A DNA stretch of 64,000 nucleotides, from contig NZ_JAKCWP010000003.1 in assembly GCF_028767125.1 (NCBI RefSeq), positions 1 to 64,000 on the forward strand. Direction: 5' to 3'. Both the position numbers and the translations under genes were made by a program. The first letter of the stretch is position 1; each line of letters begins with the position of its first letter. The notes below the pieces were generated by a model, which worked only from the letters and a program-made list of their open reading frames with translations, made no database searches and had not been told where the DNA came from. This document shows, piece by piece, positions 1-64,000 of the stretch. This DNA comes from Chelativorans sp. YIM 93263. Its GTDB lineage: Bacteria > Pseudomonadota > Alphaproteobacteria > Rhizobiales > Rhizobiaceae.

Positions 1-37
1 CATGCGGCTTCGTGCGCTCAAACTTATCCTTGGCCAT
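1..37 (-). CDS. tuf: Elongation factor Tu, N-terminal fragment (cut by window start)
   Basis: The reverse complement of positions 37 to 1 reads ATG followed by MAKDKFERTKPH, which is the near-invariant N-terminus of bacterial EF-Tu, the GTPase that brings aminoacyl-tRNA to the ribosome. A purine-rich AGGGA lies about 8 bases before the ATG. Only 12 codons are in the window, so the call rests on this signature. The gene upstream on the same strand is proX rather than fusA, so this looks like a tuf copy outside the str operon (alphaproteobacteria often carry two copies). That last point is inference. Confidence 0.85.
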   Translation of the reverse strand, partial: MAKDKFERTKPH

Positions 38-220
38 CTGAATTTCCCTGGCGGCGTGTTGTCGATTTCGGATGCGGGGCGATTAGCGGCAAAGCGCACA
101 AAAAACAAGCCCTCTTGCGCGTGAATCGATGCATAAAGCACCTCGCGCGATCCGCGGCGGAGCGTTGGCGAAACTCCAGCGATCAGGAGCATGCGCCTCT
201 GTCTACATACGAATCGAAAA

Positions 221-243
221 CCGGGCCCGCAAGGCAGGCCCGG
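221..243 (-). terminator. Rho-independent terminator after proX
   Basis: Inverted repeat CCGGGCC (221-227) and GGCCCGG (237-243) with a 9-base loop. On the minus strand the stem is followed by TTTTCGATTC. It begins 28 bases past the proX stop and probably ends the proVWX transcript before tuf. Confidence 0.8.
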
Positions 244-271
244 TCACATCTTCGTTCAACCCAGCAAACGC

Positions 272-1300
272 TTAGTTCGCGGCGGAACGTGCCTCGTCGA
301 GCCAGCCGTCAACCATGTCGCGGTTGTTCTCGATCCAGTCGGCAGCCTGCTGCTCGATGTCGTCATCGCCTTCGTTCATCGCCGCATTCTGGGCGAAAAC
401 ATCGGCCAGCGGGATGCTCGCGGCCTGAAGCAGGGATTCCACCGCCGGGTTTTCACCCAAGAAGCTGGAGTTTACCACCGGAACGATGTCATTGGCCGGG
501 AAGCCGAGCGTACACGGATCGGCCACACAGCCCTCAACGCCTTCCAGCGTAGCAGCGTCTTCCAGATCGGACATGTCTTCCGGCAGGTCGACTTCCGGAA
601 CCTCAATCCACATCACGTCTTCGCCGGGAACCAACTCGTTCACCGTCCAGTTCGGCGTCCACGTGTAGAACAGGATGGATTCACCGTTCTCGTAAGCGGC
701 GATCGCATCGGCCATCGACGCGGAGTAGCCGGCCTTGATCGGGTTCACATGGTCGCGAAGATCATAGGCATCCAAGTGATGCTCAATGTTGACTTCGCAG
801 CCCCACCCGGGAGGGCAGGCGACGAGATCGGCCTTGCCGTCGCCATTACGGTCAAACGCTTCCTTCACCTCGTCACGCTTGAAGTCGTCCAGCGTCTGGA
901 TATCGAACTCTTCTACCGATGCCTTGTCGACGAGATAGCCTTCCAGCGCGCCGCCCTCGGCAACAGCGCCGACGACCTCAGCGCCACTCTCGAATGTGCT
1001 GCGGTAGGTGTTGTGAAGCGGGAACCAGCCGTTCACCCACAGATCGACATCGCCCTGGGTGACAGCCTGGTAGAAAGGCGGGTTGTCGAGCGTCGTCGGG
1101 CCTTCCACGGTGTATCCAAGTTCCTCAAGCAACTGCTTGTAGATTTCGGCATGGAACCAGCCGGTATCCCAGGTGGCGCGCGCCATCTGGACCGTCGTTC
1201 CTTCACCGGGCTGGTCCTGTGCGATAGCAGGCGCGAACGACCCGGCGCTCATGAGAGCGGCGGCAGCAAACGCTGGCACGGCTTTCTTAACAGTGAACAT
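272..1300 (-). CDS. proX: Glycine betaine/proline ABC transporter, periplasmic substrate-binding protein
   Basis: A 342-residue secreted protein with an N-terminal signal peptide (MFTVKKAVPAFAAAALMS, predicted cleavage after APAIA). It belongs to the OpuAC/ProX solute-binding family. Tryptophan-rich stretches ATWDTGWFHAE, VNGWFPLHN and FYTWTPNWTVNEL are typical of the aromatic cage that holds quaternary ammonium groups by cation-pi contact. It would capture betaine or proline betaine in the periplasm and deliver it to ProW/ProV. The ATG is preceded by AAGGAGAG. It is last in the proV-proW-proX order and is followed by a terminator. Exact ligand preference cannot be read from sequence. Confidence 0.93.
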   Translation of the reverse strand: MFTVKKAVPAFAAAALMSAGSFAPAIAQDQPGEGTTVQMARATWDTGWFHAEIYKQLLEELGYTVEGPTTLDNPPFYQAVTQGDVDLWVNGWFPLHNTYRSTFESGAEVVGAVAEGGALEGYLVDKASVEEFDIQTLDDFKRDEVKEAFDRNGDGKADLVACPPGWGCEVNIEHHLDAYDLRDHVNPIKAGYSASMADAIAAYENGESILFYTWTPNWTVNELVPGEDVMWIEVPEVDLPEDMSDLEDAATLEGVEGCVADPCTLGFPANDIVPVVNSSFLGENPAVESLLQAASIPLADVFAQNAAMNEGDDDIEQQAADWIENNRDMVDGWLDEARSAAN

Positions 1301-1353
1301 ATGCCTCTCCTTTTCATGTTTCGTTCAGTGCGAGATGTATCCCGCAATGCGAA

Positions 1354-1370
1354 GCGGGGTTGCACCCCGC
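1354..1370. other. Intercistronic hairpin between proW and proX
   Basis: GCGGGGT (1354-1360), loop TGC, ACCCCGC (1364-1370): a perfect 7-bp stem in the 80-bp proW-proX gap, with no T-run on the minus strand. It could stabilise the proX part of the message, which is usually needed in excess over the membrane components. Role inferred. Confidence 0.5.
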
Positions 1371-1380
1371 AAAGGCGGGC

Positions 1381-2313
1381 TTAATTGCCCGTCTTGTTGG
1401 TCTCGCCCGTCACGGCTCCGCGCGGGCGAAACACCGAAACCAGCATCTGGCGCAATGAGGGTGTACGCACCCCGCTTTGCTCGCCCAGCGCCTGCGTAAT
1501 ACGGTCGAGAATAATAGCCAGAAGAACGATGCCGACGCCACCGGCCGTCGCACCACCGACGTCAAGCCGTCCAAGGCCCGTGTAAACGGTCAGCCCCAAC
1601 CCGCCGGCGCCAATGAGGGCGGCAATTACCACCATCGACAGCGAAAGCATCAGCGTCTGGTTCAGGCCGGCCATCACCGTGCGGAGCGCCAGCGGCAGTT
1701 GCACTTCCCACAACATCTGCCAGCGCGTCGAGCCAAAGGCTTCGGCTGCCTCGATCAGATCGCCGCGGACATTGCGAATGCCCAGGTTGGTGAGTCTGAT
1801 GATCGGCGGGAGCGCAAAGATGATCGTTGCGATGATCCCCGGAACCATACCCACGCCGAACAGCATGACGATAGGCACCAGGTAAACGAAAGACGGGATC
1901 GTCTGCATGATGTCCAGAATGGGCCGGACAACCGACCACAGCTTGTTGCTGCCGGCAACGAGGATTCCGATCGGCACGCCGATAATGGTACAAAACAGCA
2001 CAGACGTCACGATCATCGACAAGGTCGTCATCGTTTCCGTCCACAGGCCGATCATATCGATGAAGGTAAGGGCCAACAGCGTGAAAATCGCGATGCCGCG
2101 CCCGACCACTCGCCAGGCGATGAATGCCAGGACGAGTGTGAAAACGACCATCGGAATGAACTGGAAGAATGCATCGAAAGCATTCAACACCGTCGTAACT
2201 GGAACCTGCAGCGCCCGGAAAAAGGGGCGGAAATTCGGTACGAGATAGTCACGTACCAGCGTGTTCACCCAGTCATCGAAGGGAATCGTCAGAATATCAG
2301 CGGGGCTGAGCAC
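1381..2313 (-). CDS. proW: Glycine betaine/proline ABC transporter permease
   Basis: Inner-membrane permease of about 310 residues with six or more hydrophobic segments and the BPD_transp_1 coupling region (EAAEAFGSTRWQMLWEVQLPLALRTVMAGLNQ). I place the start at the GTG at 2313 (MLSPADILTIPFDDW), because GGGAGGCG lies just upstream. The open frame extends to a TTG at 2346 without a comparable ribosome binding site. It starts 42 bases after the proV stop and is followed by proX, so the three genes form one operon. The first ~60 residues carry the short pre-membrane region usual in ProW. Confidence 0.92.
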   Translation of the reverse strand: MLSPADILTIPFDDWVNTLVRDYLVPNFRPFFRALQVPVTTVLNAFDAFFQFIPMVVFTLVLAFIAWRVVGRGIAIFTLLALTFIDMIGLWTETMTTLSMIVTSVLFCTIIGVPIGILVAGSNKLWSVVRPILDIMQTIPSFVYLVPIVMLFGVGMVPGIIATIIFALPPIIRLTNLGIRNVRGDLIEAAEAFGSTRWQMLWEVQLPLALRTVMAGLNQTLMLSLSMVVIAALIGAGGLGLTVYTGLGRLDVGGATAGGVGIVLLAIILDRITQALGEQSGVRTPSLRQMLVSVFRPRGAVTGETNKTGN

Positions 2314-2355
2314 ATGCGCCTCCCATTCTCGTATTATTGGCACCAACCACGACGA

Positions 2356-3582
2356 TCATGCCGCTGGCGGCGTGTCGGATCGAACGCTGTCCTGCGTTTG
2401 CTCGTCGCCGGAAAGCTGCGCAAAAACGGCTTCAGGCTCAACAACACCAATAAGGCTGCCGTTCTTGTCCGTTACGGCAATCGGCAGCCCTGTGCTCGCC
2501 AGCCCATAGAGCTCATGTAGCTGCGCGTCTCGATTTGCGACCGGATAGTCGGAAACCAGGACATCGGCCAAAGCGCCATCTGCTTTCCCGTTCTCGCGTA
2601 TCGCCGTGCTCAAGTCCTGGTAGGTCACCACGCCAACGATCCTCTCGCCGTCGAGGACATAAAGCGCGTTGCGGTTCAGATCCTCCATGGCTTTTAGCGC
2701 ATTTTGAGAGTCATCTGAAAGCTGCACTGCCTGCGCGTCATTGGCGACATGCCCGGCCGTGAAAACGCGTCCGCGATCGATATCGGCCACGAATGCGCTC
2801 ACATAATCATCTGCAGGATCGGCTACGATCTCCTGCGCGGTGCCTACCTGAACGAAACGGCCATCCTTCATGATCGCGATCCGATCGCCCAGGATCAGCG
2901 CCTCATTCAGATCGTGTGTAATGAAGATGATGGTCTTCTTCAGGCTTCGCTGAAGCTGCAGAAGCTCCTCCTGCATCTCGCGGCGAATGAGGGGGTCGAG
3001 CGCGCCGAAAGGCTCGTCCATCAGCAGGATTTGCGGGTTGGTGGCCAGTCCGCGTGCGAGCCCCACGCGCTGCTGCATGCCGCCGGAGAGTTCAGAAGGA
3101 TATCCATCGGCCCAGGCCTTCAGCCCCACCTGATCAAGTGACTGAAGGGCTTTCTCGCGGCGCTCCGCCGCCGAGACGCCCTTGATCTTCAGGCCGTACG
3201 CGGTGTTCTCCGCGATCGTCTTGTGCGGGAAGAGCGCAAAGTGCTGGAAAACCATGGCGATCTTGTTGCGACGGATATCCCGCAGCCGCTCGGGCGAGCA
3301 ATTTGCAACATCGTCGCCATCGATGAGGATTTCACCGGAGGTCGGCGGGATAAGCCCGTTGAGCATGCGCACGAGCGTCGATTTTCCCGAGCCGGACAAA
3401 CCCATGACGACGAAGATGCTTCCCTCGCCTACGTCGAAACTCGCGTCCTGTACACCTACGACGTGGCCCGTCTCTTCTAGGATCTGCTCCTTGCTCTGTC
3501 CCTGCTTCAGGCGCTCAAGCGCGGTCTCCGGAGCATCTCCGAAAATTTTAAAAAGATTCCTGACTTTTACCTTGGGTTCCAT
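2356..3582 (-). CDS. proV: Glycine betaine/proline ABC transporter ATP-binding protein with C-terminal CBS pair
   Basis: ProV/OpuAA-type ATPase of 408 residues. Visible motifs are Walker A GLSGSGKST, the signature LSGGMQQRVGLARGL, Walker B ILLMDEPFGALD and the switch histidine in IFITHDLNEAL. The last ~130 residues form a tandem CBS module, which in OpuA-type importers senses ionic strength and gates transport. The start is set at MEPKVKVRNLFKIFG (3582), where family members begin. The open frame runs upstream to 3747, but those 55 residues are not conserved-looking and AAGGGG precedes the chosen ATG. First gene of the proVWX operon. Confidence 0.93.
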   Translation of the reverse strand: MEPKVKVRNLFKIFGDAPETALERLKQGQSKEQILEETGHVVGVQDASFDVGEGSIFVVMGLSGSGKSTLVRMLNGLIPPTSGEILIDGDDVANCSPERLRDIRRNKIAMVFQHFALFPHKTIAENTAYGLKIKGVSAAERREKALQSLDQVGLKAWADGYPSELSGGMQQRVGLARGLATNPQILLMDEPFGALDPLIRREMQEELLQLQRSLKKTIIFITHDLNEALILGDRIAIMKDGRFVQVGTAQEIVADPADDYVSAFVADIDRGRVFTAGHVANDAQAVQLSDDSQNALKAMEDLNRNALYVLDGERIVGVVTYQDLSTAIRENGKADGALADVLVSDYPVANRDAQLHELYGLASTGLPIAVTDKNGSLIGVVEPEAVFAQLSGDEQTQDSVRSDTPPAA

Positions 3583-3860
3583 CTGGCCCCTTATAGTTCC
3601 CCTAGACCTACAATCCCTCCATTCGATCCAAGCTCCGGGTTCAAAGGATTGAGGCGCGAAGAAGCCACAGCCAGAGCGCAATCCCACCCAAATCGGAGAA
3701 TGAAGGGAAAATCTATTCTTCGGACAGTATTCCTCCCCCTCCGGCAAATCAACCGCAAATCCATGAACTTCCTTGCTCGGGGCCGAGGGGTGTGACGCTA
3801 TGACTTCGTTAAGCTCCTCGTTAAGCGGTTCGTTAGAATTTTAGCTTATTGCTCCGCGCC
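3583..3860. promoter_or_regulatory. Divergent promoter region of proV and the SLT lipoprotein gene
   Basis: The gene-free 278 bases between two divergent genes. It holds three direct repeats with a 12-base period, GTTAAGC (3808-3814), GTTAAGC (3820-3826) and GTTAGAA (3832-3838). Such helically phased repeats could bind a regulator. No clear -35/-10 pair could be assigned with confidence. Confidence 0.4.
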
Positions 3861-4451
3861 ATGAGATACTTGCTGAAATGGGCCGCCCCGTTAGCCGTTC
3901 TCCTGATATTAGCCGGTTGCGCGAGCAAGCCGAGCAATATCAACAATGTCTGTTCCGTCTTCAATCAGAAGGATGGCTGGTTCAATAACTGGCATAGCGC
4001 CGCCAAGAGCGCGGAACGCAAGTACGGTGTCCCGGTTCCGGTACTCATGTCGACGATACGCATCGAATCGGGATTCCACGCCAGCGCCCGCCCACCCCGG
4101 AAAAAACTGCTCGGCTTCATCCCGTGGAAACGGCCATCGAGCGCCTACGGCTTTTCTCAGGCTCTGGACGGTACCTGGGATGAATACAAGCGCTCAACCG
4201 GTAATTGGGGAGCGCGGCGCAGCAGCTTTTCGGATGCCGTCGACTTCGTCGGCTGGTATCATACCCAAAGCAATCAGCGTAACGGTATCGCGCTCAACGA
4301 CACCTACAATCTCTATCTCGCCTACTATGCGGGCCATGGCGGCTATGCGCGGGGCACGTGGAAAAACAATGCGCACATGAAGCAGGCCGCGCAGCGCGCA
4401 GCGGATATGGCGCGAGATTATGCCGTCCAGATGCAGCAGTGCGGCTTATAA
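3861..4451 (+). CDS. Lytic transglycosylase-like (SLT fold) lipoprotein
   Basis: A 196-residue protein starting with a lipoprotein signal (MRYLLKWAAPLAVLLILAGC, lipobox LAGC). The mature part shows an SLT-type lysozyme fold: the catalytic glutamate in STIRIESGFHA, the SAYGFSQALDGTWDEY segment in place of GLMQ, and LAYYAGHGGYAR near the C-terminus. It would cleave peptidoglycan glycan strands at the cell envelope. The ATG at 3861 is chosen because it opens the signal peptide; a TTG at 3849 is also in frame and no strong ribosome binding site favours either. Single gene, divergent from proV and convergent with dksA. Confidence 0.8.
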   Translation: MRYLLKWAAPLAVLLILAGCASKPSNINNVCSVFNQKDGWFNNWHSAAKSAERKYGVPVPVLMSTIRIESGFHASARPPRKKLLGFIPWKRPSSAYGFSQALDGTWDEYKRSTGNWGARRSSFSDAVDFVGWYHTQSNQRNGIALNDTYNLYLAYYAGHGGYARGTWKNNAHMKQAAQRAADMARDYAVQMQQCGL

Positions 4452-4461
4452 CCGCGACGGC

Positions 4462-4878
4462 TCAGTCGTCGCGGTAAACCTTTTCGCGCCGCTCGTGCCG
4501 CTCCTGCGCCTCGATGGAAAGCGTTGCGATCGGGCGGGCATCAAGCCGCTTCAGCGAGATCGGCTCGCCCGTTTCCTCGCAAAACCCGTACGTGCCGTCG
4601 TCAATACGCTGCAGCGCCGCATCGATCTTTGCGATGAGTTTGCGCTGACGGTCCCGAGCGCGTAGCTCGATTGCGCGATCGGTTTCCGACGAGGCTCGAT
4701 CGGTCAGATCGGGATGATTGGCGTTCTCGTTCTGGAGGCCTTCCAGGGTCTCTCGCGCTTCCCGGAGGATATCGTCTTTCCACTGAAGCAGCTTGTGGCG
4801 GAAATACGCGCGCTGGCGCTCGTTCATAAACGGCTCATCTTCGGAGGGGACATATTGGGTATCTACGGGATCACTCAT
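4462..4878 (-). CDS. dksA: RNA polymerase-binding transcription factor DksA (one-cysteine form)
   Basis: A 138-residue DksA/TraR protein that binds the RNA polymerase secondary channel and tunes rRNA and amino-acid promoters together with (p)ppGpp. The central acidic coiled coil (RAYFRHKLLQWKDDILREAR onward) and the C-terminal zinc-finger region are present. Of the four cysteines in the classical finger only C100 remains; the other positions are T103, S121 and A124. This degenerate finger is typical of alphaproteobacterial DksA. Start chosen at MSDPVDTQYVP (4878), since the open frame upstream to 4959 adds residues unlike the family. Convergent with the SLT lipoprotein gene, 10 bases apart. 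Confidence 0.93.
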   Translation of the reverse strand: MSDPVDTQYVPSEDEPFMNERQRAYFRHKLLQWKDDILREARETLEGLQNENANHPDLTDRASSETDRAIELRARDRQRKLIAKIDAALQRIDDGTYGFCEETGEPISLKRLDARPIATLSIEAQERHERREKVYRDD

Positions 4879-5083
4879 GAATTCACCCCACAACTTGCCG
4901 GCGCCTGTATATTCGGGCAAAGCGGCGGCGACAAGTACAAACAATGGCGTGTAACGCAAATGTCAAAAACGGGGAAAACTCTGGAGTTTACGGCAACCGT
5001 TCCATTCTCCGCGCGCGCCATTCTTCGTTTTGCCGTTTCGTTTCGTCACCTATATCGCTTCTGCAACCTGTTGAGGACCGCCC

Positions 5084-6547
5084 TTGCCTGCCCTGACTTC
5101 CCTGGCCGACGAAACCCGCATCGCGTTTGATACCGTCAGCGACCGCGCCAGCAGCTTGTGGTCACCTGCGGTCAGGCTCGGCGTGACCGGGCTTTCGCGC
5201 GCGGGTAAGACGGTGTTCATCTCCGCGCTGGTGCATAATCTGGTGCATGGCGGGCGTTTGCCGATGTTCGAATCGCAGGCGTCCGGCCGAATCGCCAAGG
5301 CCTACCTCGAGCATCAGCCGGACGACGCGGTTCCCCGCTTCCAATATGAAGAGCACATCGCCGATCTCGTGGATGAGCGGGTCTGGCCGGCCTCCACGCG
5401 CGCTATATCGGAACTGCGGCTGACCCTCGAATATGAATCCGCTTCCGCGTGGGGCCGCCTCTTGTCGCGGGGTCGATTGTCGATCGACATCGTCGACTAT
5501 CCAGGCGAGTGGCTGCTCGACCTCCCACTCTTGGGAAAAAGCTATGACGTCTTCAGCCGCGAAGCGGTCGAACTCGCCGAATCCCCTGTTCGCGACGATA
5601 TCTCACGGGAATGGCGGGAACTCTCTTCCCGGATCGATCCGGATGCCGAGGCAGACGAAGTGCTGGCGCAGCGGCTGTTCGCGGCTTTCGCGACATACCT
5701 GAAAGCGTGCAAGCAGGACGGCCGGGCGCTTTCGACCCTGCCGCCGGGCCGCTTTTTGATGCCAGGCGATCTCGAAGGCTCACCGGCACTTACATTTGCT
5801 CCACTCTCACGATTGAGCAAGAGATCCAAGCCCGGTTCCATGCAAGCCATGATGGAGCGCCGCTACGAGGCTTACAAGACGCATGTGATCAAGCCGTTCT
5901 TCCGGGAGCACGTCGCCCGGCTCGACCGGCAGATCGTCTTGATCGACGCAATGCAGGCTATCAACGCGGGTGCGGCAGCCGTGGAGGACCTCGAAAGGGC
6001 GCTCACGGAAATTCTCGTCTGTTTCCGGCCGGGGCGTGGGAATTTTTTGACCGACCTCATCGCGCGGCGCATCGACCGCATTCTCGTTGCCGCCACCAAG
6101 GCCGACCACATTCACCACGAGAGTCACGACCGCATGCAGGCCATCGTTCGCCGTCTCACCGAGCGCGCCACGTCCCGTGCGGATTTTTCCGGTGCGACCG
6201 TCGAGGCCTTGGCAATGGCTGCCATCCGGGCAACGCGCGAAGGCACTGTCTCGCATGAAGGTCACAAACTGCCCGTCATCATGGGAACGCCTCTCGCAGG
6301 CGAGACTATCGGCGACGAAACCTTCGACGGACAAACGGAAACGGCTGTTTTCCCCGGGGATCTGCCGGAAAGTCCGGCAGCGCTCTTCAGGCAAAAATCC
6401 TCCGGCTCCGGGGCCGAACCCTCGATCCGCTTCGTCCGGTTCCGCCCGCCCAAGCTGGAGCGGACGGCCGAAGGCGTAACCCTCTCGCTGCCACATATCC
6501 GACTGGATCGGGCGCTGCAGTTTCTGTTGGGAGATAAGCTGGCATGA
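5084..6547 (+). CDS. YcjX-family P-loop GTPase-like protein
   Basis: A 487-residue YcjX/DUF463 protein. The P-loop GVTGLSRAGKTVF is near residue 36 and a DxxG-like IVDYPGEWLLDLPLLG lies near residue 140. The family is a stress-linked (phage-shock-associated) P-loop NTPase, usually paired with the membrane protein YcjF as here. The TTG start at 5084 is supported by GAGGA 6-7 bases upstream. The stop overlaps the next start by ATGA (6544-6547), indicating translational coupling. The cellular substrate is unknown. Confidence 0.88.
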   Translation: MPALTSLADETRIAFDTVSDRASSLWSPAVRLGVTGLSRAGKTVFISALVHNLVHGGRLPMFESQASGRIAKAYLEHQPDDAVPRFQYEEHIADLVDERVWPASTRAISELRLTLEYESASAWGRLLSRGRLSIDIVDYPGEWLLDLPLLGKSYDVFSREAVELAESPVRDDISREWRELSSRIDPDAEADEVLAQRLFAAFATYLKACKQDGRALSTLPPGRFLMPGDLEGSPALTFAPLSRLSKRSKPGSMQAMMERRYEAYKTHVIKPFFREHVARLDRQIVLIDAMQAINAGAAAVEDLERALTEILVCFRPGRGNFLTDLIARRIDRILVAATKADHIHHESHDRMQAIVRRLTERATSRADFSGATVEALAMAAIRATREGTVSHEGHKLPVIMGTPLAGETIGDETFDGQTETAVFPGDLPESPAALFRQKSSGSGAEPSIRFVRFRPPKLERTAEGVTLSLPHIRLDRALQFLLGDKLA

Positions 6548-7611
6548 GCGACTCACGCCGCCCGGCCGCATTTCGCCTAAAGCCGGAAAATTCAGGCAAC
6601 CGTAAGGCCGACGAGGCCGCGCGCAAGCCGCGCGCCGTCACCGTCGACTCAGTTACCATCGATCCGGATGAAATCGATACCATCGAGGCGCTCGACCCAC
6701 CGGATGCCGCTCCGCCGCCCGCGACCGCTCCGCGAAAGCTCTTTCGCTTCGGGCCGGTCTTCTTTGCTGCGTTCGGACTGCTGATCTCACTTGCGCTCGG
6801 ACTGTGGACAGATCGGCTGATCCGCGATTTGTACGCACGCGCCGACTGGTTGGGATGGCTGGCCCTCGGGCTTGCTGCTGTCGCGGCTCTATCGCTGCTC
6901 ATAATCCTTGTACGCGAGCTTTATGCCCTCTCCCGCCTCACTTCCGTCGAGCGCCTAAGACGCCGTGCCGACCAGGCCTATGCGGATGACGATATGAAGG
7001 CGGCACGGACGGTCGTTTCGGATCTTTCCGGACTTTTCGCCGGGCGGGCGGAAACAGCCGCGGGGCGCCGGGCGCTCAAGGAGGTGGAGCAGGATGTCAT
7101 CGACGGCCGGGACCTCCTGAAAATTGCGGAAAAGGAACTGCTTGCCTCCATCGATGCACGAGCGCAGAAAATGGTACTCGACGCTGCCAAACGCGTTTCA
7201 GTGGTCACGGCCGTTAGCCCGCGTGCGTTGATGGACGTAGGCTATGTGATTTTCGAGATTGTCCGTCTTCTCCGTCGCCTCAGCGAACTTTACTGCGGGC
7301 GTCCGGGTTTTTTCGGCTTTCTGCGCCTTTTCCGAAAAGTGCTCGCCCATCTCGCCATCACCGGCTCCATGGCCATGGGTGAAACGCTGGTCCAGCAAAT
7401 CATCGGCCACGGGATCGCCGCGCGACTCTCGGCAAAACTTGGCGAAGGCGTCGTCAACGGCATGATGACCGCCCGTGTAGGTCTGGCTGCAATGACGGCC
7501 ATCCGCCCCCTCGCCTTTCATTCTGTCGAACGCCCCCGCATGGGTGACATTCTGAAAGCGCTCACGCGTTTTGCCGCGAGCCAGGAGAAGGCTGCAGACA
7601 AGCTCAAGTGA
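6544..7611 (+). CDS. YcjF-like membrane protein (TIGR01620/DUF697)
   Basis: 355 residues. An acidic, proline-rich cytoplasmic N-terminus (~60 residues) is followed by two membrane helices (PVFFAAFGLLISLALGLW and WLGWLALGLAAVAALSLLIILV), a helical middle and a DUF697-like C-terminal part with hydrophobic GETLVQQIIGHGIAARLSAKLGEG. It overlaps the YcjX-like gene by four bases, so the two are almost certainly co-expressed and probably act together at the inner membrane. Precise function unknown. Confidence 0.85.
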   Translation: MSDSRRPAAFRLKPENSGNRKADEAARKPRAVTVDSVTIDPDEIDTIEALDPPDAAPPPATAPRKLFRFGPVFFAAFGLLISLALGLWTDRLIRDLYARADWLGWLALGLAAVAALSLLIILVRELYALSRLTSVERLRRRADQAYADDDMKAARTVVSDLSGLFAGRAETAAGRRALKEVEQDVIDGRDLLKIAEKELLASIDARAQKMVLDAAKRVSVVTAVSPRALMDVGYVIFEIVRLLRRLSELYCGRPGFFGFLRLFRKVLAHLAITGSMAMGETLVQQIIGHGIAARLSAKLGEGVVNGMMTARVGLAAMTAIRPLAFHSVERPRMGDILKALTRFAASQEKAADKLK

Positions 7612-7986
7612 CGCTTGCCGCGCTCGGTACTGTGGCAGTTATGCCTACTACACCGAGCTGCGGTTTCCAGAATGGCGTCGCATTTTCCTATTTCGCTTCA
7701 TCACGCGCCTTGCCGAGGTCAAAGAAGATGTGGTCGTCCGCCTCGTGGGGAGATCGCGACCTCATTAGGGGCGAATGAGAATATAACCACCTGCGGCTGC
7801 CAAACGCTTGCCGGGTCATCCTGACATTCCTGTGCCAAAAGGCTGTGTAACAAGCGACAACGGTGGTGCAATGAGCATAATTAGGGCTAATTGTTGCGCT
7901 CATAAATGCAACCGGTGAGAAAGCATTAACCAAAACGTCTCATGCTGATCGTGGCCTAGATCAATAAGCAATCTTTCGGGTGCCCC
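7612..7986. other. Gene-free interval with a nested palindrome
   Basis: No convincing gene in 375 bases. Open frames here are short and lack start signals. The only structured element is at 7872-7902: TGAGC and GCTCA arms enclosing AATTAG-GG-CTAATT (7879-7892). It lies about 85 bases before the next gene and may be an operator or part of its promoter. Confidence 0.45.
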
Positions 7987-8532
7987 ATGTCCTCGCTGTC
8001 GCGCAAAAGTTTCGCTTTATTTCTGGCCGCTGCATTCGCCGTCGGTGGGGCTATTCCTGCAGGCGCGTCCGACCGCGAACGACGCTTCTTCGAGCAGATC
8101 GAGGGTCAGTGGACCGGCCCGGGAGAGATCGTCGCCGGAAAGTACGAAGGCACGAAGTTTGTCTGCAATCTCACGGGATCAGTGCCGGACAGAAATGCCG
8201 GCATGGCTCTCGAAGGGGGATGCCGCGTTGGCCTCTTCAACAAGAAGATGTCGGCTCGCGTCGAGCGCGCAGGAGGCGGTTACCGCGGCACGTTCCTCGA
8301 CGGCGCCAATGGCGAAGGCCTAGATGTGACCGGTGGAAGGGTCGGCGACAAGCACGTCGTGTTTTCCATTCACCGTCAAGAGCTGACCGGTGCGATGCAG
8401 GCGCGGATCGCCGACGAAAACACAATGAATGTCACGATTTCGGTCCACGTCGGCGATGAGTTGGTTCCGGTAATCGGCGTGAGTCTGAAGCGAACCGACG
8501 ACCGGACGGTGGGCGCCATCACATCGAAGTGA
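7987..8532 (+). CDS. Secreted hypothetical protein
   Basis: 181 residues with a signal peptide (SRKSFALFLAAAFAVGGAIPAGAS) and a small beta-rich mature part that opens RRFFEQIEGQWTGPGEIVAGKYEGTKFVC. The pattern W-x-G-x-G plus repeated short strands suggests a compact beta-barrel or lipocalin-like fold, but I do not recognise a named family. Two cysteines (FVCNLTG and GGCRVG) could pair in the periplasm. It stands alone upstream of lexA. Function unknown. Confidence 0.72.
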   Translation: MSSLSRKSFALFLAAAFAVGGAIPAGASDRERRFFEQIEGQWTGPGEIVAGKYEGTKFVCNLTGSVPDRNAGMALEGGCRVGLFNKKMSARVERAGGGYRGTFLDGANGEGLDVTGGRVGDKHVVFSIHRQELTGAMQARIADENTMNVTISVHVGDELVPVIGVSLKRTDDRTVGAITSK

Positions 8533-8581
8533 CCCGCTCGCGCGGTGCCGCGCAGCATCCGTGATTCACATTATGCTTGCG

Positions 8582-8622
8582 GAACACAAGCCGAACATAT
8601 ACTTTATGTTCTGGTTTCGTTT
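8582..8622. promoter_or_regulatory. Double LexA (SOS) box in the lexA promoter
   Basis: GAAC-ACAAGCC-GAAC (8582-8596) matches the alphaproteobacterial LexA box, a direct repeat GTTC-N7-GTTC read on the other strand. A second, opposed copy GTTC-TGGTTTC-GTTT (8608-8622) has one mismatch. The pair forms an overall palindrome through GAACATA...TATGTTC. It ends 25 bases before the lexA ATG, as expected for autorepression. Confidence 0.85.
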
Positions 8623-8647
8623 CTCTGTGATTGTGGGGCTCTGACGA

Positions 8648-9352
8648 ATGCTGACGCGCAAACAACACGAACTGTTACTCTTTATCAACGACCGCTTGAA
8701 GGAAACCGGTATTCCGCCTTCCTTCGATGAAATGAAGGACGCGCTGAACCTGGCATCGAAATCCGGTATCCACCGGCTGATCACCGCGTTGGAAGAGCGC
8801 GGCTTCCTCCGCAGACTGCCCAACCGTGCGCGTGCGATGGAGGTTATTCGTCTGCCCGAATCGATCGCCCCTGGCCTCGGCGGACGCAAGTTCTCCCCCA
8901 GCGTCATCGAAGGCGGGCAAAGCCGCACAGCGCCAGTTCCCCGCCCTGCGACCAGCAATGAAAATAGCGGAAGCATCGCTGTTCCAGTCATGGGGCGGAT
9001 CGCGGCCGGTGTGCCGATCGACGCAATTCAGCACCAGACGCATGAAATCAGCGTTCCGCCGGACCTGATTTCAAGCGGCGATCACTACGCGTTGGAGGTC
9101 AAGGGCGATTCGATGATCGAAGCCGGCATCTTCGACGGGGACACTGTCGTTATTCGGAAGACGCAGACGGCCAACCCCGGTGAGATCGTCGTGGCGCTAG
9201 TAGATGATCAAGAGGCCACGCTCAAGCGCTTCCGCCGCAAAGGCGCATCCATTGCTCTGGAAGCGGCCAACCCAGCCTATGAGACGAGAATCTTCGGTCC
9301 TGACCGTGTACGCATTCAGGGCCGCCTGACCGGCCTGATACGCCGTTACTGA
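8648..9352 (+). CDS. lexA: SOS repressor LexA
   Basis: 234 residues, the longer form usual in Rhizobiales. The N-terminal winged-helix domain ([39 protein letters not shown]) binds the GTTC-type box. The C-terminal S24 self-cleaving domain has the scissile A120-G121 (RIAAGVP), nucleophile S155 (KGDSMIEAG) and lysine K193 (EATLKRF). RecA-stimulated autoproteolysis would derepress DNA-damage genes. A double LexA box sits directly upstream. Convergent with comEC. Confidence 0.97.
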
Positions 9353-9361
9353 TCCGGCACG

Positions 9362-11707
9362 TCAGTCGGAAGCAAGACCGCGGGCAGAGCGTGACCAGGC
9401 CCGATGGTCATGCCAAGGGCGCCATGGCTCGGGCGTTGCAAAGACAATTTCTACCGCTAGAGTTGAGCCTTCCCGCTGGAAGTGAATTGCGGCGCTGCCA
9501 TTTCGGGCCAAATCACGTTTGGTAAGAACGGTAACCGGTATTCCCGGACAGGGATTTTCGGTCGTCGCGTCATCGAGCACGAGGAGTGCGGCAGTGGCGC
9601 AGACTGTTCTCGCCGCTTCCTCATTTTCGGCGTGGGCAATCAGTGCGCCGCTCTCAAGCCGCGTCAGGCAAAGCCCCTCCCCGCACGAAAACCGAAAATC
9701 GCTGCCATCGATAGAATTCGCAGCCGGTCTCGCTTCTTTATTGTCGGGCTTCACGACGGTTTCGGCGGCCAGCGCCCTTTCCCAATCACTCATCGTGAAG
9801 CCGTTCGGCCGGGTTCGGTTCACGGCAAGAATTCCAGACCCGTCGAGAATCCCGACCAGCCGCGCGTCCTCCGTAACGAGAACATCCGGAAGGTCTCGAG
9901 TCATTAGCAGCACGAGGCCAGCGGCAGCGAAGGGCAGAGCCAAAAGCCTCAGTCGCGTGGTCGAAACGACGAGTATGACCAGGGCGCTTGTCAGCATAAG
10001 CATTGCAAGGAGCGGTATGAGGCCTACCGAATCGACAGGCGAATTGTCCGAAAACCACTTCGCGACGGCTATTACCGCGGCCAGGACGCGCCCCATGATG
10101 GCCAGGAAGACGCCATCGAGACCGAATGGCAATGCCAGCATGGCGATGACGGCTGACGGCATGGCGATCAGCGAGACAAGCGGCATGGCGAGCAGATTGG
10201 CTCCCAACGCAAGCGGCGACACGCGCTGAAAATGCCAGACACCGTAGAGTGTCGTCGCCAGCCCCGCGATGATCGAGGTCGCCGCCACGCCCGCGAAGAA
10301 AAGCAGGAGAGTGCGCAGAACACGCCGGAGCAGTGACCGCTGCGTGAAATCGGAGCGCACGACACGTTCACGGCGCCAATCCGTCCAGGCGGCATAGGAC
10401 GCCACGAGCGCGGCAGTCGCGGCAAAGGACATCTGGAAGCTGGGGCCGATCACCTCGTGCGGAGACAAGGCGATGATAATGAGGGCGGCGATGGCCACAT
10501 TGCGCATGGTCAACGCCGCACGGTCGAACAGGAGAGCAGCGAGCATTATTCCCAGCATGATGTAACTGCGCTGCGCCGCCACGGCCGCGCCCGAAATGAA
10601 GAGGTAGAGCGTGCACATGGCGAGCGCGGCGACAGCAGCGTATTTCTTGACCGGATGGCGGGAGGCCAGACCCGGGAAGGCAGCGGCGCTCGTGCGCACG
10701 ATGACCATCATGGTCGCCGCAACGAGAGCCATGTGAAGCCCCGATATCGCGAGGATGTGCGCCATCCCGGCCCGGCGCAGCCATTCATTCACCTCTTCCG
10801 GTATGCCCTTGCGGAAGCCGGTGATGATAGCGACGGCAATCTCGCCCTCCGATCCGTCCACATGCGTCCTGATACGCTCTGCCAGCGCTTCCCGCTTCCT
10901 TTCCAGCCAGCGTGCCGGGTATGCCCAGACTGGCAGATCTTCTTCCAAAGCGGCTATGTCCGGCCCGGACATAAAGAATCCGACCGCGCCGCGACCCGCA
11001 AAGTAGCTCGCAAACGAGAAATCATACGTACCGGGACGTACCGGACCGGATGGCGACATGAGCCGGACAAGCCCCGAGATACCATCGCCGGGCTGTAATC
11101 CATCCGGGACGGATCGGGCCGAAAGCCGCACGCGTTCAGGCGGGTAGTGAAGTTGCGGGCGCTCCGTTGTCTGAATATCGACCGTCAGGCGTATGCGGCC
11201 GCTTGCCTGATGTTCGAGGCGGACAAGGCGGCCGGTTATGTTCGTCGTGACATCCGACCCGACCATGGGCGTGTCCGCCCGCCAGGTCTCCAGCTTGGCA
11301 ACGGCCAGACCGAGTGCAAAGACCAGAAGTGCGGTGGAGAGAGCCATCGCGAACGGACGTTGCCGAGTGACACATGCCGCGATGGCAAAAAACGCACAGT
11401 AAAGGGTAAGCGGCAGCGCGCCGGGCTCGAAGGGAAGCGCGAAATAGGTGGCTGCTCCGGCGGCGAGCAGCACGGGCAGGCAGAGAAAGCCCGCGCCGCG
11501 CGCGGCGTCCTTTGCAGTCTCAACCTGGAAAAAGCGGAGAACCGCGCGCCACATGCGAACGAGCCACGGCGGCGCGGCACCGCCCGGCGCCGATGCCGGA
11601 AAGGCATCTGCGCTGCCAGCCAACGGCCAGGAAACCCGCTCGTCCGCAGGGAGAAACTGGGCACTCTCGTCCCCCACAGCCTCCCCGCTGTTGCCCCCCT
11701 TGCCCAT
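9362..11707 (-). CDS. comEC: ComEC/Rec2-family DNA-uptake channel protein
   Basis: 781 residues. It has an N-terminal hydrophobic segment with a DUF4131-like part, then the Competence domain with many membrane helices and the conserved [19 protein letters not shown] motif. The C-terminal ~200 residues lack the HxHxDH motif, so the metallo-beta-lactamase module found in Bacillus and E. coli ComEC is missing or decayed, as is usual in this order. ComEC moves single-stranded DNA across the inner membrane in naturally competent bacteria. GGAGAG precedes the ATG at 11707. Divergent from gltX; convergent with lexA. Confidence 0.9.
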
Positions 11708-11807
11708 TTTCTCTCCACAGGCGCTTGCGCCGCGACCTGCCTATGCTACAGGACGGGCCGCCGATTTCCAGTCGAGCGGAGCTTGGCTCGCAACAATCGA
11801 GATGATC

Positions 11808-13235
11808 ATGACAAAACCCGTCGTCACACGCTTTGCGCCCTCACCTACCGGTTTCCTGCATATTGGCGGTGCGCGCACCGCATTGTTCAACTGGCTTTAT
11901 GCACAGCATACCGGCGGCACGATGCTTTTGCGCATCGAGGATACCGATCGGCAACGCTCGACGCCGGAAGCGACGCAGGCAATCCTCGACGGACTTTCCT
12001 GGCTGGGGCTCAGCTGGGAGGGCGACCCCATCTCCCAGTACGCCCGCGCCGATCGCCACCGCGAGGTGGCCGAGGAGCTCGTGCGCAAGGGGGAAGCCTA
12101 TTATTGCTATGCAAGCGCCGAGGAAATCGAGGAGATGCGCGAGAAGGCGCGTGCCGAAGGCCGTCCGCCGCGTTACGACGGCCGCTGGCGCGACCGGAGC
12201 CCAAGCGAAGCGCCGGAAGGCGTGAAGCCCGTGATCCGCATCAAGGCGCCGCGAGAGGGCGACACCGTCGTCCACGACGAGGTGCAAGGTCAGGTGCGGT
12301 TTCCTAACAAGGACCTCGATGACTTCATCATCGTGCGTTCGGATGGATCGCCCACCTACATGCACGCGGTGGTGGTCGACGATCACGATATGGGTATCAC
12401 GCACGTCATCCGCGGCGACGATCATCTGACCAACGCCGCCCGGCAGACGCTGATCTACAAGGCCATGGGCTGGGACGTGCCCGTCATGGCGCATGTCCCA
12501 CTCATTCACGGTCCCGACGGCGCAAAGCTCTCCAAGCGGCACGGTGCTCTCGGCGTGGAAACCTATCGCGCCATGGGCTATTTGCCGGTCGCACTGCGCA
12601 ACTATCTCGCCCGTCTGGGCTGGAGCCACGGCGATGACGAGGTGATGTCCACCGAACAGATGATCGAGTGGTTTGAGATCAAGGACATCAACAAGGGTGC
12701 GGCTCGCTTCGATTACCAGAAACTCGAAGCACTGAACGGCATTCACATCCGCCAGAGCGATGACGCTACGCTGTTCGCTCTTCTTCTCGACACGTTGCCT
12801 TATCTGGAGGGCGGTGAAGCGCTGCTTGGGCGGATGGACGAGGCCCGCAAGGCCCAGCTTCGCGCCTCCCTGCCCGGCCTCAAGGAGCGGTCCAAGACGC
12901 TCATTGAGCTTGCTGACGGCGCCCAGTTCCTTTTTGCCGAACGGCCGCTGGCGCTCGATGAAAAGGCAGCGAAACTGCTTGATGGTGATGCGCGCGCGAT
13001 GCTTGGCGAGTTGGCTTCCGAGTTGGACGATGTCCCGGATTGGTCGGCCGAGAGCACCGAAGCGGTCGTCCGCGCATTTGCAGAGCGCACCGAGCGCAAG
13101 CTTGGCAAAGTGGCCCAGCCGCTGCGCGCCGCGCTGACCGGCCGCACCACCTCGCCCGGCATTTTTGACGTCCTCGCCGTTATGGGGCGGGAGGAATCCC
13201 TCGGCCGGATTCGCGATCAGGTGAGCGGCTCGTAG
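11808..13235 (+). CDS. gltX: Glutamyl-tRNA synthetase
   Basis: Class I synthetase of 475 residues attaching glutamate to tRNA. Catalytic signatures are [19 protein letters not shown] at the N-terminus (HIGH-type motif) and GAKLSKRHG (KMSKS-type). The C-terminal anticodon-binding helical part ends [38 protein letters not shown] at 11808 gives MTKPVVTRF as in relatives; an in-frame ATG two codons earlier (11802) is equally possible. The open frame continues upstream without family similarity. Alphaproteobacteria often have two gltX copies, one of which misacylates tRNA-Gln; which one this is cannot be told here. Confidence 0.95.
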
Positions 13236-13965
13236 GCGCGCGCGTCATCGTCGCCACGCCCGGCTTGTCACCGTCTGGCCATTTCAAAGATCGGGAAACG
13301 GGGCGCGTGGTCCGAGCCTCTCTATTAATTTAAGTGGCGCGTTCCACGCGCCCCGCCGGCCGCTGTCCCGCGGTTGGCCGGTCACTCGGGCCTCCCCTCC
13401 TTCCCGGCTGCACCCAATTAGGGGGTGGTCTTGGCCGGGCCGAAGAAGAAGCTCTAGCGGCTTCTCCGCGGCTGCCCGGCACCGTCTCTCACCCGGTGCC
13501 CGGTTTTTCCGGCGATGCTGTCTGTCACCCAGCACCCCGGCGCCGCCGGCCTGTTGCGGGCCCTCACATGCCTCCAGGTACCGGATCCCTGGAGGGGGAG
13601 GCTGCCGCCGCCCTCCCTGATCCCCGGTCCGGACCCGGTTCCCGCGAGAGCGATGGGTTGGATGATAAGAGCGGCTGGGCGTTGTAGGATAAAATCCGCC
13701 GAAAAAAATCCGAACTTTTTTCTGATATCGAGCAAAAACAATTGGTTATCTGCCGAAAGAATGTATGAGGCGCCATTTTTTATCCCCGCGCGGGATGCTT
13801 TATCCGGAGGCGCCGGCGCGTTTCGTTGCCGCTCAGGCATGGATGCCAGGGGTGTTCGGGTTTGCTCAGCACCTTGGTATGATGAAGGTGGGGAGGTCTG
13901 CGCTATTCTTGAGCGTCGGTAATTGGCCGAGGCTCCCCTATCATCCTTGGACAGAGCGAAGCGGC
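13236..13965. other. Gene-free interval with a cluster of inverted repeats (possible structured RNA)
   Basis: 730 bases without a credible gene. Positions 13290-13640 are very GC-rich and packed with inverted repeats: 13300-13310 with 13344-13354 (11 bp); GGCGCGT/ACGCGCC at 13336-13352; 13356-13361 with 13376-13381; CACCC/GGGTG at 13411-13426; GGCACCG/CGGTGCC near 13480-13500; CTCCAGG/CCTGGAG near 13572-13592. The AT-rich part after 13685 has AAAAAAA and TTTTTT runs flanking TCCGAAC. I could not match it to RNase P RNA, tmRNA, SRP RNA or 6S RNA by their conserved motifs. It could be a structured RNA, a mobile palindromic element or both. Confidence 0.5.
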
Positions 13966-14898
13966 CTAACGCTCGGCTTTCGAGCTCCCTCGTTCCGGAA
14001 AGAAGATGGATGCAAGGACCGATCCGCCGATGATCAAGGCCGTCACCGTCAATGCGAGCACGGAGGGGATTTCGATGTAATGGCCGAGAATCATCTTCAG
14101 GCCGATGAAGATCAGGACCAGCGAGAGTCCCGTCTTGAGATAGCGGAACGTTCGCAACATGCCCGAAAGGACAAAGAACAGCGCGCGCAGGCCCAGAATG
14201 GCAAATACGTTGGAGGAAAAGACGATGAAGGCGTTGTTGGAAACAGCCAGCACAGCGGGGATCGAGTCGATCGCGAAAACCAGATCCGTCACCTCGACCG
14301 TGGCGAGCACGACGAACAGCGGCGTCATGTAAAGCATGCCGTCGCGGCGCGTCAGAAACTTCGAGCCTTCATATTCTTTGGTCACGCGCCCGGTGCGCCT
14401 CAGCAGCTTGACGACACGGCTTTCTCCCGGATCAACCGAGTCCCCACCCGACATCATCATCTTGAAGCCGGAGAAGATGAGCAACGCCCCCAGCGCCATC
14501 GCGACAATATAGAATTGATCCACCAGCTTGACGCCTGGCACGATCAAAGACAGGCGCATGACGATCGCGCCGATGATCCCGTAGAACAACACCCGATACT
14601 GCGCCTCGGCCGGCACCTTGAAATAGGTGAAGATCAGCGCGATGACAAAAATGTTATCGAGGGAAAGAGCCTGCTCGATCAAATAGCCGGTGAGAAACTC
14701 GGCGCCACGATGCGATCCTCCGAAATAGAACACACCAGCGGCAAAGAGCATCGCCAGGCTGACATAGCCCGCCACCGTTCGCGCACCCTCGCGTGTCGAG
14801 ATTACGCGATCGCGGCGGTGAAGCACGAACAGATCGGTAAAGAGAATGAGGGCAACGAATGCCAGGAAGCCAGGCCACAGCCAATCGTGCAGTGTCAT
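13966..14898 (-). CDS. TerC/Alx-family integral membrane protein
   Basis: 310 residues with about nine membrane helices. Hallmark motifs are the two acidic segments QALSLDNIFVIALIF and TDLVFAIDSIPAVLAV, which in TerC/Alx proteins line a metal path. Family members have been linked to manganese export and tellurite resistance. The start is placed at MTLHDWLWPGFLAFV (14898); the open frame runs 33 codons further upstream into hairpin-rich sequence and is unlikely to be translated. The upstream hairpins (14953-15074) may form part of its leader. Confidence 0.9.
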   Translation of the reverse strand: MTLHDWLWPGFLAFVALILFTDLFVLHRRDRVISTREGARTVAGYVSLAMLFAAGVFYFGGSHRGAEFLTGYLIEQALSLDNIFVIALIFTYFKVPAEAQYRVLFYGIIGAIVMRLSLIVPGVKLVDQFYIVAMALGALLIFSGFKMMMSGGDSVDPGESRVVKLLRRTGRVTKEYEGSKFLTRRDGMLYMTPLFVVLATVEVTDLVFAIDSIPAVLAVSNNAFIVFSSNVFAILGLRALFFVLSGMLRTFRYLKTGLSLVLIFIGLKMILGHYIEIPSVLALTVTALIIGGSVLASIFFPERGSSKAER

Positions 14899-14952
14899 AT
14901 CGGCGGATCGGACAATGCGCCGCGTCCGCGCGTTAATGATCGGACCGACATC

Positions 14953-15074
14953 ACAGGCAACGCCTTGCCTGTCAGAGGGGCCCGGCCCGCGTGACACCGT
15001 ATCTATCTGCGCAAGGTGTCACGCGTTTTCAACCCCGTGGCTCAGTGCCGGGCCATACGGTCCCGGCCCGGCAC
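14953..15074. promoter_or_regulatory. Three consecutive hairpins between the FadL-like and TerC genes
   Basis: Stem 1 is ACAGGCAA (14953-14960) with TTGCCTGT (14965-14972). Stem 2 is GCGTGACACC (14989-14998) with GGTGTCACGC (15015-15024). Stem 3 is GTGCCGGGCC (15045-15054) with GGCCCGGCAC (15065-15074). Stem 3 lies 10 bases past the stop of the FadL-like gene and may end its transcript, though no T-run follows on the minus strand. Stems 1 and 2 would sit in the TerC leader. No known riboswitch consensus was recognised. Confidence 0.5.
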
Positions 15075-15083
15075 GAGACCCCG

Positions 15084-16196
15084 TTACCAGTTCACGCTGT
15101 AAGAAGCGGAAATGAATCCGGCCCAGCCGGAATCGACTGCGTCTCCGTAATGGTCTGCATCCGGCTGGTCGATCGTTGCCGAGGCAAGGTAAGTAGCACC
15201 ACCGCCCAGGCGCAACTCTCCACCAATGGAGTCACTCATATTCACGCCGCCGGCAAGACGCCACCTGTCGCTCCGGAAATCGTAACCGGTAGAAACACCG
15301 CGGTCCCACTGGAGGCTGACGACACCGGAAATATCTTCGCTGAAGGAATGGCCAAGGCCACCGGTGACCGTCCAACCGTCGCGCCAGTAATACTGGTTCT
15401 GCTGCGGCTGGAACCCGGCGATGGAAAAATCAAGCGTCTCGTTGACGGACCAATCCGTCCATTTGACCGAACCGAAAGCCAGCCATCCCGGCGCAATGCC
15501 AGATTGGACCTCTAACTCTACGCTTTGCGGCAATTCACCTTCACCAAAAGCAGGCGCTGGGCCAAACGGAGTGTTGGCAATGCCGGTCGCTTCGTGCTTC
15601 GTTCCCGAACGGTACATAAGCTGTGCACGCAGGGCGATATCCGGAATTTCGTAGCCAAGGCCCGCACGCCAGCCATAGGCATCGCTTTCAAGTCCGACAT
15701 CCAACGGGGCGCCCCCCAGAAGAGGAGGTGCCGCGGAAAGATCGTAATCAAACCGCTCAAGAAATCCGCCGCCAAGCACCGACAGGCGGCCCTGTCCGAC
15801 GTCCACGAAGACCGCGCAGGTAAGGCCGAACTCGTTCACGATGAATTCTTCGGATTCCTTCCCTGAAGGGCCGTAGGGTACGTCGAAGCTTGAAGCGGCT
15901 CCATAAGCGTCCGTATAGGTGCCGGCACAGGCAAGGTTTTCCGTCAGCCCGAGTTTCAAGGCCGCCGACGGAATGACGTAATTATCCAGATAGTTCGTAC
16001 CGACGAGGCGTGGGTCTGAAGCAGCAGAGAACTTGTGGCTCGGCATGACAACCGTCGCGCCGGCGCGTATGTTGAAATTGCCTTCTTCGTAAAGAATGTC
16101 GGTATCCGCCGCGCCGCGCGAAAAACCATTCGCCTGGGCACTTGCGGCTACAAGAACAACCCCCAGAGCGGTATATCCGAAAAGACTGAATCGCAT
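15084..16196 (-). CDS. FadL/OmpP1-family outer-membrane transport protein
   Basis: 370 residues with a signal peptide (MRFSLFGYTALGVVLVAASAQA) followed by NGFSRGAADTDILYEEGNFNIRAGATVVMP, the N-terminal pattern of Toluene_X/OMPP1 proteins. Alternating strands continue to a C-terminal tryptophan (SASYSVNW), as required for BAM-assisted insertion. FadL-type barrels let hydrophobic molecules such as fatty acids or aromatic compounds cross the outer membrane. At 370 residues it is shorter than E. coli FadL (~446). Substrate unknown. GGAGGG lies upstream of the start. Confidence 0.85.
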   Translation of the reverse strand: MRFSLFGYTALGVVLVAASAQANGFSRGAADTDILYEEGNFNIRAGATVVMPSHKFSAASDPRLVGTNYLDNYVIPSAALKLGLTENLACAGTYTDAYGAASSFDVPYGPSGKESEEFIVNEFGLTCAVFVDVGQGRLSVLGGGFLERFDYDLSAAPPLLGGAPLDVGLESDAYGWRAGLGYEIPDIALRAQLMYRSGTKHEATGIANTPFGPAPAFGEGELPQSVELEVQSGIAPGWLAFGSVKWTDWSVNETLDFSIAGFQPQQNQYYWRDGWTVTGGLGHSFSEDISGVVSLQWDRGVSTGYDFRSDRWRLAGGVNMSDSIGGELRLGGGATYLASATIDQPDADHYGDAVDSGWAGFISASYSVNW

Positions 16197-16593
16197 ACGA
16201 GGACCCTCCCTTACCTTTCAAGCGCTCGTGTGAAGGCAGGATACCAAGGCTGCCATTGCATACAAACAACTTCGCGCGCCTGATGGGAAATGAAGGCGGA
16301 TTTTACCTGTACGTAAGCCCCATTATTTTTGCCGGCGGCGCTATAGCGGCGCAGAAAGCGGCGCAATGATGCACGTTTTGGCCGCAAATCCGCCTTTTTA
16401 CAGCAACAATCGCGGTCGGCGAATGCTTCTGTTGCAAAAACGTAACAATTTTCCGAAAAGATGAATCGGCAGCCGAACGGGCCCGATACCGTCCCTTTCT
16501 GAGCCCGCGCACCGATGCTGACACGAATCATTCGATCCGACCTGGGGCTTTGCAGCTAGGTTTTACCGTTGCTGTTAACGGAGACGGGCGCGT
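16197..16593. other. Gene-free interval between valS and the FadL-like gene
   Basis: 397 bases with no credible gene. It should contain the promoter of the FadL-like gene (minus strand). Just past the valS stop a weak inverted repeat CCGTT/AACGG (16566-16581), followed on the minus strand by TAAAACC, may help end valS transcription. Nothing else stands out. Confidence 0.4.
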
Positions 16594-19377
16594 TCAGCCC
16601 GCCTCTCGCACGCGTGCCAGGGCGGCTTCGAGGCGCGTCTTGGCTTCGCCGAACTCGGCCAGCTTCTCTCGCTCGGCGGCGACGATCTCTTCCGGCGCAT
16701 TGGCGACGAACTTGTCATTGCCGAGCTTCTTTTCCAGGCGTTGGATCTCACCCGTCGTCTTGGCGATCTCCTTCTCCAGGCGCGCAACCTCGGTCTTCAG
16801 ATCGATCAGTTCGCCGAGCGGGAGGCTGAAGGTCGCCTCGCCCAGCAGGATCTGAGCCGCGCCCTTTGGCGCCTCGTCGGAAAAGACCACATCATCGATG
16901 CGCGCCAGGCGCTGGATGGCGGGCTGGTGACGGGCGACGCGCTCGCGCGTCGTCTCCTCGGCCCCGGCAACGACAAGCGGCGCGGTGGCCGACGGCGGGA
17001 CATTCATCTCCGCACGGACAGAACGAATGCCGGAAACGAGATCGACAAGCCAGTTGACATCGTCGGCGGCTTCCTCGTCCTCGAAGTCGGGCGAAGGCCA
17101 GCGCGTCAGCGCCAGGATTTCATCACGACCGCCCTCACCGGCCGTTTGCGCCCACAGCTCTTCGGTCATGAAGGGCATCATGGGATGGAGCAGCTTGTAG
17201 GTTTGATCCAGAACATAGGCCGTGCAGGCGCGCGCTTCGGCCTTCGCCTGCTCGTCATCACCGGAAAAGACGGGCTTCAGGAGCTCCAGATACCAGTCGC
17301 AGAACAGGCTCCATACGAAGCGGTAGGCGGACGCCGCCGCCTCGTTGAAGCGGTGAGAGGTAATCCCTTCCGTAATTGCATCGGAAGCGCGCGTCAGCTC
17401 CGTAAGGATCCAGCGGTTGATGGTGAGCGTGGCATCTTCCGGGATGAAATCGGGATCGCGCTCAACACCGTTCATCTGGGCGAAGCGGGTGGCGTTCCAC
17501 AGCTTGGTGCCGAAATTGCGGTAGCCGGCCACGCGCGCAGGGTCGAGCTTCACGTCCCTGCCCTGCGCGGCCATGATGGCCAGCGTGAAGCGCAGGGCAT
17601 CAGCGCCATACTCGTCCATGAGTTCCAGCGGGTCGATGACGTTGCCCTTGGACTTTGACATCTTGGCGCCGTTCTTGTCCCGCACCAGCGCGTGGACATA
17701 GACCGTGTGGAACGGCTCCTCGTCCATGAAGTGCAGGCCCATCATCATCATGCGGGCGACCCAGAAAAAGATGATGTCGAAGCCGGTGACCAGAACGGAC
17801 GTCGGATAATAGGTCTTCAGCGCCGGCGTCTTGTCCGGCCAGCCGAGCGTGGAAAAGGGCCAGAGCGCGGAGGAGAACCAGGTGTCGAGCACGTCCTCAT
17901 CACGGGTGAGGATCTCGCCCGGCTGGTAGTTCTCCAGCTTCTCCTCGACCCAGGCCTTCCATGCGCCTTCATGCGAGATGTAGTGCTGGATGGCAGCTTC
18001 CAGCGCCGTCTCCTCGTCCTTCTCGACGAAAACCTGGCCGTCCGGCCCGTACCAGGCCGGAATGCGATGGCCCCACCAGAGCTGGCGCGAGATGCACCAG
18101 GGCTGGATGTTCTCCATCCACTCGAAATAGGTCTTTTCCCAGTTCCTGGGCACGAATTTCGTGCGGCCCGCCCGGACGCTTTCAATCGCCGGCTTGGCCA
18201 GCGTCTTGGCATCCACATACCACTGGTCGGTGAGGAAGGGCTCGATAATGGTCGATTTCGACTTTTCGTCGTGCGGCACCATGTGGACGTGGTCTTCCAC
18301 CTTGCCGAGCAGGCCGCCCTCTTCCATGATCTTTACGATCAGCTTGCGCGCCTCGAAACGGTCGAGCCCTTGCAGTTGCTCCCACAGGCTGCGCTGCGCC
18401 TCGGTCGGCTCGAGGCCTTCGAGGAAATCCTCGTTCTCCACGATATCTATGGCGGCCTCGGCAGTCATCACGTTGATCGCAGGGAGGCGATGCCGCTTGC
18501 CGACTTCGAAATCGTTGAAGTCGTGCGCCGGCGTGATCTTCACCGCGCCGCTGCCCTTTTCCGGATCGGAATATTCGTCGGCGACGATCGGGATCTTACG
18601 GCCGACGATGGGCAGGATGATGTTCTTGCCGATCAGGTGTTTGTAGCGCTCATCGTCCGGGTTCACTGCGACAGCGGTGTCGCCCAGCATCGTCTCCGGC
18701 CGTGTTGTGGCAACGACGAGATAGGTTCTCTGATCTTCCGGGTCGAAGGTCATGCCCTCGATGGGATAACGGAAGTGCCAAAGATGGCCGTTGATCTCGA
18801 CCTGCTCCACTTCGAGGTCGGAGATTGCGGTCAAGAGCTTGGGGTCCCAGTTTACCAGCCGCTTGTCGCGATAGATGAGCCCCTGCTTGTAGAGCGATAC
18901 AAACACTTCGAGAACGGCCTTCGAAAGCCCCTCGTCCATGGTGAAGCGCTCGCGCGACCAGTCGCAGGAGGCGCCCAAACGCTTCAACTGGTTGAGGATC
19001 ACGCCGCCGGATTGGTCCTTCCACTCCCAGACCTTCTCGACGAACTTCTCGCGGCCGAGCTGACGCCGGTGGACCTGCTTCTCCATGAGCTGTCGCTCGA
19101 CAACCATCTGCGTGGCGATGCCGGCATGGTCCATCCCCGGCTGCCAGAGCACATTCTTGCCGCGCATGCGCTCGAAGCGGACCATGATGTCCTGCAGCGT
19201 GTTGTTGAGGGCGTGGCCGATGTGCAGCGAGCCGGTTACGTTGGGTGGCGGGATGACGATCGTAAAGGACTCGGCGCCCGGTTCAGCGCCGGCTCCGGCC
19301 TCGAACGCCCCTGCGTCGTCCCAGATTTCCGCGATTTTCGGCTCGACGCTCGTCGCGTCATAGGTCTTTTCAAGCAT
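16594..19377 (-). CDS. valS: Valyl-tRNA synthetase
   Basis: 927-residue class Ia synthetase that charges tRNA-Val. PPPNVTGSLHIGHALNN carries the HIGH motif near residue 55 and KMSKSKGNVIDP the KMSKS motif. Between them lie the editing (CP1) region and PWCISRQLWWGHRIPAWY. The C-terminal ~65 residues form the valine-type coiled-coil arm (LKTEVARLEKEIAKTTGEIQ and onward) that contacts the tRNA elbow. Length matches the family. It follows mfd by 110 bases on the same strand. Confidence 0.97.
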   Translation of the reverse strand: MLEKTYDATSVEPKIAEIWDDAGAFEAGAGAEPGAESFTIVIPPPNVTGSLHIGHALNNTLQDIMVRFERMRGKNVLWQPGMDHAGIATQMVVERQLMEKQVHRRQLGREKFVEKVWEWKDQSGGVILNQLKRLGASCDWSRERFTMDEGLSKAVLEVFVSLYKQGLIYRDKRLVNWDPKLLTAISDLEVEQVEINGHLWHFRYPIEGMTFDPEDQRTYLVVATTRPETMLGDTAVAVNPDDERYKHLIGKNIILPIVGRKIPIVADEYSDPEKGSGAVKITPAHDFNDFEVGKRHRLPAINVMTAEAAIDIVENEDFLEGLEPTEAQRSLWEQLQGLDRFEARKLIVKIMEEGGLLGKVEDHVHMVPHDEKSKSTIIEPFLTDQWYVDAKTLAKPAIESVRAGRTKFVPRNWEKTYFEWMENIQPWCISRQLWWGHRIPAWYGPDGQVFVEKDEETALEAAIQHYISHEGAWKAWVEEKLENYQPGEILTRDEDVLDTWFSSALWPFSTLGWPDKTPALKTYYPTSVLVTGFDIIFFWVARMMMMGLHFMDEEPFHTVYVHALVRDKNGAKMSKSKGNVIDPLELMDEYGADALRFTLAIMAAQGRDVKLDPARVAGYRNFGTKLWNATRFAQMNGVERDPDFIPEDATLTINRWILTELTRASDAITEGITSHRFNEAAASAYRFVWSLFCDWYLELLKPVFSGDDEQAKAEARACTAYVLDQTYKLLHPMMPFMTEELWAQTAGEGGRDEILALTRWPSPDFEDEEAADDVNWLVDLVSGIRSVRAEMNVPPSATAPLVVAGAEETTRERVARHQPAIQRLARIDDVVFSDEAPKGAAQILLGEATFSLPLGELIDLKTEVARLEKEIAKTTGEIQRLEKKLGNDKFVANAPEEIVAAEREKLAEFGEAKTRLEAALARVREAG

Positions 19378-19487
19378 GAAGGATTTCCGCGTTCTGCCCG
19401 CGTGTTATTCGGCTGTCCGGTGTAAAGCCGAAGGGTGTCGGCAAGTCAACCATACCGCCTTCGGCAGCGAAAGCTATACACCGCACC

Positions 19488-22400
19488 TCAGGCGGCCACT
19501 TTCTCCGCGAGGCGTACCAATTGCGTCATGACCGTCGCAGCACCCGCTAGGCGCTTCTCCGCCGTCGGCCAATCGCGGATGAGGACAATGCTCTGATCCG
19601 GGCGGATCTTGGCGCGCGGCCCCTGCTCGCCAATGTAGCCAACCAGGGCCGCGGGATCCGCAAACTCCTGATTGCGGAAGCGCAGCACGGCGCCCTTCGG
19701 CCCTGCATCCAGCTTCTCGACATTGGCCCGGCGGCAGAGCGCCTTGATATAGACGATCTTGAGGAGATGCTGGACCTCCTCCGGCAGCGGCCCGAAACGG
19801 TCGATGAGCTCGGCACCGAAAGCGTCGATCTCTTCGGCCGTTTCCAGTTCGCCCAACCGGCGGTAAAGCCCCAGGCGAAGCTGAAGATCGGGAACGTAGC
19901 TCTCCGGGATCATGACGGCAGTTCCGACGGTGATCTGCGGGGACCAGCCGGTATCGGCCGTTTCGGCCTCGCCGCGCATTTCCGCGACGGCTTCCTCCAG
20001 CATCTGCTGGTAAAGCTCGTAGCCGACTTCCTTGATGTGGCCGGACTGCTCTTCGCCCAGAAGATTGCCGGCACCGCGGATATCGAGGTCATGGCTGGCG
20101 AGTTGGAAGCCCGCGCCGAGGGTCTCCAGCGATTGCAGCACCTTGAGTCGGCGCTCGGCGGTGGGCGTGAGCTTGCGGTTGGCCGGTAGGGTGAAGAGCG
20201 CGTAGGCGCGCACCTTGGAGCGGCCGACGCGGCCGCGAAGCTGATAAAGCTGCGACAGGCCGAACATGTCGGCGCGGTGCACGATCAGCGTGTTTGCCGT
20301 GGGAATGTCGAGCCCCGATTCGACGATGGTGGTCGACAGGAGCACATCGTACTTGCCATCGTAGAAGGCGTTCATGATGTCGTCCAGCTCGCCCGCGGCA
20401 AGCTGGCCGTGGGCCGTGGCCACCTTGAGCTCCGGCACATGCTCGGCGAGAAAGTTCTTCACTTCCGTAAGATCGGAGATGCGCGGCACGACATAAAAGC
20501 TCTGGCCGCCGCGATAGCGCTCGCGCAGCAGCGTCTCGCGGATGACCAACGGATCGAAGGGCGAGATGAAGGTCCGCACGGCCATGCGGTCGACCGGCGG
20601 CGTGGCGATGAGCGAGAGTTCGCGCACGCCGGACATTGCCAATTGCAGCGTGCGCGGGATCGGGGTGGCCGACAGCGTCAGGACATGGACATCCGCCTTC
20701 AACTCCTTCAGCCGCTCCTTGTGCTTCACGCCGAAGTGCTGTTCCTCATCGATGATGAGGAGGCCCAGGTTTTTGATGTTCACCGCAGCGCCGAGAAGCG
20801 CATGGGTACCGATGACGATCTCGACCGTTCCATCGGCAAGCCCCTTCTTCGTCTCGGCCAGTTCCTTGCTGCTGACCAGACGCGAGGCCTGGCGTATGCG
20901 AACCGGAAGACCGCTGAAGCGCTCCTGAAACGTTTTGAAGTGCTGGCGGGCAAGGAGCGTGGTCGGGACGACGACGGCAACCTGAAAACCTTCCATCGCC
21001 GCGGCAAAGGCGGCACGCAGGGCCACCTCGGTCTTGCCGAAACCGACATCGCCGCAGACCAGCCGGTCCATCGGCTGGCCAGCGCCCAGATCCTCGAGAA
21101 CCGCCTCGATCGTTGTCTGCTGATCCTCGGTTTCATCATAAGGGAAACGCGCGGCAAACTCCCCATAGACGCCGTCGGGAGGCACTATCCGCGGCGCGGC
21201 TCGCATCTCGCGCTCCGCAGCCAGGCGGATAAGCTGCCCGGCCATCTCCAGAAGGCGCTTCTTGAGCTTGGCCTTGCGCGATTGCCAGGCAACACCGCCG
21301 AGCTTGTCGAGCGTGGTTTCGGCAGCGTCGGACCCGTAGCGGGAGAGAAGCTCGATGTTTTCCACCGGCAGGAACAGCCGGTCGTCGCCCGCATAGCGCA
21401 GTTCCAGACATTCGTGCGGGGCGCCGGCCGCCTCGATGGTACGCAGGCCTACAAACCGCCCGATGCCGTGGTCGGCGTGGACAACGATATCGCCCGCCGA
21501 AAGTGCGTTGACTTCCGAAATGAAATCAGAGGCTTTCTTGCGCTTCTTGGTGCGGCGGACGAGCCGGTCGCCCAGAATGTCCTGTTCGCTGACGACAGCG
21601 AAGTTCGCGGTTTCGAATCCTGCTTCCAACGGCAGAATACCGATGCCGGCCTGGCCCCGCGGCAATTTTCCGAGTGCATCAAGACTGTCCACCCGTGAAA
21701 CGCCGCCCAAACCATGCTCTGCAAGGATCTGGCCGAGCCGGTCGACCGAGCCTTCGCTCCAACCCGCGATCAGAACATGCTTGTCGTCGGCGCGCAGATC
21801 GCTGATGTGCCGGACCGCATGGTCGAAGACATTGGCGTTCGGATCGGCGCGTTCCTCGGCGAAGTTGCGGCCGGCGGCAGCGCCCGCGTGGAAGATCTTT
21901 GCGGCCCCCGCGTCGGGTGTGGCGAATGGTGTGAAGCGAATGAAGGCGCGTTCTTCCTCGACAGCCGCGATTTCCTCCGGGTCAAGATAGACCTTTAAGG
22001 GTTCGACCGGTTTGTAGGGAATGGCTTCGCCCAGGCTGGCGCCCTCGTCGAGCTGGCGCTTGCGCGCGTCATAGTGGTCAGTGATGAGTGTATGGCGCTC
22101 GCCGATAGCCTCCTGCGCGAGGTGATCGAGGACGAGCGGCGCATCCGGCAGATAGTCGAATATCGTCTCGAGACGGTCGTAAAAGAGCGGCAGCCAGTGC
22201 TCCATGCCGGAGAACCGCCGCCCCTCCGAGATCGCGGCGTAAAGCGCATCATCCCGCGAGGGTGCACCGAAAGTCTCGATATAGTTCCTGCGAAAACGGC
22301 TGATCGCATCAGGCGTGAGCGTGACCTCGCTCATCGCCTGCAGGGTCATTTCCGTGCGCTGCCCCGTGGTGCGCTGGCTGGCGACGTCAAAGGCGCGGAC

Positions 22401-22994
22401 GGATTCCAGCGTATCGCCGAAGAAGTCGAGTCGCAGCGCCTCCTCCCAGCCCGGAGCGAACAGATCCAGAATGCCGCCGCGTACGGCGTACTGCCCGACA
22501 TCGCGCACCGTCGGCACGCGCTCGAAACCGCTGCTCTCCAGACGCGAAACGAGTTCTTCCATATCGATCTGGTTACCGGGCCGGGCACGGAAGCTTTGGT
22601 TTTCGACATTTTCGGCCGGCGGCATCCGCTGCAAAAGCGCATTGGCGCTGACCAGAACCACGGCGCGGTGGGGTTTCCGTTTCAGAGCCGCCATGGCCGA
22701 AAGCGCGTCCAGACGCCGCGCAGACGCATCCGAGCCCGGCGAGACGCGATCATAAGGCAGGCAGTCCCAGGCCGGCAGTTCCAGAAGGGGCAGACCGGGA
22801 GCAGCAAAGCGCAGCGCCTCGGCAATCGCTGGAAGACGCTGACCATCGCGCACGACGAAGATTAGCGGCCCGTCCGGTGCGAGTTCGGCTGATACCCGCG
22901 CAAGCGCAAAGGATTCATAGCCGTCCGCGACTCCGTCGACGATCGCCGGCCCGTTTCGGCGCTTCAAGCCAATGGTTTCAAGTAATGCGGTCAT
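19488..22994 (-). CDS. mfd: Transcription-repair coupling factor
   Basis: 1168 residues. N-terminal UvrB-like part (D1-D3), CarD-like RNA polymerase interaction domain (DIVVHADHGIGRFVGLRTIE), then a RecG-like superfamily 2 translocase with Walker A CGDVGFGKTEVALRAAFAA, DEEQ box LLIIDEEQHFGVKHKE and motif III TLSATPIPRTLQLA, and a C-terminal TRCF domain. It removes stalled RNA polymerase at lesions and recruits UvrA. The start lies only 3 bases beyond the sdhE stop, so the two form an operon. Confidence 0.97.
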   Translation of the reverse strand: MTALLETIGLKRRNGPAIVDGVADGYESFALARVSAELAPDGPLIFVVRDGQRLPAIAEALRFAAPGLPLLELPAWDCLPYDRVSPGSDASARRLDALSAMAALKRKPHRAVVLVSANALLQRMPPAENVENQSFRARPGNQIDMEELVSRLESSGFERVPTVRDVGQYAVRGGILDLFAPGWEEALRLDFFGDTLESVRAFDVASQRTTGQRTEMTLQAMSEVTLTPDAISRFRRNYIETFGAPSRDDALYAAISEGRRFSGMEHWLPLFYDRLETIFDYLPDAPLVLDHLAQEAIGERHTLITDHYDARKRQLDEGASLGEAIPYKPVEPLKVYLDPEEIAAVEEERAFIRFTPFATPDAGAAKIFHAGAAAGRNFAEERADPNANVFDHAVRHISDLRADDKHVLIAGWSEGSVDRLGQILAEHGLGGVSRVDSLDALGKLPRGQAGIGILPLEAGFETANFAVVSEQDILGDRLVRRTKKRKKASDFISEVNALSAGDIVVHADHGIGRFVGLRTIEAAGAPHECLELRYAGDDRLFLPVENIELLSRYGSDAAETTLDKLGGVAWQSRKAKLKKRLLEMAGQLIRLAAEREMRAAPRIVPPDGVYGEFAARFPYDETEDQQTTIEAVLEDLGAGQPMDRLVCGDVGFGKTEVALRAAFAAAMEGFQVAVVVPTTLLARQHFKTFQERFSGLPVRIRQASRLVSSKELAETKKGLADGTVEIVIGTHALLGAAVNIKNLGLLIIDEEQHFGVKHKERLKELKADVHVLTLSATPIPRTLQLAMSGVRELSLIATPPVDRMAVRTFISPFDPLVIRETLLRERYRGGQSFYVVPRISDLTEVKNFLAEHVPELKVATAHGQLAAGELDDIMNAFYDGKYDVLLSTTIVESGLDIPTANTLIVHRADMFGLSQLYQLRGRVGRSKVRAYALFTLPANRKLTPTAERRLKVLQSLETLGAGFQLASHDLDIRGAGNLLGEEQSGHIKEVGYELYQQMLEEAVAEMRGEAETADTGWSPQITVGTAVMIPESYVPDLQLRLGLYRRLGELETAEEIDAFGAELIDRFGPLPEEVQHLLKIVYIKALCRRANVEKLDAGPKGAVLRFRNQEFADPAALVGYIGEQGPRAKIRPDQSIVLIRDWPTAEKRLAGAATVMTQLVRLAEKVAA

Positions 22995-22997
22995 ATA

Positions 22998-23282
22998 TCA
23001 GGCCGTCGCGCCGGCGGTTGAGCGGATCCACGCAAGAAGCGGCGTATCGTATGCTTGCGGCACCTGTGCAGCACCAGTCACCCAAGGGTAAAGCGTGGGA
23101 TCGGGCACTTCCAGCAAAGCTTCGAACTCAGCTACGTCAGCATCGCTCAACGTGCCGATATGCGCATCGGCGAAGCCACCCAAAACAAGATCCATCTCGC
23201 GCATGCCGCGCCGCCACGCACGCACCAGCACGCGGCGCCTGCGCGGGTCGAGATCAGCGCTCGTACGGCTTGTTCCGGTCAT
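22998..23282 (-). CDS. sdhE: Succinate dehydrogenase assembly factor (FAD assembly factor SdhE)
   Basis: 94-residue SdhE/Sdh5 (DUF339) protein needed for attaching FAD to the succinate dehydrogenase flavoprotein. The family signature RRGMREMDLVLGGFAD, a variant of the RGMxExDxxL pattern, is clear, followed by the helical bundle ending YDTPLLAWIRSTAG. The start is placed at MTGTSRTSADLDPRRRR (23282); the open frame further upstream has no similarity. It lies immediately before mfd. Regulation of this pair would come from 23283 onward, which is the border of a probable insert. Confidence 0.92.
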   Translation of the reverse strand: MTGTSRTSADLDPRRRRVLVRAWRRGMREMDLVLGGFADAHIGTLSDADVAEFEALLEVPDPTLYPWVTGAAQVPQAYDTPLLAWIRSTAGATA

Positions 23283-24005
23283 TCTCGTGCCTTTTGAATG
23301 CGAAAAGCGCATATAGAGCATCGGCTGGCGATTTGGAACCATTCTGTTTCTCGGATGGCGGGATTGGGTTTTGGCGGTAGAGCAGAAGTCCAATGCGAAG
23401 GTGCGGGGCGGCGGCTTTGTGGACAAACCAGTCGTCGCAAAGCCGATCGCCGAATGACGTGTTCGGGGCCGGAAGGAGACAGTCCGCTGACGGGCGGTGA
23501 CCGACCGAATGGGACATTCATTTTCGCCATTTGTCGCATAAGCTCAACGCCTAAATGTACACGGAAGGTTGTCTGCAGTGCTTAAGCGTTTACCGGCCTT
23601 GAAGGAACCTTTCGAGATCGCCGAAAGCTGTTCTAAATGTCCGACTTGGGGCCATTCGCAGGGCGCCAGTTCCAGCACCTGCATCTTGTTGAGCTTGGGG
23701 ATGGCGGTTTAGTCGAAGCTGTCGAGGCTTTGACGACCTGGAAGCGCGCCGCCTGGCGCTGCGCAAAGCGCCAAAGCCGTTTTTCAGCCGCCCGCACATT
23801 CAGCTACGGCGAGAGTGCGCAATCGCATCGGGCGTCTTCTAGCAAGATTCTCTGCGAGTAGCCGGAGTTGGGAACAGTCCTCTGAGCGGAGTCTCGCCTA
23901 TCCCTCCCCTTCCAGTCGTCTGGAACCAGCACGGACTCTCATACGTTATCATTTTAAACAGGCCCGCATTCGGTAGCACTGTAAATTGACCCAGTGTGAA
24001 CCCTC
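23283..24005. other. Gene-free interval at the left edge of a probable insert
   Basis: 723 bases without a supportable gene. Small open frames on both strands lack start signals and similarity. Base composition looks lower in GC than the flanking sdhE-mfd and recG genes. The stretch near 23440-23560 (short motifs with GACCGA and CATTC) resembles in style the sequence at 27170-27240 on the other side of the insert, though no long exact repeat is visible by eye. Possible decayed accessory DNA. Confidence 0.4.
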
Positions 24006-24167
24006 ATGATGGACATCGTCCGAATCATCATCGCCGTTTTGCTGCCGCCACTCGGCGTGTTTCTCGAGGTCGGGCTCGGTAAGCATTTCTGGCTCAATAT
24101 CCTGCTCACGCTTCTGGGCTACATCCCGGGGATAGTTCATGCCGTCTACATCATCGCCCGCCGCTGA
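24006..24167 (+). CDS. YqaE/Pmp3-family small membrane protein
   Basis: A 53-residue protein, MMDIVRIIIAVLLPPLGVF onward, with two hydrophobic helices joined by EVGLGKHFWLN and ending GYIPGIVHAVYIIARR. This is the Pmp3/YqaE (UPF0057) pattern, including LPPLGVF and the G-Y-x-P-G-I-x-H-A motif. Relatives affect membrane potential and salt stress in yeast and plants; the bacterial role is unclear. The ATG at 24006 (or 24009) has no strong ribosome binding site. It overlaps the start of the DUF4112 gene by 29 bases in another frame, suggesting coupled translation. Confidence 0.88.
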   Translation: MMDIVRIIIAVLLPPLGVFLEVGLGKHFWLNILLTLLGYIPGIVHAVYIIARR

Positions 24168-24570
24168 TGCCGACGCACGTTCCCGCCGCGCGCGCATCGC
24201 CCGGTTAGACCGTCTGGCCCACAGCCTCGACGCCAAGTTCCGCGTCTTTGGAGTTCCGGTCGGTTGGGATTCGATCCTAGGCCTGATCCCCGGGGTCGGC
24301 GATGTCGTGACCGCTGGGCCCGGTGTGATCATGTTCTATGAAGCCACCCGAATGGGAGCACGGAAACGCGCCATGGTACTGATTGCGTCCAACACCGGTA
24401 TCGACATGTTGCTCGGCGGCATTCCGATCCTCGGGGACGCATTCGACGTTGTCTTCAAGTCTCATCGCCGCAATATCGAGATACTGAAACGCGAACTGGC
24501 CCGTATTGAAGCCGCGGAAGGAAGGGATGTGGAATGGCTGAGCGGGGAAATTCAGAAGAATTCGGCTTGA
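24139..24570 (+). CDS. DUF4112 protein
   Basis: 143 residues with the DUF4112 core: RLDRLAHSLDAKFRVFGVPVGWDSILGLIPGVGDVVTAGPGVIM, then a hydrophobic, glycine-rich second half (LLGGIPILGDAFDVVFKSHRRN). The glycine/proline-rich hydrophobic segments suggest membrane association. GGGGA at 24128-24132 is well placed for the ATG at 24139, which lies inside the end of the yqaE-like gene. The pairing of a Pmp3-type protein with DUF4112 hints at a shared envelope or stress role. No function is established. Confidence 0.85.
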   Translation: MPSTSSPAADADARSRRARIARLDRLAHSLDAKFRVFGVPVGWDSILGLIPGVGDVVTAGPGVIMFYEATRMGARKRAMVLIASNTGIDMLLGGIPILGDAFDVVFKSHRRNIEILKRELARIEAAEGRDVEWLSGEIQKNSA

Positions 24571-24897
24571 TGCGCGGTAGGGTGCTTGATAACTATTGCC
24601 GTAACCTCGGCTGTCGCGTTGTCATCAGCGATGTCCGCTTCTGGAATCGGGGGCGGCCGGCGCTATGACCGAGTTTAGGCGCGAAGCCGCCTGATCGCCT
24701 TGGGGCCGATTCCTGACCATCCGGTCCTGGAGGTTGAGGATGAATAGCTGCCATAAGCACGGGCGACCTCCATGACCGCTTCCGACCCCATATCGGACAT
24801 CAGCGCTCTATTGGCGATGTCCTAAAAGTAGCCATTCGCATGCTGTCGAAATGGCACCCGGCTTCGCAGGGAGGCCGAGTGCTCGATTTAGATAGTA
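24571..24897. other. Gene-free interval after the DUF4112 gene
   Basis: 327 bases between convergent genes. No open frame of substance, no clear terminator and no repeat were found. Probably non-coding accessory DNA. Confidence 0.35.
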
Positions 24898-26418
24898 TCA
24901 GTGAACTGGGTTCTCATTTGGCCGGTAGCTGGCCAGTAAAAAGAATACAGCGATACCCAAAACTGCGACCACAGCAGCAGCCACCGATAACAATGTGACA
25001 TGGGCGGCTCTAAAGGCCATCTTGCCCGCCTCGATGAGGGCCGCGCCTTGTTCTTCCGAGAGCTCCTTGGCAATCAGATAGGTATCACCGATAGAACGGC
25101 TGGCCTGCTGGCCCAATGACACCGACAAGTCCGGCGGCAACTGGATTGTTTGACTGAAGACGCTCGCCATGAATACGCCAAACAGGGTTATACCGAGCGC
25201 CGTACCCAGTTCATAACCCGTGCCCTCCAGCGAGCCAGCTGCACCACCTTTCTCAGCTTCCACAGATCCCATGATGGCGATGGATGACGCCGTCAGTCCA
25301 ATGCTCAGCGTGAGCCCGACAACCGCGAGAGCGGCTGGGACAAGTAGGCCCGGTTCATGGAAGTCGGCACCGCCCAAATAGGCTATTGATCCGGCTCCGA
25401 CAAGCAGCGATATGGTTGCCACTTGTCGCAAGCCGAACGTGTTCGATAGAACACCTGCGACAGGCCCGCCGATCGCTGCTGCCACCATGATCGGCATCAT
25501 GAACAAACCGGCTTCGAGCGGCGTCTTACCAAGGACGTACTGCAGTTCCTGAGCCAGGGTCAGTTCGACGCCAGCCAAGGCGCCGGTGGCAACAAGGGCC
25601 ATGATTATGCCTGCGACAATTGCAGGGTGGGAAAACAGAGACAGGTCCAACATTGGCTCATCTGAACCAAGCTGTTTTCTCACGAACAGCCACATCATCC
25701 AGCTACCGAAAGCCGCGATCGCAAGAACGACTGCGAGCGGATGACTGCCGCCTGATCCGGCCTTTACGGCATAAACAAGCGATATCATGCCGACGATCAA
25801 CAATAGCGCTTGGCCGATAGCCCACTTGCCGGGCGTCGTGGCTTCAGTGCGTGGCAAAAAGAAGTAGCACGCCGGTGCGACAATGAGCATTACCGGCGCG
25901 TTGATAAGGAAAACCGAACCCCACCAGAAGTGCTCCAAAAGTGCACCACCGACGAGCGGGCCAACAGCTGCACCGGCAGAGCCGATTGTTCCCCAAAGTC
26001 CAAGAGCGATTGCACGTTCGCCATCATCCTCGAAGGCTCTGCGAATGACACCGAGCACACAGGGCACGATCATCGACCCCCCCAGAGCAAGGAGGACACG
26101 CGCCGCGATCAGCATCGGAGCGCTCGGGGAAAACGCGGCGAAGACTGAAGCAATGCTGAAGATTAAGAGGCCCGTGAGCAGAACCTTTCGGTTGCCGATC
26201 CGGTCCGCAAGAGTGCCCATGGGCACAAGAAGACCTGCCATCAGCAACGGATAGATGTCGATGATCCAAAGCACCTCTGTGTTGGACGCACCTAGTGATT
26301 GGGTCAAGGTCGGCACGGCGACATGAAGGATGGTCATGTCTATGACAACAGGAAGAAACGCTAGCATTACGGCTATGAGCACGAGCCATCGCTTCGGATC
26401 GCGGTATGAGGCAGACAT
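24898..26418 (-). CDS. MFS multidrug exporter, 14-helix QacA/SmvA type
   Basis: 506 residues with about 14 membrane helices, which indicates the DHA2 (EmrB/QacA) drug:H+ antiporter family. Motif A appears as GTLADRIGNRKVLLTG, motif D1 as IDMTILHVAVPTL, and motif C-like glycines as GTIGSAGAAVGPLVGGALLE. It most resembles SmvA/QacA-type exporters for quaternary ammonium compounds, biguanides, dyes or methyl viologen. AGGTG precedes the ATG. A TetR-family gene is divergent with a palindrome between them, so substrate-induced derepression is likely. Substrate not determinable here. Confidence 0.88.
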   Translation of the reverse strand: MSASYRDPKRWLVLIAVMLAFLPVVIDMTILHVAVPTLTQSLGASNTEVLWIIDIYPLLMAGLLVPMGTLADRIGNRKVLLTGLLIFSIASVFAAFSPSAPMLIAARVLLALGGSMIVPCVLGVIRRAFEDDGERAIALGLWGTIGSAGAAVGPLVGGALLEHFWWGSVFLINAPVMLIVAPACYFFLPRTEATTPGKWAIGQALLLIVGMISLVYAVKAGSGGSHPLAVVLAIAAFGSWMMWLFVRKQLGSDEPMLDLSLFSHPAIVAGIIMALVATGALAGVELTLAQELQYVLGKTPLEAGLFMMPIMVAAAIGGPVAGVLSNTFGLRQVATISLLVGAGSIAYLGGADFHEPGLLVPAALAVVGLTLSIGLTASSIAIMGSVEAEKGGAAGSLEGTGYELGTALGITLFGVFMASVFSQTIQLPPDLSVSLGQQASRSIGDTYLIAKELSEEQGAALIEAGKMAFRAAHVTLLSVAAAVVAVLGIAVFFLLASYRPNENPVH

Positions 26419-26453
26419 AATTACACCTGATTAAAACTGGACGCCGCTCATAT

Positions 26454-26473
26454 AAATACATACGTATGGATTT
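26454..26473. promoter_or_regulatory. Probable TetR-family operator between the exporter and regulator genes
   Basis: AAATACATACGTATGGATTT is palindromic except for one position pair, with a perfect 10-bp core CATACGTATG (26459-26468). It lies in the 87-base divergent region, 35 bases from the exporter ATG and 32 from the regulator ATG, where it could block both promoters. Size and symmetry fit a TetR dimer site. Confidence 0.72.
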
Positions 26474-26505
26474 CAACCGCATGTTTGGCTCAGGAAGGAT
26501 AAGAA

Positions 26506-27033
26506 ATGGGCAGAAAGCCGACGATCAGCCGGGATGGCCTTCTCACGATCGCCGAAGACATCGTGAACAGCGAAGGGCCGCAAGCGCTGACCATAGATGC
26601 CTTGGCGAAAGCGGCGGGCATATCAAAGGGCGGGGTTCAGTATTCCTTTGCGTCCAAGGACGAGTTGATCAAAGGGCTAATCGATCGTTGGAACAACCAG
26701 TTCGATGCCTTGGTTGTTGATATCGAGAAATCCGGCCCGATTGAGTTTGTTCGTAGCTACATTGCCGCAATGCGTTCATCCCAAGGGGCGCTCGACGCGA
26801 AGTTGGCAGGCTTAATGATAGCGTATCTGCAGAACCCCAATAATCGCGTGGAAACGGCCGATTGGTATCGGTCGATCCTCAGAAAATTCGGGAACTCACA
26901 AGAGGCCCGAGCAGCCCGCACTGCGTTCTTGGCGGTGGAGGGGCTCATGTTGATGCGGATCACCGGTGTCGATGACACCGAGGAATGGAACGCTCTTCTG
27001 GACGATGTCGAGGCGAGTATGGAGCCGGTTTAG
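26506..27033 (+). CDS. TetR/AcrR-family transcriptional repressor of the adjacent exporter
   Basis: 175 residues. The N-terminal helix-turn-helix reads ISRDGLLTIAEDIVNSEGPQALTIDALAKAAGISKGGVQYSFASKDELIKGLIDRW, a standard TetR_N domain. The remaining helical part should bind the inducer. GGAAGGA stands 7 bases before the ATG. The divergent layout with a QacA/SmvA-like pump and a palindrome between them matches the QacR/QacA and SmvR/SmvA arrangement. It probably represses both genes until a cationic drug binds. Confidence 0.88.
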   Translation: MGRKPTISRDGLLTIAEDIVNSEGPQALTIDALAKAAGISKGGVQYSFASKDELIKGLIDRWNNQFDALVVDIEKSGPIEFVRSYIAAMRSSQGALDAKLAGLMIAYLQNPNNRVETADWYRSILRKFGNSQEARAARTAFLAVEGLMLMRITGVDDTEEWNALLDDVEASMEPV

Positions 27034-27329
27034 TCGATCAAGGAATGCTGCGCTGACGACTAACAATCAGCAAAAACGGACGATTTTCGCCCATAAGCGG
27101 TCGTTCGGCTTCCCACCCCAAGTCAGTCGTTTTGTCTGATTAGCCGGACGGCGGCTTCCAGAAAATTCAAAGGAGACCGAGCGACCGAAATGAGGGCGCA
27201 CAGAAGTCGTTCGTGAGGGGTGGCGGGAACGACTGGACTGGGCTCTTACCGGACCTTGGAGCGCATGTTGATGATACCTGCGCGTGGATAAAGCATTGCC
27301 CTGTGCGTTTGCGGCTTTAAGCTGAGCCC
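27034..27329. other. Gene-free interval before recG (right edge of probable insert)
   Basis: 296 bases with no supportable gene. It contains low-complexity motifs such as GTCGTTCG and ACCGA, similar in style to 23440-23560. The recG promoter should lie near its end, but no clear boxes were assigned. Confidence 0.35.
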
Positions 27330-29438
27330 ATGCGCCCCTCGCTTCTCGATCCTCTGTTTGCACCAGCCACGACCCTGGATGGCGTCGGTTCCCGTATTGC
27401 GGGGTTGATCAGCAATGTCGTGCCCGCGGATTTGGCGAATCGGCCGCTGCGCGTGGGGGATCTGCTTTTCGTCCTGCCCCATTCGCTGATCGACCGCACC
27501 AACCGGCCGGAAGTTGCCTATGCTCCGCAGGGCGCCATCGTGACGCTTGCGTTGACTGTCGGCCGGCACCAGCCGCCGCCGCGCGGGCGGAAGAATGTAC
27601 CTTATCGCGTTTATGCCTTCGATGAGACGGGCGAGATCGCCCTCACCTTCTTCCATGCGCGCCAGCAATGGCTGGAGAAGATTCTGCCTACCGGAGCGGA
27701 GGTGCTGGCGTCGGGCCGGATGGACTGGTTCAACGGGCGAGCAAGCATGGTCCACCCCGACTATATAGTGCCGGCGGCGGAGGCCGATACGCTGCCGCCG
27801 CTGGAGCCCGTCTATCCGCTGACGGGCGGGCTTTCACCAAAGGTGCTGCGCCGGGCCATCGGGCAAGCGCGCGAGCGCCTGCCCGAGCTGCCCGAATGGC
27901 AGGACCGCAGCGTAATGGCGCGACACGATTTTCCGCCTTTTGCCGATGCGCTGGAGCGTTTGCACGATCCGGCCACGAACGAGGACGTTTCGCCCGAGAG
28001 CGCGGCCTGGCGGCGGATTGCCTATGACGAATTCCTGGCCAACCAGTTTTCGCTCGCCCTGGTGCGCGCCCGCACGCGAAAGCTTGCCGGAAGGCCGCTG
28101 ACCGGCGATGGCAGGCTCGCTGCGCAGATCCGCGCGGCGCTGCCCTATACGCTCACTCCGTCTCAGGAACGCGCGGTGTCGGATATCCATGACGACCTTG
28201 CACATGACCAACGCATGCTGCGGCTGCTGCAAGGCGATGTCGGCGCGGGCAAGACGGTGGTGGCGCTCATGGCCATGGCCCGGGCGGCGGAGGCCGGCGG
28301 GCAGGCCGCGCTCATGGCGCCGACGGAGCTTCTGGCGCGCCAGCACTTCGCCACCATTGCTCCTCTTGCCGAAAAGGCCGGCTTACGGACCGTTCTTGTT
28401 ACCGGGCGCGACAAGGGCCGGGAGCGGCGGGCGGCGCTGGAGAGCATCGCTGCCGGTGAAGTCTCGTTCGTGATCGGGACCCACGCCCTCTTTCAGGAAA
28501 CGGTGCGTTTCAAGGACCTGGTGCTGAGCATCGTGGACGAGCAGCATCGCTTCGGTGTGCATCAGCGCCTGGCGATCAGCGCCAAGGGTGACGCGCCGGA
28601 CATGCTGGTGATGACTGCGACGCCGATACCGCGCACGCTCGTGCTTTCGGCATTCGGGGACATGGATGTCTCGCGGCTTACTGAAAAACCGGCCGGACGA
28701 AAGCCCATCCGCACCGTCACCATGCCCACCGACCGGCTGGACGAACTGGTGGAGCGGCTCGGCAATGCCATGGCAGAAGGCCAGAAGATCTATTGGATCT
28801 GCCCTCTGGTGGAGGAGTCCGAGGCGATCGAGCTGACTTCCGCGGAGGACCGCTTCGCGGCGCTCAAGACCGTTTTCGGTGAGCAGGTCGGGCTGGTGCA
28901 CGGCCGCATGGCGGGCGCGGAGAAAGACGACGCCATGCGCGCCTTCAAGGAGGGGCAAACACGGTTTCTTGTGGGCACGACCGTGGTTGAAGTGGGCGTC
29001 GACGTGCCGGACGCCACGATCATCGTGATCGAGCACGCCGAGCGTTTCGGCCTGTCGCAACTGCACCAGTTGCGCGGCCGTGTGGGGCGCGGGGATCAGG
29101 CGTCGTCCTGCGTGCTGCTCTACAAGCCGCCTCTCGGCGAGACGGCGAAACGGCGGCTGGCGGCGTTGCGCGATACGGAGGATGGTTTCGTAATTGCCGA
29201 GGAGGATCTGAAGCTGCGTGGCGAAGGCGATCTTCTGGGCACCCGCCAGTCCGGCATGCCCGGGTTTCAGGTCGCTCGGGTGGAGTTTCACGCCGACCTG
29301 CTGGAGACCGCGCGCGACGACGCCCGCCTCATGTTGAACCGCGATCCGGAGTTGCAGTCCGAGCGCGGCGAAGCGCTGCGCCTGCTTCTCTATTTGTTCG
29401 GTAAAGACGAAGCCGTGCGTCTGCTGCGCGCCGGCTGA
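27330..29438 (+). CDS. recG: ATP-dependent DNA helicase RecG
   Basis: 702 residues. The N-terminal wedge (OB-fold) domain recognises branched DNA. The superfamily 2 motor has Walker A LQGDVGAGKTVVALMAMARAA, a DEQH box SIVDEQHRFGVHQR, motif III MTATPIPRTL and motif VI QLHQLRGRVGRGDQASSC. It unwinds stalled forks and Holliday junctions. Length matches the family. The 3' end overlaps the convergent DUF502 gene by about 49 bases. No strong ribosome binding site precedes the ATG. Confidence 0.97.
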   Translation: MRPSLLDPLFAPATTLDGVGSRIAGLISNVVPADLANRPLRVGDLLFVLPHSLIDRTNRPEVAYAPQGAIVTLALTVGRHQPPPRGRKNVPYRVYAFDETGEIALTFFHARQQWLEKILPTGAEVLASGRMDWFNGRASMVHPDYIVPAAEADTLPPLEPVYPLTGGLSPKVLRRAIGQARERLPELPEWQDRSVMARHDFPPFADALERLHDPATNEDVSPESAAWRRIAYDEFLANQFSLALVRARTRKLAGRPLTGDGRLAAQIRAALPYTLTPSQERAVSDIHDDLAHDQRMLRLLQGDVGAGKTVVALMAMARAAEAGGQAALMAPTELLARQHFATIAPLAEKAGLRTVLVTGRDKGRERRAALESIAAGEVSFVIGTHALFQETVRFKDLVLSIVDEQHRFGVHQRLAISAKGDAPDMLVMTATPIPRTLVLSAFGDMDVSRLTEKPAGRKPIRTVTMPTDRLDELVERLGNAMAEGQKIYWICPLVEESEAIELTSAEDRFAALKTVFGEQVGLVHGRMAGAEKDDAMRAFKEGQTRFLVGTTVVEVGVDVPDATIIVIEHAERFGLSQLHQLRGRVGRGDQASSCVLLYKPPLGETAKRRLAALRDTEDGFVIAEEDLKLRGEGDLLGTRQSGMPGFQVARVEFHADLLETARDDARLMLNRDPELQSERGEALRLLLYLFGKDEAVRLLRAG

Positions 29439-30097
29439 TCGGCAGCCGTCTCCAACGCTTCCTCCGCGAGTTCCCTGGTCTTCTCCTGATACTCTGGGGA
29501 GAGGAGCCCGGACGAGATAATCAGCTTTGCGCCCTCCTCAACCGACATCGTCAGTTCGGTGATCTCGTTTTTCGGCACGTAGAGCAGATAACCGGATGTC
29601 GGATTGGGCGTCGTCGGCAGAAACACCGCCACTGTTGGGCCGGCGGTCTCCTTGGTGCGAGCATCAACTTCGCCACGCGCATCCGTGGCCAGGAAAACCA
29701 CGGCCCAGAGCCCCTTGCGCGGATACTCGATGAGGCCGACCTTGGTGAAGGATTCCGAACGCTCGGCCAAGACGGTTTCGAATATCTGCTTTAGTGCGCG
29801 ATAGATGCTGCGTACCAGCGGCATGCGACCGAGCAGATACTCGCCCGATGAAACGATCGTCCTGCCGATGATGTTGGCCGTCAGAAAGCCTACTAGGGTG
29901 ATCAGCGCCAGGGCCACGATCAAGCCGAAACCGGGAACGGCAAAGGGCAGGTACGTATCCGGATTGTAGCGCGACGGGATAAGCGGCTTTACCCAGGAAT
30001 CCACCCAGCCGACGAAAGACCAGGCCAGATACGCGGTGATCGCCAACGGGGCCGTTATGATGAACCCCGTCAGAAAATAATTGCGCAGACGGGTCAT
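29390..30097 (-). CDS. DUF502 membrane protein
   Basis: About 235 residues. Two N-terminal membrane helices (YFLTGFIITAPLAITAYLAWSFVGW and PGFGLIVALALITLVGFLTANIIG), then the conserved RMPLVRSIYRALKQIFETVL and a cytoplasmic beta-rich part (LPTTPNPTSGYLLYVPKNEI). These are hallmarks of DUF502 (COG2928). The start is the ATG at 30097; a GTG one codon earlier is also possible. Function unknown. Its 3' end lies inside the recG coding end on the opposite strand. Confidence 0.88.
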   Translation of the reverse strand: MTRLRNYFLTGFIITAPLAITAYLAWSFVGWVDSWVKPLIPSRYNPDTYLPFAVPGFGLIVALALITLVGFLTANIIGRTIVSSGEYLLGRMPLVRSIYRALKQIFETVLAERSESFTKVGLIEYPRKGLWAVVFLATDARGEVDARTKETAGPTVAVFLPTTPNPTSGYLLYVPKNEITELTMSVEEGAKLIISSGLLSPEYQEKTRELAEEALETAADQPARSRRTASSLPNK

Positions 30098-30219
30098 CAC
30101 CGGACGGCACCTCGGATCAGCACGAATTGGGAAAGCGGACTTGACACGCGCGCAACTTTACCCGCCGGCACCACATTCGTCCAGCGTGATCACGTCGCAG
30201 GGCGGCCTGTATCGGCGCC

Positions 30220-32043
30220 CTATTCCACCGTGACCGACTTGGCCAGATTGCGCGGCTGATCAACGTCCGTACCCATGGCGACGGCCGTGTGATAGGCCAG
30301 CATTTGCACCGGGACCGCGTAAGCGATCGGGGCCACGAATTCCGGCATGGGCGGCAGGATGATGGTCTCGAAGTCCTCGAGCGAGGCACGTTTGGCGCCT
30401 TCCTGATCGGTGATGAGGATGATCCGTCCGCCGCGCGCGGCAACTTCCTGCATGTTCGAAACGGTCTTCTCGAAGATGTGGTCATGGGGCGCGATGACGA
30501 TCACGGGCATTTTCTCGTCGATCAGCGCGATAGGGCCGTGCTTCAACTCGCCGGCGGCATAACCTTCGGCATGGATATAGGAGATTTCCTTGAGCTTGAG
30601 CGCGCCTTCGAGCGCCAGCGGGTAGCTCGTGCCGCGGCCGAGATAAAGCACATGGCTGACCCGGGAGAGCTCACGCGAAATCTTCTCGATGCCCTCTTCA
30701 AGCTTGAGGCTTTGGGACATATAGCGCGGCACTTCGGAAAGCGAGCGGACGAGCTTCTTTGCTTCTTCCTCGGAAAGCGTGCCGCGCTCCAACCCGGCGC
30801 GCACGGCAAGCGCCGCGAAAATCGAAAGCTGGCAGGTGAAGGCTTTGGTGGAGGCCACGCCGATCTCCGGACCGGCGAGCGTAGGGAAAACGCCGTCGCT
30901 TTCGCGGGCGATTGTGGAATCCTTGACGTTCACGATCGAGCCGATGGGAACGCCTTCGCCGCGGCAGTAGCGCAGGGATGCCAGCGTGTCGGCGGTCTCG
31001 CCGGATTGCGAGACGAAAAGCGCGGCGCTGTTCTTGGATAGCGGCATTTCGCGATAGCGAAACTCCGAAGCGATATCGATATCGACGGGAAGGCGCGCGT
31101 AGCGCTCGAACCAGTATTTGGCGACGACGCCGGCCAGATAGGCCGTGCCGCAGGCCGAGATCGCCAGCCGGTCGATTTTGCCGAAGTCGATCGGCGACTC
31201 GAAGTGCTTCACGCCGCCATCGGCGAAATCGAGATAGTGAGCAAGCGTGTGGGCGACCACCTCCGGCTGCTCGTGGATCTCCTTTTCCATGAAGTGTCGA
31301 TGGTTGCCCTTGTCTACCAGCAAACTGGTGCCGACGGACTTATGCCGTGCGCGCTCGACGCGCTGACCTTCCATGTCGAAGATTTCCATGCCCGAACGGC
31401 GCACGACCACCCAGTCCCCGTCTTCGAGATAGGTGATCGCGTCTGTGAAGGGCGCGAGCGCGATGGCATCGGAACCGACATACATCTCGCCATCGCCGTG
31501 GCCGACGGCCAGAGGCGGCCCCTTGCGGGCGCCGACGATCAGGTTCTCATCCTTGCGGAAGATGATGGCCAGGGCGAAGGCGCCGTGGAGGAGCTTCAAC
31601 GCGGCGAAAGCGGCCTGCTGGGCCGTTGCGCCGTTGCGCAGTTCGCGCGCAACCAGATGCGCCACGACCTCGGTGTCCGTCTGCGAGGAGAACCTAAAGC
31701 CCTCCGCAACCAGTTCGTCACGCAGTTCGGCGAAGTTCTCGATGATGCCGTTGTGGACGATCGCCACATCGTCGGAAAAATGGGGGTGGGCGTTCGTCTC
31801 GTTCGGCACGCCATGGGTGGCCCAACGGGTGTGGCCGATGCCGATATGACCGTTGAGCGGCTCGGTCGTGAGCCTTTGCTCGAGATTGATCAGCTTCCCC
31901 TCGGCACGGCAGCGGGCGAGTTGCCCCTCGCAGATCGTCGCGATACCGGCCGAATCGTATCCGCGATATTCGAGCCGCTTCAATGCATCGACGATCAGCG
32001 GCGCAACCGGCGTGTGCCCGACGATCCCCACAATTCCGCACAT
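30220..32043 (-). CDS. glmS: Glucosamine-6-phosphate synthase (isomerizing)
   Basis: 607 residues. An N-terminal class II glutamine amidotransferase domain starts with the catalytic Cys2 (MCGIVGIVG), and two SIS domains follow, with the sugar-phosphate site SQSGETADTLASLRY, the loop LGRGTSYPLALEGALKLKEISYIHAEGYAAGELKHGPIAL and the ending PRNLAKSVTVE. It makes glucosamine-6-phosphate from fructose-6-phosphate and glutamine, the first step to peptidoglycan and LPS amino sugars. GGAGAGG precedes the start. No glmU is adjacent. Confidence 0.97.
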   Translation of the reverse strand: MCGIVGIVGHTPVAPLIVDALKRLEYRGYDSAGIATICEGQLARCRAEGKLINLEQRLTTEPLNGHIGIGHTRWATHGVPNETNAHPHFSDDVAIVHNGIIENFAELRDELVAEGFRFSSQTDTEVVAHLVARELRNGATAQQAAFAALKLLHGAFALAIIFRKDENLIVGARKGPPLAVGHGDGEMYVGSDAIALAPFTDAITYLEDGDWVVVRRSGMEIFDMEGQRVERARHKSVGTSLLVDKGNHRHFMEKEIHEQPEVVAHTLAHYLDFADGGVKHFESPIDFGKIDRLAISACGTAYLAGVVAKYWFERYARLPVDIDIASEFRYREMPLSKNSAALFVSQSGETADTLASLRYCRGEGVPIGSIVNVKDSTIARESDGVFPTLAGPEIGVASTKAFTCQLSIFAALAVRAGLERGTLSEEEAKKLVRSLSEVPRYMSQSLKLEEGIEKISRELSRVSHVLYLGRGTSYPLALEGALKLKEISYIHAEGYAAGELKHGPIALIDEKMPVIVIAPHDHIFEKTVSNMQEVAARGGRIILITDQEGAKRASLEDFETIILPPMPEFVAPIAYAVPVQMLAYHTAVAMGTDVDQPRNLAKSVTVE

Positions 32044-32205
32044 GTCCCACCTCTCCCCGAGAGTTTGTTTATCTACCTTCCGCCGACGCCAGGAAAATGG
32101 AGTGGCGCAGCAGCAAATTAGCGCGAATCTGTAACGCTGCCCTTAAATGTTCCCAAGACACTTATCGTTTCAGGACTGTCACCAGGTTCCCGAATTTGGA
32201 TGAGG

Positions 32206-33834
32206 CTATCCTGCATCGGGATAAAGCATATCGATGATCGCGGCAGTGTCGTGGCGAGCGTCGAGAATGCCGTAAGTCCCGCGCCAATGGCCCGCGAGCC
32301 GGGTTTCCACGAAAGCATCGGCGACCCGCCCGGCGCCAAGCCGTCTCAGTTCCGCCGCGGCGGCGGCCAGCGCCATCTGTTCGACCAGGATGCGCGCCGA
32401 GCCGGGATCGCTTTGGCAGACGCGGACGGCGGCCTGAAGCACATCCATGGTGCCGCGGCCTGTATCCCCGAGATCCTGGTGAATGAGGGCCAGCACGTCG
32501 TCAAACAAACCGGCATTGCGATCGAGAACCCGCAGAACGTCGAGCGCGACGACGTTGCCCGAACCTTCCCAGATGGCGTTGACAGGCGCCTCGCGGTAGT
32601 GGCGGGCAAGCGGCGCTTCCTCGACATACCCATTGCCGCCCAGGCACTCCATCGCCTCATAGGTGACGGCGGGGGCGACCTTGCATACCCAGTATTTCAC
32701 CACCGGGGTCATGAGGCGGGCGAAGGCCGCCTCCCCCCGGTTTTCTGCGGCAAGATCGAAGGCGCGCGCAAGCCGCATGGACAGCGCCGTCGCGCCGGCG
32801 ACCTCAAGAGCCAGGTCGGCCAGCACACGCTGCATGAGCGGTTGCTGGACCAAGGTGTTGCCGAAGACTTGCCGGTGTCGGGCATGATGGACCGCCTCGG
32901 CGACCGAGGCGCGCATGAGCCCGGCTGAGCCGAGCGCGCAGTCAAGGCGGGTCAGCGTCACCATATCCATGATGGTGCGGATGCCCTCTCCCGGCTCACC
33001 GACGAGATGGCCGAGCGTGTTTTCGAACTCGACCTCCGCGGAGGCGTTGGAACGATTACCAAGCTTGTCTTTCAGCCGCTGGAAACGGAAGCCGTTGCTC
33101 GTCCCGTCTTCCGCAACACGCGGCAGCAGGAAACAGGAAAGTCCCTCCGGTGCCTGCGCCAGCACAAGAAATGCATCGCTCATGGGCGCGGAGAGGAACC
33201 ATTTGTGGCCATTGATGCGGTAAATACCGTCACTAGCCGGTTCGGCCATCGTCATGTTGGCGCGGACATCGGTGCCGCCCTGCTTCTCAGTCATTCCCAT
33301 GCCGAGGGTAACGCCGGCCTTTTTCGACGCGGGGCGGTTTGCATGGTCGTATTTGCGGGCAATCACCCTGGGAGCCCAGGCGCGGAAAAGCTCCGTATTA
33401 GACATAAGCGCGGCGAGCGAGGCGTTGGTCATTGTGAGCGGACACAGATGACCGCACTCAAGCTGCGCCGTCAGAAAAAAGTGCGCCGCGCGCACCCGGT
33501 GCCTAAGCGACTTGTCGTGAGTACTGTCCTCCCAGATGGAGGCATGCAGACCGCCACCGATGGAACGACGCATCAGCGCATGGTACGCAGGATGATACTC
33601 GACAAGGTCGATACGGCTTCCGTAGCGGTCGTGCGTCCTCAGCCGGGGTGTTTCGGTGTTGGCCAAACGGGCGAGATCCAGCGCCTCCTGCGTGCGCACG
33701 AAACGCCCCAGCGCATCCAGGTCCTTTCGGGCCGGCTCGGAAAAATCTTCCGCCAGTTGCATCAAAAGCGGGTCCGAGCGCCACGCGTTCGTGCCGGCAA
33801 TCGGCGGGGACTGGTTTTCTACCTTATGTTCCAA
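32206..33834 (-). CDS. aidB: AidB-like acyl-CoA dehydrogenase family protein
   Basis: 542 residues, matching E. coli AidB (541) in length. FAD-binding core segments GMGMTEKQGGTDVRANMT, INGHKWFLSAPMSDAFLVLAQ and ECLGGNGYVEEAPLARHYREAPVNAIWEGSGNVVALDVLR are characteristic. AidB belongs to the adaptive response to alkylation and binds DNA, though its enzymatic role is uncertain. The start codon is TTG at 33834, supported by AGAGGA 5 bases upstream. A LexA-box-like repeat lies about 97 bases upstream. Divergent from pyrB. Confidence 0.88.
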   Translation of the reverse strand: MEHKVENQSPPIAGTNAWRSDPLLMQLAEDFSEPARKDLDALGRFVRTQEALDLARLANTETPRLRTHDRYGSRIDLVEYHPAYHALMRRSIGGGLHASIWEDSTHDKSLRHRVRAAHFFLTAQLECGHLCPLTMTNASLAALMSNTELFRAWAPRVIARKYDHANRPASKKAGVTLGMGMTEKQGGTDVRANMTMAEPASDGIYRINGHKWFLSAPMSDAFLVLAQAPEGLSCFLLPRVAEDGTSNGFRFQRLKDKLGNRSNASAEVEFENTLGHLVGEPGEGIRTIMDMVTLTRLDCALGSAGLMRASVAEAVHHARHRQVFGNTLVQQPLMQRVLADLALEVAGATALSMRLARAFDLAAENRGEAAFARLMTPVVKYWVCKVAPAVTYEAMECLGGNGYVEEAPLARHYREAPVNAIWEGSGNVVALDVLRVLDRNAGLFDDVLALIHQDLGDTGRGTMDVLQAAVRVCQSDPGSARILVEQMALAAAAAELRRLGAGRVADAFVETRLAGHWRGTYGILDARHDTAAIIDMLYPDAG

Positions 33835-34169
33835 CGGAATCCTCTAGAATCTACAGCCTGTTGAGATTCATTCCTGAACGGACTGCAAATGCCACTTTTT
33901 CGCGCTTCCGGCTCAAGTACACGTATGTACGTTCTGCTCCGGTTCTTAAAAAGCACCACTTCGCCTCGTTCAGCCGTGAATTTTAACAAGCCTTAGGCGG
34001 CGACGCGCTCACCGATCATATCGACCTTTCGCCGTGGGTGCACCGAAATCTTGGCTTCCGCAAGGGGCGAGATGCTTTCTGGAAAGGAGAAAATGGCGGG
34101 GAGAATTCACGCACAAGGAAATGGCGTGCTTGCAGGAGCCGCCTGCGCGCCCTATAGCACCGCTTTGAG
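33835..34169. promoter_or_regulatory. Divergent control region of aidB-like and pyrB
   Basis: 335 bases with no gene. It holds GTTC-TGCTCCG-GTTC (33931-33945), a perfect match to the alphaproteobacterial LexA box. No transcription attenuator typical of pyr operons was seen. Otherwise unremarkable. Confidence 0.5.
33931..33945. promoter_or_regulatory. Candidate LexA box upstream of aidB-like
   Basis: GTTCTGCTCCGGTTC fits GTTC-N7-GTTC exactly, about 97 bases before the TTG start of the aidB-like gene. One or two such 8-base matches are expected by chance in 64 kb over both orientations, so position in a divergent promoter next to a DNA-damage-related gene is the main support. Confidence 0.5.
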
Positions 34170-35132
34170 ATGAGCAACGCCCCCAGCCTTCCGCTTTTTC
34201 CGAATCGCCACCTGCTTGGCATCAATGGGCTATCGCCCCAAGACATCACGCTTCTGCTTGATCGCGCGGACGCGGCCGTCGCCATCTCGCGCCAGCCGGA
34301 GAAAAAGTTGGCCACCCTGCGCGGCCGCACGCAAATCAATCTTTTCTACGAAGCCTCCACACGCACCCAGTCCTCCTTCGAGCTCGCGGGCAAGAGACTC
34401 GGCGCCGATGTGATGAACATGGCGGTCGCGAGCTCCTCCACCAAAAAAGGCGAGACCCTGTTGGATACGGCGGTGACGCTGAACGCCATGCGGCCGGACA
34501 TTCTCGTCATCCGCCATTCCGCCGCCGGTGCCGCGGCACTCCTTGCACAAAAGGTCGGCTGTTCGGTGGTCAATGCGGGCGACGGCGCGCACGAGCATCC
34601 GACCCAGGCGCTGCTCGACGCGCTCACGATCCGCCGCGCCAAAGGGCGAATCGCCGGCCTGACGGTGGCGATTTGCGGTGATGTGCTTCACTCGCGTGTA
34701 GCCCGTTCGAACATCATCCTGCTCAACGCTATGGGGGCGCGCGTGCGTGTCATCGCACCGTCCACGCTGCTGCCCATCGGAATTGAGCAGATGGGGGCCG
34801 AAGTCTTCACCCGGATGGAAGACGGGCTGGAGGGGGCGGACGTCGTCATGATGCTGCGCTTGCAGCGGGAGCGCATGAGCGGAAGCTTCGTGCCTTCCAT
34901 ACGCGAGTACTTCCGGTTCTTCGGGCTGGACGCGCAAAAGCTGAAACTGGCGAAGGACGACGCGCTGGTGATGCATCCGGGGCCGATGAACCGCGGTGTC
35001 GAAATAGCCTCGGAAGTCGCCGACGGGCCGCAAAGCGTCATCCAGGAGCAGGTGGAAATGGGCGTGGCGGTGCGCATGGCCGTGATGGAAGCACTGCTCG
35101 ATCCACGCCGCAACGAGGGTGGGCAGCCATGA
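34170..35132 (+). CDS. pyrB: Aspartate carbamoyltransferase catalytic chain
   Basis: 320 residues. Carbamoyl-phosphate site [13 protein letters not shown] and the aspartate-loop region [17 protein letters not shown] are intact, as is [13 protein letters not shown] near the C-terminus. It condenses carbamoyl phosphate and aspartate in pyrimidine synthesis. No pyrI regulatory chain is adjacent; instead a catalytically dead dihydroorotase homologue follows with an ATGA overlap, the arrangement of class A ATCases where PyrB and the pseudo-PyrC form one complex. Confidence 0.96.
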
Positions 35133-36415
35133 GCATCACTCTCCTCAAGAACGCCCGCGTCGTCGACCCCTCCCGTGGAATCGACGAGACCGGGGCGGTG
35201 GTCATTGAAAACGGCAACGTTGCCGAGGCTGGTGCAGGTGCGCACAACCAGGGCACACCGGAAGGGGCGAAGGTAGTCGATTGCGCGGGCAAGACAATCA
35301 TGCCCGGACTGGTGGATGCGCGTGTATTCATCGGTGAGCCGGGGGCCGAGCACCGCGAAACCATCGCCTCGGCCAGCCAGGCAGCAGCGGCAGGCGGCGT
35401 GACCTCAATCGTCATGATGCCGGATACCTCGCCCGTCATCGACGACGTGGCGCTGGTGGAATTCGTTCTGCGCACCGCGCGCGAGACGGCTTCCGTTAAT
35501 GTCTTTCCTGCCGGGGCGATCACGAAAGGACTCGAGGGCGCGGCGCTGAGCGAGTTCGGCCTCTTGCGCGACGCGGGTGCGGTGGCGCTGACCGAGGGGC
35601 GGCAGACCATCGCTAGCGCACTCGTCATGCGCCGGGCGCTGACCTATGCGCGCGACATGGACATCGTGATCTCCCACAGTACGCAGGATCCGGATCTCGC
35701 CTCCTCCGGCGTGATGAACGAGGGACTCCTGGCAAGCTGGCTCGGTCTGCCCGGCATCCCGCGCGAGGCGGAGGCCATTCCGCTGGAACGCGACCTTATG
35801 CTGGCGGGGCTGACCGGCGGGCGATACCACGCGGCCGAGATTTCGACGGCTATGTCGGCGGAAGCTGTAAAGCGGGCCAAGCGAGAGGGCACGAAGGTGA
35901 CCGCCGGCGTGAGCATCAACAATCTCTGCCTTAACGAGAACGACGTCGGGGAATACCGCACCTTCTTCCGCCTTTCGCCGCCCCTGCGCGCCGAGGACGA
36001 CCGCCTTGCAATAGTGGAGGCGCTGAAGGACGGCACGATCGACATCATTGTCTCATCCCATGATCCGCAAGACGTGGACACCAAGCGCCTGCCCTTCTCT
36101 GAAGCGGCAGTGGGCGCGATCGGGCTGGAAACGCTGTTGCCGGCGGCGTTGCGCCTCTATCACAACGGCGAGGTGGCGCTGTTACGCCTGGTCGAGACCC
36201 TGTCGACGGCTCCGGCGAAGCTTTTCGGCCTGCCTGGAGGAACGCTGAAACCAGGAGCGCCGGCTGATCTCGCGATTGTCGATCTGGATGCACCGTGGAT
36301 CGTACGCGAAGCCGAAATCCGCTCGCTCTCAAAGAACACGTCGTTCGAGGGCGCACGCATGCAAGGGCGGGTCTTGCAAACCATAGTTGCAGGTCGCACA
36401 GTGTTTTCAGCCTGA
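35129..36415 (+). CDS. pyrC: Dihydroorotase-like protein, probably inactive (pseudo-DHOase)
   Basis: 428-residue amidohydrolase-fold protein, overlapping pyrB by four bases. The metal-binding D-x-H-x-H-x-R motif is replaced by D63-ARVFIG (H65 to R, H67 to F, R69 to G). The late catalytic DHAPH segment reads SSHDPQD. It should therefore not hydrolyse dihydroorotate. In Pseudomonas a similar inactive homologue is required to assemble active ATCase, and the same scaffold role is likely here. An active dihydroorotase must be encoded elsewhere. Automatic annotation would call it pyrC. Confidence 0.9.
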
Positions 36416-36433
36416 TTTTTCCCGAGGAATGCA

Positions 36434-37048
36434 ATGTCGGAATTCCTTAGCTGGTCCGCCCTGCCCGTCCTGCTGGCCAGCCTCGTTTTTGGTTATCTGC
36501 TGGGCTCTATCCCCTTCGGGCTGGTGCTGACGCGCCTGGCGGGGCTGGGGGATGTGCGCAAGATCGGCTCCGGCAATATCGGCGCCACCAATGTGCTGCG
36601 TACCGGCAACAAGGCGCTTGCGGCGCTGACGCTTCTTCTCGATGCGTTGAAGGGCACGGCAGCGGTGCTGCTCGCCGGCCTTTTCGGGCCGGACTATGCC
36701 GCCCTCGCCGCTGGCCTCGGCGCGTTTCTGGGTCATCTGTTCCCCATCTGGATCGGCTTCAAGGGCGGCAAGGGGGTGGCAACTTACCTGGGCGTCCTCC
36801 TGCCGATCGCCTGGCCCGGCGCGCTTGTCTTTGCAATTGCGTGGCTGGGGACCGCATCGCTCACGCGTTATTCATCGCTTGCCGCGCTGGTTGCCGCAGT
36901 GTGCGTGCCCGTTTCACTGTTCCTGCTGGACTACATTCATCCCGCCCAGCTATTCGTTCTCCTCACCCTTCTCGTCTTCTTCAAGCATCGCGGCAACATC
37001 GCGCGGCTGATCGATGGCAGCGAATCGCGCATCGGGGCGAAGAGTTGA
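36434..37048 (+). CDS. plsY: Glycerol-3-phosphate acyltransferase PlsY
   Basis: 204-residue membrane enzyme with about five helices. The three PlsY motifs are present: [22 protein letters not shown] and [18 protein letters not shown]. It transfers the acyl group from acyl-phosphate to glycerol-3-phosphate, starting phospholipid synthesis. It lies 18 bases after the pyrC-like gene, and its TGA is shared with the TTG start of dprA (TTGA), so these genes are probably one transcript. Confidence 0.96.
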
Positions 37049-38181
37049 GCGAGGAGAATGCCGGCAGGGAGCGCAGGCTCACCGATCAACAGCGCCACGA
37101 CTGGCTGCGCCTGATCCGGTCGGAAAACGTCGGGCCGGCAACTTTTCGCCAACTCGTCAACCAATTCGGGTCCGCCCGGGCGGCGCTAACGGCTTTGCCG
37201 GAGTTGGCGCGGCGCGGCGGGGCGCGGCGTATCAAAATCCCCTCGGAGGGTGAGATCGACGCCGAGATGGAAGCAGCGCGGCGCATGGGCGCCCATTTCG
37301 TTGCCGTGGGTGAACCGGAGTATCCACCTCTTCTAATGCGGGCGGAAAACCCGCCGCCGCTTATAGCCGCGAAAGGCCGCCTCGACCTGCTGTCGCAACC
37401 GGCCATCGGAATGGTGGGTGCGCGCAACGCCTCGCTCTCGGGTATCAAGCTGGCGCAGCGCTTCGCGCGCAAGTTCGGCCAGGAAGGGTATCTCGTCGTT
37501 TCGGGCCTTGCCCGCGGCATCGACGCGGCCGCGCACCGCGGAAGCCTGGAGACGGGAACACTGGCGGTTCTTGCGGGCGGGCTCGACCGTCCCTACCCGC
37601 CGGAGAACCACGAACTGTTTCGCGAAATCTGCGAAGAGGGCGTGGTGGTGACGGAAATGCCGTTCGGCTGGACGGCGCGGGCGAAGGATTTTCCCCGGCG
37701 CAACCGGATCGTTGCCGGTCTTTCCTATGGTGTGCTGGTGGTTGAGGCGGCGCACCGCTCCGGCTCGTTGATCAGCGCGCGGCTTGCCAACGAGATGGGC
37801 CGGCTCGTCTTCGCCATACCCGGCTCTCCGCTTGACCCGAGGGCAGCCGGCGCCAACAAGCTTCTCAAGGAGGGAGCGATTCTGGCAACTGATCCGGCGG
37901 ACGTTCTCGATGCCGTCGCGCCGCTCGCCGGCCAACCGTTACCCGGACCCGAACGTATGGACGAACCGACCGATCCTTCCGCCGTTCCCCCGCCTGACGA
38001 GAGCGACCGTGGCCGGGTTCTGGAAGCGCTGGGCCCAACGCCTGTCAGCCCGGACGAGATCATCCGCCACACGGGGCTGCATCCTGCACAGGTGCAGCTT
38101 ATCCTTCTGGAGCTCGATCTTGCCGGTCGGCTGGAGCGCCACTCAGGCGGTACCGTTTCCCTCATCATGACCGGTGACTGA
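37045..38181 (+). CDS. dprA: DNA-processing protein DprA
   Basis: 378 residues. An N-terminal helical (SAM-like) part, [28 protein letters not shown], precedes the Rossmann-like DprA domain, with [66 protein letters not shown] and a C-terminal winged helix. DprA loads RecA on incoming single-stranded DNA. TTG at 37045 is chosen because GGGGCGAAGAG is upstream and the length then matches the family; the open frame runs further back out of frame inside plsY. With comEC it suggests retained competence functions. Confidence 0.94.
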
Positions 38182-38352
38182 GCCAGCGCCGCCCGCCTCC
38201 GAGGCGCGGAGAACCTCGCTTACCTCGATGCTCGCCAATTCAAGCAGATAGGCGATTACCTCGTAACGTTCCCGCTTCGCCATATGGGCCAGTTCGTCCA
38301 CCATGGACTGGATGTATTCCAGTGATTCATGGCTGCGGCGGGTATTTTCCAT
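38143..38352 (-). CDS. Small conserved hypothetical protein
   Basis: 69 residues, MENTRRSHESLEYIQSMVD onward, predicted to be mostly helical, then a flexible glycine-rich tail. I do not recognise a named family, though rhizobial genomes commonly carry short helical proteins of this type. It overlaps the convergent dprA end by 39 bases. The open frame begins at 38406 but MENTRRSH is the most natural start. Could be spurious in its C-terminal tail, which is read from antisense dprA sequence. Confidence 0.55.
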   Translation of the reverse strand: MENTRRSHESLEYIQSMVDELAHMAKRERYEVIAYLLELASIEVSEVLRASEAGGAGSVTGHDEGNGTA

Positions 38353-38588
38353 AGGCCGAGTTTCCCGATGAGTGCAGCTTGCGTGCGATCTGAACAACGC
38401 CGCCATTTATGAACAAATAACGATAGGGCGGAACGATTGGCTGCGCCGGGCAAATGCGCGAAATGCGTCGAAGCCCTTGACCGCGCGACCTTCCACAGCC
38501 ATTTCACGGACTGCCGGGCCTTGCCACGCCCGAATCGAAAACAACGGTGCCGGTCAACCAGAGGTACCGAACAAGGTATTGCCAGCGT

Positions 38589-41138
38589 ATGGACGTCGTT
38601 ATTGTGGAGTCGCCCGCCAAGGCGAAAACGATCAACAAATATTTGGGGAAAGACTATAAGGTCTTGGCCTCGTTCGGGCATGTGCGCGATCTGCCGGCGA
38701 AGGACGGTTCCGTTCGTCCTGACGAGGATTTCGCGATGTCCTGGACAGTGGACAATCCCTCGGCCAAGCGGCTGAACGAGATCGCCAAGGCGGTGAAGGA
38801 GTCCGATGGCCTGATACTCGCTACCGACCCGGATCGGGAGGGCGAGGCGATCTCCTGGCACGTCATGGAGGTGCTGCGCCAAAAGCGGGCCCTGAAGGAC
38901 AAGCCGGTGCGCCGCGTTGTCTTCAATGCCATTACCAAGCAGGCAATTCTCGACGCGATGGCCCAGCCGCGTGAAGTCGATGCATCGCTGGTGGACGCCT
39001 ATCTCGCCCGCCGCGCGCTCGATTATCTCGTCGGGTTTACGCTTTCGCCCGTGCTGTGGCGCAAGCTGCCCGGTGCTCGCTCGGCCGGCCGGGTGCAGTC
39101 AGTCGCGCTCAGGCTGGTTTGCGACCGTGAGGCGGAGATCGAGCGCTTCGTGCGCGAGGACTATTGGCAGATAGCGGCGCTGCTGGATACACCCCGCAAG
39201 GAGAGCTTCGAGGCGCGGCTGACCGCATTCGACGGCAAGAAACTGCAGAAGCTCGACATCAAGAGCCAGGAGCAGGCGGACGAGATCAAGGCGATGCTCG
39301 ATGGCGCATCCTACGAGGTGCTGTCGGTCGAGGCGAAACCCACGCGTCGCAACCCGGCTCCGCCGTTCACCACCTCCACGCTGCAGCAGGCCGCGTCCTC
39401 GCGCCTTGGCTTTTCCGCCTCGCGTACGATGCAGGTGGCCCAGCGGCTCTACGAAGGTCTCGACATCGGCGGCGAGACGACCGGCCTTATCACCTATATG
39501 CGTACCGACGGCGTGCAAATGGCGCCGGAAGCGCTGGAGCAGGCGCGGGCCGCTGTGGGCGCGACCTTCGGCGAGCGCTACCTGCCGGAAAAGGCGCGCC
39601 ACTATTCCGTGAAGGCGAAGAACGCCCAAGAAGCGCACGAAGCGATCCGACCGACCGACTTTTCGCGTACGCCGGAGCAGATGAAAAAGCGCCTGGATAA
39701 CGATCAGGCGCGGCTTTACGAACTGATCTGGAAGCGCGCCATCGCCAGCCAGATGCAGGCGGCCGAGATCGAGCGGACCACCGCCGAAATCGAGGCGAAG
39801 GGCAACGGGCGCATCGCCGCATTGCGGGCTGTCGGTTCCGTTATCCGCTTCGATGGTTTTCTCGCGGCCTATACGGAAGCCAAGGAAGACGACAAGCAGG
39901 ACGATGACAACCGCCGGCTGCCGGAGATCAACACCGGCGAGATGCTTGACCGGAAAGATATCAACGTCACGAAACACACGACGGAACCGCCGCCGCGCTA
40001 TTCCGAAGCGTCTCTCATCAAGAAGATGGAAGAGCTCGGCATCGGCCGCCCGTCCACTTATGCTGCAACGTTGAAGACGCTCGAGGACCGCGAATACGTC
40101 GTCATCGACAAGCGCCGGCTGGTACCAGAGGCCAAGGGGCGGATCGTCACGGCATTTCTGGAGAACTTCTTCCAGCGCTATGTGGAATACGACTTTACGG
40201 CCGACCTTGAGGAAAAGCTCGACAAGATTTCCGACGGGCAGCTCTCCTGGAAGGACGTGCTGCGCGATTTCTGGCGGGAGTTTTCCGCCGCGGTCGGGGA
40301 TATCAAGGAGCTGCGCGTCGCGGAGGTTCTCGATACGCTGAACGAGGAGCTTGCGCCGCTGATCTTCCCGCCGCGCGAGGATGGCGGCGACCCGCGGCTC
40401 TGCCCCAAATGCGGAGCGGGGAAACTGTCGTTGAAGCTCGGACGCTATGGCGGCTTTATCGGCTGCTCCAATTATCCCGAATGCGGCTATACACGCCAGC
40501 TCAGCGAGAGCGGGACCGAAAACGGCGAAGCGGGCGCGGCGATCGACGGAAACAAGGTGGTGGGCACCGATCCGCACACCGGGGAAGAGATCACTTTGCG
40601 GTCGGGGCGGTTCGGCCCCTATGTGCAGCGCGGCGAAGGCAAGGAGGCCAAGCGGGCTGGCATTCCTAAAGGTTGGGCGGTTGAAGCAGTGGACTATGAA
40701 AAGGCGCTGGCACTGCTTTCCCTGCCTCGCGATGTCGGCCAGCATCCCGAGACGGGCAAGATGATCTCCGCCGGGATCGGCCGCTATGGACCGTTCCTTC
40801 GGCACGACAGCACTTATGCGAACCTGGAGTCGGTGGAAGATGTCTTTTCCGTCGGCCTCAACCGGGCGGTTTCGGTCATCGCCGAGAAGCAGGCCAAGGG
40901 CCCTCGCGGGCGGGCGAAACCCGCGGCACTCAAGGAACTCGGGGAACATCCCGACGGCGGAGTCATTACGGTTCGCGATGGACGTTACGGGCCCTATGTC
41001 AATTACGGGAAGGTCAACGCCACGCTTCCCAAGGGCAAGGATCCGATGTCCGTGACGAAAGAAGAGGCTCTTGAGCTGATTTCGGCGAAGGCCTCGAAGC
41101 CGAGCAAGAAAACGACCCGCAGCAAAGCGAGGACTTGA
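38589..41138 (+). CDS. topA: DNA topoisomerase I
   Basis: 849 residues, type IA. TOPRIM domain (MDVVIVESPAKAKTINKYLG, ATDPDREGEAISWHV), catalytic tyrosine in GLITYMRTDGVQM, one C-terminal Cys4 zinc ribbon (CPKCGAGKL...GCSNYPECGY) and three short toprim-C repeats (SGRFGPYVQRG, IGRYGPFLRHD, DGRYGPYVNYG). It relaxes negative supercoils. The start at 38589 gives the family N-terminus; the open frame adds 14 dissimilar residues upstream. rnr follows after 3 bases. Confidence 0.96.
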   Translation: MDVVIVESPAKAKTINKYLGKDYKVLASFGHVRDLPAKDGSVRPDEDFAMSWTVDNPSAKRLNEIAKAVKESDGLILATDPDREGEAISWHVMEVLRQKRALKDKPVRRVVFNAITKQAILDAMAQPREVDASLVDAYLARRALDYLVGFTLSPVLWRKLPGARSAGRVQSVALRLVCDREAEIERFVREDYWQIAALLDTPRKESFEARLTAFDGKKLQKLDIKSQEQADEIKAMLDGASYEVLSVEAKPTRRNPAPPFTTSTLQQAASSRLGFSASRTMQVAQRLYEGLDIGGETTGLITYMRTDGVQMAPEALEQARAAVGATFGERYLPEKARHYSVKAKNAQEAHEAIRPTDFSRTPEQMKKRLDNDQARLYELIWKRAIASQMQAAEIERTTAEIEAKGNGRIAALRAVGSVIRFDGFLAAYTEAKEDDKQDDDNRRLPEINTGEMLDRKDINVTKHTTEPPPRYSEASLIKKMEELGIGRPSTYAATLKTLEDREYVVIDKRRLVPEAKGRIVTAFLENFFQRYVEYDFTADLEEKLDKISDGQLSWKDVLRDFWREFSAAVGDIKELRVAEVLDTLNEELAPLIFPPREDGGDPRLCPKCGAGKLSLKLGRYGGFIGCSNYPECGYTRQLSESGTENGEAGAAIDGNKVVGTDPHTGEEITLRSGRFGPYVQRGEGKEAKRAGIPKGWAVEAVDYEKALALLSLPRDVGQHPETGKMISAGIGRYGPFLRHDSTYANLESVEDVFSVGLNRAVSVIAEKQAKGPRGRAKPAALKELGEHPDGGVITVRDGRYGPYVNYGKVNATLPKGKDPMSVTKEEALELISAKASKPSKKTTRSKART

Positions 41139-41141
41139 GGA

Positions 41142-43445
41142 TTGGCTCGCAGGATCCCAGGGCGCGCGGAGGCAAAGCCTGCCAAGCAATCGGGCGGCGC
41201 GCATCTTCCTTCGCGTGACGATATCCTGCGCTTCGTATCGGAAAACCCCGACCGCACGGGCAAGCGCGACATCGCCAAGGCCTTCGACCTCAAAGGGGGT
41301 GACCGGGTCTGGCTGAAGGACATATTGCGCGACCTCCAGGACGAGGGTCTTCTCAAAAAGAAGCGCCGCCGGCTGATGCGTCCGGGCACCCTTCCCCATG
41401 TCGTCGTGCTGGACATCTTCTCGCGTGATGCGGGAGGCGGGCTGCTTGCCCGTCCCGCCGAGCAGGAAGAGGAGGAGGACGGACCCGTTCCAATGGTGGC
41501 CATTCGTCCTCAGAAAAGCGGCAGAACGCGCCCTGCCGGCGTCGGCGACCGGGTGCTCGCCCGCGTCTTTGCGACCGAGGACGATACCGGCCCTGCTTAT
41601 AACGGGCGGATCATGAAGGTCTTCGACAAGCGTCGGCGAGCGGTGCTCGGCGTCTTTAGAGAGCTGCCGAACGGAGACCTGCGCATCGAGCCGGTGCGGC
41701 GGGGCCAGCCGGAACTTCAGGTGGACGAGGAATTTCGCGGTGGGGCGAAGCATGGCGACCTGGTCGAGGCGGAGGCCGTCTCGAGCAAGCGCTACGGCCT
41801 GCCCAAGGCCAAGGTGCTGGAGGTCGTCGGCTCGGTCACGACCGAAAAAGCGGTCTCTCTGATCGCGATCCACGCCCACGAAATCCCGCATATCTTCCCT
41901 TCCAGTGTTGTTGAAGAAGCCGAGGCGGCCAAGCCGGCTACTATGAAGGGCCGGGAAGATTGGCGAAAGCTGCCGCTCATCACGATCGATCCGGCGGATG
42001 CGAAGGACCATGATGATGCCGTGTTCGCGGAGCCGGATACGGATGAGAAAAACCAAGGCGGTGTGATCGTCACCGTCGCCATCGCCGATGTGGCCCATTA
42101 TGTGCGGCCCGACAGTCCGCTCGACCGGGAGGCTTTGAGACGCGGGAACTCGGTTTATTTCCCCGACCGAGTGGTGCCGATGCTGCCCGAACGCATCTCG
42201 AACGATCTTTGCTCCCTGCGCGAAGGCGAGACCCGGCCCGCGCTTGCCGTGCGCATGCGTTTCGCGCGCGACGGGCGTAAGCTCGGGCACAGTTTTCATC
42301 GCGTGATGATGCGCTCGGCCGGCAGCCTTTCCTATAGCCAGGCTCAAGCGGCAGTGGACGGCAAACCGGACGAGAAGACAGAACCGCTGCTGGAGACGGT
42401 TCTGCGCCCGCTATGGGATGCCTACGGCATTCTCAAACGCGGACGCTCGGAACGTGAACCGCTGGATCTCGATCTGCCCGAACGCAAGATTCTGCTCAAG
42501 GAAGATGGCACGGTCGACCGCGTCATTGTGCCGCCCCGGCTGGATGCGCACAAGCTGATCGAAGAGTTCATGATCCAGGCCAATGTGGCGGCGGCGGAAA
42601 CGCTGGAAGCCGCGCGCCAGCCACTGGTCTACCGCGTGCACGATCAGCCGTCGCTTGCCAAGCAGGAATCCCTGCGCGAGTTCCTGGCGTCCATCGGCCT
42701 GTCGCTTGCGCGCGGCGCTTCGTTGCGGCCTGCCCAGTTCAACGGAATCCTGAGCCGCGTCGAAGGCAGTGAACATGAGCAGCTCGTCAACGAAGTGGTT
42801 TTGCGCACCCAGAGCCAGGCGATCTACACTACTGAAAACATTGGTCATTTCGGCTTGAACCTGCGCCGCTATGCGCACTTCACCTCGCCGATCCGGCGCT
42901 ATGCCGACCTGATTGTTCACCGCGCTTTAATCAGCGCCAACGGTCTTGGCGAAGACGGCCTGCGCAAGCAGGATGAGGAACGGCTGGAGGAGATATCAGC
43001 GCTGATTTCGGCAACGGAACGGCGCGCCATGGCGGCCGAGCGGGAAACCGTCGACCGGCTCGTGGCGGAGCACCTGTCGGGGCGCGTGGGCGAGGAATTC
43101 TCGGCCCGAATCTCGGGTGTGACGAAGGCCGGTATTTTCGTGCTGCTGCCGGAATATGGCGCGGACGGCTTTATACCGGTGTCAACGCTGGGCAACGATT
43201 ACTATATCTTCGACGAGGCGCGGCACGCGCTGGTTGGCCAACGGAGCGGGTGCGGCTATCAGCTCGGCGACGTCGTGGACGTGCGTCTGGTAGAAGTCAC
43301 CCCGCTTGCCGGCGCGATGCGCTTCGAAATGATGACCGATCCGACCCGCCTCCCCGGCTCGTCTAAATCGTATCACAAGACGAAGCGTACGGCAGCCAAG
43401 GGGAAACGCACCACGCGGCGTTCAGGAAACGCCAGAGGACGATAG
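41142..43445 (+). CDS. rnr: Ribonuclease R
   Basis: 767 residues. N-terminal winged-helix (DDILRFVSENPDRTGKRDIAKAFDLKG), cold-shock-like domains, the RNB catalytic core with DPADAKDHDDAVFAE (metal-binding aspartates), and a C-terminal S1 domain (RVGEEFSARISGVTKAGIFVLLPEYGADGFIP) with a basic tail. It degrades structured RNA 3' to 5' and takes part in tmRNA-linked decay. The TTG start at 41142 is served by GCGAGGA inside the end of topA, which indicates coupling to topA. Confidence 0.95.
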   Translation: MARRIPGRAEAKPAKQSGGAHLPSRDDILRFVSENPDRTGKRDIAKAFDLKGGDRVWLKDILRDLQDEGLLKKKRRRLMRPGTLPHVVVLDIFSRDAGGGLLARPAEQEEEEDGPVPMVAIRPQKSGRTRPAGVGDRVLARVFATEDDTGPAYNGRIMKVFDKRRRAVLGVFRELPNGDLRIEPVRRGQPELQVDEEFRGGAKHGDLVEAEAVSSKRYGLPKAKVLEVVGSVTTEKAVSLIAIHAHEIPHIFPSSVVEEAEAAKPATMKGREDWRKLPLITIDPADAKDHDDAVFAEPDTDEKNQGGVIVTVAIADVAHYVRPDSPLDREALRRGNSVYFPDRVVPMLPERISNDLCSLREGETRPALAVRMRFARDGRKLGHSFHRVMMRSAGSLSYSQAQAAVDGKPDEKTEPLLETVLRPLWDAYGILKRGRSEREPLDLDLPERKILLKEDGTVDRVIVPPRLDAHKLIEEFMIQANVAAAETLEAARQPLVYRVHDQPSLAKQESLREFLASIGLSLARGASLRPAQFNGILSRVEGSEHEQLVNEVVLRTQSQAIYTTENIGHFGLNLRRYAHFTSPIRRYADLIVHRALISANGLGEDGLRKQDEERLEEISALISATERRAMAAERETVDRLVAEHLSGRVGEEFSARISGVTKAGIFVLLPEYGADGFIPVSTLGNDYYIFDEARHALVGQRSGCGYQLGDVVDVRLVEVTPLAGAMRFEMMTDPTRLPGSSKSYHKTKRTAAKGKRTTRRSGNARGR

Positions 43446-43883
43446 ATGGAAGAACATGTCTTCGGTAATACGACCGACAAAACCGGCCAGCGGCAGCGGC
43501 CCGTGTTCGAGGCCATGCAGCGCGGCTTTCTTGGAAGCTGTCCGCACTGCGGCCAGGGACGCCTTTTCCGCGCATACCTGAAGACGGTCGAAAGCTGCTC
43601 GGGATGCGACGAGGAAATGCACCACCATCGCGCCGACGACCTGCCGGCCTATCTGGTGATCGCCATTGTCGGACACATCGTGGTCGCCGGTTTCATGGCC
43701 GTCGAGGTCGCTACGGCATGGCCGAGTTGGCTTCACCTCTCGATATGGGTGCCGATCACGATCATCATGTCCCTTGCCCTGATCGGTCCCATCAAGGGAG
43801 CGGTCGTCGGACTGCAATGGGCCTTGCGGATGCACGGTTTCGGTGGCGAAAAGGACGTCGTAGAGTCGCATCCGGAACTTTGA
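43446..43883 (+). CDS. DUF983 membrane protein
   Basis: 145 residues. A zinc-ribbon-like pair CPHCGQGRLF and CSGCDEEM near residues 32-60 is followed by two membrane helices (AYLVIAIVGHIVVAGFMAVEV and LSIWVPITIIMSLALIGPIKG). This is the DUF983 pattern. It starts immediately at the end of rnr (ATG at 43446) and leads to a NUDIX gene, an order common in Rhizobiales. Function unknown. Confidence 0.9.
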   Translation: MEEHVFGNTTDKTGQRQRPVFEAMQRGFLGSCPHCGQGRLFRAYLKTVESCSGCDEEMHHHRADDLPAYLVIAIVGHIVVAGFMAVEVATAWPSWLHLSIWVPITIIMSLALIGPIKGAVVGLQWALRMHGFGGEKDVVESHPEL

Positions 43884-43898
43884 GGGGGAGATTGGCGC

Positions 43899-44624
43899 GT
43901 GGAGGGGTTGAGCAAGGCGGACGTCGAAGCGCGCGAGCTGGCCAGCAAACCCTTGCGTCCCCGCGATGCCGCATCCCTCATCCTGATTGACCGTCGTGGC
44001 GGCGAATATTTCGTGCTCATGGGCCGGCGCCACAAAGGCCACGCCTTTATGCCGGATCGTTTCGTCTTTCCCGGCGGCCGGACGGATCCGACCGACAGCC
44101 GCATTCGGGTTGCGAGTGACCTTCACCCGAAAGAAGAAGAAAAGCTGATGAACGCCGGCAGGCGGGTGACCGCGGCCCGCGCACGCGCGATCGCACTTTC
44201 GGCCATTCGCGAAACCTACGAGGAAGCCGGCCTGCTGATCGGGCGCGAAGGCCCTTTCGTCAGCCCCAACCCGCATTGGCGGGAATTCGAGACCCGGCAA
44301 ATACAGCCATCGCTTGAAAAACTGCGCTATTTTGCGCGGGCGATCACGCCGCCGGGGCGCGTGCGCCGGTTCGACACGCGGTTTCTGGCCGCCTGGCGGG
44401 ACGATGTGGCGGTCGAACTTGCCGACGGCGGCCCGACGGACGAATTGCAGGAAATCGCGTGGCTGCCGCTCGAAGAGGCGATGGAAGCAGACGTCCCGCG
44501 CATTACGCGCACGATTCTCGGCGAGTTGAAGGAACGACTCGCTGTCGATCCGCAGCTTGAACCCGGCGGTCCGGTACCGTTTTATTTCATGCGGGGAAAG
44601 CGGTTCCGGCGCGAAGTGCTGTAG
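43899..44624 (+). CDS. NUDIX hydrolase
   Basis: 241 residues. The NUDIX box reads FPGGRTDPTDSR (first part) and, after an insertion of about 30 residues, AIRETYEEAGLLIG with the catalytic RExxEExG pattern. The N-terminal PRDAASLILIDRRGGEYFVLMGRR is the usual lead strand. It may hydrolyse a nucleoside diphosphate derivative, CoA or a similar X-linked diphosphate. GTG at 43899 has GAGGGGGAG 8 bases upstream. Last gene of the topA-rnr-DUF983-NUDIX run. Confidence 0.88.
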   Translation: MEGLSKADVEARELASKPLRPRDAASLILIDRRGGEYFVLMGRRHKGHAFMPDRFVFPGGRTDPTDSRIRVASDLHPKEEEKLMNAGRRVTAARARAIALSAIRETYEEAGLLIGREGPFVSPNPHWREFETRQIQPSLEKLRYFARAITPPGRVRRFDTRFLAAWRDDVAVELADGGPTDELQEIAWLPLEEAMEADVPRITRTILGELKERLAVDPQLEPGGPVPFYFMRGKRFRREVL

Positions 44625-44697
44625 CAGGGGTGGCCTAACGCAGCATGGCAAAGAATCAAGCGCGGGTGACGATCGCTTTGCAGAATGGAGCGGCCCT

Positions 44698-45300
44698 TCA
44701 AACGTGAGGTGCCGTCTCTCGCATGGACTGTCTGTCGAGCTGGTGTTCAAACCAAGCGCCCAACGCCTTGTTATTCATCTTCCAATCAGGGTAGAAGCGA
44801 TGTACGTCCATCAAGTGTAAGGCTGAAGCAAGTGCCGCTCCCCTGAATTCCTTGACGGTCGGTAGCGGTCGGGTAGTCGCAAGGGTATCAATATAATCGA
44901 GGCACCGGAGAGTTCTATTCCGTTCAACTTTTAGCAGAAAGCCCGATCGCTCAGCCACGGAGCGACGGTTTTCGCGTACCCAAAACGCAATCCCCTCAAG
45001 AAAACCGGAAATCTGCCCCTCATCGGCAATTGCTGCCCAATCGGCCGGGGAGGTCCATTCAGCGTTTCCCGCGCCGGCGATGTCCCTGATGTAAGCGAAC
45101 ACGCTTCGTGCTTCGGTAATGACAAGACCATTATGAACCAAGGTCGGAACGCGGCCTACGGGGCTGAACTGCAATACTGGATTGTCAACTTGACGGTTGG
45201 TGGCTAGCCGTTCCTCTGCAGCCTCCAGAACGCCCCACTCGCGCAGCGCAATCCGAGCTGTCCGGGCATATGGGGAGTTCGGTGTAAAAAAGAGTATCAT
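44698..45300 (-). CDS. Glutathione S-transferase family protein
   Basis: 200 residues. An N-terminal thioredoxin-like domain (MILFFTPNSPYARTARIALREWG), then PVGRVPTLVHNGLVITEARSVFAYI, where P-T-L and E-A/S-R bind glutathione in GST folds. The C-terminal helical domain follows. The serine/tyrosine pair in NSPYARTAR is the likely catalytic site. Start at 45300 is favoured by AGGAA upstream. Base composition appears lower in GC than its neighbours, and the gene sits on the opposite strand between NUDIX and rpmG genes, suggesting insertion. Confidence 0.8.
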   Translation of the reverse strand: MILFFTPNSPYARTARIALREWGVLEAAEERLATNRQVDNPVLQFSPVGRVPTLVHNGLVITEARSVFAYIRDIAGAGNAEWTSPADWAAIADEGQISGFLEGIAFWVRENRRSVAERSGFLLKVERNRTLRCLDYIDTLATTRPLPTVKEFRGAALASALHLMDVHRFYPDWKMNNKALGAWFEHQLDRQSMRETAPHV

Positions 45301-45448
45301 CCGAATGAATTCCTGCCGCCAAGCATTTCCGATTGGCATCCTACGAGAGTTCGGCAGTAATGACACGTCCCTTCGGCTCAATCGGGTCGTCCGCCCTGTC
45401 GGGTCGCCAACGTCGACCTTCAAAGCGAACCCTCAGTATAACAAAGAC

Positions 45449-45476
45449 TTGACTTTCCGCAGTGTGGCTTTATGTG
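45449..45476 (+). promoter_or_regulatory. Candidate promoter of rpmG
   Basis: TTGACT (45449-45454), a 16-base spacer and TATGTG (45471-45476) lie 77 bases before the rpmG start. The -35 is near consensus; the -10 is weaker. Confidence 0.5.
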
Positions 45477-45552
45477 TGCCGCGAGTTTTCGCGCGCCCTA
45501 TCGCCGATGCGTCACCGGGCGGCATACCAATCACCAGAAACGGACGACTGAC

Positions 45553-45720
45553 ATGGCGAAGGCCACGACCATAAAGATTAAGCTCCAGTCGACGGCCGAT
45601 ACGGGTTACTTCTACGTCACCCGGAAGAACAGCCGCACCATGACGGAGAAGATGACCAAGCGCAAATACGATCCGATTGCGCGTAAGCACGTCGAGTTCA
45701 AGGAAGCAAAGATCAAGTAA
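45553..45720 (+). CDS. rpmG: Ribosomal protein bL33
   Basis: 55 residues, [20 protein letters not shown] onward, ending [18 protein letters not shown]. This is the zinc-free form of bL33, without the CxxC pairs. The ATG at 45553 gives the usual length. A strong promoter-like sequence lies upstream and a terminator hairpin follows at 45748, so it is probably a single-gene transcript. Confidence 0.96.
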
Positions 45721-45747
45721 TCTTTCCTCCTGCCTTGCTGCATGAAA

Positions 45748-45773
45748 AAACGGCGCCCATCCAGGCGCCGTTT
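45748..45773 (+). terminator. Terminator after rpmG
   Basis: AAACGGCGCC (45748-45757), loop CATCCA, GGCGCCGTTT (45764-45773). A 10-bp stem flanked by A and T runs, 28 bases past the stop; it could work on both strands. Confidence 0.85.
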
Positions 45774-46000
45774 CCAATGGTGACCCTCTTTGGGCCACGA
45801 TGCACCGCTCGCTCGGCATTGTCAGTCTGCCGGCGTGTTATTCGGCGCGACCTCGACGGTCGCACCTTGCGGTGCTTAACTCGTCAGGCGGAGCCTTGCC
45901 GTAGCGCGGCAGTGCCTTCACGGCCATTATGTTCCTACACCGTGCATTACGAGGCGCTGTCCGCCGGATTACATTTCCGTAAGCTTTTTGTCGCCGCCGC

Positions 46001-46615
46001 TTAGTGCGAAATCCGACCGGCCTTGATCTGTTCCAGTCTGTATTTCAAAAGCCGCATCATGCGACTTTCGAAATTGATGGATTCGATGCGGTCGAATCTC
46101 ACCTGGGCAGCGTCGTGTTGTGCGAGGATTTTGCTGGTCGTCTGTTCCACATCTGAAGCAAGTGCGCCGCAATTCCGCCGCCGAGGCAAGGCTTTCAACG
46201 CATCTTCCAACATTCGCGCATGATTCTTGGCGATGACGAGATGGCTCTCTTCGTGGCGCTTTATATCCCGCTCCAACGTATCCCAGATCAGCCGGACGTG
46301 TGATTCCGCGCGGTTTCGAGTGCGCCATCGGGGCAGTATAACTTCAGCCTCGACGGACACGCGCGTACCCGCAACCTCACAGAAGCGTTGGGCTTCAGCG
46401 TATTCGACCTTCGCGGAGAATTCGAGCCGCGTTGCGCCGGGATGCCCGCCGCGCCTTCCGTCCAGCCGTGGTCCGTGCGCCTGCAACTCGCGTTCGATCT
46501 CGGCCAGTGTCACACCGCTGACGGGAAAGTAATTATAGGTTCTGGAAATGCTCGCCGCCGAGACCGACATCACTGTAACGGCCAATAGGGAAGAGACAAG
46601 AATGATGCGTTTCAT
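46001..46615 (-). CDS. DUF922 secreted protein with HExxH motif
   Basis: 204 residues with a signal peptide (MKRIILVSSLLAVTVMSVSA). The mature domain, SRTYNYFPVSGVTLAEIERELQAHGPRL, matches DUF922, a predicted Zn-dependent protease family. The zinc motif is H121-EESH-125 in KRHEESHLVIAKNH, and the pair of cysteines (C79 and the later RRRNCGAL) may form a disulfide. Probably acts in the periplasm; substrate unknown. The start at 46615 fits the signal peptide; the open frame continues to 46705. Divergent from folP. Confidence 0.82.
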   Translation of the reverse strand: MKRIILVSSLLAVTVMSVSAASISRTYNYFPVSGVTLAEIERELQAHGPRLDGRRGGHPGATRLEFSAKVEYAEAQRFCEVAGTRVSVEAEVILPRWRTRNRAESHVRLIWDTLERDIKRHEESHLVIAKNHARMLEDALKALPRRRNCGALASDVEQTTSKILAQHDAAQVRFDRIESINFESRMMRLLKYRLEQIKAGRISH

Positions 46616-46776
46616 ACTATTCCTTCCATCTGGAATCGTGCGGCAATCGCAACGGCAATGCAAGTCACTAAACGTTGGTCCGCAAACGAATTGCTGGGCA
46701 CACATGTGAACGGCAATTGATTTTTGGCGGCGGCCGACCGCACAACAGCAGCCCGAAGTGGGAGGGAACGAGGCAA

Positions 46777-47613
46777 ATGACGAATCCGCAATCCTGGCAC
46801 CTTGCTCACGGACGTCAGCTCGAGCTTGGCCGCGATGCCGCGATCATGGGGGTGCTCAACGTCACGCCGGACAGCTTTTCCGACGGCGGGCGCTATACGG
46901 CGTTGGAGGAAGCGGTGAAGCATGCGCACGCCATGGTGGAACAAGGCGCGGTGATCATCGACATCGGTGGCGAATCCACACGGCCGGGCGGCGCTCCCGT
47001 AACCGCCGAGAAAGAGCAATCGCGTGCCCTGCCCGTTATCGAAGCCCTGGCTGGTGAACCCGACATTCTCATTTCGATCGATACCTATCGTGCCGAGACG
47101 GCGCGGATGGCCGTTGCGGCCGGCGCACATATCATCAACGATGTCTGGGGCCTGCAGAAAGAACCAGAGATTGCCGGCGTGGCCGCGGAGAGCGGAGCGG
47201 GGCTCATGGTGATGCATACCGGGCGGGAGCGGAATAAACTCCCTGACGTCATCGCCGATCAATTCGCCTATCTGCGCCGTTCGCTGGAGATCGCGCATGG
47301 CGCCGGGGTGAAGGACGAGCAGATCGTGCTCGATCCCGGCTTCGGCTTCGCCAAGGACCCGCAAGAGAACGCGGAGATCATGGCACGTTTCGGCGAATTG
47401 GCCGGGCTCGGCTATCCGCTTGCTGTGGGCACATCGCGGAAGCGCTTCATCGGTCATTTCACCGGGCGCGAAGCAGACGACAGGGACACGGGAACCGCCG
47501 CCAGTTGCGCGCTGTTGAGAATGAAGGGCGCGTCGGTTTTCCGCGTACACGATGTCGCATGCAATAGAGATGCGCTTCGCATTGCGGATGCTATGCTGGC
47601 GGCGGAAAAATAG
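46777..47613 (+). CDS. folP: Dihydropteroate synthase
   Basis: 278 residues, TIM barrel. MGVLNVTPDSFSDGGRY and IDIGGESTRPGG are the two family signatures; SIDTYRAETARMAV and LDPGFGFAKDPQENAEIM complete the pterin-binding site. It joins p-aminobenzoate to hydroxymethyldihydropterin pyrophosphate and is the sulfonamide target. GGGAGGGAACGAGG precedes the ATG at 46777; the open frame upstream to 46675 shows no similarity. First gene of folP-folB-folK. Confidence 0.96.
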   Translation: MTNPQSWHLAHGRQLELGRDAAIMGVLNVTPDSFSDGGRYTALEEAVKHAHAMVEQGAVIIDIGGESTRPGGAPVTAEKEQSRALPVIEALAGEPDILISIDTYRAETARMAVAAGAHIINDVWGLQKEPEIAGVAAESGAGLMVMHTGRERNKLPDVIADQFAYLRRSLEIAHGAGVKDEQIVLDPGFGFAKDPQENAEIMARFGELAGLGYPLAVGTSRKRFIGHFTGREADDRDTGTAASCALLRMKGASVFRVHDVACNRDALRIADAMLAAEK

Positions 47614-47628
47614 GACAAGGCGGCACGC

Positions 47629-47988
47629 ATGTATGTCATCCGCATGAAGAACTGCGCCTTCTTCGCACGCCACGGTGTGCGCGACGAAGAGGAAACGCTG
47701 GGCCAACGCTTCTATGTTGATGCGGAGCTGACCGTGGATCCCGGCGGTGCACTCGCCAAGGACTCGATCGAGGGCACGGTGGACTATGGCGTCGCCTTTT
47801 CGGTCATCCAGACCATCATTACGGGCAAACGTCGTTATCTCATCGAATCGCTGGCGCTCGAGGTGGGCAAGGCCCTCTGTGACCGATTCCCCGAGATCGT
47901 CCATGCCTCCATCACCATCAGGAAGCCCAATGCGCCGGTCCCTGGCGTGCTGGACTATGTCGAGGTAACGGTTGACTGGCCGTCCTGA
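47629..47988 (+). CDS. folB: Dihydroneopterin aldolase
   Basis: 119 residues. MKNCAFFARHGVRDEEETLGQRFYVDAELTVD is the FolB N-terminus with the pterin-binding F-x-A-x-HG-V segment; TVDYGVAF and LIESLALEVGKAL follow. It splits 7,8-dihydroneopterin into hydroxymethyldihydropterin and glycolaldehyde. It follows folP by 15 bases and overlaps folK by 17 bases. Confidence 0.95.
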   Translation: MYVIRMKNCAFFARHGVRDEEETLGQRFYVDAELTVDPGGALAKDSIEGTVDYGVAFSVIQTIITGKRRYLIESLALEVGKALCDRFPEIVHASITIRKPNAPVPGVLDYVEVTVDWPS

Positions 47989-48499
47989 AACACGCGCATT
48001 CCTCGGCCTGGGCGGCAATATCGGCGATCCCGCAACGACAATGGCCATCGCGCTGCGTACGCTTGACGCGACGGACGGCGTATCGGTGGAGCGGGTCTCG
48101 TCTCTTTACCGGACACCACCGTGGGGCGAGGTCGACCAGCCGGATTTCCTGAATGCGGTGGCGGAAGTCAGAACTGGGCTCTCCGCGCGTGAACTTCTCG
48201 ACGCCTGCCTTTCCACCGAAAGAGCACTGAAACGCGAGCGCCGCGAGCGATGGGGACCGCGACTCATCGATCTGGACATTCTTCTTTACGGGGAGGAACG
48301 GATCGCGGGGGACGGCCTGGAGATCCCCCATCCACGAATGCTGGGGCGCGCTTTCGTTCTCGTCCCGCTTGCCGAGATCGCACCCGGCCTGACGCTGGAC
48401 GGCCTGACTGTCCGCGACCACCTTTCCCGGCTCGACACCGGCGGGATCGACCGCGTGAGCAACGGGACAGGCTGGTGGAAGGGTACCGGCGCCGAGTAG
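47972..48499 (+). CDS. folK: Hydroxymethyldihydropterin pyrophosphokinase
   Basis: 175 residues. FLGLGGNIGDP and the family signature ERRERWGPRLIDLDILLYG are intact, as is IPHPRMLGRAFVLVPLAEIAP. It pyrophosphorylates the pterin for FolP. The start is TTG at 47972 within the end of folB, with CGAGG just upstream, so folB and folK are translationally coupled. Confidence 0.95.
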   Translation: MTGRPETRAFLGLGGNIGDPATTMAIALRTLDATDGVSVERVSSLYRTPPWGEVDQPDFLNAVAEVRTGLSARELLDACLSTERALKRERRERWGPRLIDLDILLYGEERIAGDGLEIPHPRMLGRAFVLVPLAEIAPGLTLDGLTVRDHLSRLDTGGIDRVSNGTGWWKGTGAE

Positions 48500-48597
48500 A
48501 GAATAATCCCGCGTCGTTTTTGATACCTCCGGCGTCGTCTCGCAGCAAGCGAGCCTTCCATTCATACTGCAATGCTCAACTTATGGAGGATGGCTCT

Positions 48598-48900
48598 ATG
48601 GCCGATCTGTACGTGGTTTACTGGCGTGACATTCCCGCGCAGGTTATCGTGCGCAAGGGGCGCAAGACAGCCAAGCGGGAGCTGCCGCTGCGCTTCACCG
48701 AAGCCATCGACATGTGCGCCATGCGCGTCGGCGCGCGCGACACCGATTCCTATCTGGCCGAGTGGCGGCGTGGAGAGCCTCAAACCGTGAGCGACGATCT
48801 GGACGCCGAGGCAGACAGGGCCATGACGGCAATCGAACAGGAATTCACGGAAGAGCGCCTGAAGGCGCTCGTCAAGGCAGGCGGTCATGCCGGGACCTGA
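48598..48900 (+). CDS. PF13769-type 'virulence factor' protein, first gene of the C1/corrinoid module
   Basis: 100 residues, MADLYVVYWRDIPAQVIVRK onward, then TAKRELPLRFTEAIDMCAMRVGARDTDSYLAEWRRGEP and an acidic C-terminus. This matches the small family labelled virulence factor (PF13769), found in alphaproteobacteria next to MttB-type methyltransferases, corrinoid proteins and MetF, so the name is probably misleading. GGAGGA stands 8 bases before the ATG at 48598. It overlaps the MetV-like gene by 14 bases. The biochemical role is unknown; a helper of methyl transfer is inferred from context. Confidence 0.85.
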   Translation: MADLYVVYWRDIPAQVIVRKGRKTAKRELPLRFTEAIDMCAMRVGARDTDSYLAEWRRGEPQTVSDDLDAEADRAMTAIEQEFTEERLKALVKAGGHAGT

Positions 48901-49477
48901 GCAGCACAAGGCGGCCATCACACAGGGCACGCTGGTGCGCAAAGCGCGCAGCCTCCTGGCCTATAAGCCGGCCGATGTTTCACCGCAGAGGCGGGTCCAG
49001 CGACACTACACCATGCGGCTGTGGTCCGTGCGCCATGCCCGCTTTCTCGAATGGTTGTATGCACGTTTCGCGGACATGTTTCTTACGCTTCACCCCGTGT
49101 GGAAAGCAGTCGGCTACGGCCGTGCGGAAAGACCAGTCAAATTCGTCGAGAAGCGCGTGAAGGGCCTTATGTTCGACTGCCGCATGTGCGGGCAGTGCAT
49201 TCTGTCGTCCACGGGCATGTCGTGCCCGATGAACTGTCCCAAGCAGCTCAGAAACGGGCCATGCGGCGGTGTGCGGGCGAACGGCAGTTGCGAGGTGGAG
49301 CCGGATATGCCCTGCGTCTGGGTGAAAGCCTGGGAAGGGGCGCAGCGCATGCGTGATCAGAACGCGATCTGCAACATACAAAAGCCGGTCGACCAGTCCC
49401 TGCGCGAAACATCCGCCTGGCTCCGCGTCACCGCGGCAACCGCGGCGGAGCGGGAGAAGGCATCGGAGGCACAATGA
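48887..49477 (+). CDS. MetV-like cysteine-rich methylenetetrahydrofolate reductase partner (MTHFR_C)
   Basis: 196 residues. A basic helical N-terminus (~90 residues) leads to a cysteine cluster C98-x2-C101-x2-C104-x8-C113-x3-C117-x8-C126 with PCGG, then C135 and C143. This is the MTHFR_C/PF12225 pattern of acetogen MetV, which pairs with the MetF flavoprotein and carries zinc or Fe-S. It overlaps both the preceding gene (14 bases) and metF (4 bases, ATGA at 49474), so the three are co-translated. Metal content and electron partner are not determinable. Confidence 0.87.
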   Translation: MPGPEQHKAAITQGTLVRKARSLLAYKPADVSPQRRVQRHYTMRLWSVRHARFLEWLYARFADMFLTLHPVWKAVGYGRAERPVKFVEKRVKGLMFDCRMCGQCILSSTGMSCPMNCPKQLRNGPCGGVRANGSCEVEPDMPCVWVKAWEGAQRMRDQNAICNIQKPVDQSLRETSAWLRVTAATAAEREKASEAQ

Positions 49478-50571
49478 ACCAACGCCCGCGCCAGCCGGAC
49501 GAAAACCCGCAAGGCATTGATCTTCCGCTCGATCCGCTCCCCGGTCATTCTTCGCACGGGCGGTTGGAGCGCGTTCTGAAACGTGGCGAGTTCGCCGTCA
49601 CGGCCGAGCTCAACCCGCCGGACAGTGCCAATGCGCAGGACGTCTATGAGCGTGCCGCGGTCTTCGACGGATGGGTGGACGGGATTAACGCCGTCGATGC
49701 CTCGGGCGCCAATTGCCACATGTCGTCCATGGGAATCTGCGCGCTGCTGACGCGCATGGGCTATGCACCGATCATGCAGATCGCCTGCCGCGACCGCAAT
49801 CGCATTGCCATCCAGGGTGACGTGCTGGGCGCGGCAGCCATGGGTGTCGGCAACATCCTGTGCCTGACGGGAGACGGGGTCCAGGCAGGCGATCAGCCGG
49901 GCGCCAAGCCGGTCTTCGACCTCGACTGCATGTCTTTGCTGGAGACGATACGGACCATGCGGGACGAGGAAAAGTTTCTCTCCGGGCGTAAACTCACGAC
50001 GGCGCCGGCGGTCTTCCTCGGCGGGGCTATCAATCCGTTCGCACCCCCTTACGATTTCCGACCCCAGCGGCTTGCCAAGAAGGTGGCAGCGGGGGCGCAG
50101 TTCGTGCAGAGCCAGTATTGCTTCGACGTGCCCATGCTGCGTGAGTACATGAAGCGTGTGCGCGACATGGGCCTGCACGAGAAATGCTTCATTCTGGTCG
50201 GCGTGGGCCCCCTCGCCTCGGCCAAGGCGGCGCGCTGGATCCGCTCCAATGTTCCCGGCGTTCATATCCCGGACTCGGTAATTGCGCGGTTGGAAGGTGC
50301 CGACAAACAGAAGGAAGAAGGCAAGCGCCTGTGCATCGACATCATCAACGAGGTGAAGGAGATCGAGGGCGTTTCCGGCATCCATGTCATGGCCTACCGC
50401 CAGGAAGAGTATGTGGCCGAGATCGTCCATGAATCCGGCGTTCTGAAAGGCCGCCGCCCCTGGAAGCGCGAGCCCGGTCCCGACGACGCGCTGGTGGCCG
50501 AGCGGCTTGACCATATTCTCGACAATCCCAGCGAAGAACCGGTGGATATGGTCAAGGATGCCGCGGGATAA
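49474..50571 (+). CDS. metF: Methylenetetrahydrofolate reductase, MetF-type barrel
   Basis: 365 residues, TIM barrel with FAVTAELNPPDSANAQDVYERAAVF at strand 1, IMQIACRDRNRIAIQGDVLGAAAMGVGNILCLTGDG (folate/FAD site) and AQFVQSQYCFDVPMLREYM. It interconverts CH2=THF and CH3-THF. It is longer than E. coli MetF (296) and lies directly behind the MetV-like gene, as in acetogens and unlike typical methionine-biosynthetic metF. In an aerobic host it may run in the oxidative direction to dispose of methyl groups. A separate biosynthetic metF may exist elsewhere. Confidence 0.9.
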   Translation: MNQRPRQPDENPQGIDLPLDPLPGHSSHGRLERVLKRGEFAVTAELNPPDSANAQDVYERAAVFDGWVDGINAVDASGANCHMSSMGICALLTRMGYAPIMQIACRDRNRIAIQGDVLGAAAMGVGNILCLTGDGVQAGDQPGAKPVFDLDCMSLLETIRTMRDEEKFLSGRKLTTAPAVFLGGAINPFAPPYDFRPQRLAKKVAAGAQFVQSQYCFDVPMLREYMKRVRDMGLHEKCFILVGVGPLASAKAARWIRSNVPGVHIPDSVIARLEGADKQKEEGKRLCIDIINEVKEIEGVSGIHVMAYRQEEYVAEIVHESGVLKGRRPWKREPGPDDALVAERLDHILDNPSEEPVDMVKDAAG

Positions 50572-50664
50572 GGGGCCAGAGAATAAGGGATCCGGGAGTA
50601 GGGAAATAGTGAAACGCGCAAACTGCCACGTTCCCTCCCTCAGCTTGAAATTGCAGAGATAACC

Positions 50665-50684
50665 ATATAAAGAAGTCTTTATAT
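50665..50684. promoter_or_regulatory. 20-bp inverted repeat upstream of the methyltransferase gene
   Basis: ATATAAAGAAGTCTTTATAT has perfect 9-bp arms around a central AG, ending 16 bases before the ATG at 50701. It lies in the only sizeable gap (129 bases) before the methyltransferase gene. The AT-rich symmetrical form suits an ArsR-type dimer site, possibly a SahR-like regulator of methyl metabolism. The regulator identity is a guess. Confidence 0.65.
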
Positions 50685-50700
50685 CGTTGGAGAACCGCGC

Positions 50701-51672
50701 ATGACCCGCACCATTGTCGCCTCAGCGACCAAAGAAGTCGTCATCGGCTTCGACCAGCCTTTCTGTGTGATCGGCGAGCGTATTAATCCGACCGGGCGGA
50801 AAAAGCTGGCGGCCGAGATGGTGGCCGGCAATTTCGAGACGGTGAAGAAGGATGCGCTCGACCAGGTCGCAGCCGGCGCCACCATGCTGGACGTGAACGC
50901 CGGCGTGACGGCTGTCGATCCGAACGCCACCGAGCCTGACCTGCTCGTGCAGACGCTTCAGATCGTTCAGGATCTTGTGGGTGTGCCGCTGTCCATCGAT
51001 TCCTCGGTTTCCGCAGCCATCGAGGCGGCCCTCAAAGTGGCGAAGGGTCGGCCACTGATCAACTCCGTGACCGGTGAAGACGAGAAGCTTGAGGCAATCC
51101 TCCCGCTCATCAAGAAATACGACGTGCCGGTGGTGGCGATTTCGAACGACGAAACGGGCATTTCCGAGGACCCGGATGTGCGCTTTGAAGTCGCCAAGAA
51201 AATTGTTCAGCGCGCGGCGGACTATGGCATCCCCGCGCATGACATTGTCGTCGATCCGCTCGTGATGCCTATCGGCGCGATGGGCACGGCCGGAAGGCAG
51301 GTCTTCGCGCTTCTGCGGCGCTTGCGCGAGGAGTTGAAGGTCAACACGACCTGCGGGCTTTCCAACATCTCTTTCGGCCTTCCCCATCGCCACGGCATCA
51401 ATGCCGCCTTCATTCCTATGGTCATCGGTGCGGGCATGACGAGCGCCATCATGAACCCCTGCCGACCGCAGGAGATGGAGATGGTGCGCGGCGCCAACGT
51501 ACTGAACGGTACGGACGCAAATTGCTACACCTGGATCATGACCTACAAGGACCATCAGCCGGCATCCTCTGGGAACTCAAACGCCTCGGCAGCGTCAAGC
51601 AGTAGTGGGGCCCAGGCCAGCGCGGCCGGACGCCGCCGCGGCGGACGAGAGGCACGGCGTACCCGGGTCTGA
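50701..51672 (+). CDS. Methyltetrahydrofolate:corrinoid methyltransferase (AcsE/MtgA-like)
   Basis: 323 residues with a pterin-binding TIM barrel: FCVIGERINPTGRKKLAAEM, ATMLDVNAGV, LSIDSSVSAAIEAAL, LINSVTGEDEKLE, DIVVDPLVMPIG and TTCGLSNISFGLPHR. These match AcsE and the MtgA-type enzymes that move methyl groups between a corrinoid protein and THF. The last ~35 residues are a low-complexity Ser/Ala/Arg tail absent from the barrel. AGAACCGCGC precedes the ATG. It would link demethylation of a donor such as glycine betaine with the MetVF pair upstream. Confidence 0.9.
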   Translation: MTRTIVASATKEVVIGFDQPFCVIGERINPTGRKKLAAEMVAGNFETVKKDALDQVAAGATMLDVNAGVTAVDPNATEPDLLVQTLQIVQDLVGVPLSIDSSVSAAIEAALKVAKGRPLINSVTGEDEKLEAILPLIKKYDVPVVAISNDETGISEDPDVRFEVAKKIVQRAADYGIPAHDIVVDPLVMPIGAMGTAGRQVFALLRRLREELKVNTTCGLSNISFGLPHRHGINAAFIPMVIGAGMTSAIMNPCRPQEMEMVRGANVLNGTDANCYTWIMTYKDHQPASSGNSNASAASSSSGAQASAAGRRRGGREARRTRV

Positions 51673-51747
51673 CTGGTCAGCGGAGGCTGCGGTGACCCTT
51701 CACCCCGTGGATGCCTGTATCCGCAACCCTCCGGAGGCGCGTGTCCA

Positions 51748-53826
51748 ATGAACGCACCAGCCAACACCGAAGATCACCTGGTGCTGTTCATGCCCTCGGG
51801 CAAGCGCGGACGCTTTCCCAAAGGTACGGCTATTCTGGACGCCGCGCGGGAACTCGGCGTGTATGTCGAGAGCGTGTGCGGCGGGCGGGCGACATGCGGG
51901 CGGTGCCAGATCGAAGTGCAAGAAGGTCACTTCGCCAAGCACAAGATCTCTTCGTCCAAGGACAGTATCTCAGCAGTTGGCCCAAAGGAGGCGCGCTATG
52001 CCGAAAAGCGAAATCTGCCGGCCGGTCGCCGCCTCTCCTGCTCCGCGACCGTTCAGGGCGATCTCGTCGTGGACGTGCCGCAGGATGCCATCGTCAACGC
52101 GCAGGTGGTTCGCAAGGATGCGGACCAACGCATCATCCACCGGCACCCGGCCGTGCAACTTTGCTATGTCGAGGTGGACGAGCCAGACATGCACAAACCG
52201 CTCGGCGACGTGGATCGGCTGAAAGCCGCACTTGCAAAGGACTGGGGATTCAAGCGCCTGGAGGCTGATTTTCATATTCTGAATCAGGTGCAATCGGCTC
52301 TGCGCCAGGGCGAATGGACCGTGACGGCAGCGATCCATCAGGATCAGGACGACGACGTCGCGCAGATCATCGCTCTGTGGCCGGGTTTGAAGAACGAGGC
52401 CTACGGCATTGCCTGCGATATCGGCTCGACCACGATCGCCATGCATCTCGTCTCGCTTCTTTCCGGGCGCGTAGTGGCTTCGGCGGGGGCAACGAACCCG
52501 CAGATCCGGTTCGGGGAAGACCTGATGAGCCGGGTTTCCTACGTCATGATGAACCCGGATGGCCGACCGGCCATGACGAAGGCGGTGCGCCTGGAAATTT
52601 CCAAGCTCGTGGACAAAGTGGCCGCCGAAGGCGGGATCGAACGCGCCGATATTCTCGACGCAGTCTTTGTCGGCAACCCGATCATGCATCACCTCTTCCT
52701 CGGCATCGATCCGACCGAGATTGGCGGTGCTCCCTTTGCCCTGGCCGTTTCCGGCGCCATAAAGGCTCGTGCGGAAGACTTGCGGCTGAGCCTCAATCCT
52801 GGTGCGCGGCTTTACGTGCTGCCCTGCATCGCGGGCCATGTGGGCGCGGACTCGGCTGCCGTAACCCTCTCGGAGGGCCCTCACCGGCAGGACGAAATGA
52901 TGCTGGTCGTCGATGTGGGAACGAATGCGGAAATCGTTCTCGGCAATCGCGAGCGCGTCGTCGCCGCCTCCTCGCCCACCGGCCCTGCCTTCGAGGGCGC
53001 TGAAATTTCCTCCGGCCAACGCGCCGCCCCCGGCGCGATCGAGCGCGTCCGGATCGAGCGCGAGACCTTGGAACCGCGCTTCCGCGTTATCGGATCGGAG
53101 CTCTGGTCCGATGACGAAGGGTTCGCCGAGGCTGTCGGTTCCACAGGCGTGACGGGTATCTGCGGCTCCGGAATCATCGAGGTGATTGCGGAGATGTATC
53201 TTGCCGGAATCATCTCGGAAGACGGTGTGATCGACGGCGCGTTGGCGGCGAAGACGTCCCGTATCATCTCCGAGGGGCGGACCTATTCCTATGTTCTGAA
53301 AGAACACGCGCCGCGCATAACGGTGACCCAGAACGACGTGCGCGCGATCCAGCTTGCAAAGGCCGCGCTCTATGCCGGCACGAAGCTTCTAATGGAGAAG
53401 CAAGGCGTCGAGACGGTGGACGCCATCCGGTTTGCCGGCGCCTTCGGCTCCTTCATCGACCCCAGCTACGCGATGGTTCTCGGCCTCATTCCCGATTGCG
53501 ACTTGAACAAGGTTTCAGCCGTCGGCAATGCAGCCGGCACTGGCGCGCGGATGGCGCTTCTCAATCGACAGCACAGGCGCGAAATCGAAGAGACAGTGCG
53601 GCGGGTCGAAAAGATCGAAACAGCGCTGGAGCCCAAATTCCAGGAACACTTTGTCTACGCGATGGCGCTGCCCAACAAGGTCGACCCGTTTCCGAAGCTT
53701 GCTGAACAGGTGGAATTACCGCCGCGCAAAGTATTGGGTTCGGATGAAGCCGGTGGCGAACGTCGCCGCCGCTCACGCGAAAGGCGCGCCAAAGCAGCGG
53801 ATGCCGCAAAAAATTCAGGGGGCTGA
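51748..53826 (+). CDS. RACo-type reductive activator of corrinoid proteins ([2Fe-2S] plus DUF4445/ASKHA)
   Basis: 692 residues. The N-terminal plant-type ferredoxin domain has C44-x5-C50-x2-C53 and C98 (VCGGRATCGRCQ, RRLSC). A linker is followed by the ASKHA ATPase fold from about residue 220 (ACDIGSTTIAMHLV, VVDVGTNAEIVLGNR, GICGSGIIEV, FAGAFGSFIDP). RACo proteins reduce Co(II) back to Co(I) in corrinoid methyltransferase systems using ATP. A basic, Arg-rich tail ends the protein. No corrinoid protein is encoded nearby, so its target is elsewhere. Confidence 0.92.
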   Translation: MNAPANTEDHLVLFMPSGKRGRFPKGTAILDAARELGVYVESVCGGRATCGRCQIEVQEGHFAKHKISSSKDSISAVGPKEARYAEKRNLPAGRRLSCSATVQGDLVVDVPQDAIVNAQVVRKDADQRIIHRHPAVQLCYVEVDEPDMHKPLGDVDRLKAALAKDWGFKRLEADFHILNQVQSALRQGEWTVTAAIHQDQDDDVAQIIALWPGLKNEAYGIACDIGSTTIAMHLVSLLSGRVVASAGATNPQIRFGEDLMSRVSYVMMNPDGRPAMTKAVRLEISKLVDKVAAEGGIERADILDAVFVGNPIMHHLFLGIDPTEIGGAPFALAVSGAIKARAEDLRLSLNPGARLYVLPCIAGHVGADSAAVTLSEGPHRQDEMMLVVDVGTNAEIVLGNRERVVAASSPTGPAFEGAEISSGQRAAPGAIERVRIERETLEPRFRVIGSELWSDDEGFAEAVGSTGVTGICGSGIIEVIAEMYLAGIISEDGVIDGALAAKTSRIISEGRTYSYVLKEHAPRITVTQNDVRAIQLAKAALYAGTKLLMEKQGVETVDAIRFAGAFGSFIDPSYAMVLGLIPDCDLNKVSAVGNAAGTGARMALLNRQHRREIEETVRRVEKIETALEPKFQEHFVYAMALPNKVDPFPKLAEQVELPPRKVLGSDEAGGERRRRSRERRAKAADAAKNSGG

Positions 53827-53836
53827 AACGCCCCCC
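53818..53836. terminator. Bidirectional terminator between the RACo gene and ndk
   Basis: GGGGGC (53818-53823), loop TGAAAC, GCCCCC (53830-53835), then CGATTTT on the plus strand; on the minus strand the stem is followed by TGAATTTTTT. The RACo stop codon TGA (53824-53826) forms the start of the loop. It can serve both convergent genes. Confidence 0.85.
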
Positions 53837-53863
53837 GATTTTAACAACGAGAAAAGTATCGCC

Positions 53864-54286
53864 TCAGCCAACGATCTCGGTCTCAGAGAACCAGTAGCGG
53901 ATTTCCTCGGCGGCCGTTTCCGGCGCATCGGAACCGTGAACGGAGTTTTCGCCGATGGACTTGGCATAAAGCTTGCGAATCGTGCCTTCGGCTGCATCAG
54001 CCGGGTTGGTGGCACCCATCACTTCGCGGTTCTTGGCGATGGCGTTCTCGCCTTCAAGAACCTGCACCACGGTCGGGCCCGACGACATGAACTCGCAAAG
54101 CTCATCGAAAAACGGACGCTCCTTGTGGACGGCATAAAAGCCCTCCGCCTGGCGGCGGCTCATCCATACGCGCTTGGAGGCGACGACCCGCAGGCCCGCG
54201 TCCTCGAGCATCTTTGTTATGGCGCCGGTCAGGTTGCCTTGCGTCGCGTCCGGCTTGATCATGGAAAAAGTACGTTCAATGGCCAT
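53864..54286 (-). CDS. ndk: Nucleoside diphosphate kinase
   Basis: 140 residues, [21 protein letters not shown] onward. The catalytic histidine is H117 in ENSVHGSD, and the nucleotide-binding segments [19 protein letters not shown] are intact. It balances nucleoside triphosphate pools by phosphate transfer. Length fits the family. Single gene ending at the shared terminator. Confidence 0.97.
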
Positions 54287-54358
54287 ATCGGCTCCTTGTC
54301 TGGGGAAACTCGTGGATGGCGGGTCTATAGCCGCGCGATCGCGTGATGTGAAGAGTGA

Positions 54359-55048
54359 TCAGGCCGCCGCGACGCGGCGCCCCAACCCGTCGTATAGATC
54401 CAGACACCGCTCGAACCATTCCGCGACCGGATCGTTGCTTTCGAGGAAGGGGAACGGCGAAGCCACCCGCGCCCATTGCAGCGTGCCGGCGACGATGTGG
54501 TCGGGAAAAAGCGGCCCCTCACCGCCAATGAACGGCTGGTGGCGCAATAGGGTGCGCAACGGCGCGAGCGAGGCGCGAAATGCTTCCAGCTTGTCCTCAC
54601 GGCCGACAGGAACCTCCTCCAGCGGCATGCCGAAACGCTCCTCCCGGCTCTTGCGGAAATAAGCCTGTTCCTCCGCCCCGAGCATGGCGAAGATGTCCAG
54701 AAGTGCTGCTTGGCCGATAAAGGCGGTGAGGGTCGGTTGCGTCCACCGCTCCACGAAGCGAGCCATGGCCTTCCCGCCCTCGCCGGCAAAGAGGCTGGGC
54801 CGATCAGGGTAGGATTCTTCCAGGTAGAGCGCGATGGCGAAGGAATCCCGCACCACGCGCTCACCATCGCGGATGACCGGGACCGATTTGGATGCGCCCT
54901 CCTCCACCTGCAAAATCTCGTGAAAGCGCGTGGGTATGCGCTTGAACGCCAGGCCTTTGTGCGCCAGAGAGAACGCCGTTTTCCAGCAATGGGGACTGAA
55001 GGGCCGTGCCGGATCTTGACCGACGAGTTCGTAAAACAGGATTGTCAT
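54359..55048 (-). CDS. Glutathione S-transferase family protein
   Basis: 229 residues. MTILFYELVGQDPARPFSPHCWKTAFSLAHKGL is a thioredoxin-like N-terminus with a serine/cysteine in FSPHCWK, followed by SVPVIRDGERVVRDSFAIALYLEE, which has the GSH-binding VP and DSF pattern. The C-terminal helical domain completes a GST fold. GGAGAGGGG precedes the ATG at 55048. The substrate is unknown; unrelated at close range to the GST at 44698. Confidence 0.85.
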   Translation of the reverse strand: MTILFYELVGQDPARPFSPHCWKTAFSLAHKGLAFKRIPTRFHEILQVEEGASKSVPVIRDGERVVRDSFAIALYLEESYPDRPSLFAGEGGKAMARFVERWTQPTLTAFIGQAALLDIFAMLGAEEQAYFRKSREERFGMPLEEVPVGREDKLEAFRASLAPLRTLLRHQPFIGGEGPLFPDHIVAGTLQWARVASPFPFLESNDPVAEWFERCLDLYDGLGRRVAAA

Positions 55049-55314
55049 CCCCTCTCCTTCTCTATTTTTAGGCCGGCCGGAATGAGCCCGCGACATCACG
55101 CCGGTGGACCGCAGGATGGACACTCCGGGGGCTGAATTGCAAGGGAGGAAAGGGATTCGTGTTCGCTTACGCCAAGTACCGCGGTTCTGGTGTCCTGATG
55201 GGAGCCAGGTTCCCGACGACTACATCCCGCCGGCGCGCATAAACAGGATTGCCATTCCTCATTCTTTGTGGTTTGCCGCCGGGTGCAGCATGAAGGGCGG
55301 CAAGAGGCGAGCAG

Positions 55315-55827
55315 ATGAAACGGCATTTCGAAATGATGGCCGCCTATAATCGCTGGGCGAACGAGCTTCTCTATCAGGCGGCGGCGGAGCTGACGCCGGA
55401 TGAATTCTCGCAGGATACGGGCGCATTCTTCGGCTCCATGAAGGGAACGCTCAACCACATCCTGGTGGCCGACCGGATCTGGATGAGGCGTTTCACCGGC
55501 GAGGGCGACGCGCCGACGCGCCTCGATGCCATCCTGCACAATGCTTTTCCGGCACTGAAACTTTCCCGGGAGGCGGAGGACCGGCGCATTATCGAATGGG
55601 TGGACAGCCTGGATGAGAACGCGCTCGAAGGACGGTTCAGCTATATGACCGTGGTCAATCCGCGAACGATTTCGCAGCGGTTGGCTCCCGCGCTGACACA
55701 TCTTTTCAACCACCAGACCCATCATCGGGGCCACGCTCACATGATCCTGTCCGTTCTGGGCCAGGAGCCACCGTCACTCGACCTCATCTATTTCTACAGG
55801 ACCGCCGCCGGGCGAGATTACGCGTAG
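55315..55827 (+). CDS. DinB-family (DUF664-like) metalloprotein
   Basis: 170 residues, a four-helix bundle. The metal-binding histidines are in TLNHILVADRIW (H48) and the C-terminal LFNHQTHHRGHAHMIL. AYNRWANELLY at the start is the family's N-terminal pattern. DinB proteins include thiol-dependent metal transferases; the role here is unknown. AGAGG precedes the ATG. Despite the family name there is no LexA box visible upstream. Confidence 0.88.
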   Translation: MKRHFEMMAAYNRWANELLYQAAAELTPDEFSQDTGAFFGSMKGTLNHILVADRIWMRRFTGEGDAPTRLDAILHNAFPALKLSREAEDRRIIEWVDSLDENALEGRFSYMTVVNPRTISQRLAPALTHLFNHQTHHRGHAHMILSVLGQEPPSLDLIYFYRTAAGRDYA

Positions 55828-55872
55828 CTTTAAAGCTTGCATGAGCCGCCCGGCTCGGACAAAACCGCAATC

Positions 55873-57750
55873 ATGTTGAATATTACAGATATATCACTGC
55901 GCGTCGCAGGACGCCTGCTTATCGAGCATGCCTCGGTCTCCCTGCCTGCCGGCACGAAAGCGGGGCTAGTCGGGCGAAACGGGACCGGCAAGACAACGCT
56001 GTTTCGCGCGATCACCGGGGAGCTTTCGCCCGAAACGGGCTCTATCAGCCTGCCGAAGAGCACGCGGATCGGTCAGGTCGCGCAGGAGGCGCCCGGCACC
56101 GAGGAGCCGTTGATCGATATCGTGCTGAAGGCGGACACGGAGCGCGAACGTTTGATGCGCGAGGCGGACACCGCAACCGATCCGCACCGCATCGCCGAAA
56201 TTCAGACCCGGCTTGCCGATATCGACGCCCATTCGGCGGAGGCGCGGGCCGCATCCATCCTTTCCGGTCTCGGTTTCGACGCGAAAGCACAAAAGCGCCC
56301 CGCTTCGTCTTTCTCGGGCGGCTGGCGGATGCGTGTGGCACTGGCGGGCGTCCTGTTCGCCCAGCCGGATCTCCTGCTTCTGGACGAGCCCACCAACTAC
56401 CTGGACCTAGAAGGGACCATGTGGCTGGAGGGCTATCTCTCGCGGTATCCACATACGGTGCTCCTGATCAGCCACGACCGGGACCTTCTGAACCGCGCGG
56501 TCTCCTCTATCGTGCATCTGGAACAGCGTAAGTTGACCTTCTGGCGCGGCGGCTACGATCAGTTTGCGCGGCAATATGCCGAAAAGGCGGAACTGCAGGA
56601 AAAAATGCGCGTGAAGCAGGAAGCCCAGCGCAAGCATATGGAATCTTTCGTCGAGCGCTTCCGCTACAAGGCCTCCAAGGCGCGCCAGGCGCAGTCCCGC
56701 CTCAAGGCGCTGGAGAAAATGCGGCCGGTCGCGGCGACGGTGAACGCAAACGTGACGCCCTTTCGGTTTCCCGATCCGGCAAAGCAAGTCGCCTCGCCCA
56801 TCATCGCCATCGAGGGTGGATCGGTCGGCTACGAGCCGAAACAGCCTGTGCTGAAAAACCTCAACCTGCGCATCGACAATGACGACCGGATCGCCCTGCT
56901 CGGCGCAAACGGGAACGGCAAGTCCACATTCGCCAAGCTGATTGCAGGAAGGTTGGGCCTCGAAGAAGGCAGCGTGACGGTCGCGCCGGGGCTGAAGGTC
57001 TCCATCTTCGCGCAGCACCAACTCGACGACCTGCGGCCGGATGAAAACGCCTGTCAGCACGTGCGCCGACTGATGCCCGGTGCGCCGGAAGCCCGCGTGC
57101 GGGCGCGGGTGGCGCAGTTCGGGCTTGCGACGGAAAAGATGGACACGCCGGCGCGCGATCTTTCCGGCGGTGAGAAGGCGCGGCTGCTCATGGGGCTTGC
57201 CGCCTTCGATGCGCCGCATCTTTTCATCCTGGACGAGCCGACGAACCACCTCGACATCGACAGCCGCGAGGCGCTGGTGGAAGCACTGAACAGCTACGAC
57301 GGCGCGGTGATCCTGATCAGCCATGACCGGCATTTGATCGAAGCCTGTGCCGACCGCCTCTGGCTGGTCTCCAACAAGACGGTCCAGCCTTTTGAGGGCG
57401 ATATGGAGGATTACCGGGCGCAGACCACCGGCGGGGCCAGCCGCTCGCGCGAACGCCGGGAGGCCGAAAAGGCTTCCAAGGCGGACCGCCGGCGCGAGGC
57501 GGCAAAACGGCGCGCTGCAATGGAGCCGCTGGCCAAGGAGATCAAGGCGACCGAAGGGTTGATCGAGCGCACGCGAAAGCGCATGCAAGCCATCGAGGCG
57601 CAGATGGCTGACCAGAGCCTGTACGAGCGCGATCCCGGCAAGGTCTCCACACTCGCCAAGGAGCGCGCGGAGCTCGCGCAGATCATAGAGCGGCAGGAAG
57701 AAAAATGGCTGTCGCTTTCAAGTGAGTATGAGGAGGGCGTGGCCGGATAG
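55873..57750 (+). CDS. ABC-F family ATPase
   Basis: 625 residues with two ABC modules: Walker A GRNGTGKTTLF and GANGNGKSTFA, signatures FSGGWRMRVALAGVL and LSGGEKARLLMGL, Walker B LLLLDEPTNYLD and LFILDEPTNHLD. There are no membrane segments. A basic linker (QRKHMESFVERFRYKASKARQAQSR) and a C-terminal coiled coil (EKASKADRRREAAKRRAAME onward) are typical of ABC-F translation factors of the YheS/Uup group. The ATG at 55873 gives the family N-terminus MLNITDISLRV; a TTG at 55837 is in frame but less likely. Confidence 0.93.
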   Translation: MLNITDISLRVAGRLLIEHASVSLPAGTKAGLVGRNGTGKTTLFRAITGELSPETGSISLPKSTRIGQVAQEAPGTEEPLIDIVLKADTERERLMREADTATDPHRIAEIQTRLADIDAHSAEARAASILSGLGFDAKAQKRPASSFSGGWRMRVALAGVLFAQPDLLLLDEPTNYLDLEGTMWLEGYLSRYPHTVLLISHDRDLLNRAVSSIVHLEQRKLTFWRGGYDQFARQYAEKAELQEKMRVKQEAQRKHMESFVERFRYKASKARQAQSRLKALEKMRPVAATVNANVTPFRFPDPAKQVASPIIAIEGGSVGYEPKQPVLKNLNLRIDNDDRIALLGANGNGKSTFAKLIAGRLGLEEGSVTVAPGLKVSIFAQHQLDDLRPDENACQHVRRLMPGAPEARVRARVAQFGLATEKMDTPARDLSGGEKARLLMGLAAFDAPHLFILDEPTNHLDIDSREALVEALNSYDGAVILISHDRHLIEACADRLWLVSNKTVQPFEGDMEDYRAQTTGGASRSRERREAEKASKADRRREAAKRRAAMEPLAKEIKATEGLIERTRKRMQAIEAQMADQSLYERDPGKVSTLAKERAELAQIIERQEEKWLSLSSEYEEGVAG

Positions 57751-57838
57751 GCGCGCCCACTCACATCGTCTCAACAGCCGAGGGCAATTGCAAATGGGAG
57801 CTGCCCCTCGCTCCCTTTCCAGGCCTTACCCAAGTCCA

Positions 57839-57862
57839 CCTCTCCCTTGTGACGGGGAGAGG
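57839..57862. repeat. Intergenic palindromic element (CCTCTCCC...GGGAGAGG)
   Basis: CCTCTCCC (57839-57846), loop TTGTGACG, GGGAGAGG (57855-57862). This CCTCTCC/GGAGAGG hairpin motif is widespread as an intergenic repeat in Rhizobiales genomes. It may help terminate the ABC-F transcript. Only one copy was noticed in the window. Confidence 0.6.
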
Positions 57863-57963
57863 AACGGTGGCCGCGTGCAGGCCAGTCGATAGCGATGTGC
57901 TGGACCTATCCCGCCCCGGGACTGCGGGGTAACGGTCCATTCTGAACCATCACCGGAGCCCAT

Positions 57964-59202
57964 ATGCCCGCGCCCATACCGACAGCGGATCAGCGACGGC
58001 CTGACGATGTCTATGCGTGGCTGCGGCTCGTGCTGTGCGTGCTTCTGGGAACGCTTGGCAGCGTCGGCATGTGGGCTGTCGTGGTCGTATTGCCGGCGGT
58101 GCAGGTCGACTTCGCCGTGGAACGCGCGCAGGCCTCCCTGCCCTACACGATGACCATGGTCGGCTTTGGAATCGGCAATGTGCTGATTGGGCGGTATGTG
58201 GATCGCCTTGGGGTGATGCTGCCAGTCGCGGTGGCGGGTACTCTGCTCGGTCTGGGCTACATCCTGTCCTCTTTCACGCAGTCGATCTGGCAGTTCGCCC
58301 TGCTTCAGGTCATGGTCGGCTTCGGTGCTTCCGCGACTTTCGGACCGCTGATTGCCGATATCTCGCATTGGTTCGAGCGGCGGCGCGGAATCGCAGTGGC
58401 CGCGGTGGCGTGCGGCAACTATGTCGCCGGCGTGGTCTGGCCGACCGTGATCAAGCTCATGCTCGCCGGCACAGGATGGCGGGTGGCGTTTATCTGGATC
58501 GGGGTCATCTGCATAGCAGGCATCTTGCCGCTTTCGCTGCTGCTGCGCCCGCGGCCGCCGGCGCCGTCCGATGATTCACAACGAAAGCCCAGCCTGCTCC
58601 GCAAACCGCTCGCGCCAAGCCCGTTTTCGCCCAATGCGTTGCAGGGTCTCCTTATCGTCGCGGGCATTGCCTGTTGCGTGGCGATGGCCATGCCGCAGGT
58701 GCACATCGTCGCCTATTGCGTCGACCTCGGTTTCGGGATCGCACGCGGTGCGGAAATGCTCTCGCTGATGCTGGCCGGCGGGATTGTCAGCCGGCTCGCC
58801 TCCGGTTTCGTCGCCGATTATATCGGCGGCGTGCGCACGCTGCTCATCGGCTCGGTGCTTCAGGGGCTGTCGCTGCTGCTCTACATCCCCTTCGACGGGC
58901 TTGCCTCACTCTATATGGTTTCCCTCGTCTTCGGCCTTGCCCAGGGCGGAATCGTGCCCTCCTACGCCATCATCGTGCGTGAATACCTGCCCGCGCGCGA
59001 GGCCGGGCAGCGCGTGGGCATCGTCATCATGGCGACAATCGGCGGCATGGCTTTCGGCGGCTGGATGTCGGGGTGGATCTATGACCTCACCGGCTCATAC
59101 CAAGCGGCATTCCTGAATGGAATTGCCTGGAACCTGCTCAATATCAGCGTGATGCTGCTGATCCTGCTGCGCCGGCCGAGAACGGAGACTGTCAAAGCTT
59201 AG
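57964..59202 (+). CDS. MFS transporter, 12-helix (oxalate/monocarboxylate-type)
   Basis: 412 residues with about 12 membrane helices. MTMVGFGIGNVLIGRYVDRLGVMLPVAV carries the A motif and the second half has a matching GGIVSRLASGFVADYIGGVRTLLIG. The overall pattern suggests the monocarboxylate/oxalate-formate porter-like branch rather than drug exporters. Substrate unknown. It is a single gene, preceded by the palindromic element and convergent with mgtE. Confidence 0.85.
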   Translation: MPAPIPTADQRRPDDVYAWLRLVLCVLLGTLGSVGMWAVVVVLPAVQVDFAVERAQASLPYTMTMVGFGIGNVLIGRYVDRLGVMLPVAVAGTLLGLGYILSSFTQSIWQFALLQVMVGFGASATFGPLIADISHWFERRRGIAVAAVACGNYVAGVVWPTVIKLMLAGTGWRVAFIWIGVICIAGILPLSLLLRPRPPAPSDDSQRKPSLLRKPLAPSPFSPNALQGLLIVAGIACCVAMAMPQVHIVAYCVDLGFGIARGAEMLSLMLAGGIVSRLASGFVADYIGGVRTLLIGSVLQGLSLLLYIPFDGLASLYMVSLVFGLAQGGIVPSYAIIVREYLPAREAGQRVGIVIMATIGGMAFGGWMSGWIYDLTGSYQAAFLNGIAWNLLNISVMLLILLRRPRTETVKA

Positions 59203-59255
59203 AGGTCTAAGAGCGGGTTAGAGCGGGTCAGCAAGCGTTGTTCCTGTCCCCTGCT

Positions 59256-60680
59256 CTACCCGATTCCCAGCCACCAGGTGGCCAATCCCAGGAAAGCGAA
59301 GAAGCCGACGACATCCGTCACCGTGGTGAGAAAGACGGCGGAGGCGACCGCAGGATCAACCCCAACGCGGTCGAGCAGGAGCGGGATCATGATGCCGGCC
59401 AACGCGGCGACGAACATGTTGATGATCATAGCCGTGCCGATGAGACCGCCAATCGTGGGTTCCTGGAACCACATCCCGGCCACGAGACCGATCAGCGTGG
59501 CGAAGATGACGCCGTTGAGCAGGCCGACACCCATTTCGCGGCGGATGATGCGGCCGGCATTATAGATATCGAGATCGCGCGTGGCGAGCGCGCGCACGGT
59601 CACCGTCATGGTCTGGGAACCGGCATTGCCGCCCATGCCGGCGACGATGGGCATGAGGATGGCCAGCGCCACCACCTGCTGAATCGTGGCATCGAACAGG
59701 CTGATGACCGAGGCGGCCAGAAAGGCGGTCACGAGATTGACCATCAGCCAGGGCACGCGGGAACGGCTGGCAGCCAGCACGGAATCCGAAAGCTCCTCGT
59801 CACCGACACCGCCCAGGCGCAGAATGTCTTCCTCGGCTTCCTGGGTGATAACGTCCACGACGTCGTCGATGGTCAGCACGCCGACGAGCCGGTCGTTCTC
59901 GTCCACGACGGCGGCCGAAAGCAGGTCGTATTGCTCAAAGATCTGAGCCGCTTCCTCCTGGTCCATCGTGGCGGGGATGGCGTGGCTCGTCTCGTGCATC
60001 ACCTCCTCGATCTTCACTGCACGCTTGGTGCGCAGGATACGATCGAGGTCGACGGCGCCCACGAGCCGGAAGGTCGGGTCGACGACGAAAATCTGGGAGA
60101 AACTGTCCGGCAGATTCTGGTCTTCGCGCATGTAGTCGATGGTCTGGCCGACGGTCCAGAACGGCGGGACCGCAACGAACTCCGTCTGCATGCGCCGCCC
60201 GGCGGTCTCTTCCGGATAGCCGAGCGAGCGGCGCAGGCGCACGCGTTCGGTGAACGGCAGGCGCGCCAGGATCTCGTCCTGGTCGGCCGGGTCGAGATCC
60301 TCGAGGATGTAGACGGCGTCGTCGGAATCGAGCTGCTGGACCGCGTGGGCGATCTGCGCATTGGACAGGTGGCTGGCAATGTCGAGGCGGATCGCCTCGT
60401 CCACCTCGGTGAGCGCCGTGAAGTCGAAATCCTCGCTCATGAGCTGGACGAGGGCGCGGCGCTGCTCGGGCGAGAGAGCCTCCAGCAGATCACCGATCTC
60501 CGACTGGTGCAGGCGGCCGACGTCCTCCTTCAGGGTGAGCACATCGCGGTCGGCGATCGCCGCGCCTATGTGGGTGAGAAAGGGCGCGGACACAATGCCG
60601 CCCTCGTCGTAGAGGCCGTGCTCCGGCGCATCGGTCGGCTCGGTTTCACTCACGCGCGTTTCCGGCTCGCTCAACGGCAT
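59256..60680 (-). CDS. mgtE: Magnesium transporter MgtE
   Basis: 474 residues. N-terminal MgtE_N domain (LHQSEIGDLLEALSPEQRRALVQLM), CBS pair (IFVVDPTFRLVGAVDLDRILR, AAVVDENDRLVGVLTIDDVVDVI), a plug helix, and five membrane helices with the pore motif PIVAGMGGNAGSQTMTVTVRALA. It imports Mg2+ down its gradient, gated by cytosolic Mg2+ at the CBS/N domains. Start and length fit the family. Convergent with the MFS gene. Confidence 0.97.
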   Translation of the reverse strand: MPLSEPETRVSETEPTDAPEHGLYDEGGIVSAPFLTHIGAAIADRDVLTLKEDVGRLHQSEIGDLLEALSPEQRRALVQLMSEDFDFTALTEVDEAIRLDIASHLSNAQIAHAVQQLDSDDAVYILEDLDPADQDEILARLPFTERVRLRRSLGYPEETAGRRMQTEFVAVPPFWTVGQTIDYMREDQNLPDSFSQIFVVDPTFRLVGAVDLDRILRTKRAVKIEEVMHETSHAIPATMDQEEAAQIFEQYDLLSAAVVDENDRLVGVLTIDDVVDVITQEAEEDILRLGGVGDEELSDSVLAASRSRVPWLMVNLVTAFLAASVISLFDATIQQVVALAILMPIVAGMGGNAGSQTMTVTVRALATRDLDIYNAGRIIRREMGVGLLNGVIFATLIGLVAGMWFQEPTIGGLIGTAMIINMFVAALAGIMIPLLLDRVGVDPAVASAVFLTTVTDVVGFFAFLGLATWWLGIG

Positions 60681-60810
60681 TCTCCCCGTTTATCCGATAG
60701 CGTCTCGTGCCCTATGTCGCAGTGCAGCACCTGTAACGCGCGCGGGCCGGATTACAAGCCCGGGCGAAGCTTATCCTGTCTCCGAAACCGTGGGTCCGGA
60801 CCGTCCTGTC

Positions 60811-61101
60811 TTACCGCTTCGAATCGAAATCCGCCGCAACACGCAATTCCCGGAGCGGGCGAACCCGCTTGATTGTCTCCTCATAGATCGGATGGGCCTT
60901 ATAGGCATCCAGCGCGGCCTGGTCACGGAATTCGCCATAGACCACCACGTCCACCTCACCGGAGAGCTGATCGATCCGCCGGTTGAGCCCGACTTCGAAG
61001 AAATCGGAATGCGGGATTTGACCGAGCGCATTAAGCTCATCGGCTATGCGCAAAACATTCTCGCGCTCCCTGGCACTGAAAAAAACGATGTGACGAATCA
61101 T
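60811..61101 (-). CDS. Dabb (stress-responsive A/B barrel) domain protein
   Basis: 96 residues, MIRHIVFFSARERENVLRI onward, with IDQLSGEVDVVVYGEFRDQAALDAYKAHPIYEE. The H-I-V-F-F lead strand and the YxxHPxH-like AHPIY match the Dabb fold, a dimeric ferredoxin-like barrel. Function unknown; relatives range from plant stress proteins to polyketide cyclases. Lies alone between mgtE and cpdB. Confidence 0.88.
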   Translation of the reverse strand: MIRHIVFFSARERENVLRIADELNALGQIPHSDFFEVGLNRRIDQLSGEVDVVVYGEFRDQAALDAYKAHPIYEETIKRVRPLRELRVAADFDSKR

Positions 61102-61209
61102 GGAACGCCTCCGATTGCTTGCTGTCGAGGCAAGTTTGCGCGTGAGCCCGAAATGTCAACGCAGCGAAAGGACGCCGCGCCGAAAGGGCGCAGCGTCAGC
61201 GTCTGAATA

Positions 61210-63183
61210 TCAAAGGGTGATGCGATAGTGCGCAAAGCCGCCTTCGCCATCGCCCGCCGGCTCGATGGAAACGCCCTTCACATTGGCGGCGAACTCCGCG
61301 CCCTTCGGCCCCGTCTCGAAAAGCACGCTCGTTCCCTCGAGCGGCTCGAAAGTCCAGTTGGCATCGGCTGAAGGGTTGATGGTGCCCTGCTCCACGATAT
61401 AGCGCACGATCACGTCGCGGTTTGTATCCGGCGCTTCAAAGACGACCTTGTCCGGACCGATGCCTGGGAAATTCCCGCCACCGCCGGCGCGGTAATTGTT
61501 GGTGGCGACGACGAATTTCTGAGTCGGATCAATCGGATCACCGTCGAACCTCACGTCCTTGATGCGGTGGGCATCGGGGTTGATCAACTCGCCTTCCGAC
61601 GAATAGCGCGGTGGCTGGCTGAGATCGATCGTATAGGTAACCCCATCGATGACATCGTAATTGTATGAGGGAAAGGCCAGATTGATAAGCGGCTGGTCCG
61701 GCTTGCCCAGTTCCACCTGATTGAAGATGCCCGCCGACATCTCCAGCCATTCCTTGACGTCCGCGCCCGTGATCAGCACCGCCTGCACCGTGTTGGGGTA
61801 GAGGTAGAGGTCGGCGACGTGTTTGATGGCGATATCGCCCGCCGGCACATCGGTGTAGTATTCTGGACCGCCGCGACCGCCGGCCTTGAAGGGCGCAGCC
61901 GCAGAAAGCACCGGAATATCCTTGTATTCCGTCTCCTTCAGCATCTCCTCAATGTACCAGACCTGCGCATTGGCGACGATCTGAACGGATGGGTCATCCG
62001 CGACAAGGGCAAAGTAGGAGTGCAATGGAGCCGAGGTCTCGCCGACCGCTGTGCGCACATAGGTCAGCGTCGCTTCATGATCGGACTGAACGGCTTCTTC
62101 GACTTCCGTCTTGCTCTCAACCGACGGCTCGACCTGGCCGTCGACCCGCTCGAAGATGGGCCGCGCCTCGCTGGTGGAGCCCACAACGCGCCACTCATTG
62201 CCGTCTCGCTCGAGCATCAGGTCGATCAGCCCCAGATGAGAGCCCCAGAAGCCGCCCATGACGCCCGGCTTGCCGCCGATCGTTCCGGCGGCGTTGTCCA
62301 CGCCCGCGACGCCGTCGAATTTCGGACCCGGAAAGTCGAGATGGCTATGGCCGGTCACGATTGCATCAATGCCGTCAATGCCGGCGACCTGCAGCGATGC
62401 ATTTTCCAGATTTTCCTCGTAGCGCGCGGGCCCGACGCCTGAGTGGGAGAGCGCAATGATCACGTCAGCGCCCTCTTCTTTCATCTGCGGCACCCAGGCC
62501 TCCGCGGCCTTCACGATATCGCGGGTCATCGCCTTGCCCGTCAGGTGGCCGGCGTCCCAAGTCATAATCTGCGGGGGTACGAAGCCGATCAGGCCGATGC
62601 GAACGGGATGCTCCTCGCCCGCGCCGTCCTTCACCGTCTTGTCGAGAATGACGTAGGGCTTCATGAAAAGCTCGTCTTTGCGCGGGTTTGCGGCAAGGTT
62701 GCCCTTGGTCAGGTTGGCGCAAACGAATGGGAAGTTGGCTCCGGCGAGGACCTTGAACATGAAGTCCAGGCCGTAGTTGAACTCGTGATTGCCGAGTGTG
62801 GAGCACTCGTAGCCCAGTGTGTTCATGGCCTTGATGATCGGATGGAGGTCGCCCTCCTTCATGCCGCGCTCATAGGCGATGTAGTCGCCCATGGGGTTGC
62901 CCTGCAGGAAATCGCCATTGTCGATCAGCATCGCGTTCGTCGCCTCGGCGCGGATCTGGTCCATGATGGTCGCCGTGCGGGCAAGGCCCATGGTATCGTT
63001 GGGCTTGTCGGCGTAATAGTCGTAGGGAAACACGTGCACGTGCAGGTCCGTCGTTTCCATAATGCGCAGGTGGGCCTGATTGGCCGCCGCCCGCACTGAG
63101 AATGGATGCAGCGCGATCAAGGCGCCGGCCGCGCCTGCGCCAGCGAGAAACGAACGACGGGAAAAAGCTTGGTGGGCGTTCAC
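61210..63183 (-). CDS. cpdB: 2',3'-cyclic-nucleotide 2'-phosphodiesterase/3'-nucleotidase
   Basis: 657 residues. A twin-arginine signal (AFSRRSFLAGAGAAGALIAL, R9-R10) directs the folded protein to the periplasm. The metallophosphatase domain has TTDLHVHVFPYDYY, IDNGDFLQGNPMGDY, STLGNHEFNYGLDF and GHSHLDFPG; the C-terminal 5'-nucleotidase domain has NNYRAGGGGNFPG. It releases nucleosides and phosphate from 2',3'-cyclic and 3' nucleotides. The start codon is GTG at 63183 with AGAGGAG upstream. Tat export instead of the Sec signal of E. coli CpdB is notable. Confidence 0.93.
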   Translation of the reverse strand: MNAHQAFSRRSFLAGAGAAGALIALHPFSVRAAANQAHLRIMETTDLHVHVFPYDYYADKPNDTMGLARTATIMDQIRAEATNAMLIDNGDFLQGNPMGDYIAYERGMKEGDLHPIIKAMNTLGYECSTLGNHEFNYGLDFMFKVLAGANFPFVCANLTKGNLAANPRKDELFMKPYVILDKTVKDGAGEEHPVRIGLIGFVPPQIMTWDAGHLTGKAMTRDIVKAAEAWVPQMKEEGADVIIALSHSGVGPARYEENLENASLQVAGIDGIDAIVTGHSHLDFPGPKFDGVAGVDNAAGTIGGKPGVMGGFWGSHLGLIDLMLERDGNEWRVVGSTSEARPIFERVDGQVEPSVESKTEVEEAVQSDHEATLTYVRTAVGETSAPLHSYFALVADDPSVQIVANAQVWYIEEMLKETEYKDIPVLSAAAPFKAGGRGGPEYYTDVPAGDIAIKHVADLYLYPNTVQAVLITGADVKEWLEMSAGIFNQVELGKPDQPLINLAFPSYNYDVIDGVTYTIDLSQPPRYSSEGELINPDAHRIKDVRFDGDPIDPTQKFVVATNNYRAGGGGNFPGIGPDKVVFEAPDTNRDVIVRYIVEQGTINPSADANWTFEPLEGTSVLFETGPKGAEFAANVKGVSIEPAGDGEGGFAHYRITL

Positions 63184-63302
63184 AGGTGATCTCCTCTGGA
63201 AGTGCGATTCTTCCTCTAGTGACGCGAGAGACTTTGCGCCGTTAGGATTTCATCCAGCAGATTCCCGTGACAAGGCGATGAACAGATCAACCTTGCTGAG
63301 GG

Positions 63303-63776
63303 CTATGCCATATCGGGCTGAATGCCGGTTCCGGTACGGTCCACCACCTCACGCAGGGCGAAGGAGGAGTTGATCTTGATGACGTGCGGCATTCCCGTCA
63401 GCCATTCCTTGTGGATGCGCTCGTAGTCTTCTAGATCCCGGGCGGCGACCCTGAGAATGTAGTCGTAATCCCCGGACATCAAATGGCAGGAGACCACGTT
63501 CGGACAGCGCTTGATCGCCGCCTCGAATTCGCTCAAGGTCTTTTCGAACTGGCCCGACAAGGAGACGTGCACGATAACCGTGATCCGATGGCCCAGTGCC
63601 TCGTTGGAGAGCCGCGCGTGGTACCCGGTGATGACACCGGCTTTCTCCAGGTTGTCGAGGCGGCGCGAGCACGCGGACTGAGACAGCCCGACCCTTTCCG
63701 CCAGGGCGGCATTGGAGATACGTCCGTTCTTCTGGAGTGTCTCCAGAAGCGCAATATCAATCCTGTCTAGCGGCAT
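63303..63776 (-). CDS. Lrp/AsnC-family regulator, probably of alanine dehydrogenase (AldR-like)
   Basis: 157 residues. The N-terminal helix-turn-helix LDRIDIALLETLQKNGRISNAALAERVGLSQSACSRRLDNLEKAGVI is standard for Lrp; the C-terminal RAM domain contains GDYDYILRVAARDLEDYERI. The start is at MPLDRIDI (63776), with GGAGG upstream. It is divergent from ald with a 142-base gap, the arrangement of aldR-aldA in rhizobia, where alanine-bound AldR activates alanine dehydrogenase. Confidence 0.9.
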   Translation of the reverse strand: MPLDRIDIALLETLQKNGRISNAALAERVGLSQSACSRRLDNLEKAGVITGYHARLSNEALGHRITVIVHVSLSGQFEKTLSEFEAAIKRCPNVVSCHLMSGDYDYILRVAARDLEDYERIHKEWLTGMPHVIKINSSFALREVVDRTGTGIQPDMA

Positions 63777-63918
63777 CTTTCGAATTTCCTCCCTCCGCGC
63801 CTGGCTTCTATGCAATTATTACCGAATCCCGTCATTGCCAGCAAAGGTATTCGCAAGGACGTTCCGGGCATTTTGTGGTTTCTTGCGCATAGATTCACAT
63901 ATTTGGAGCTGCAGGGAA
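63777..63918. promoter_or_regulatory. Divergent Lrp-type regulator/ald control region
   Basis: 142 bases between two divergent starts with AT-rich stretches (GCAATTATTACC, ATTCACATATTTGG) suited to Lrp-family binding. GCAGGGAA is the ald ribosome binding site region. No individual site is certain. Confidence 0.45.
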
Positions 63919-64000
63919 ATGCGCATCGGATGCCCGAAGGAGATCAAGAATCACGAATATCGTGTCGGCCTCACGCCGGGTGCGGTGCGCGAATACGTTG
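63919..64000 (+). CDS. ald: Alanine dehydrogenase, N-terminal fragment (cut by window end)
   Basis: ATG at 63919 opens MRIGCPKEIKNHEYRVGLTP followed by GAVREYV, the well-conserved N-terminus of NAD-dependent L-alanine dehydrogenase (AlaDh/PNT family), which interconverts alanine and pyruvate plus ammonia. 27 codons are present. CAGGGAA lies immediately upstream. The divergent Lrp-type gene supports the call over the related PntA subunit. Confidence 0.9.
   Translation, partial: MRIGCPKEIKNHEYRVGLTPGAVREYV

What the first reader, a model, noticed from the sequence alone, without database searches (positions are those of the whole stretch)
48598..53826. Acetogen-like methyl-branch module (PF13769 protein, MetV-like, MetF, AcsE/MtgA-like, RACo) without its corrinoid protein
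Seen: five consecutive plus-strand genes, the first three overlapping, encode a MetV-type cysteine cluster (C98 to C143), a MetF barrel, a pterin-binding methyltransferase and a RACo with C44/C50/C53/C98 plus ASKHA fold. Known: MetVF, AcsE and RACo are the methyl branch of acetogen metabolism, and MttB-family plus corrinoid proteins feed similar sets. Inference: here it oxidises methyl groups, for example from glycine betaine, to formate via THF. The donor-specific methyltransferase and corrinoid protein are missing from the window, so the module is split or shared by several donors.
Basis: partly seen in the sequence, partly recalled or inferred. Interest (0 to 1): 0.75.

Follow-up and report, generated by a model that had tools for sequence, protein, structure and literature searches.

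The report
Betaine-demethylation module split over two loci
These five genes are half of a vitamin B12-dependent system by which aerobic bacteria strip methyl groups from osmolytes such as glycine betaine; the other half sits elsewhere in the same genome, and a small uncharacterised protein travels with the system in most of its relatives.

Summary
In detail: five plus-strand genes (48598-53826) encode a PF13769 protein, MetV, MetF, a pterin-binding methyltransferase and RACo. The 'missing' parts are in the same genome on contig C12: two MttB proteins, a corrinoid protein, DUF1638, a betaine-homocysteine methyltransferase (MtgE-like) and a DMG-dehydrogenase-like gene. In 80 named loci the corrinoid protein lies beside the module in 77 and MttB in 73, so here a normally contiguous locus has been split. 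The system is known: MtgBCD(E) of Ruegeria pomeroyi (Mausz 2025, PMC12478193), not an acetogen pathway.

Two points I did not find in the texts seen. (1) PF13769 ('virulence factor') tracks the system: all 76 Alphaproteobacteria with it (two samples, about 288 genomes) also have RACo, and in two genomes without MttB it sits inside a split methionine-synthase operon. So it goes with the shared corrinoid core. Its model (pLDDT 94) has no significant PDB match. (2) The MetF slot is exchanged: MetV+MetF in 58 of 80 loci, a very diverged MTHFR-like protein in 19, neither in 3, never both; 6 changes on a tree.

Substrate, direction of MetVF, its electron acceptor and the role of PF13769 are inferred, not shown.

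The parts
48598..48900 (+). PF13769 protein, 100 aa; in relatives it lies between DUF1638 and MtgD/MetF
   Evidence: Pfam 2.6e-24; gene order in relatives; AF2 model pLDDT 94, no PDB match at E<=0.001
48887..49477 (+). MetV-like subunit (PF12225/DUF5981) with 8 invariant Cys, probable Fe-S/Zn subunit of a MetVF-type MTHFR
49474..50571 (+). MetF2, flavin-type barrel; far below the NAD(P)H-MTHFR model (TIGR00676 54.5 bits, cut-off 293.7)
50701..51672 (+). MtgD-like CH3-corrinoid/THF methyltransferase (pterin-binding)
   Evidence: naming after PMC12478193
51748..53826 (+). RACo/RamA-like reductive activator of corrinoid proteins, 692 aa
   Evidence: PDB 3zyy E 1.2e-94 over residues 9-644
46675..48499 (+). 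flank: folP-like (PF00809), folB, folK; not part of the module, but marks the new site; not seen at the locus of any of the 80 relatives

Best explanation
The five genes are the folate side and the corrinoid-reactivation side of an aerobic MtgBCD(E)-type methyltransferase system, most likely for glycine betaine. Proposed cycle: MttB1 (MtgB, on C12) moves a methyl group from glycine betaine to Co(I) of MtgC (C12); MtgD (window) moves it on to tetrahydrofolate; MetV-MetF2 (window) oxidises CH3-THF to CH2-THF, passing electrons over flavin and Fe-S to an acceptor not identified; FolD and formate-THF ligase carry it on towards formate; RACo (window), with ATP and a [2Fe-2S] cluster, rescues accidentally oxidised Co(II). 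DUF1638 (C12) and PF13769 (window) serve the shared MtgC/MtgD/RACo core in ways unknown. The same core with MtgE (C12) can make methionine. In this genome the ancestral single locus is split between DUF1638 and PF13769, with the PF13769-RACo block now between folK and ndk. Shown: gene content, families, conserved cysteines, gene order in relatives, co-occurrence. Inferred: substrate, direction, acceptor, relocation as the cause.
For: C12 holds MttB1, MttB2, MtgC-like, DUF1638, MtgE-like (PRK07534 544 bits, cut-off 338) and a DAO+GCV_T gene right behind MttB2. Of 80 named loci: MtgC 77, MttB 73 (two of these, L117 and L124, only partial 57-58% matches at the locus edge), DUF1638 79, MtgD 79, RACo 75 (the 5 without RACo end at a contig end). 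Window flanks folP/folB/folK/ndk found in 0 of 80 loci; in Aquamicrobium L098 the C12 neighbours a12253 and a13102 precede MttB1-MtgC-DUF1638-PF13769. MttB1 matches PDB 9yce 'Glycine betaine methyltransferase' at 7e-125 against 1e-38 for TMA methyltransferase 7xcl. R. pomeroyi mtgC and mtgD mutants lose growth on GBT and become Met auxotrophs; MetF2, RamA and DUF1638 rise on N-osmolytes (PMC12478193, sections 4 and 9 read). MetH here has its own PF02965 activation domain, so RACo is not needed for it.
Against: No expression, growth or enzyme data for this organism. MtgC scores 212 bits against a cut-off of 370 for NCBIfam MtgC. MttB substrate cannot be read from sequence; MttB2 and perhaps MttB1 may use other betaines. 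MetVF of acetogens works reductively in vivo, and no dedicated acceptor gene lies in the block. MetFx or no MetF fills the slot in 22 of 80 relatives, so MetVF is not needed by the system as such.
Confidence: 0.87

Rival explanations
1. The block is mainly a methionine-synthesis module: MtgC+MtgD+MtgE with RACo act as a split methionine synthase, and MetVF works reductively to supply CH3-THF.
For: G093 (L141) and G083 (L142) have MtgE-MtgC-DUF1638-PF13769-MtgD-RACo and no MttB match. R. pomeroyi and P. inhibens use these parts for methionine. MtgE-like gene on C12.
Against: This genome has MetH with its activation domain, the separate homocysteine part, and a NAD(P)H-type MetF beside it, and a second such MetF on C26. 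All 16 genomes of the order sample with MetV over cut-off also have MttB.
Confidence: 0.2
2. The module serves several donors, with GBT not the main one (for example carnitine, proline betaine or choline through MttB2 and others).
For: Two MttB paralogues and one corrinoid protein found; relatives hold up to 13 scored MttB genes.
Against: MttB2 adjoins a dimethylglycine/sarcosine-type dehydrogenase, which fits GBT. Compatible with the best explanation rather than opposed to it.
Confidence: 0.35
3. Acetogen-type Wood-Ljungdahl methyl branch.
For: MetV, MetF, an AcsE-like methyltransferase and RACo are also acetogen parts.
Against: Below cut-off for CODH_ACS_meth (134 of 370) and AcsV (393 of 800); relatives are Rhizobiales and kin with the MttB-MtgC locus. 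CODH/ACS itself was not searched for.
Confidence: 0.02

Closest known systems
MtgBCD(E) with RamA, DUF1638 and MetF2 of Ruegeria pomeroyi DSS-3 (PMC12478193; sections 4 and 9 read)
   Same: MttB-family protein, corrinoid MtgC, pterin-binding MtgD, MtgE, RamA/RACo, DUF1638, a MetF paralogue beside mtgD
   Different: Here split into two blocks; MetF comes with MetV; PF13769 present. The main text has no occurrence of 'virulence', 'PF13769' or 'MetV'; its figures and supplements were not seen. Also here a complete MetH coexists, as the paper says is typical for Hyphomicrobiales.
Split methionine synthase with RamA-like and DUF1638 proteins of Phaeobacter inhibens (PMC5764234; passages seen)
   Same: same reactivation pair; paper notes that some genomes such as S. 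meliloti have the pair although their MetH has its own activation domain, unexplained there
   Different: In this genome MttB and MtgC supply an explanation for keeping the pair
Type II methylenetetrahydrofolate reductase MetVF of acetogens (PMC8760232; section 3, first of two parts, read)
   Same: MetV next to MetF, Cys-rich MetV, MetF outside the NAD(P)H-type model, no RnfC2 or Hdr gene in the block
   Different: Aerobe with an MttB system; probable oxidative use
RACo of Carboxydothermus (PDB 3zyy; organism recalled)
   Same: full-length match, 2Fe-2S Cys set and ASKHA domain
   Different: about 320 bits, below NCBIfam AcsV cut-off; partner is MtgC rather than the corrinoid Fe-S protein

Membership tests
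MtgBCD(E) glycine betaine methyltransferase system | non-pyrrolysine MttB protein in the genome | tested here: met
   two PF06253 genes, no stop inside; TIGR02369 (Pyl MttB) below cut-off
MtgBCD(E) glycine betaine methyltransferase system | stand-alone corrinoid protein MtgC | tested here: met
   L009:18091-18897, PF02607+PF02310; below the NCBIfam MtgC cut-off, as expected if, as the paper says, aerobic MtgC is distinct from the Desulfitobacterium one
MtgBCD(E) glycine betaine methyltransferase system | pterin-binding MtgD and RamA/RACo | tested here: met
MtgBCD(E) glycine betaine methyltransferase system | GBT demethylation activity | not testable with these tools
   needs enzyme or growth assay
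Type II MetVF-type MTHFR | MetV encoded next to MetF | tested here: met
   58 of 80 loci
Type II MetVF-type MTHFR | MetF is not of the NAD(P)H type | tested here: inconclusive
   TIGR00676 54.5 bits against 293.7, while C26 (340.7) and C23 (306.1) MetF pass; the NADH site itself was not examined
Type II MetVF-type MTHFR | ferredoxin or viologen rather than NAD(P)H as partner | not testable with these tools
   -
Acetogen CODH/ACS methyltransferase AcsE / activator AcsV | NCBIfam cut-off | tested here: not met
   134.4 of 370; 393.2 of 800
PF13769 (Virulence_fact) | Pfam gathering score | tested here: met
   85.8 bits, cut-off 25; the family name says nothing about function here

The most novel reading that the evidence does not exclude
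PF13769 is an unrecognised third member, beside RACo and DUF1638, of the machinery that keeps stand-alone corrinoid methyltransferases alive in aerobic Alphaproteobacteria (for example a protein that docks MtgC to RACo or MtgD, or shields Co(I) from oxygen), and the 'virulence factor' label is wrong for this branch of the family.
Probability: 0.55. Interest if true: 0.65.

Novelty: new variant of a known kind. Interest (0 to 1): 0.45.

Why it matters
It turns an odd-looking 'half module' into a known osmolyte-demethylation system, explains why genomes with a self-reactivating MetH still keep RACo and DUF1638 (left open in PMC5764234), and singles out one small conserved protein, PF13769, as a testable part of B12 methyltransferase maintenance under air. 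The repeated exchange between MetVF and another MTHFR-like protein in one operon slot poses a clear question: which electron acceptor lets aerobes burn methyl-THF.

Tried and rejected
Acetogen Wood-Ljungdahl reading: rejected on family cut-offs and on gene context. RACo as activator of this genome's MetH: rejected because MetH carries PF02965. First thought that PF13769 belongs to MetV: dropped, since 30 of 43 PF13769 genomes lack MetV over cut-off. PF13769 fold: Foldseek against PDB gave 503 matches with E<=10 but none <=0.001, best 0.43 with TM 0.27, so no relative is claimed. MetV structure: AF2 mean pLDDT 55.6, Cys region under 50, not used. MetV in the PDB: phmmer none at 0.01; profile best 2ctd, a zinc finger, E 0.068, taken as chance. 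The own-genome third MTHFR-like gene (L013:4524-5396) is about 30-33% identical to MetFx of relatives, so not treated as its orthologue. ORF a15171 used as a query is antisense to the MtgE-like gene and was discarded as a gene. Paper searches without a useful hit. One search (CvfC/YpgR) gave nothing I could use; that the Bacillus/Staphylococcus members of PF13769 are YpgR/CvfC is recalled.

Results against the PF13769 reading: 5 of 48 RACo genomes of the order sample and 7 of 41 of the class sample lack PF13769; I read RACo loci of all 5 of the first set, found no PF13769 in those stretches with a profile, and three (L137, L138, L139) hold the MttB-MtgC-DUF1638-MtgD-RACo row without it. Bacillus subtilis, one of 14 control genomes, has PF13769 but no RACo match, and Methanosarcina acetivorans has RACo without PF13769, so outside Alphaproteobacteria the link fails. 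In 13 of 43 genomes PF13769 and RACo were not within 6 kb on one strand (12 on different contigs, 1 155 kb away). The Fisher p values ignore shared ancestry.

Full report
What is there. The cysteine claims hold and are conserved: eight MetV cysteines in 58 of 58 rows, four RACo cysteines in 76 of 76.

The missing half. A search of the own genome (4.25 Mb, 27 contigs, 99.99% complete) found two MttB genes, both on C12, and B12-binding_2 domains at two places, one on C12 and one in MetH on C23. The C12 stretch L009 reads: MttB2 (7775-9541 +), a DAO+GCV_T protein as in dimethylglycine and sarcosine dehydrogenases (9575-12235 +), an MtgE-like betaine-homocysteine methyltransferase (15195-16244 +), MttB1 (16280-18130 -), the corrinoid protein (18091-18897 +) and DUF1638 (19126-19788 +). 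The start codons listed are those of the longest frames. The genome also has a complete MetH in two genes with its own activation domain, two MetF genes that pass the NAD(P)H-type model, a weaker MTHFR-like gene, FolD and formate-THF ligase.

Relatives. Within up to 10 kb on each side the corrinoid protein is present in 77 of 80, MttB in 73 (two only as partial edge matches), DUF1638 in 79, MtgD in 79, RACo in 75; the five without RACo stop at a contig end. The usual row is MttB(-) MtgC DUF1638 ... PF13769 MetV MetF2 MtgD RACo. Window flanks (folP, folB, folK, ndk) were found in none of the 80 loci, while L098 (Aquamicrobium) keeps C12-type neighbours before MttB1. The simplest reading is that this genome moved the PF13769-RACo block. 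Another split case is L095 (Mesorhizobium ephedrae), where PF13769-RACo follows the MetH genes.

Known system. Mausz et al. 2025 (PMC12478193; outline, passages, sections 4 and 9 read) show by mutants and proteomics that MtgC and MtgD of R. pomeroyi are needed both for GBT growth and for methionine, with MetF2, RamA and DUF1638 induced, and they report that in S. meliloti mtgBCDE, the reductive modules and cobalamin genes are colocated. Price et al. 2018 (PMC5764234; passages) tie RamA and DUF1638 to the split methionine synthase and leave open why genomes with a complete MetH keep them. The present genome fits that system.

PF13769. In 101 genomes of the order, PF13769 is in 43, RACo in 48, MttB in 45, DUF1638 in 42, MetV over cut-off in 16. 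All 43 PF13769 genomes have RACo (Fisher 2.6e-23), 39 have MttB, 37 DUF1638, 13 MetV. In a class sample of 190 genomes (at least three shared with the first) PF13769 is in 34 and RACo in 41, and again all 34 have RACo (Fisher 5e-31). That is 76 distinct PF13769 genomes, all with RACo; two of the RACo matches in the class sample that go with it or stand alone are short fragments (G107, G176). The p values ignore ancestry. PF13769 genomes without MttB are G007, G011, G083 and G093; in G083 and G093 the row is MtgE MtgC DUF1638 PF13769 MtgD RACo, which points to the shared core rather than to the methyl donor or to MetVF; in G011 the parts found are far more diverged. Exceptions and the failing link outside Alphaproteobacteria are told under Tried and rejected. 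The motif W-R-D-I-P-A-Q is invariant in 61 aligned sequences, the model is confident, and no PDB relative was found by sequence or fold. The string PF13769 occurs in no paper of the held library.

The MetF slot. Between PF13769 and MtgD, 58 of 80 loci hold MetV+MetF2, 19 hold a protein of about 295 aa that matches PF02219 only marginally (two tested: 19.9 bits, under, and 25.4 bits, just over the cut-off of 24), 3 hold neither, none holds both. On an MtgD tree of 78 rows the label changes 6 times, at least 5 for MetV if only well-supported branches count, and 0 of 200 shuffles are as low. Three rows (L056, L097, L107) carry a far diverged MtgD on a long branch and may add to the count. Acetogen work (PMC8760232, section 3 part 1) groups MetF alone with NADH as type I, called irreversible there, and MetV+MetF as type II, whose reverse reaction was coupled to FAD and rubredoxin. 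This makes oxidative use of MetVF plausible; it does not show it.

Confidence. Identity of the system 0.87 as a whole; PF13769 as part of the core 0.55; MetVF running oxidatively about 0.75; glycine betaine as the main substrate about 0.7.

Noticed in passing
46675-48499: folP-like, folB and folK genes stand directly upstream of the module, so folate synthesis and folate-dependent C1 genes adjoin here; not seen at the locus of the 80 relatives.
   Followed up: partly
L012:5168-9808 (C23): MetF, a separate homocysteine-binding protein and an 891-aa MetH without that domain lie in a row: a two-gene MetH.
   Followed up: partly
L013:4524-5396 (C23): A further MTHFR-like protein (34 bits to PF02219), 30-33% identical to the MTHFR-like protein that replaces MetVF in relatives; function unknown.
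   Followed up: partly
L045:10317-10864: MetV of Nitratireductor aquibiodomus matches in two frames, which suggests a frameshift or an assembly error.
   Followed up: no
G039 (C35, C7, C26): One genome of the order has four RACo matches, the others one each in that sample.
   Followed up: no
L140 (G011:C69): A diverged RACo/corrinoid/PF13769 cluster in a genome without MttB and DUF1638 matches; possibly another corrinoid system.
   Followed up: no
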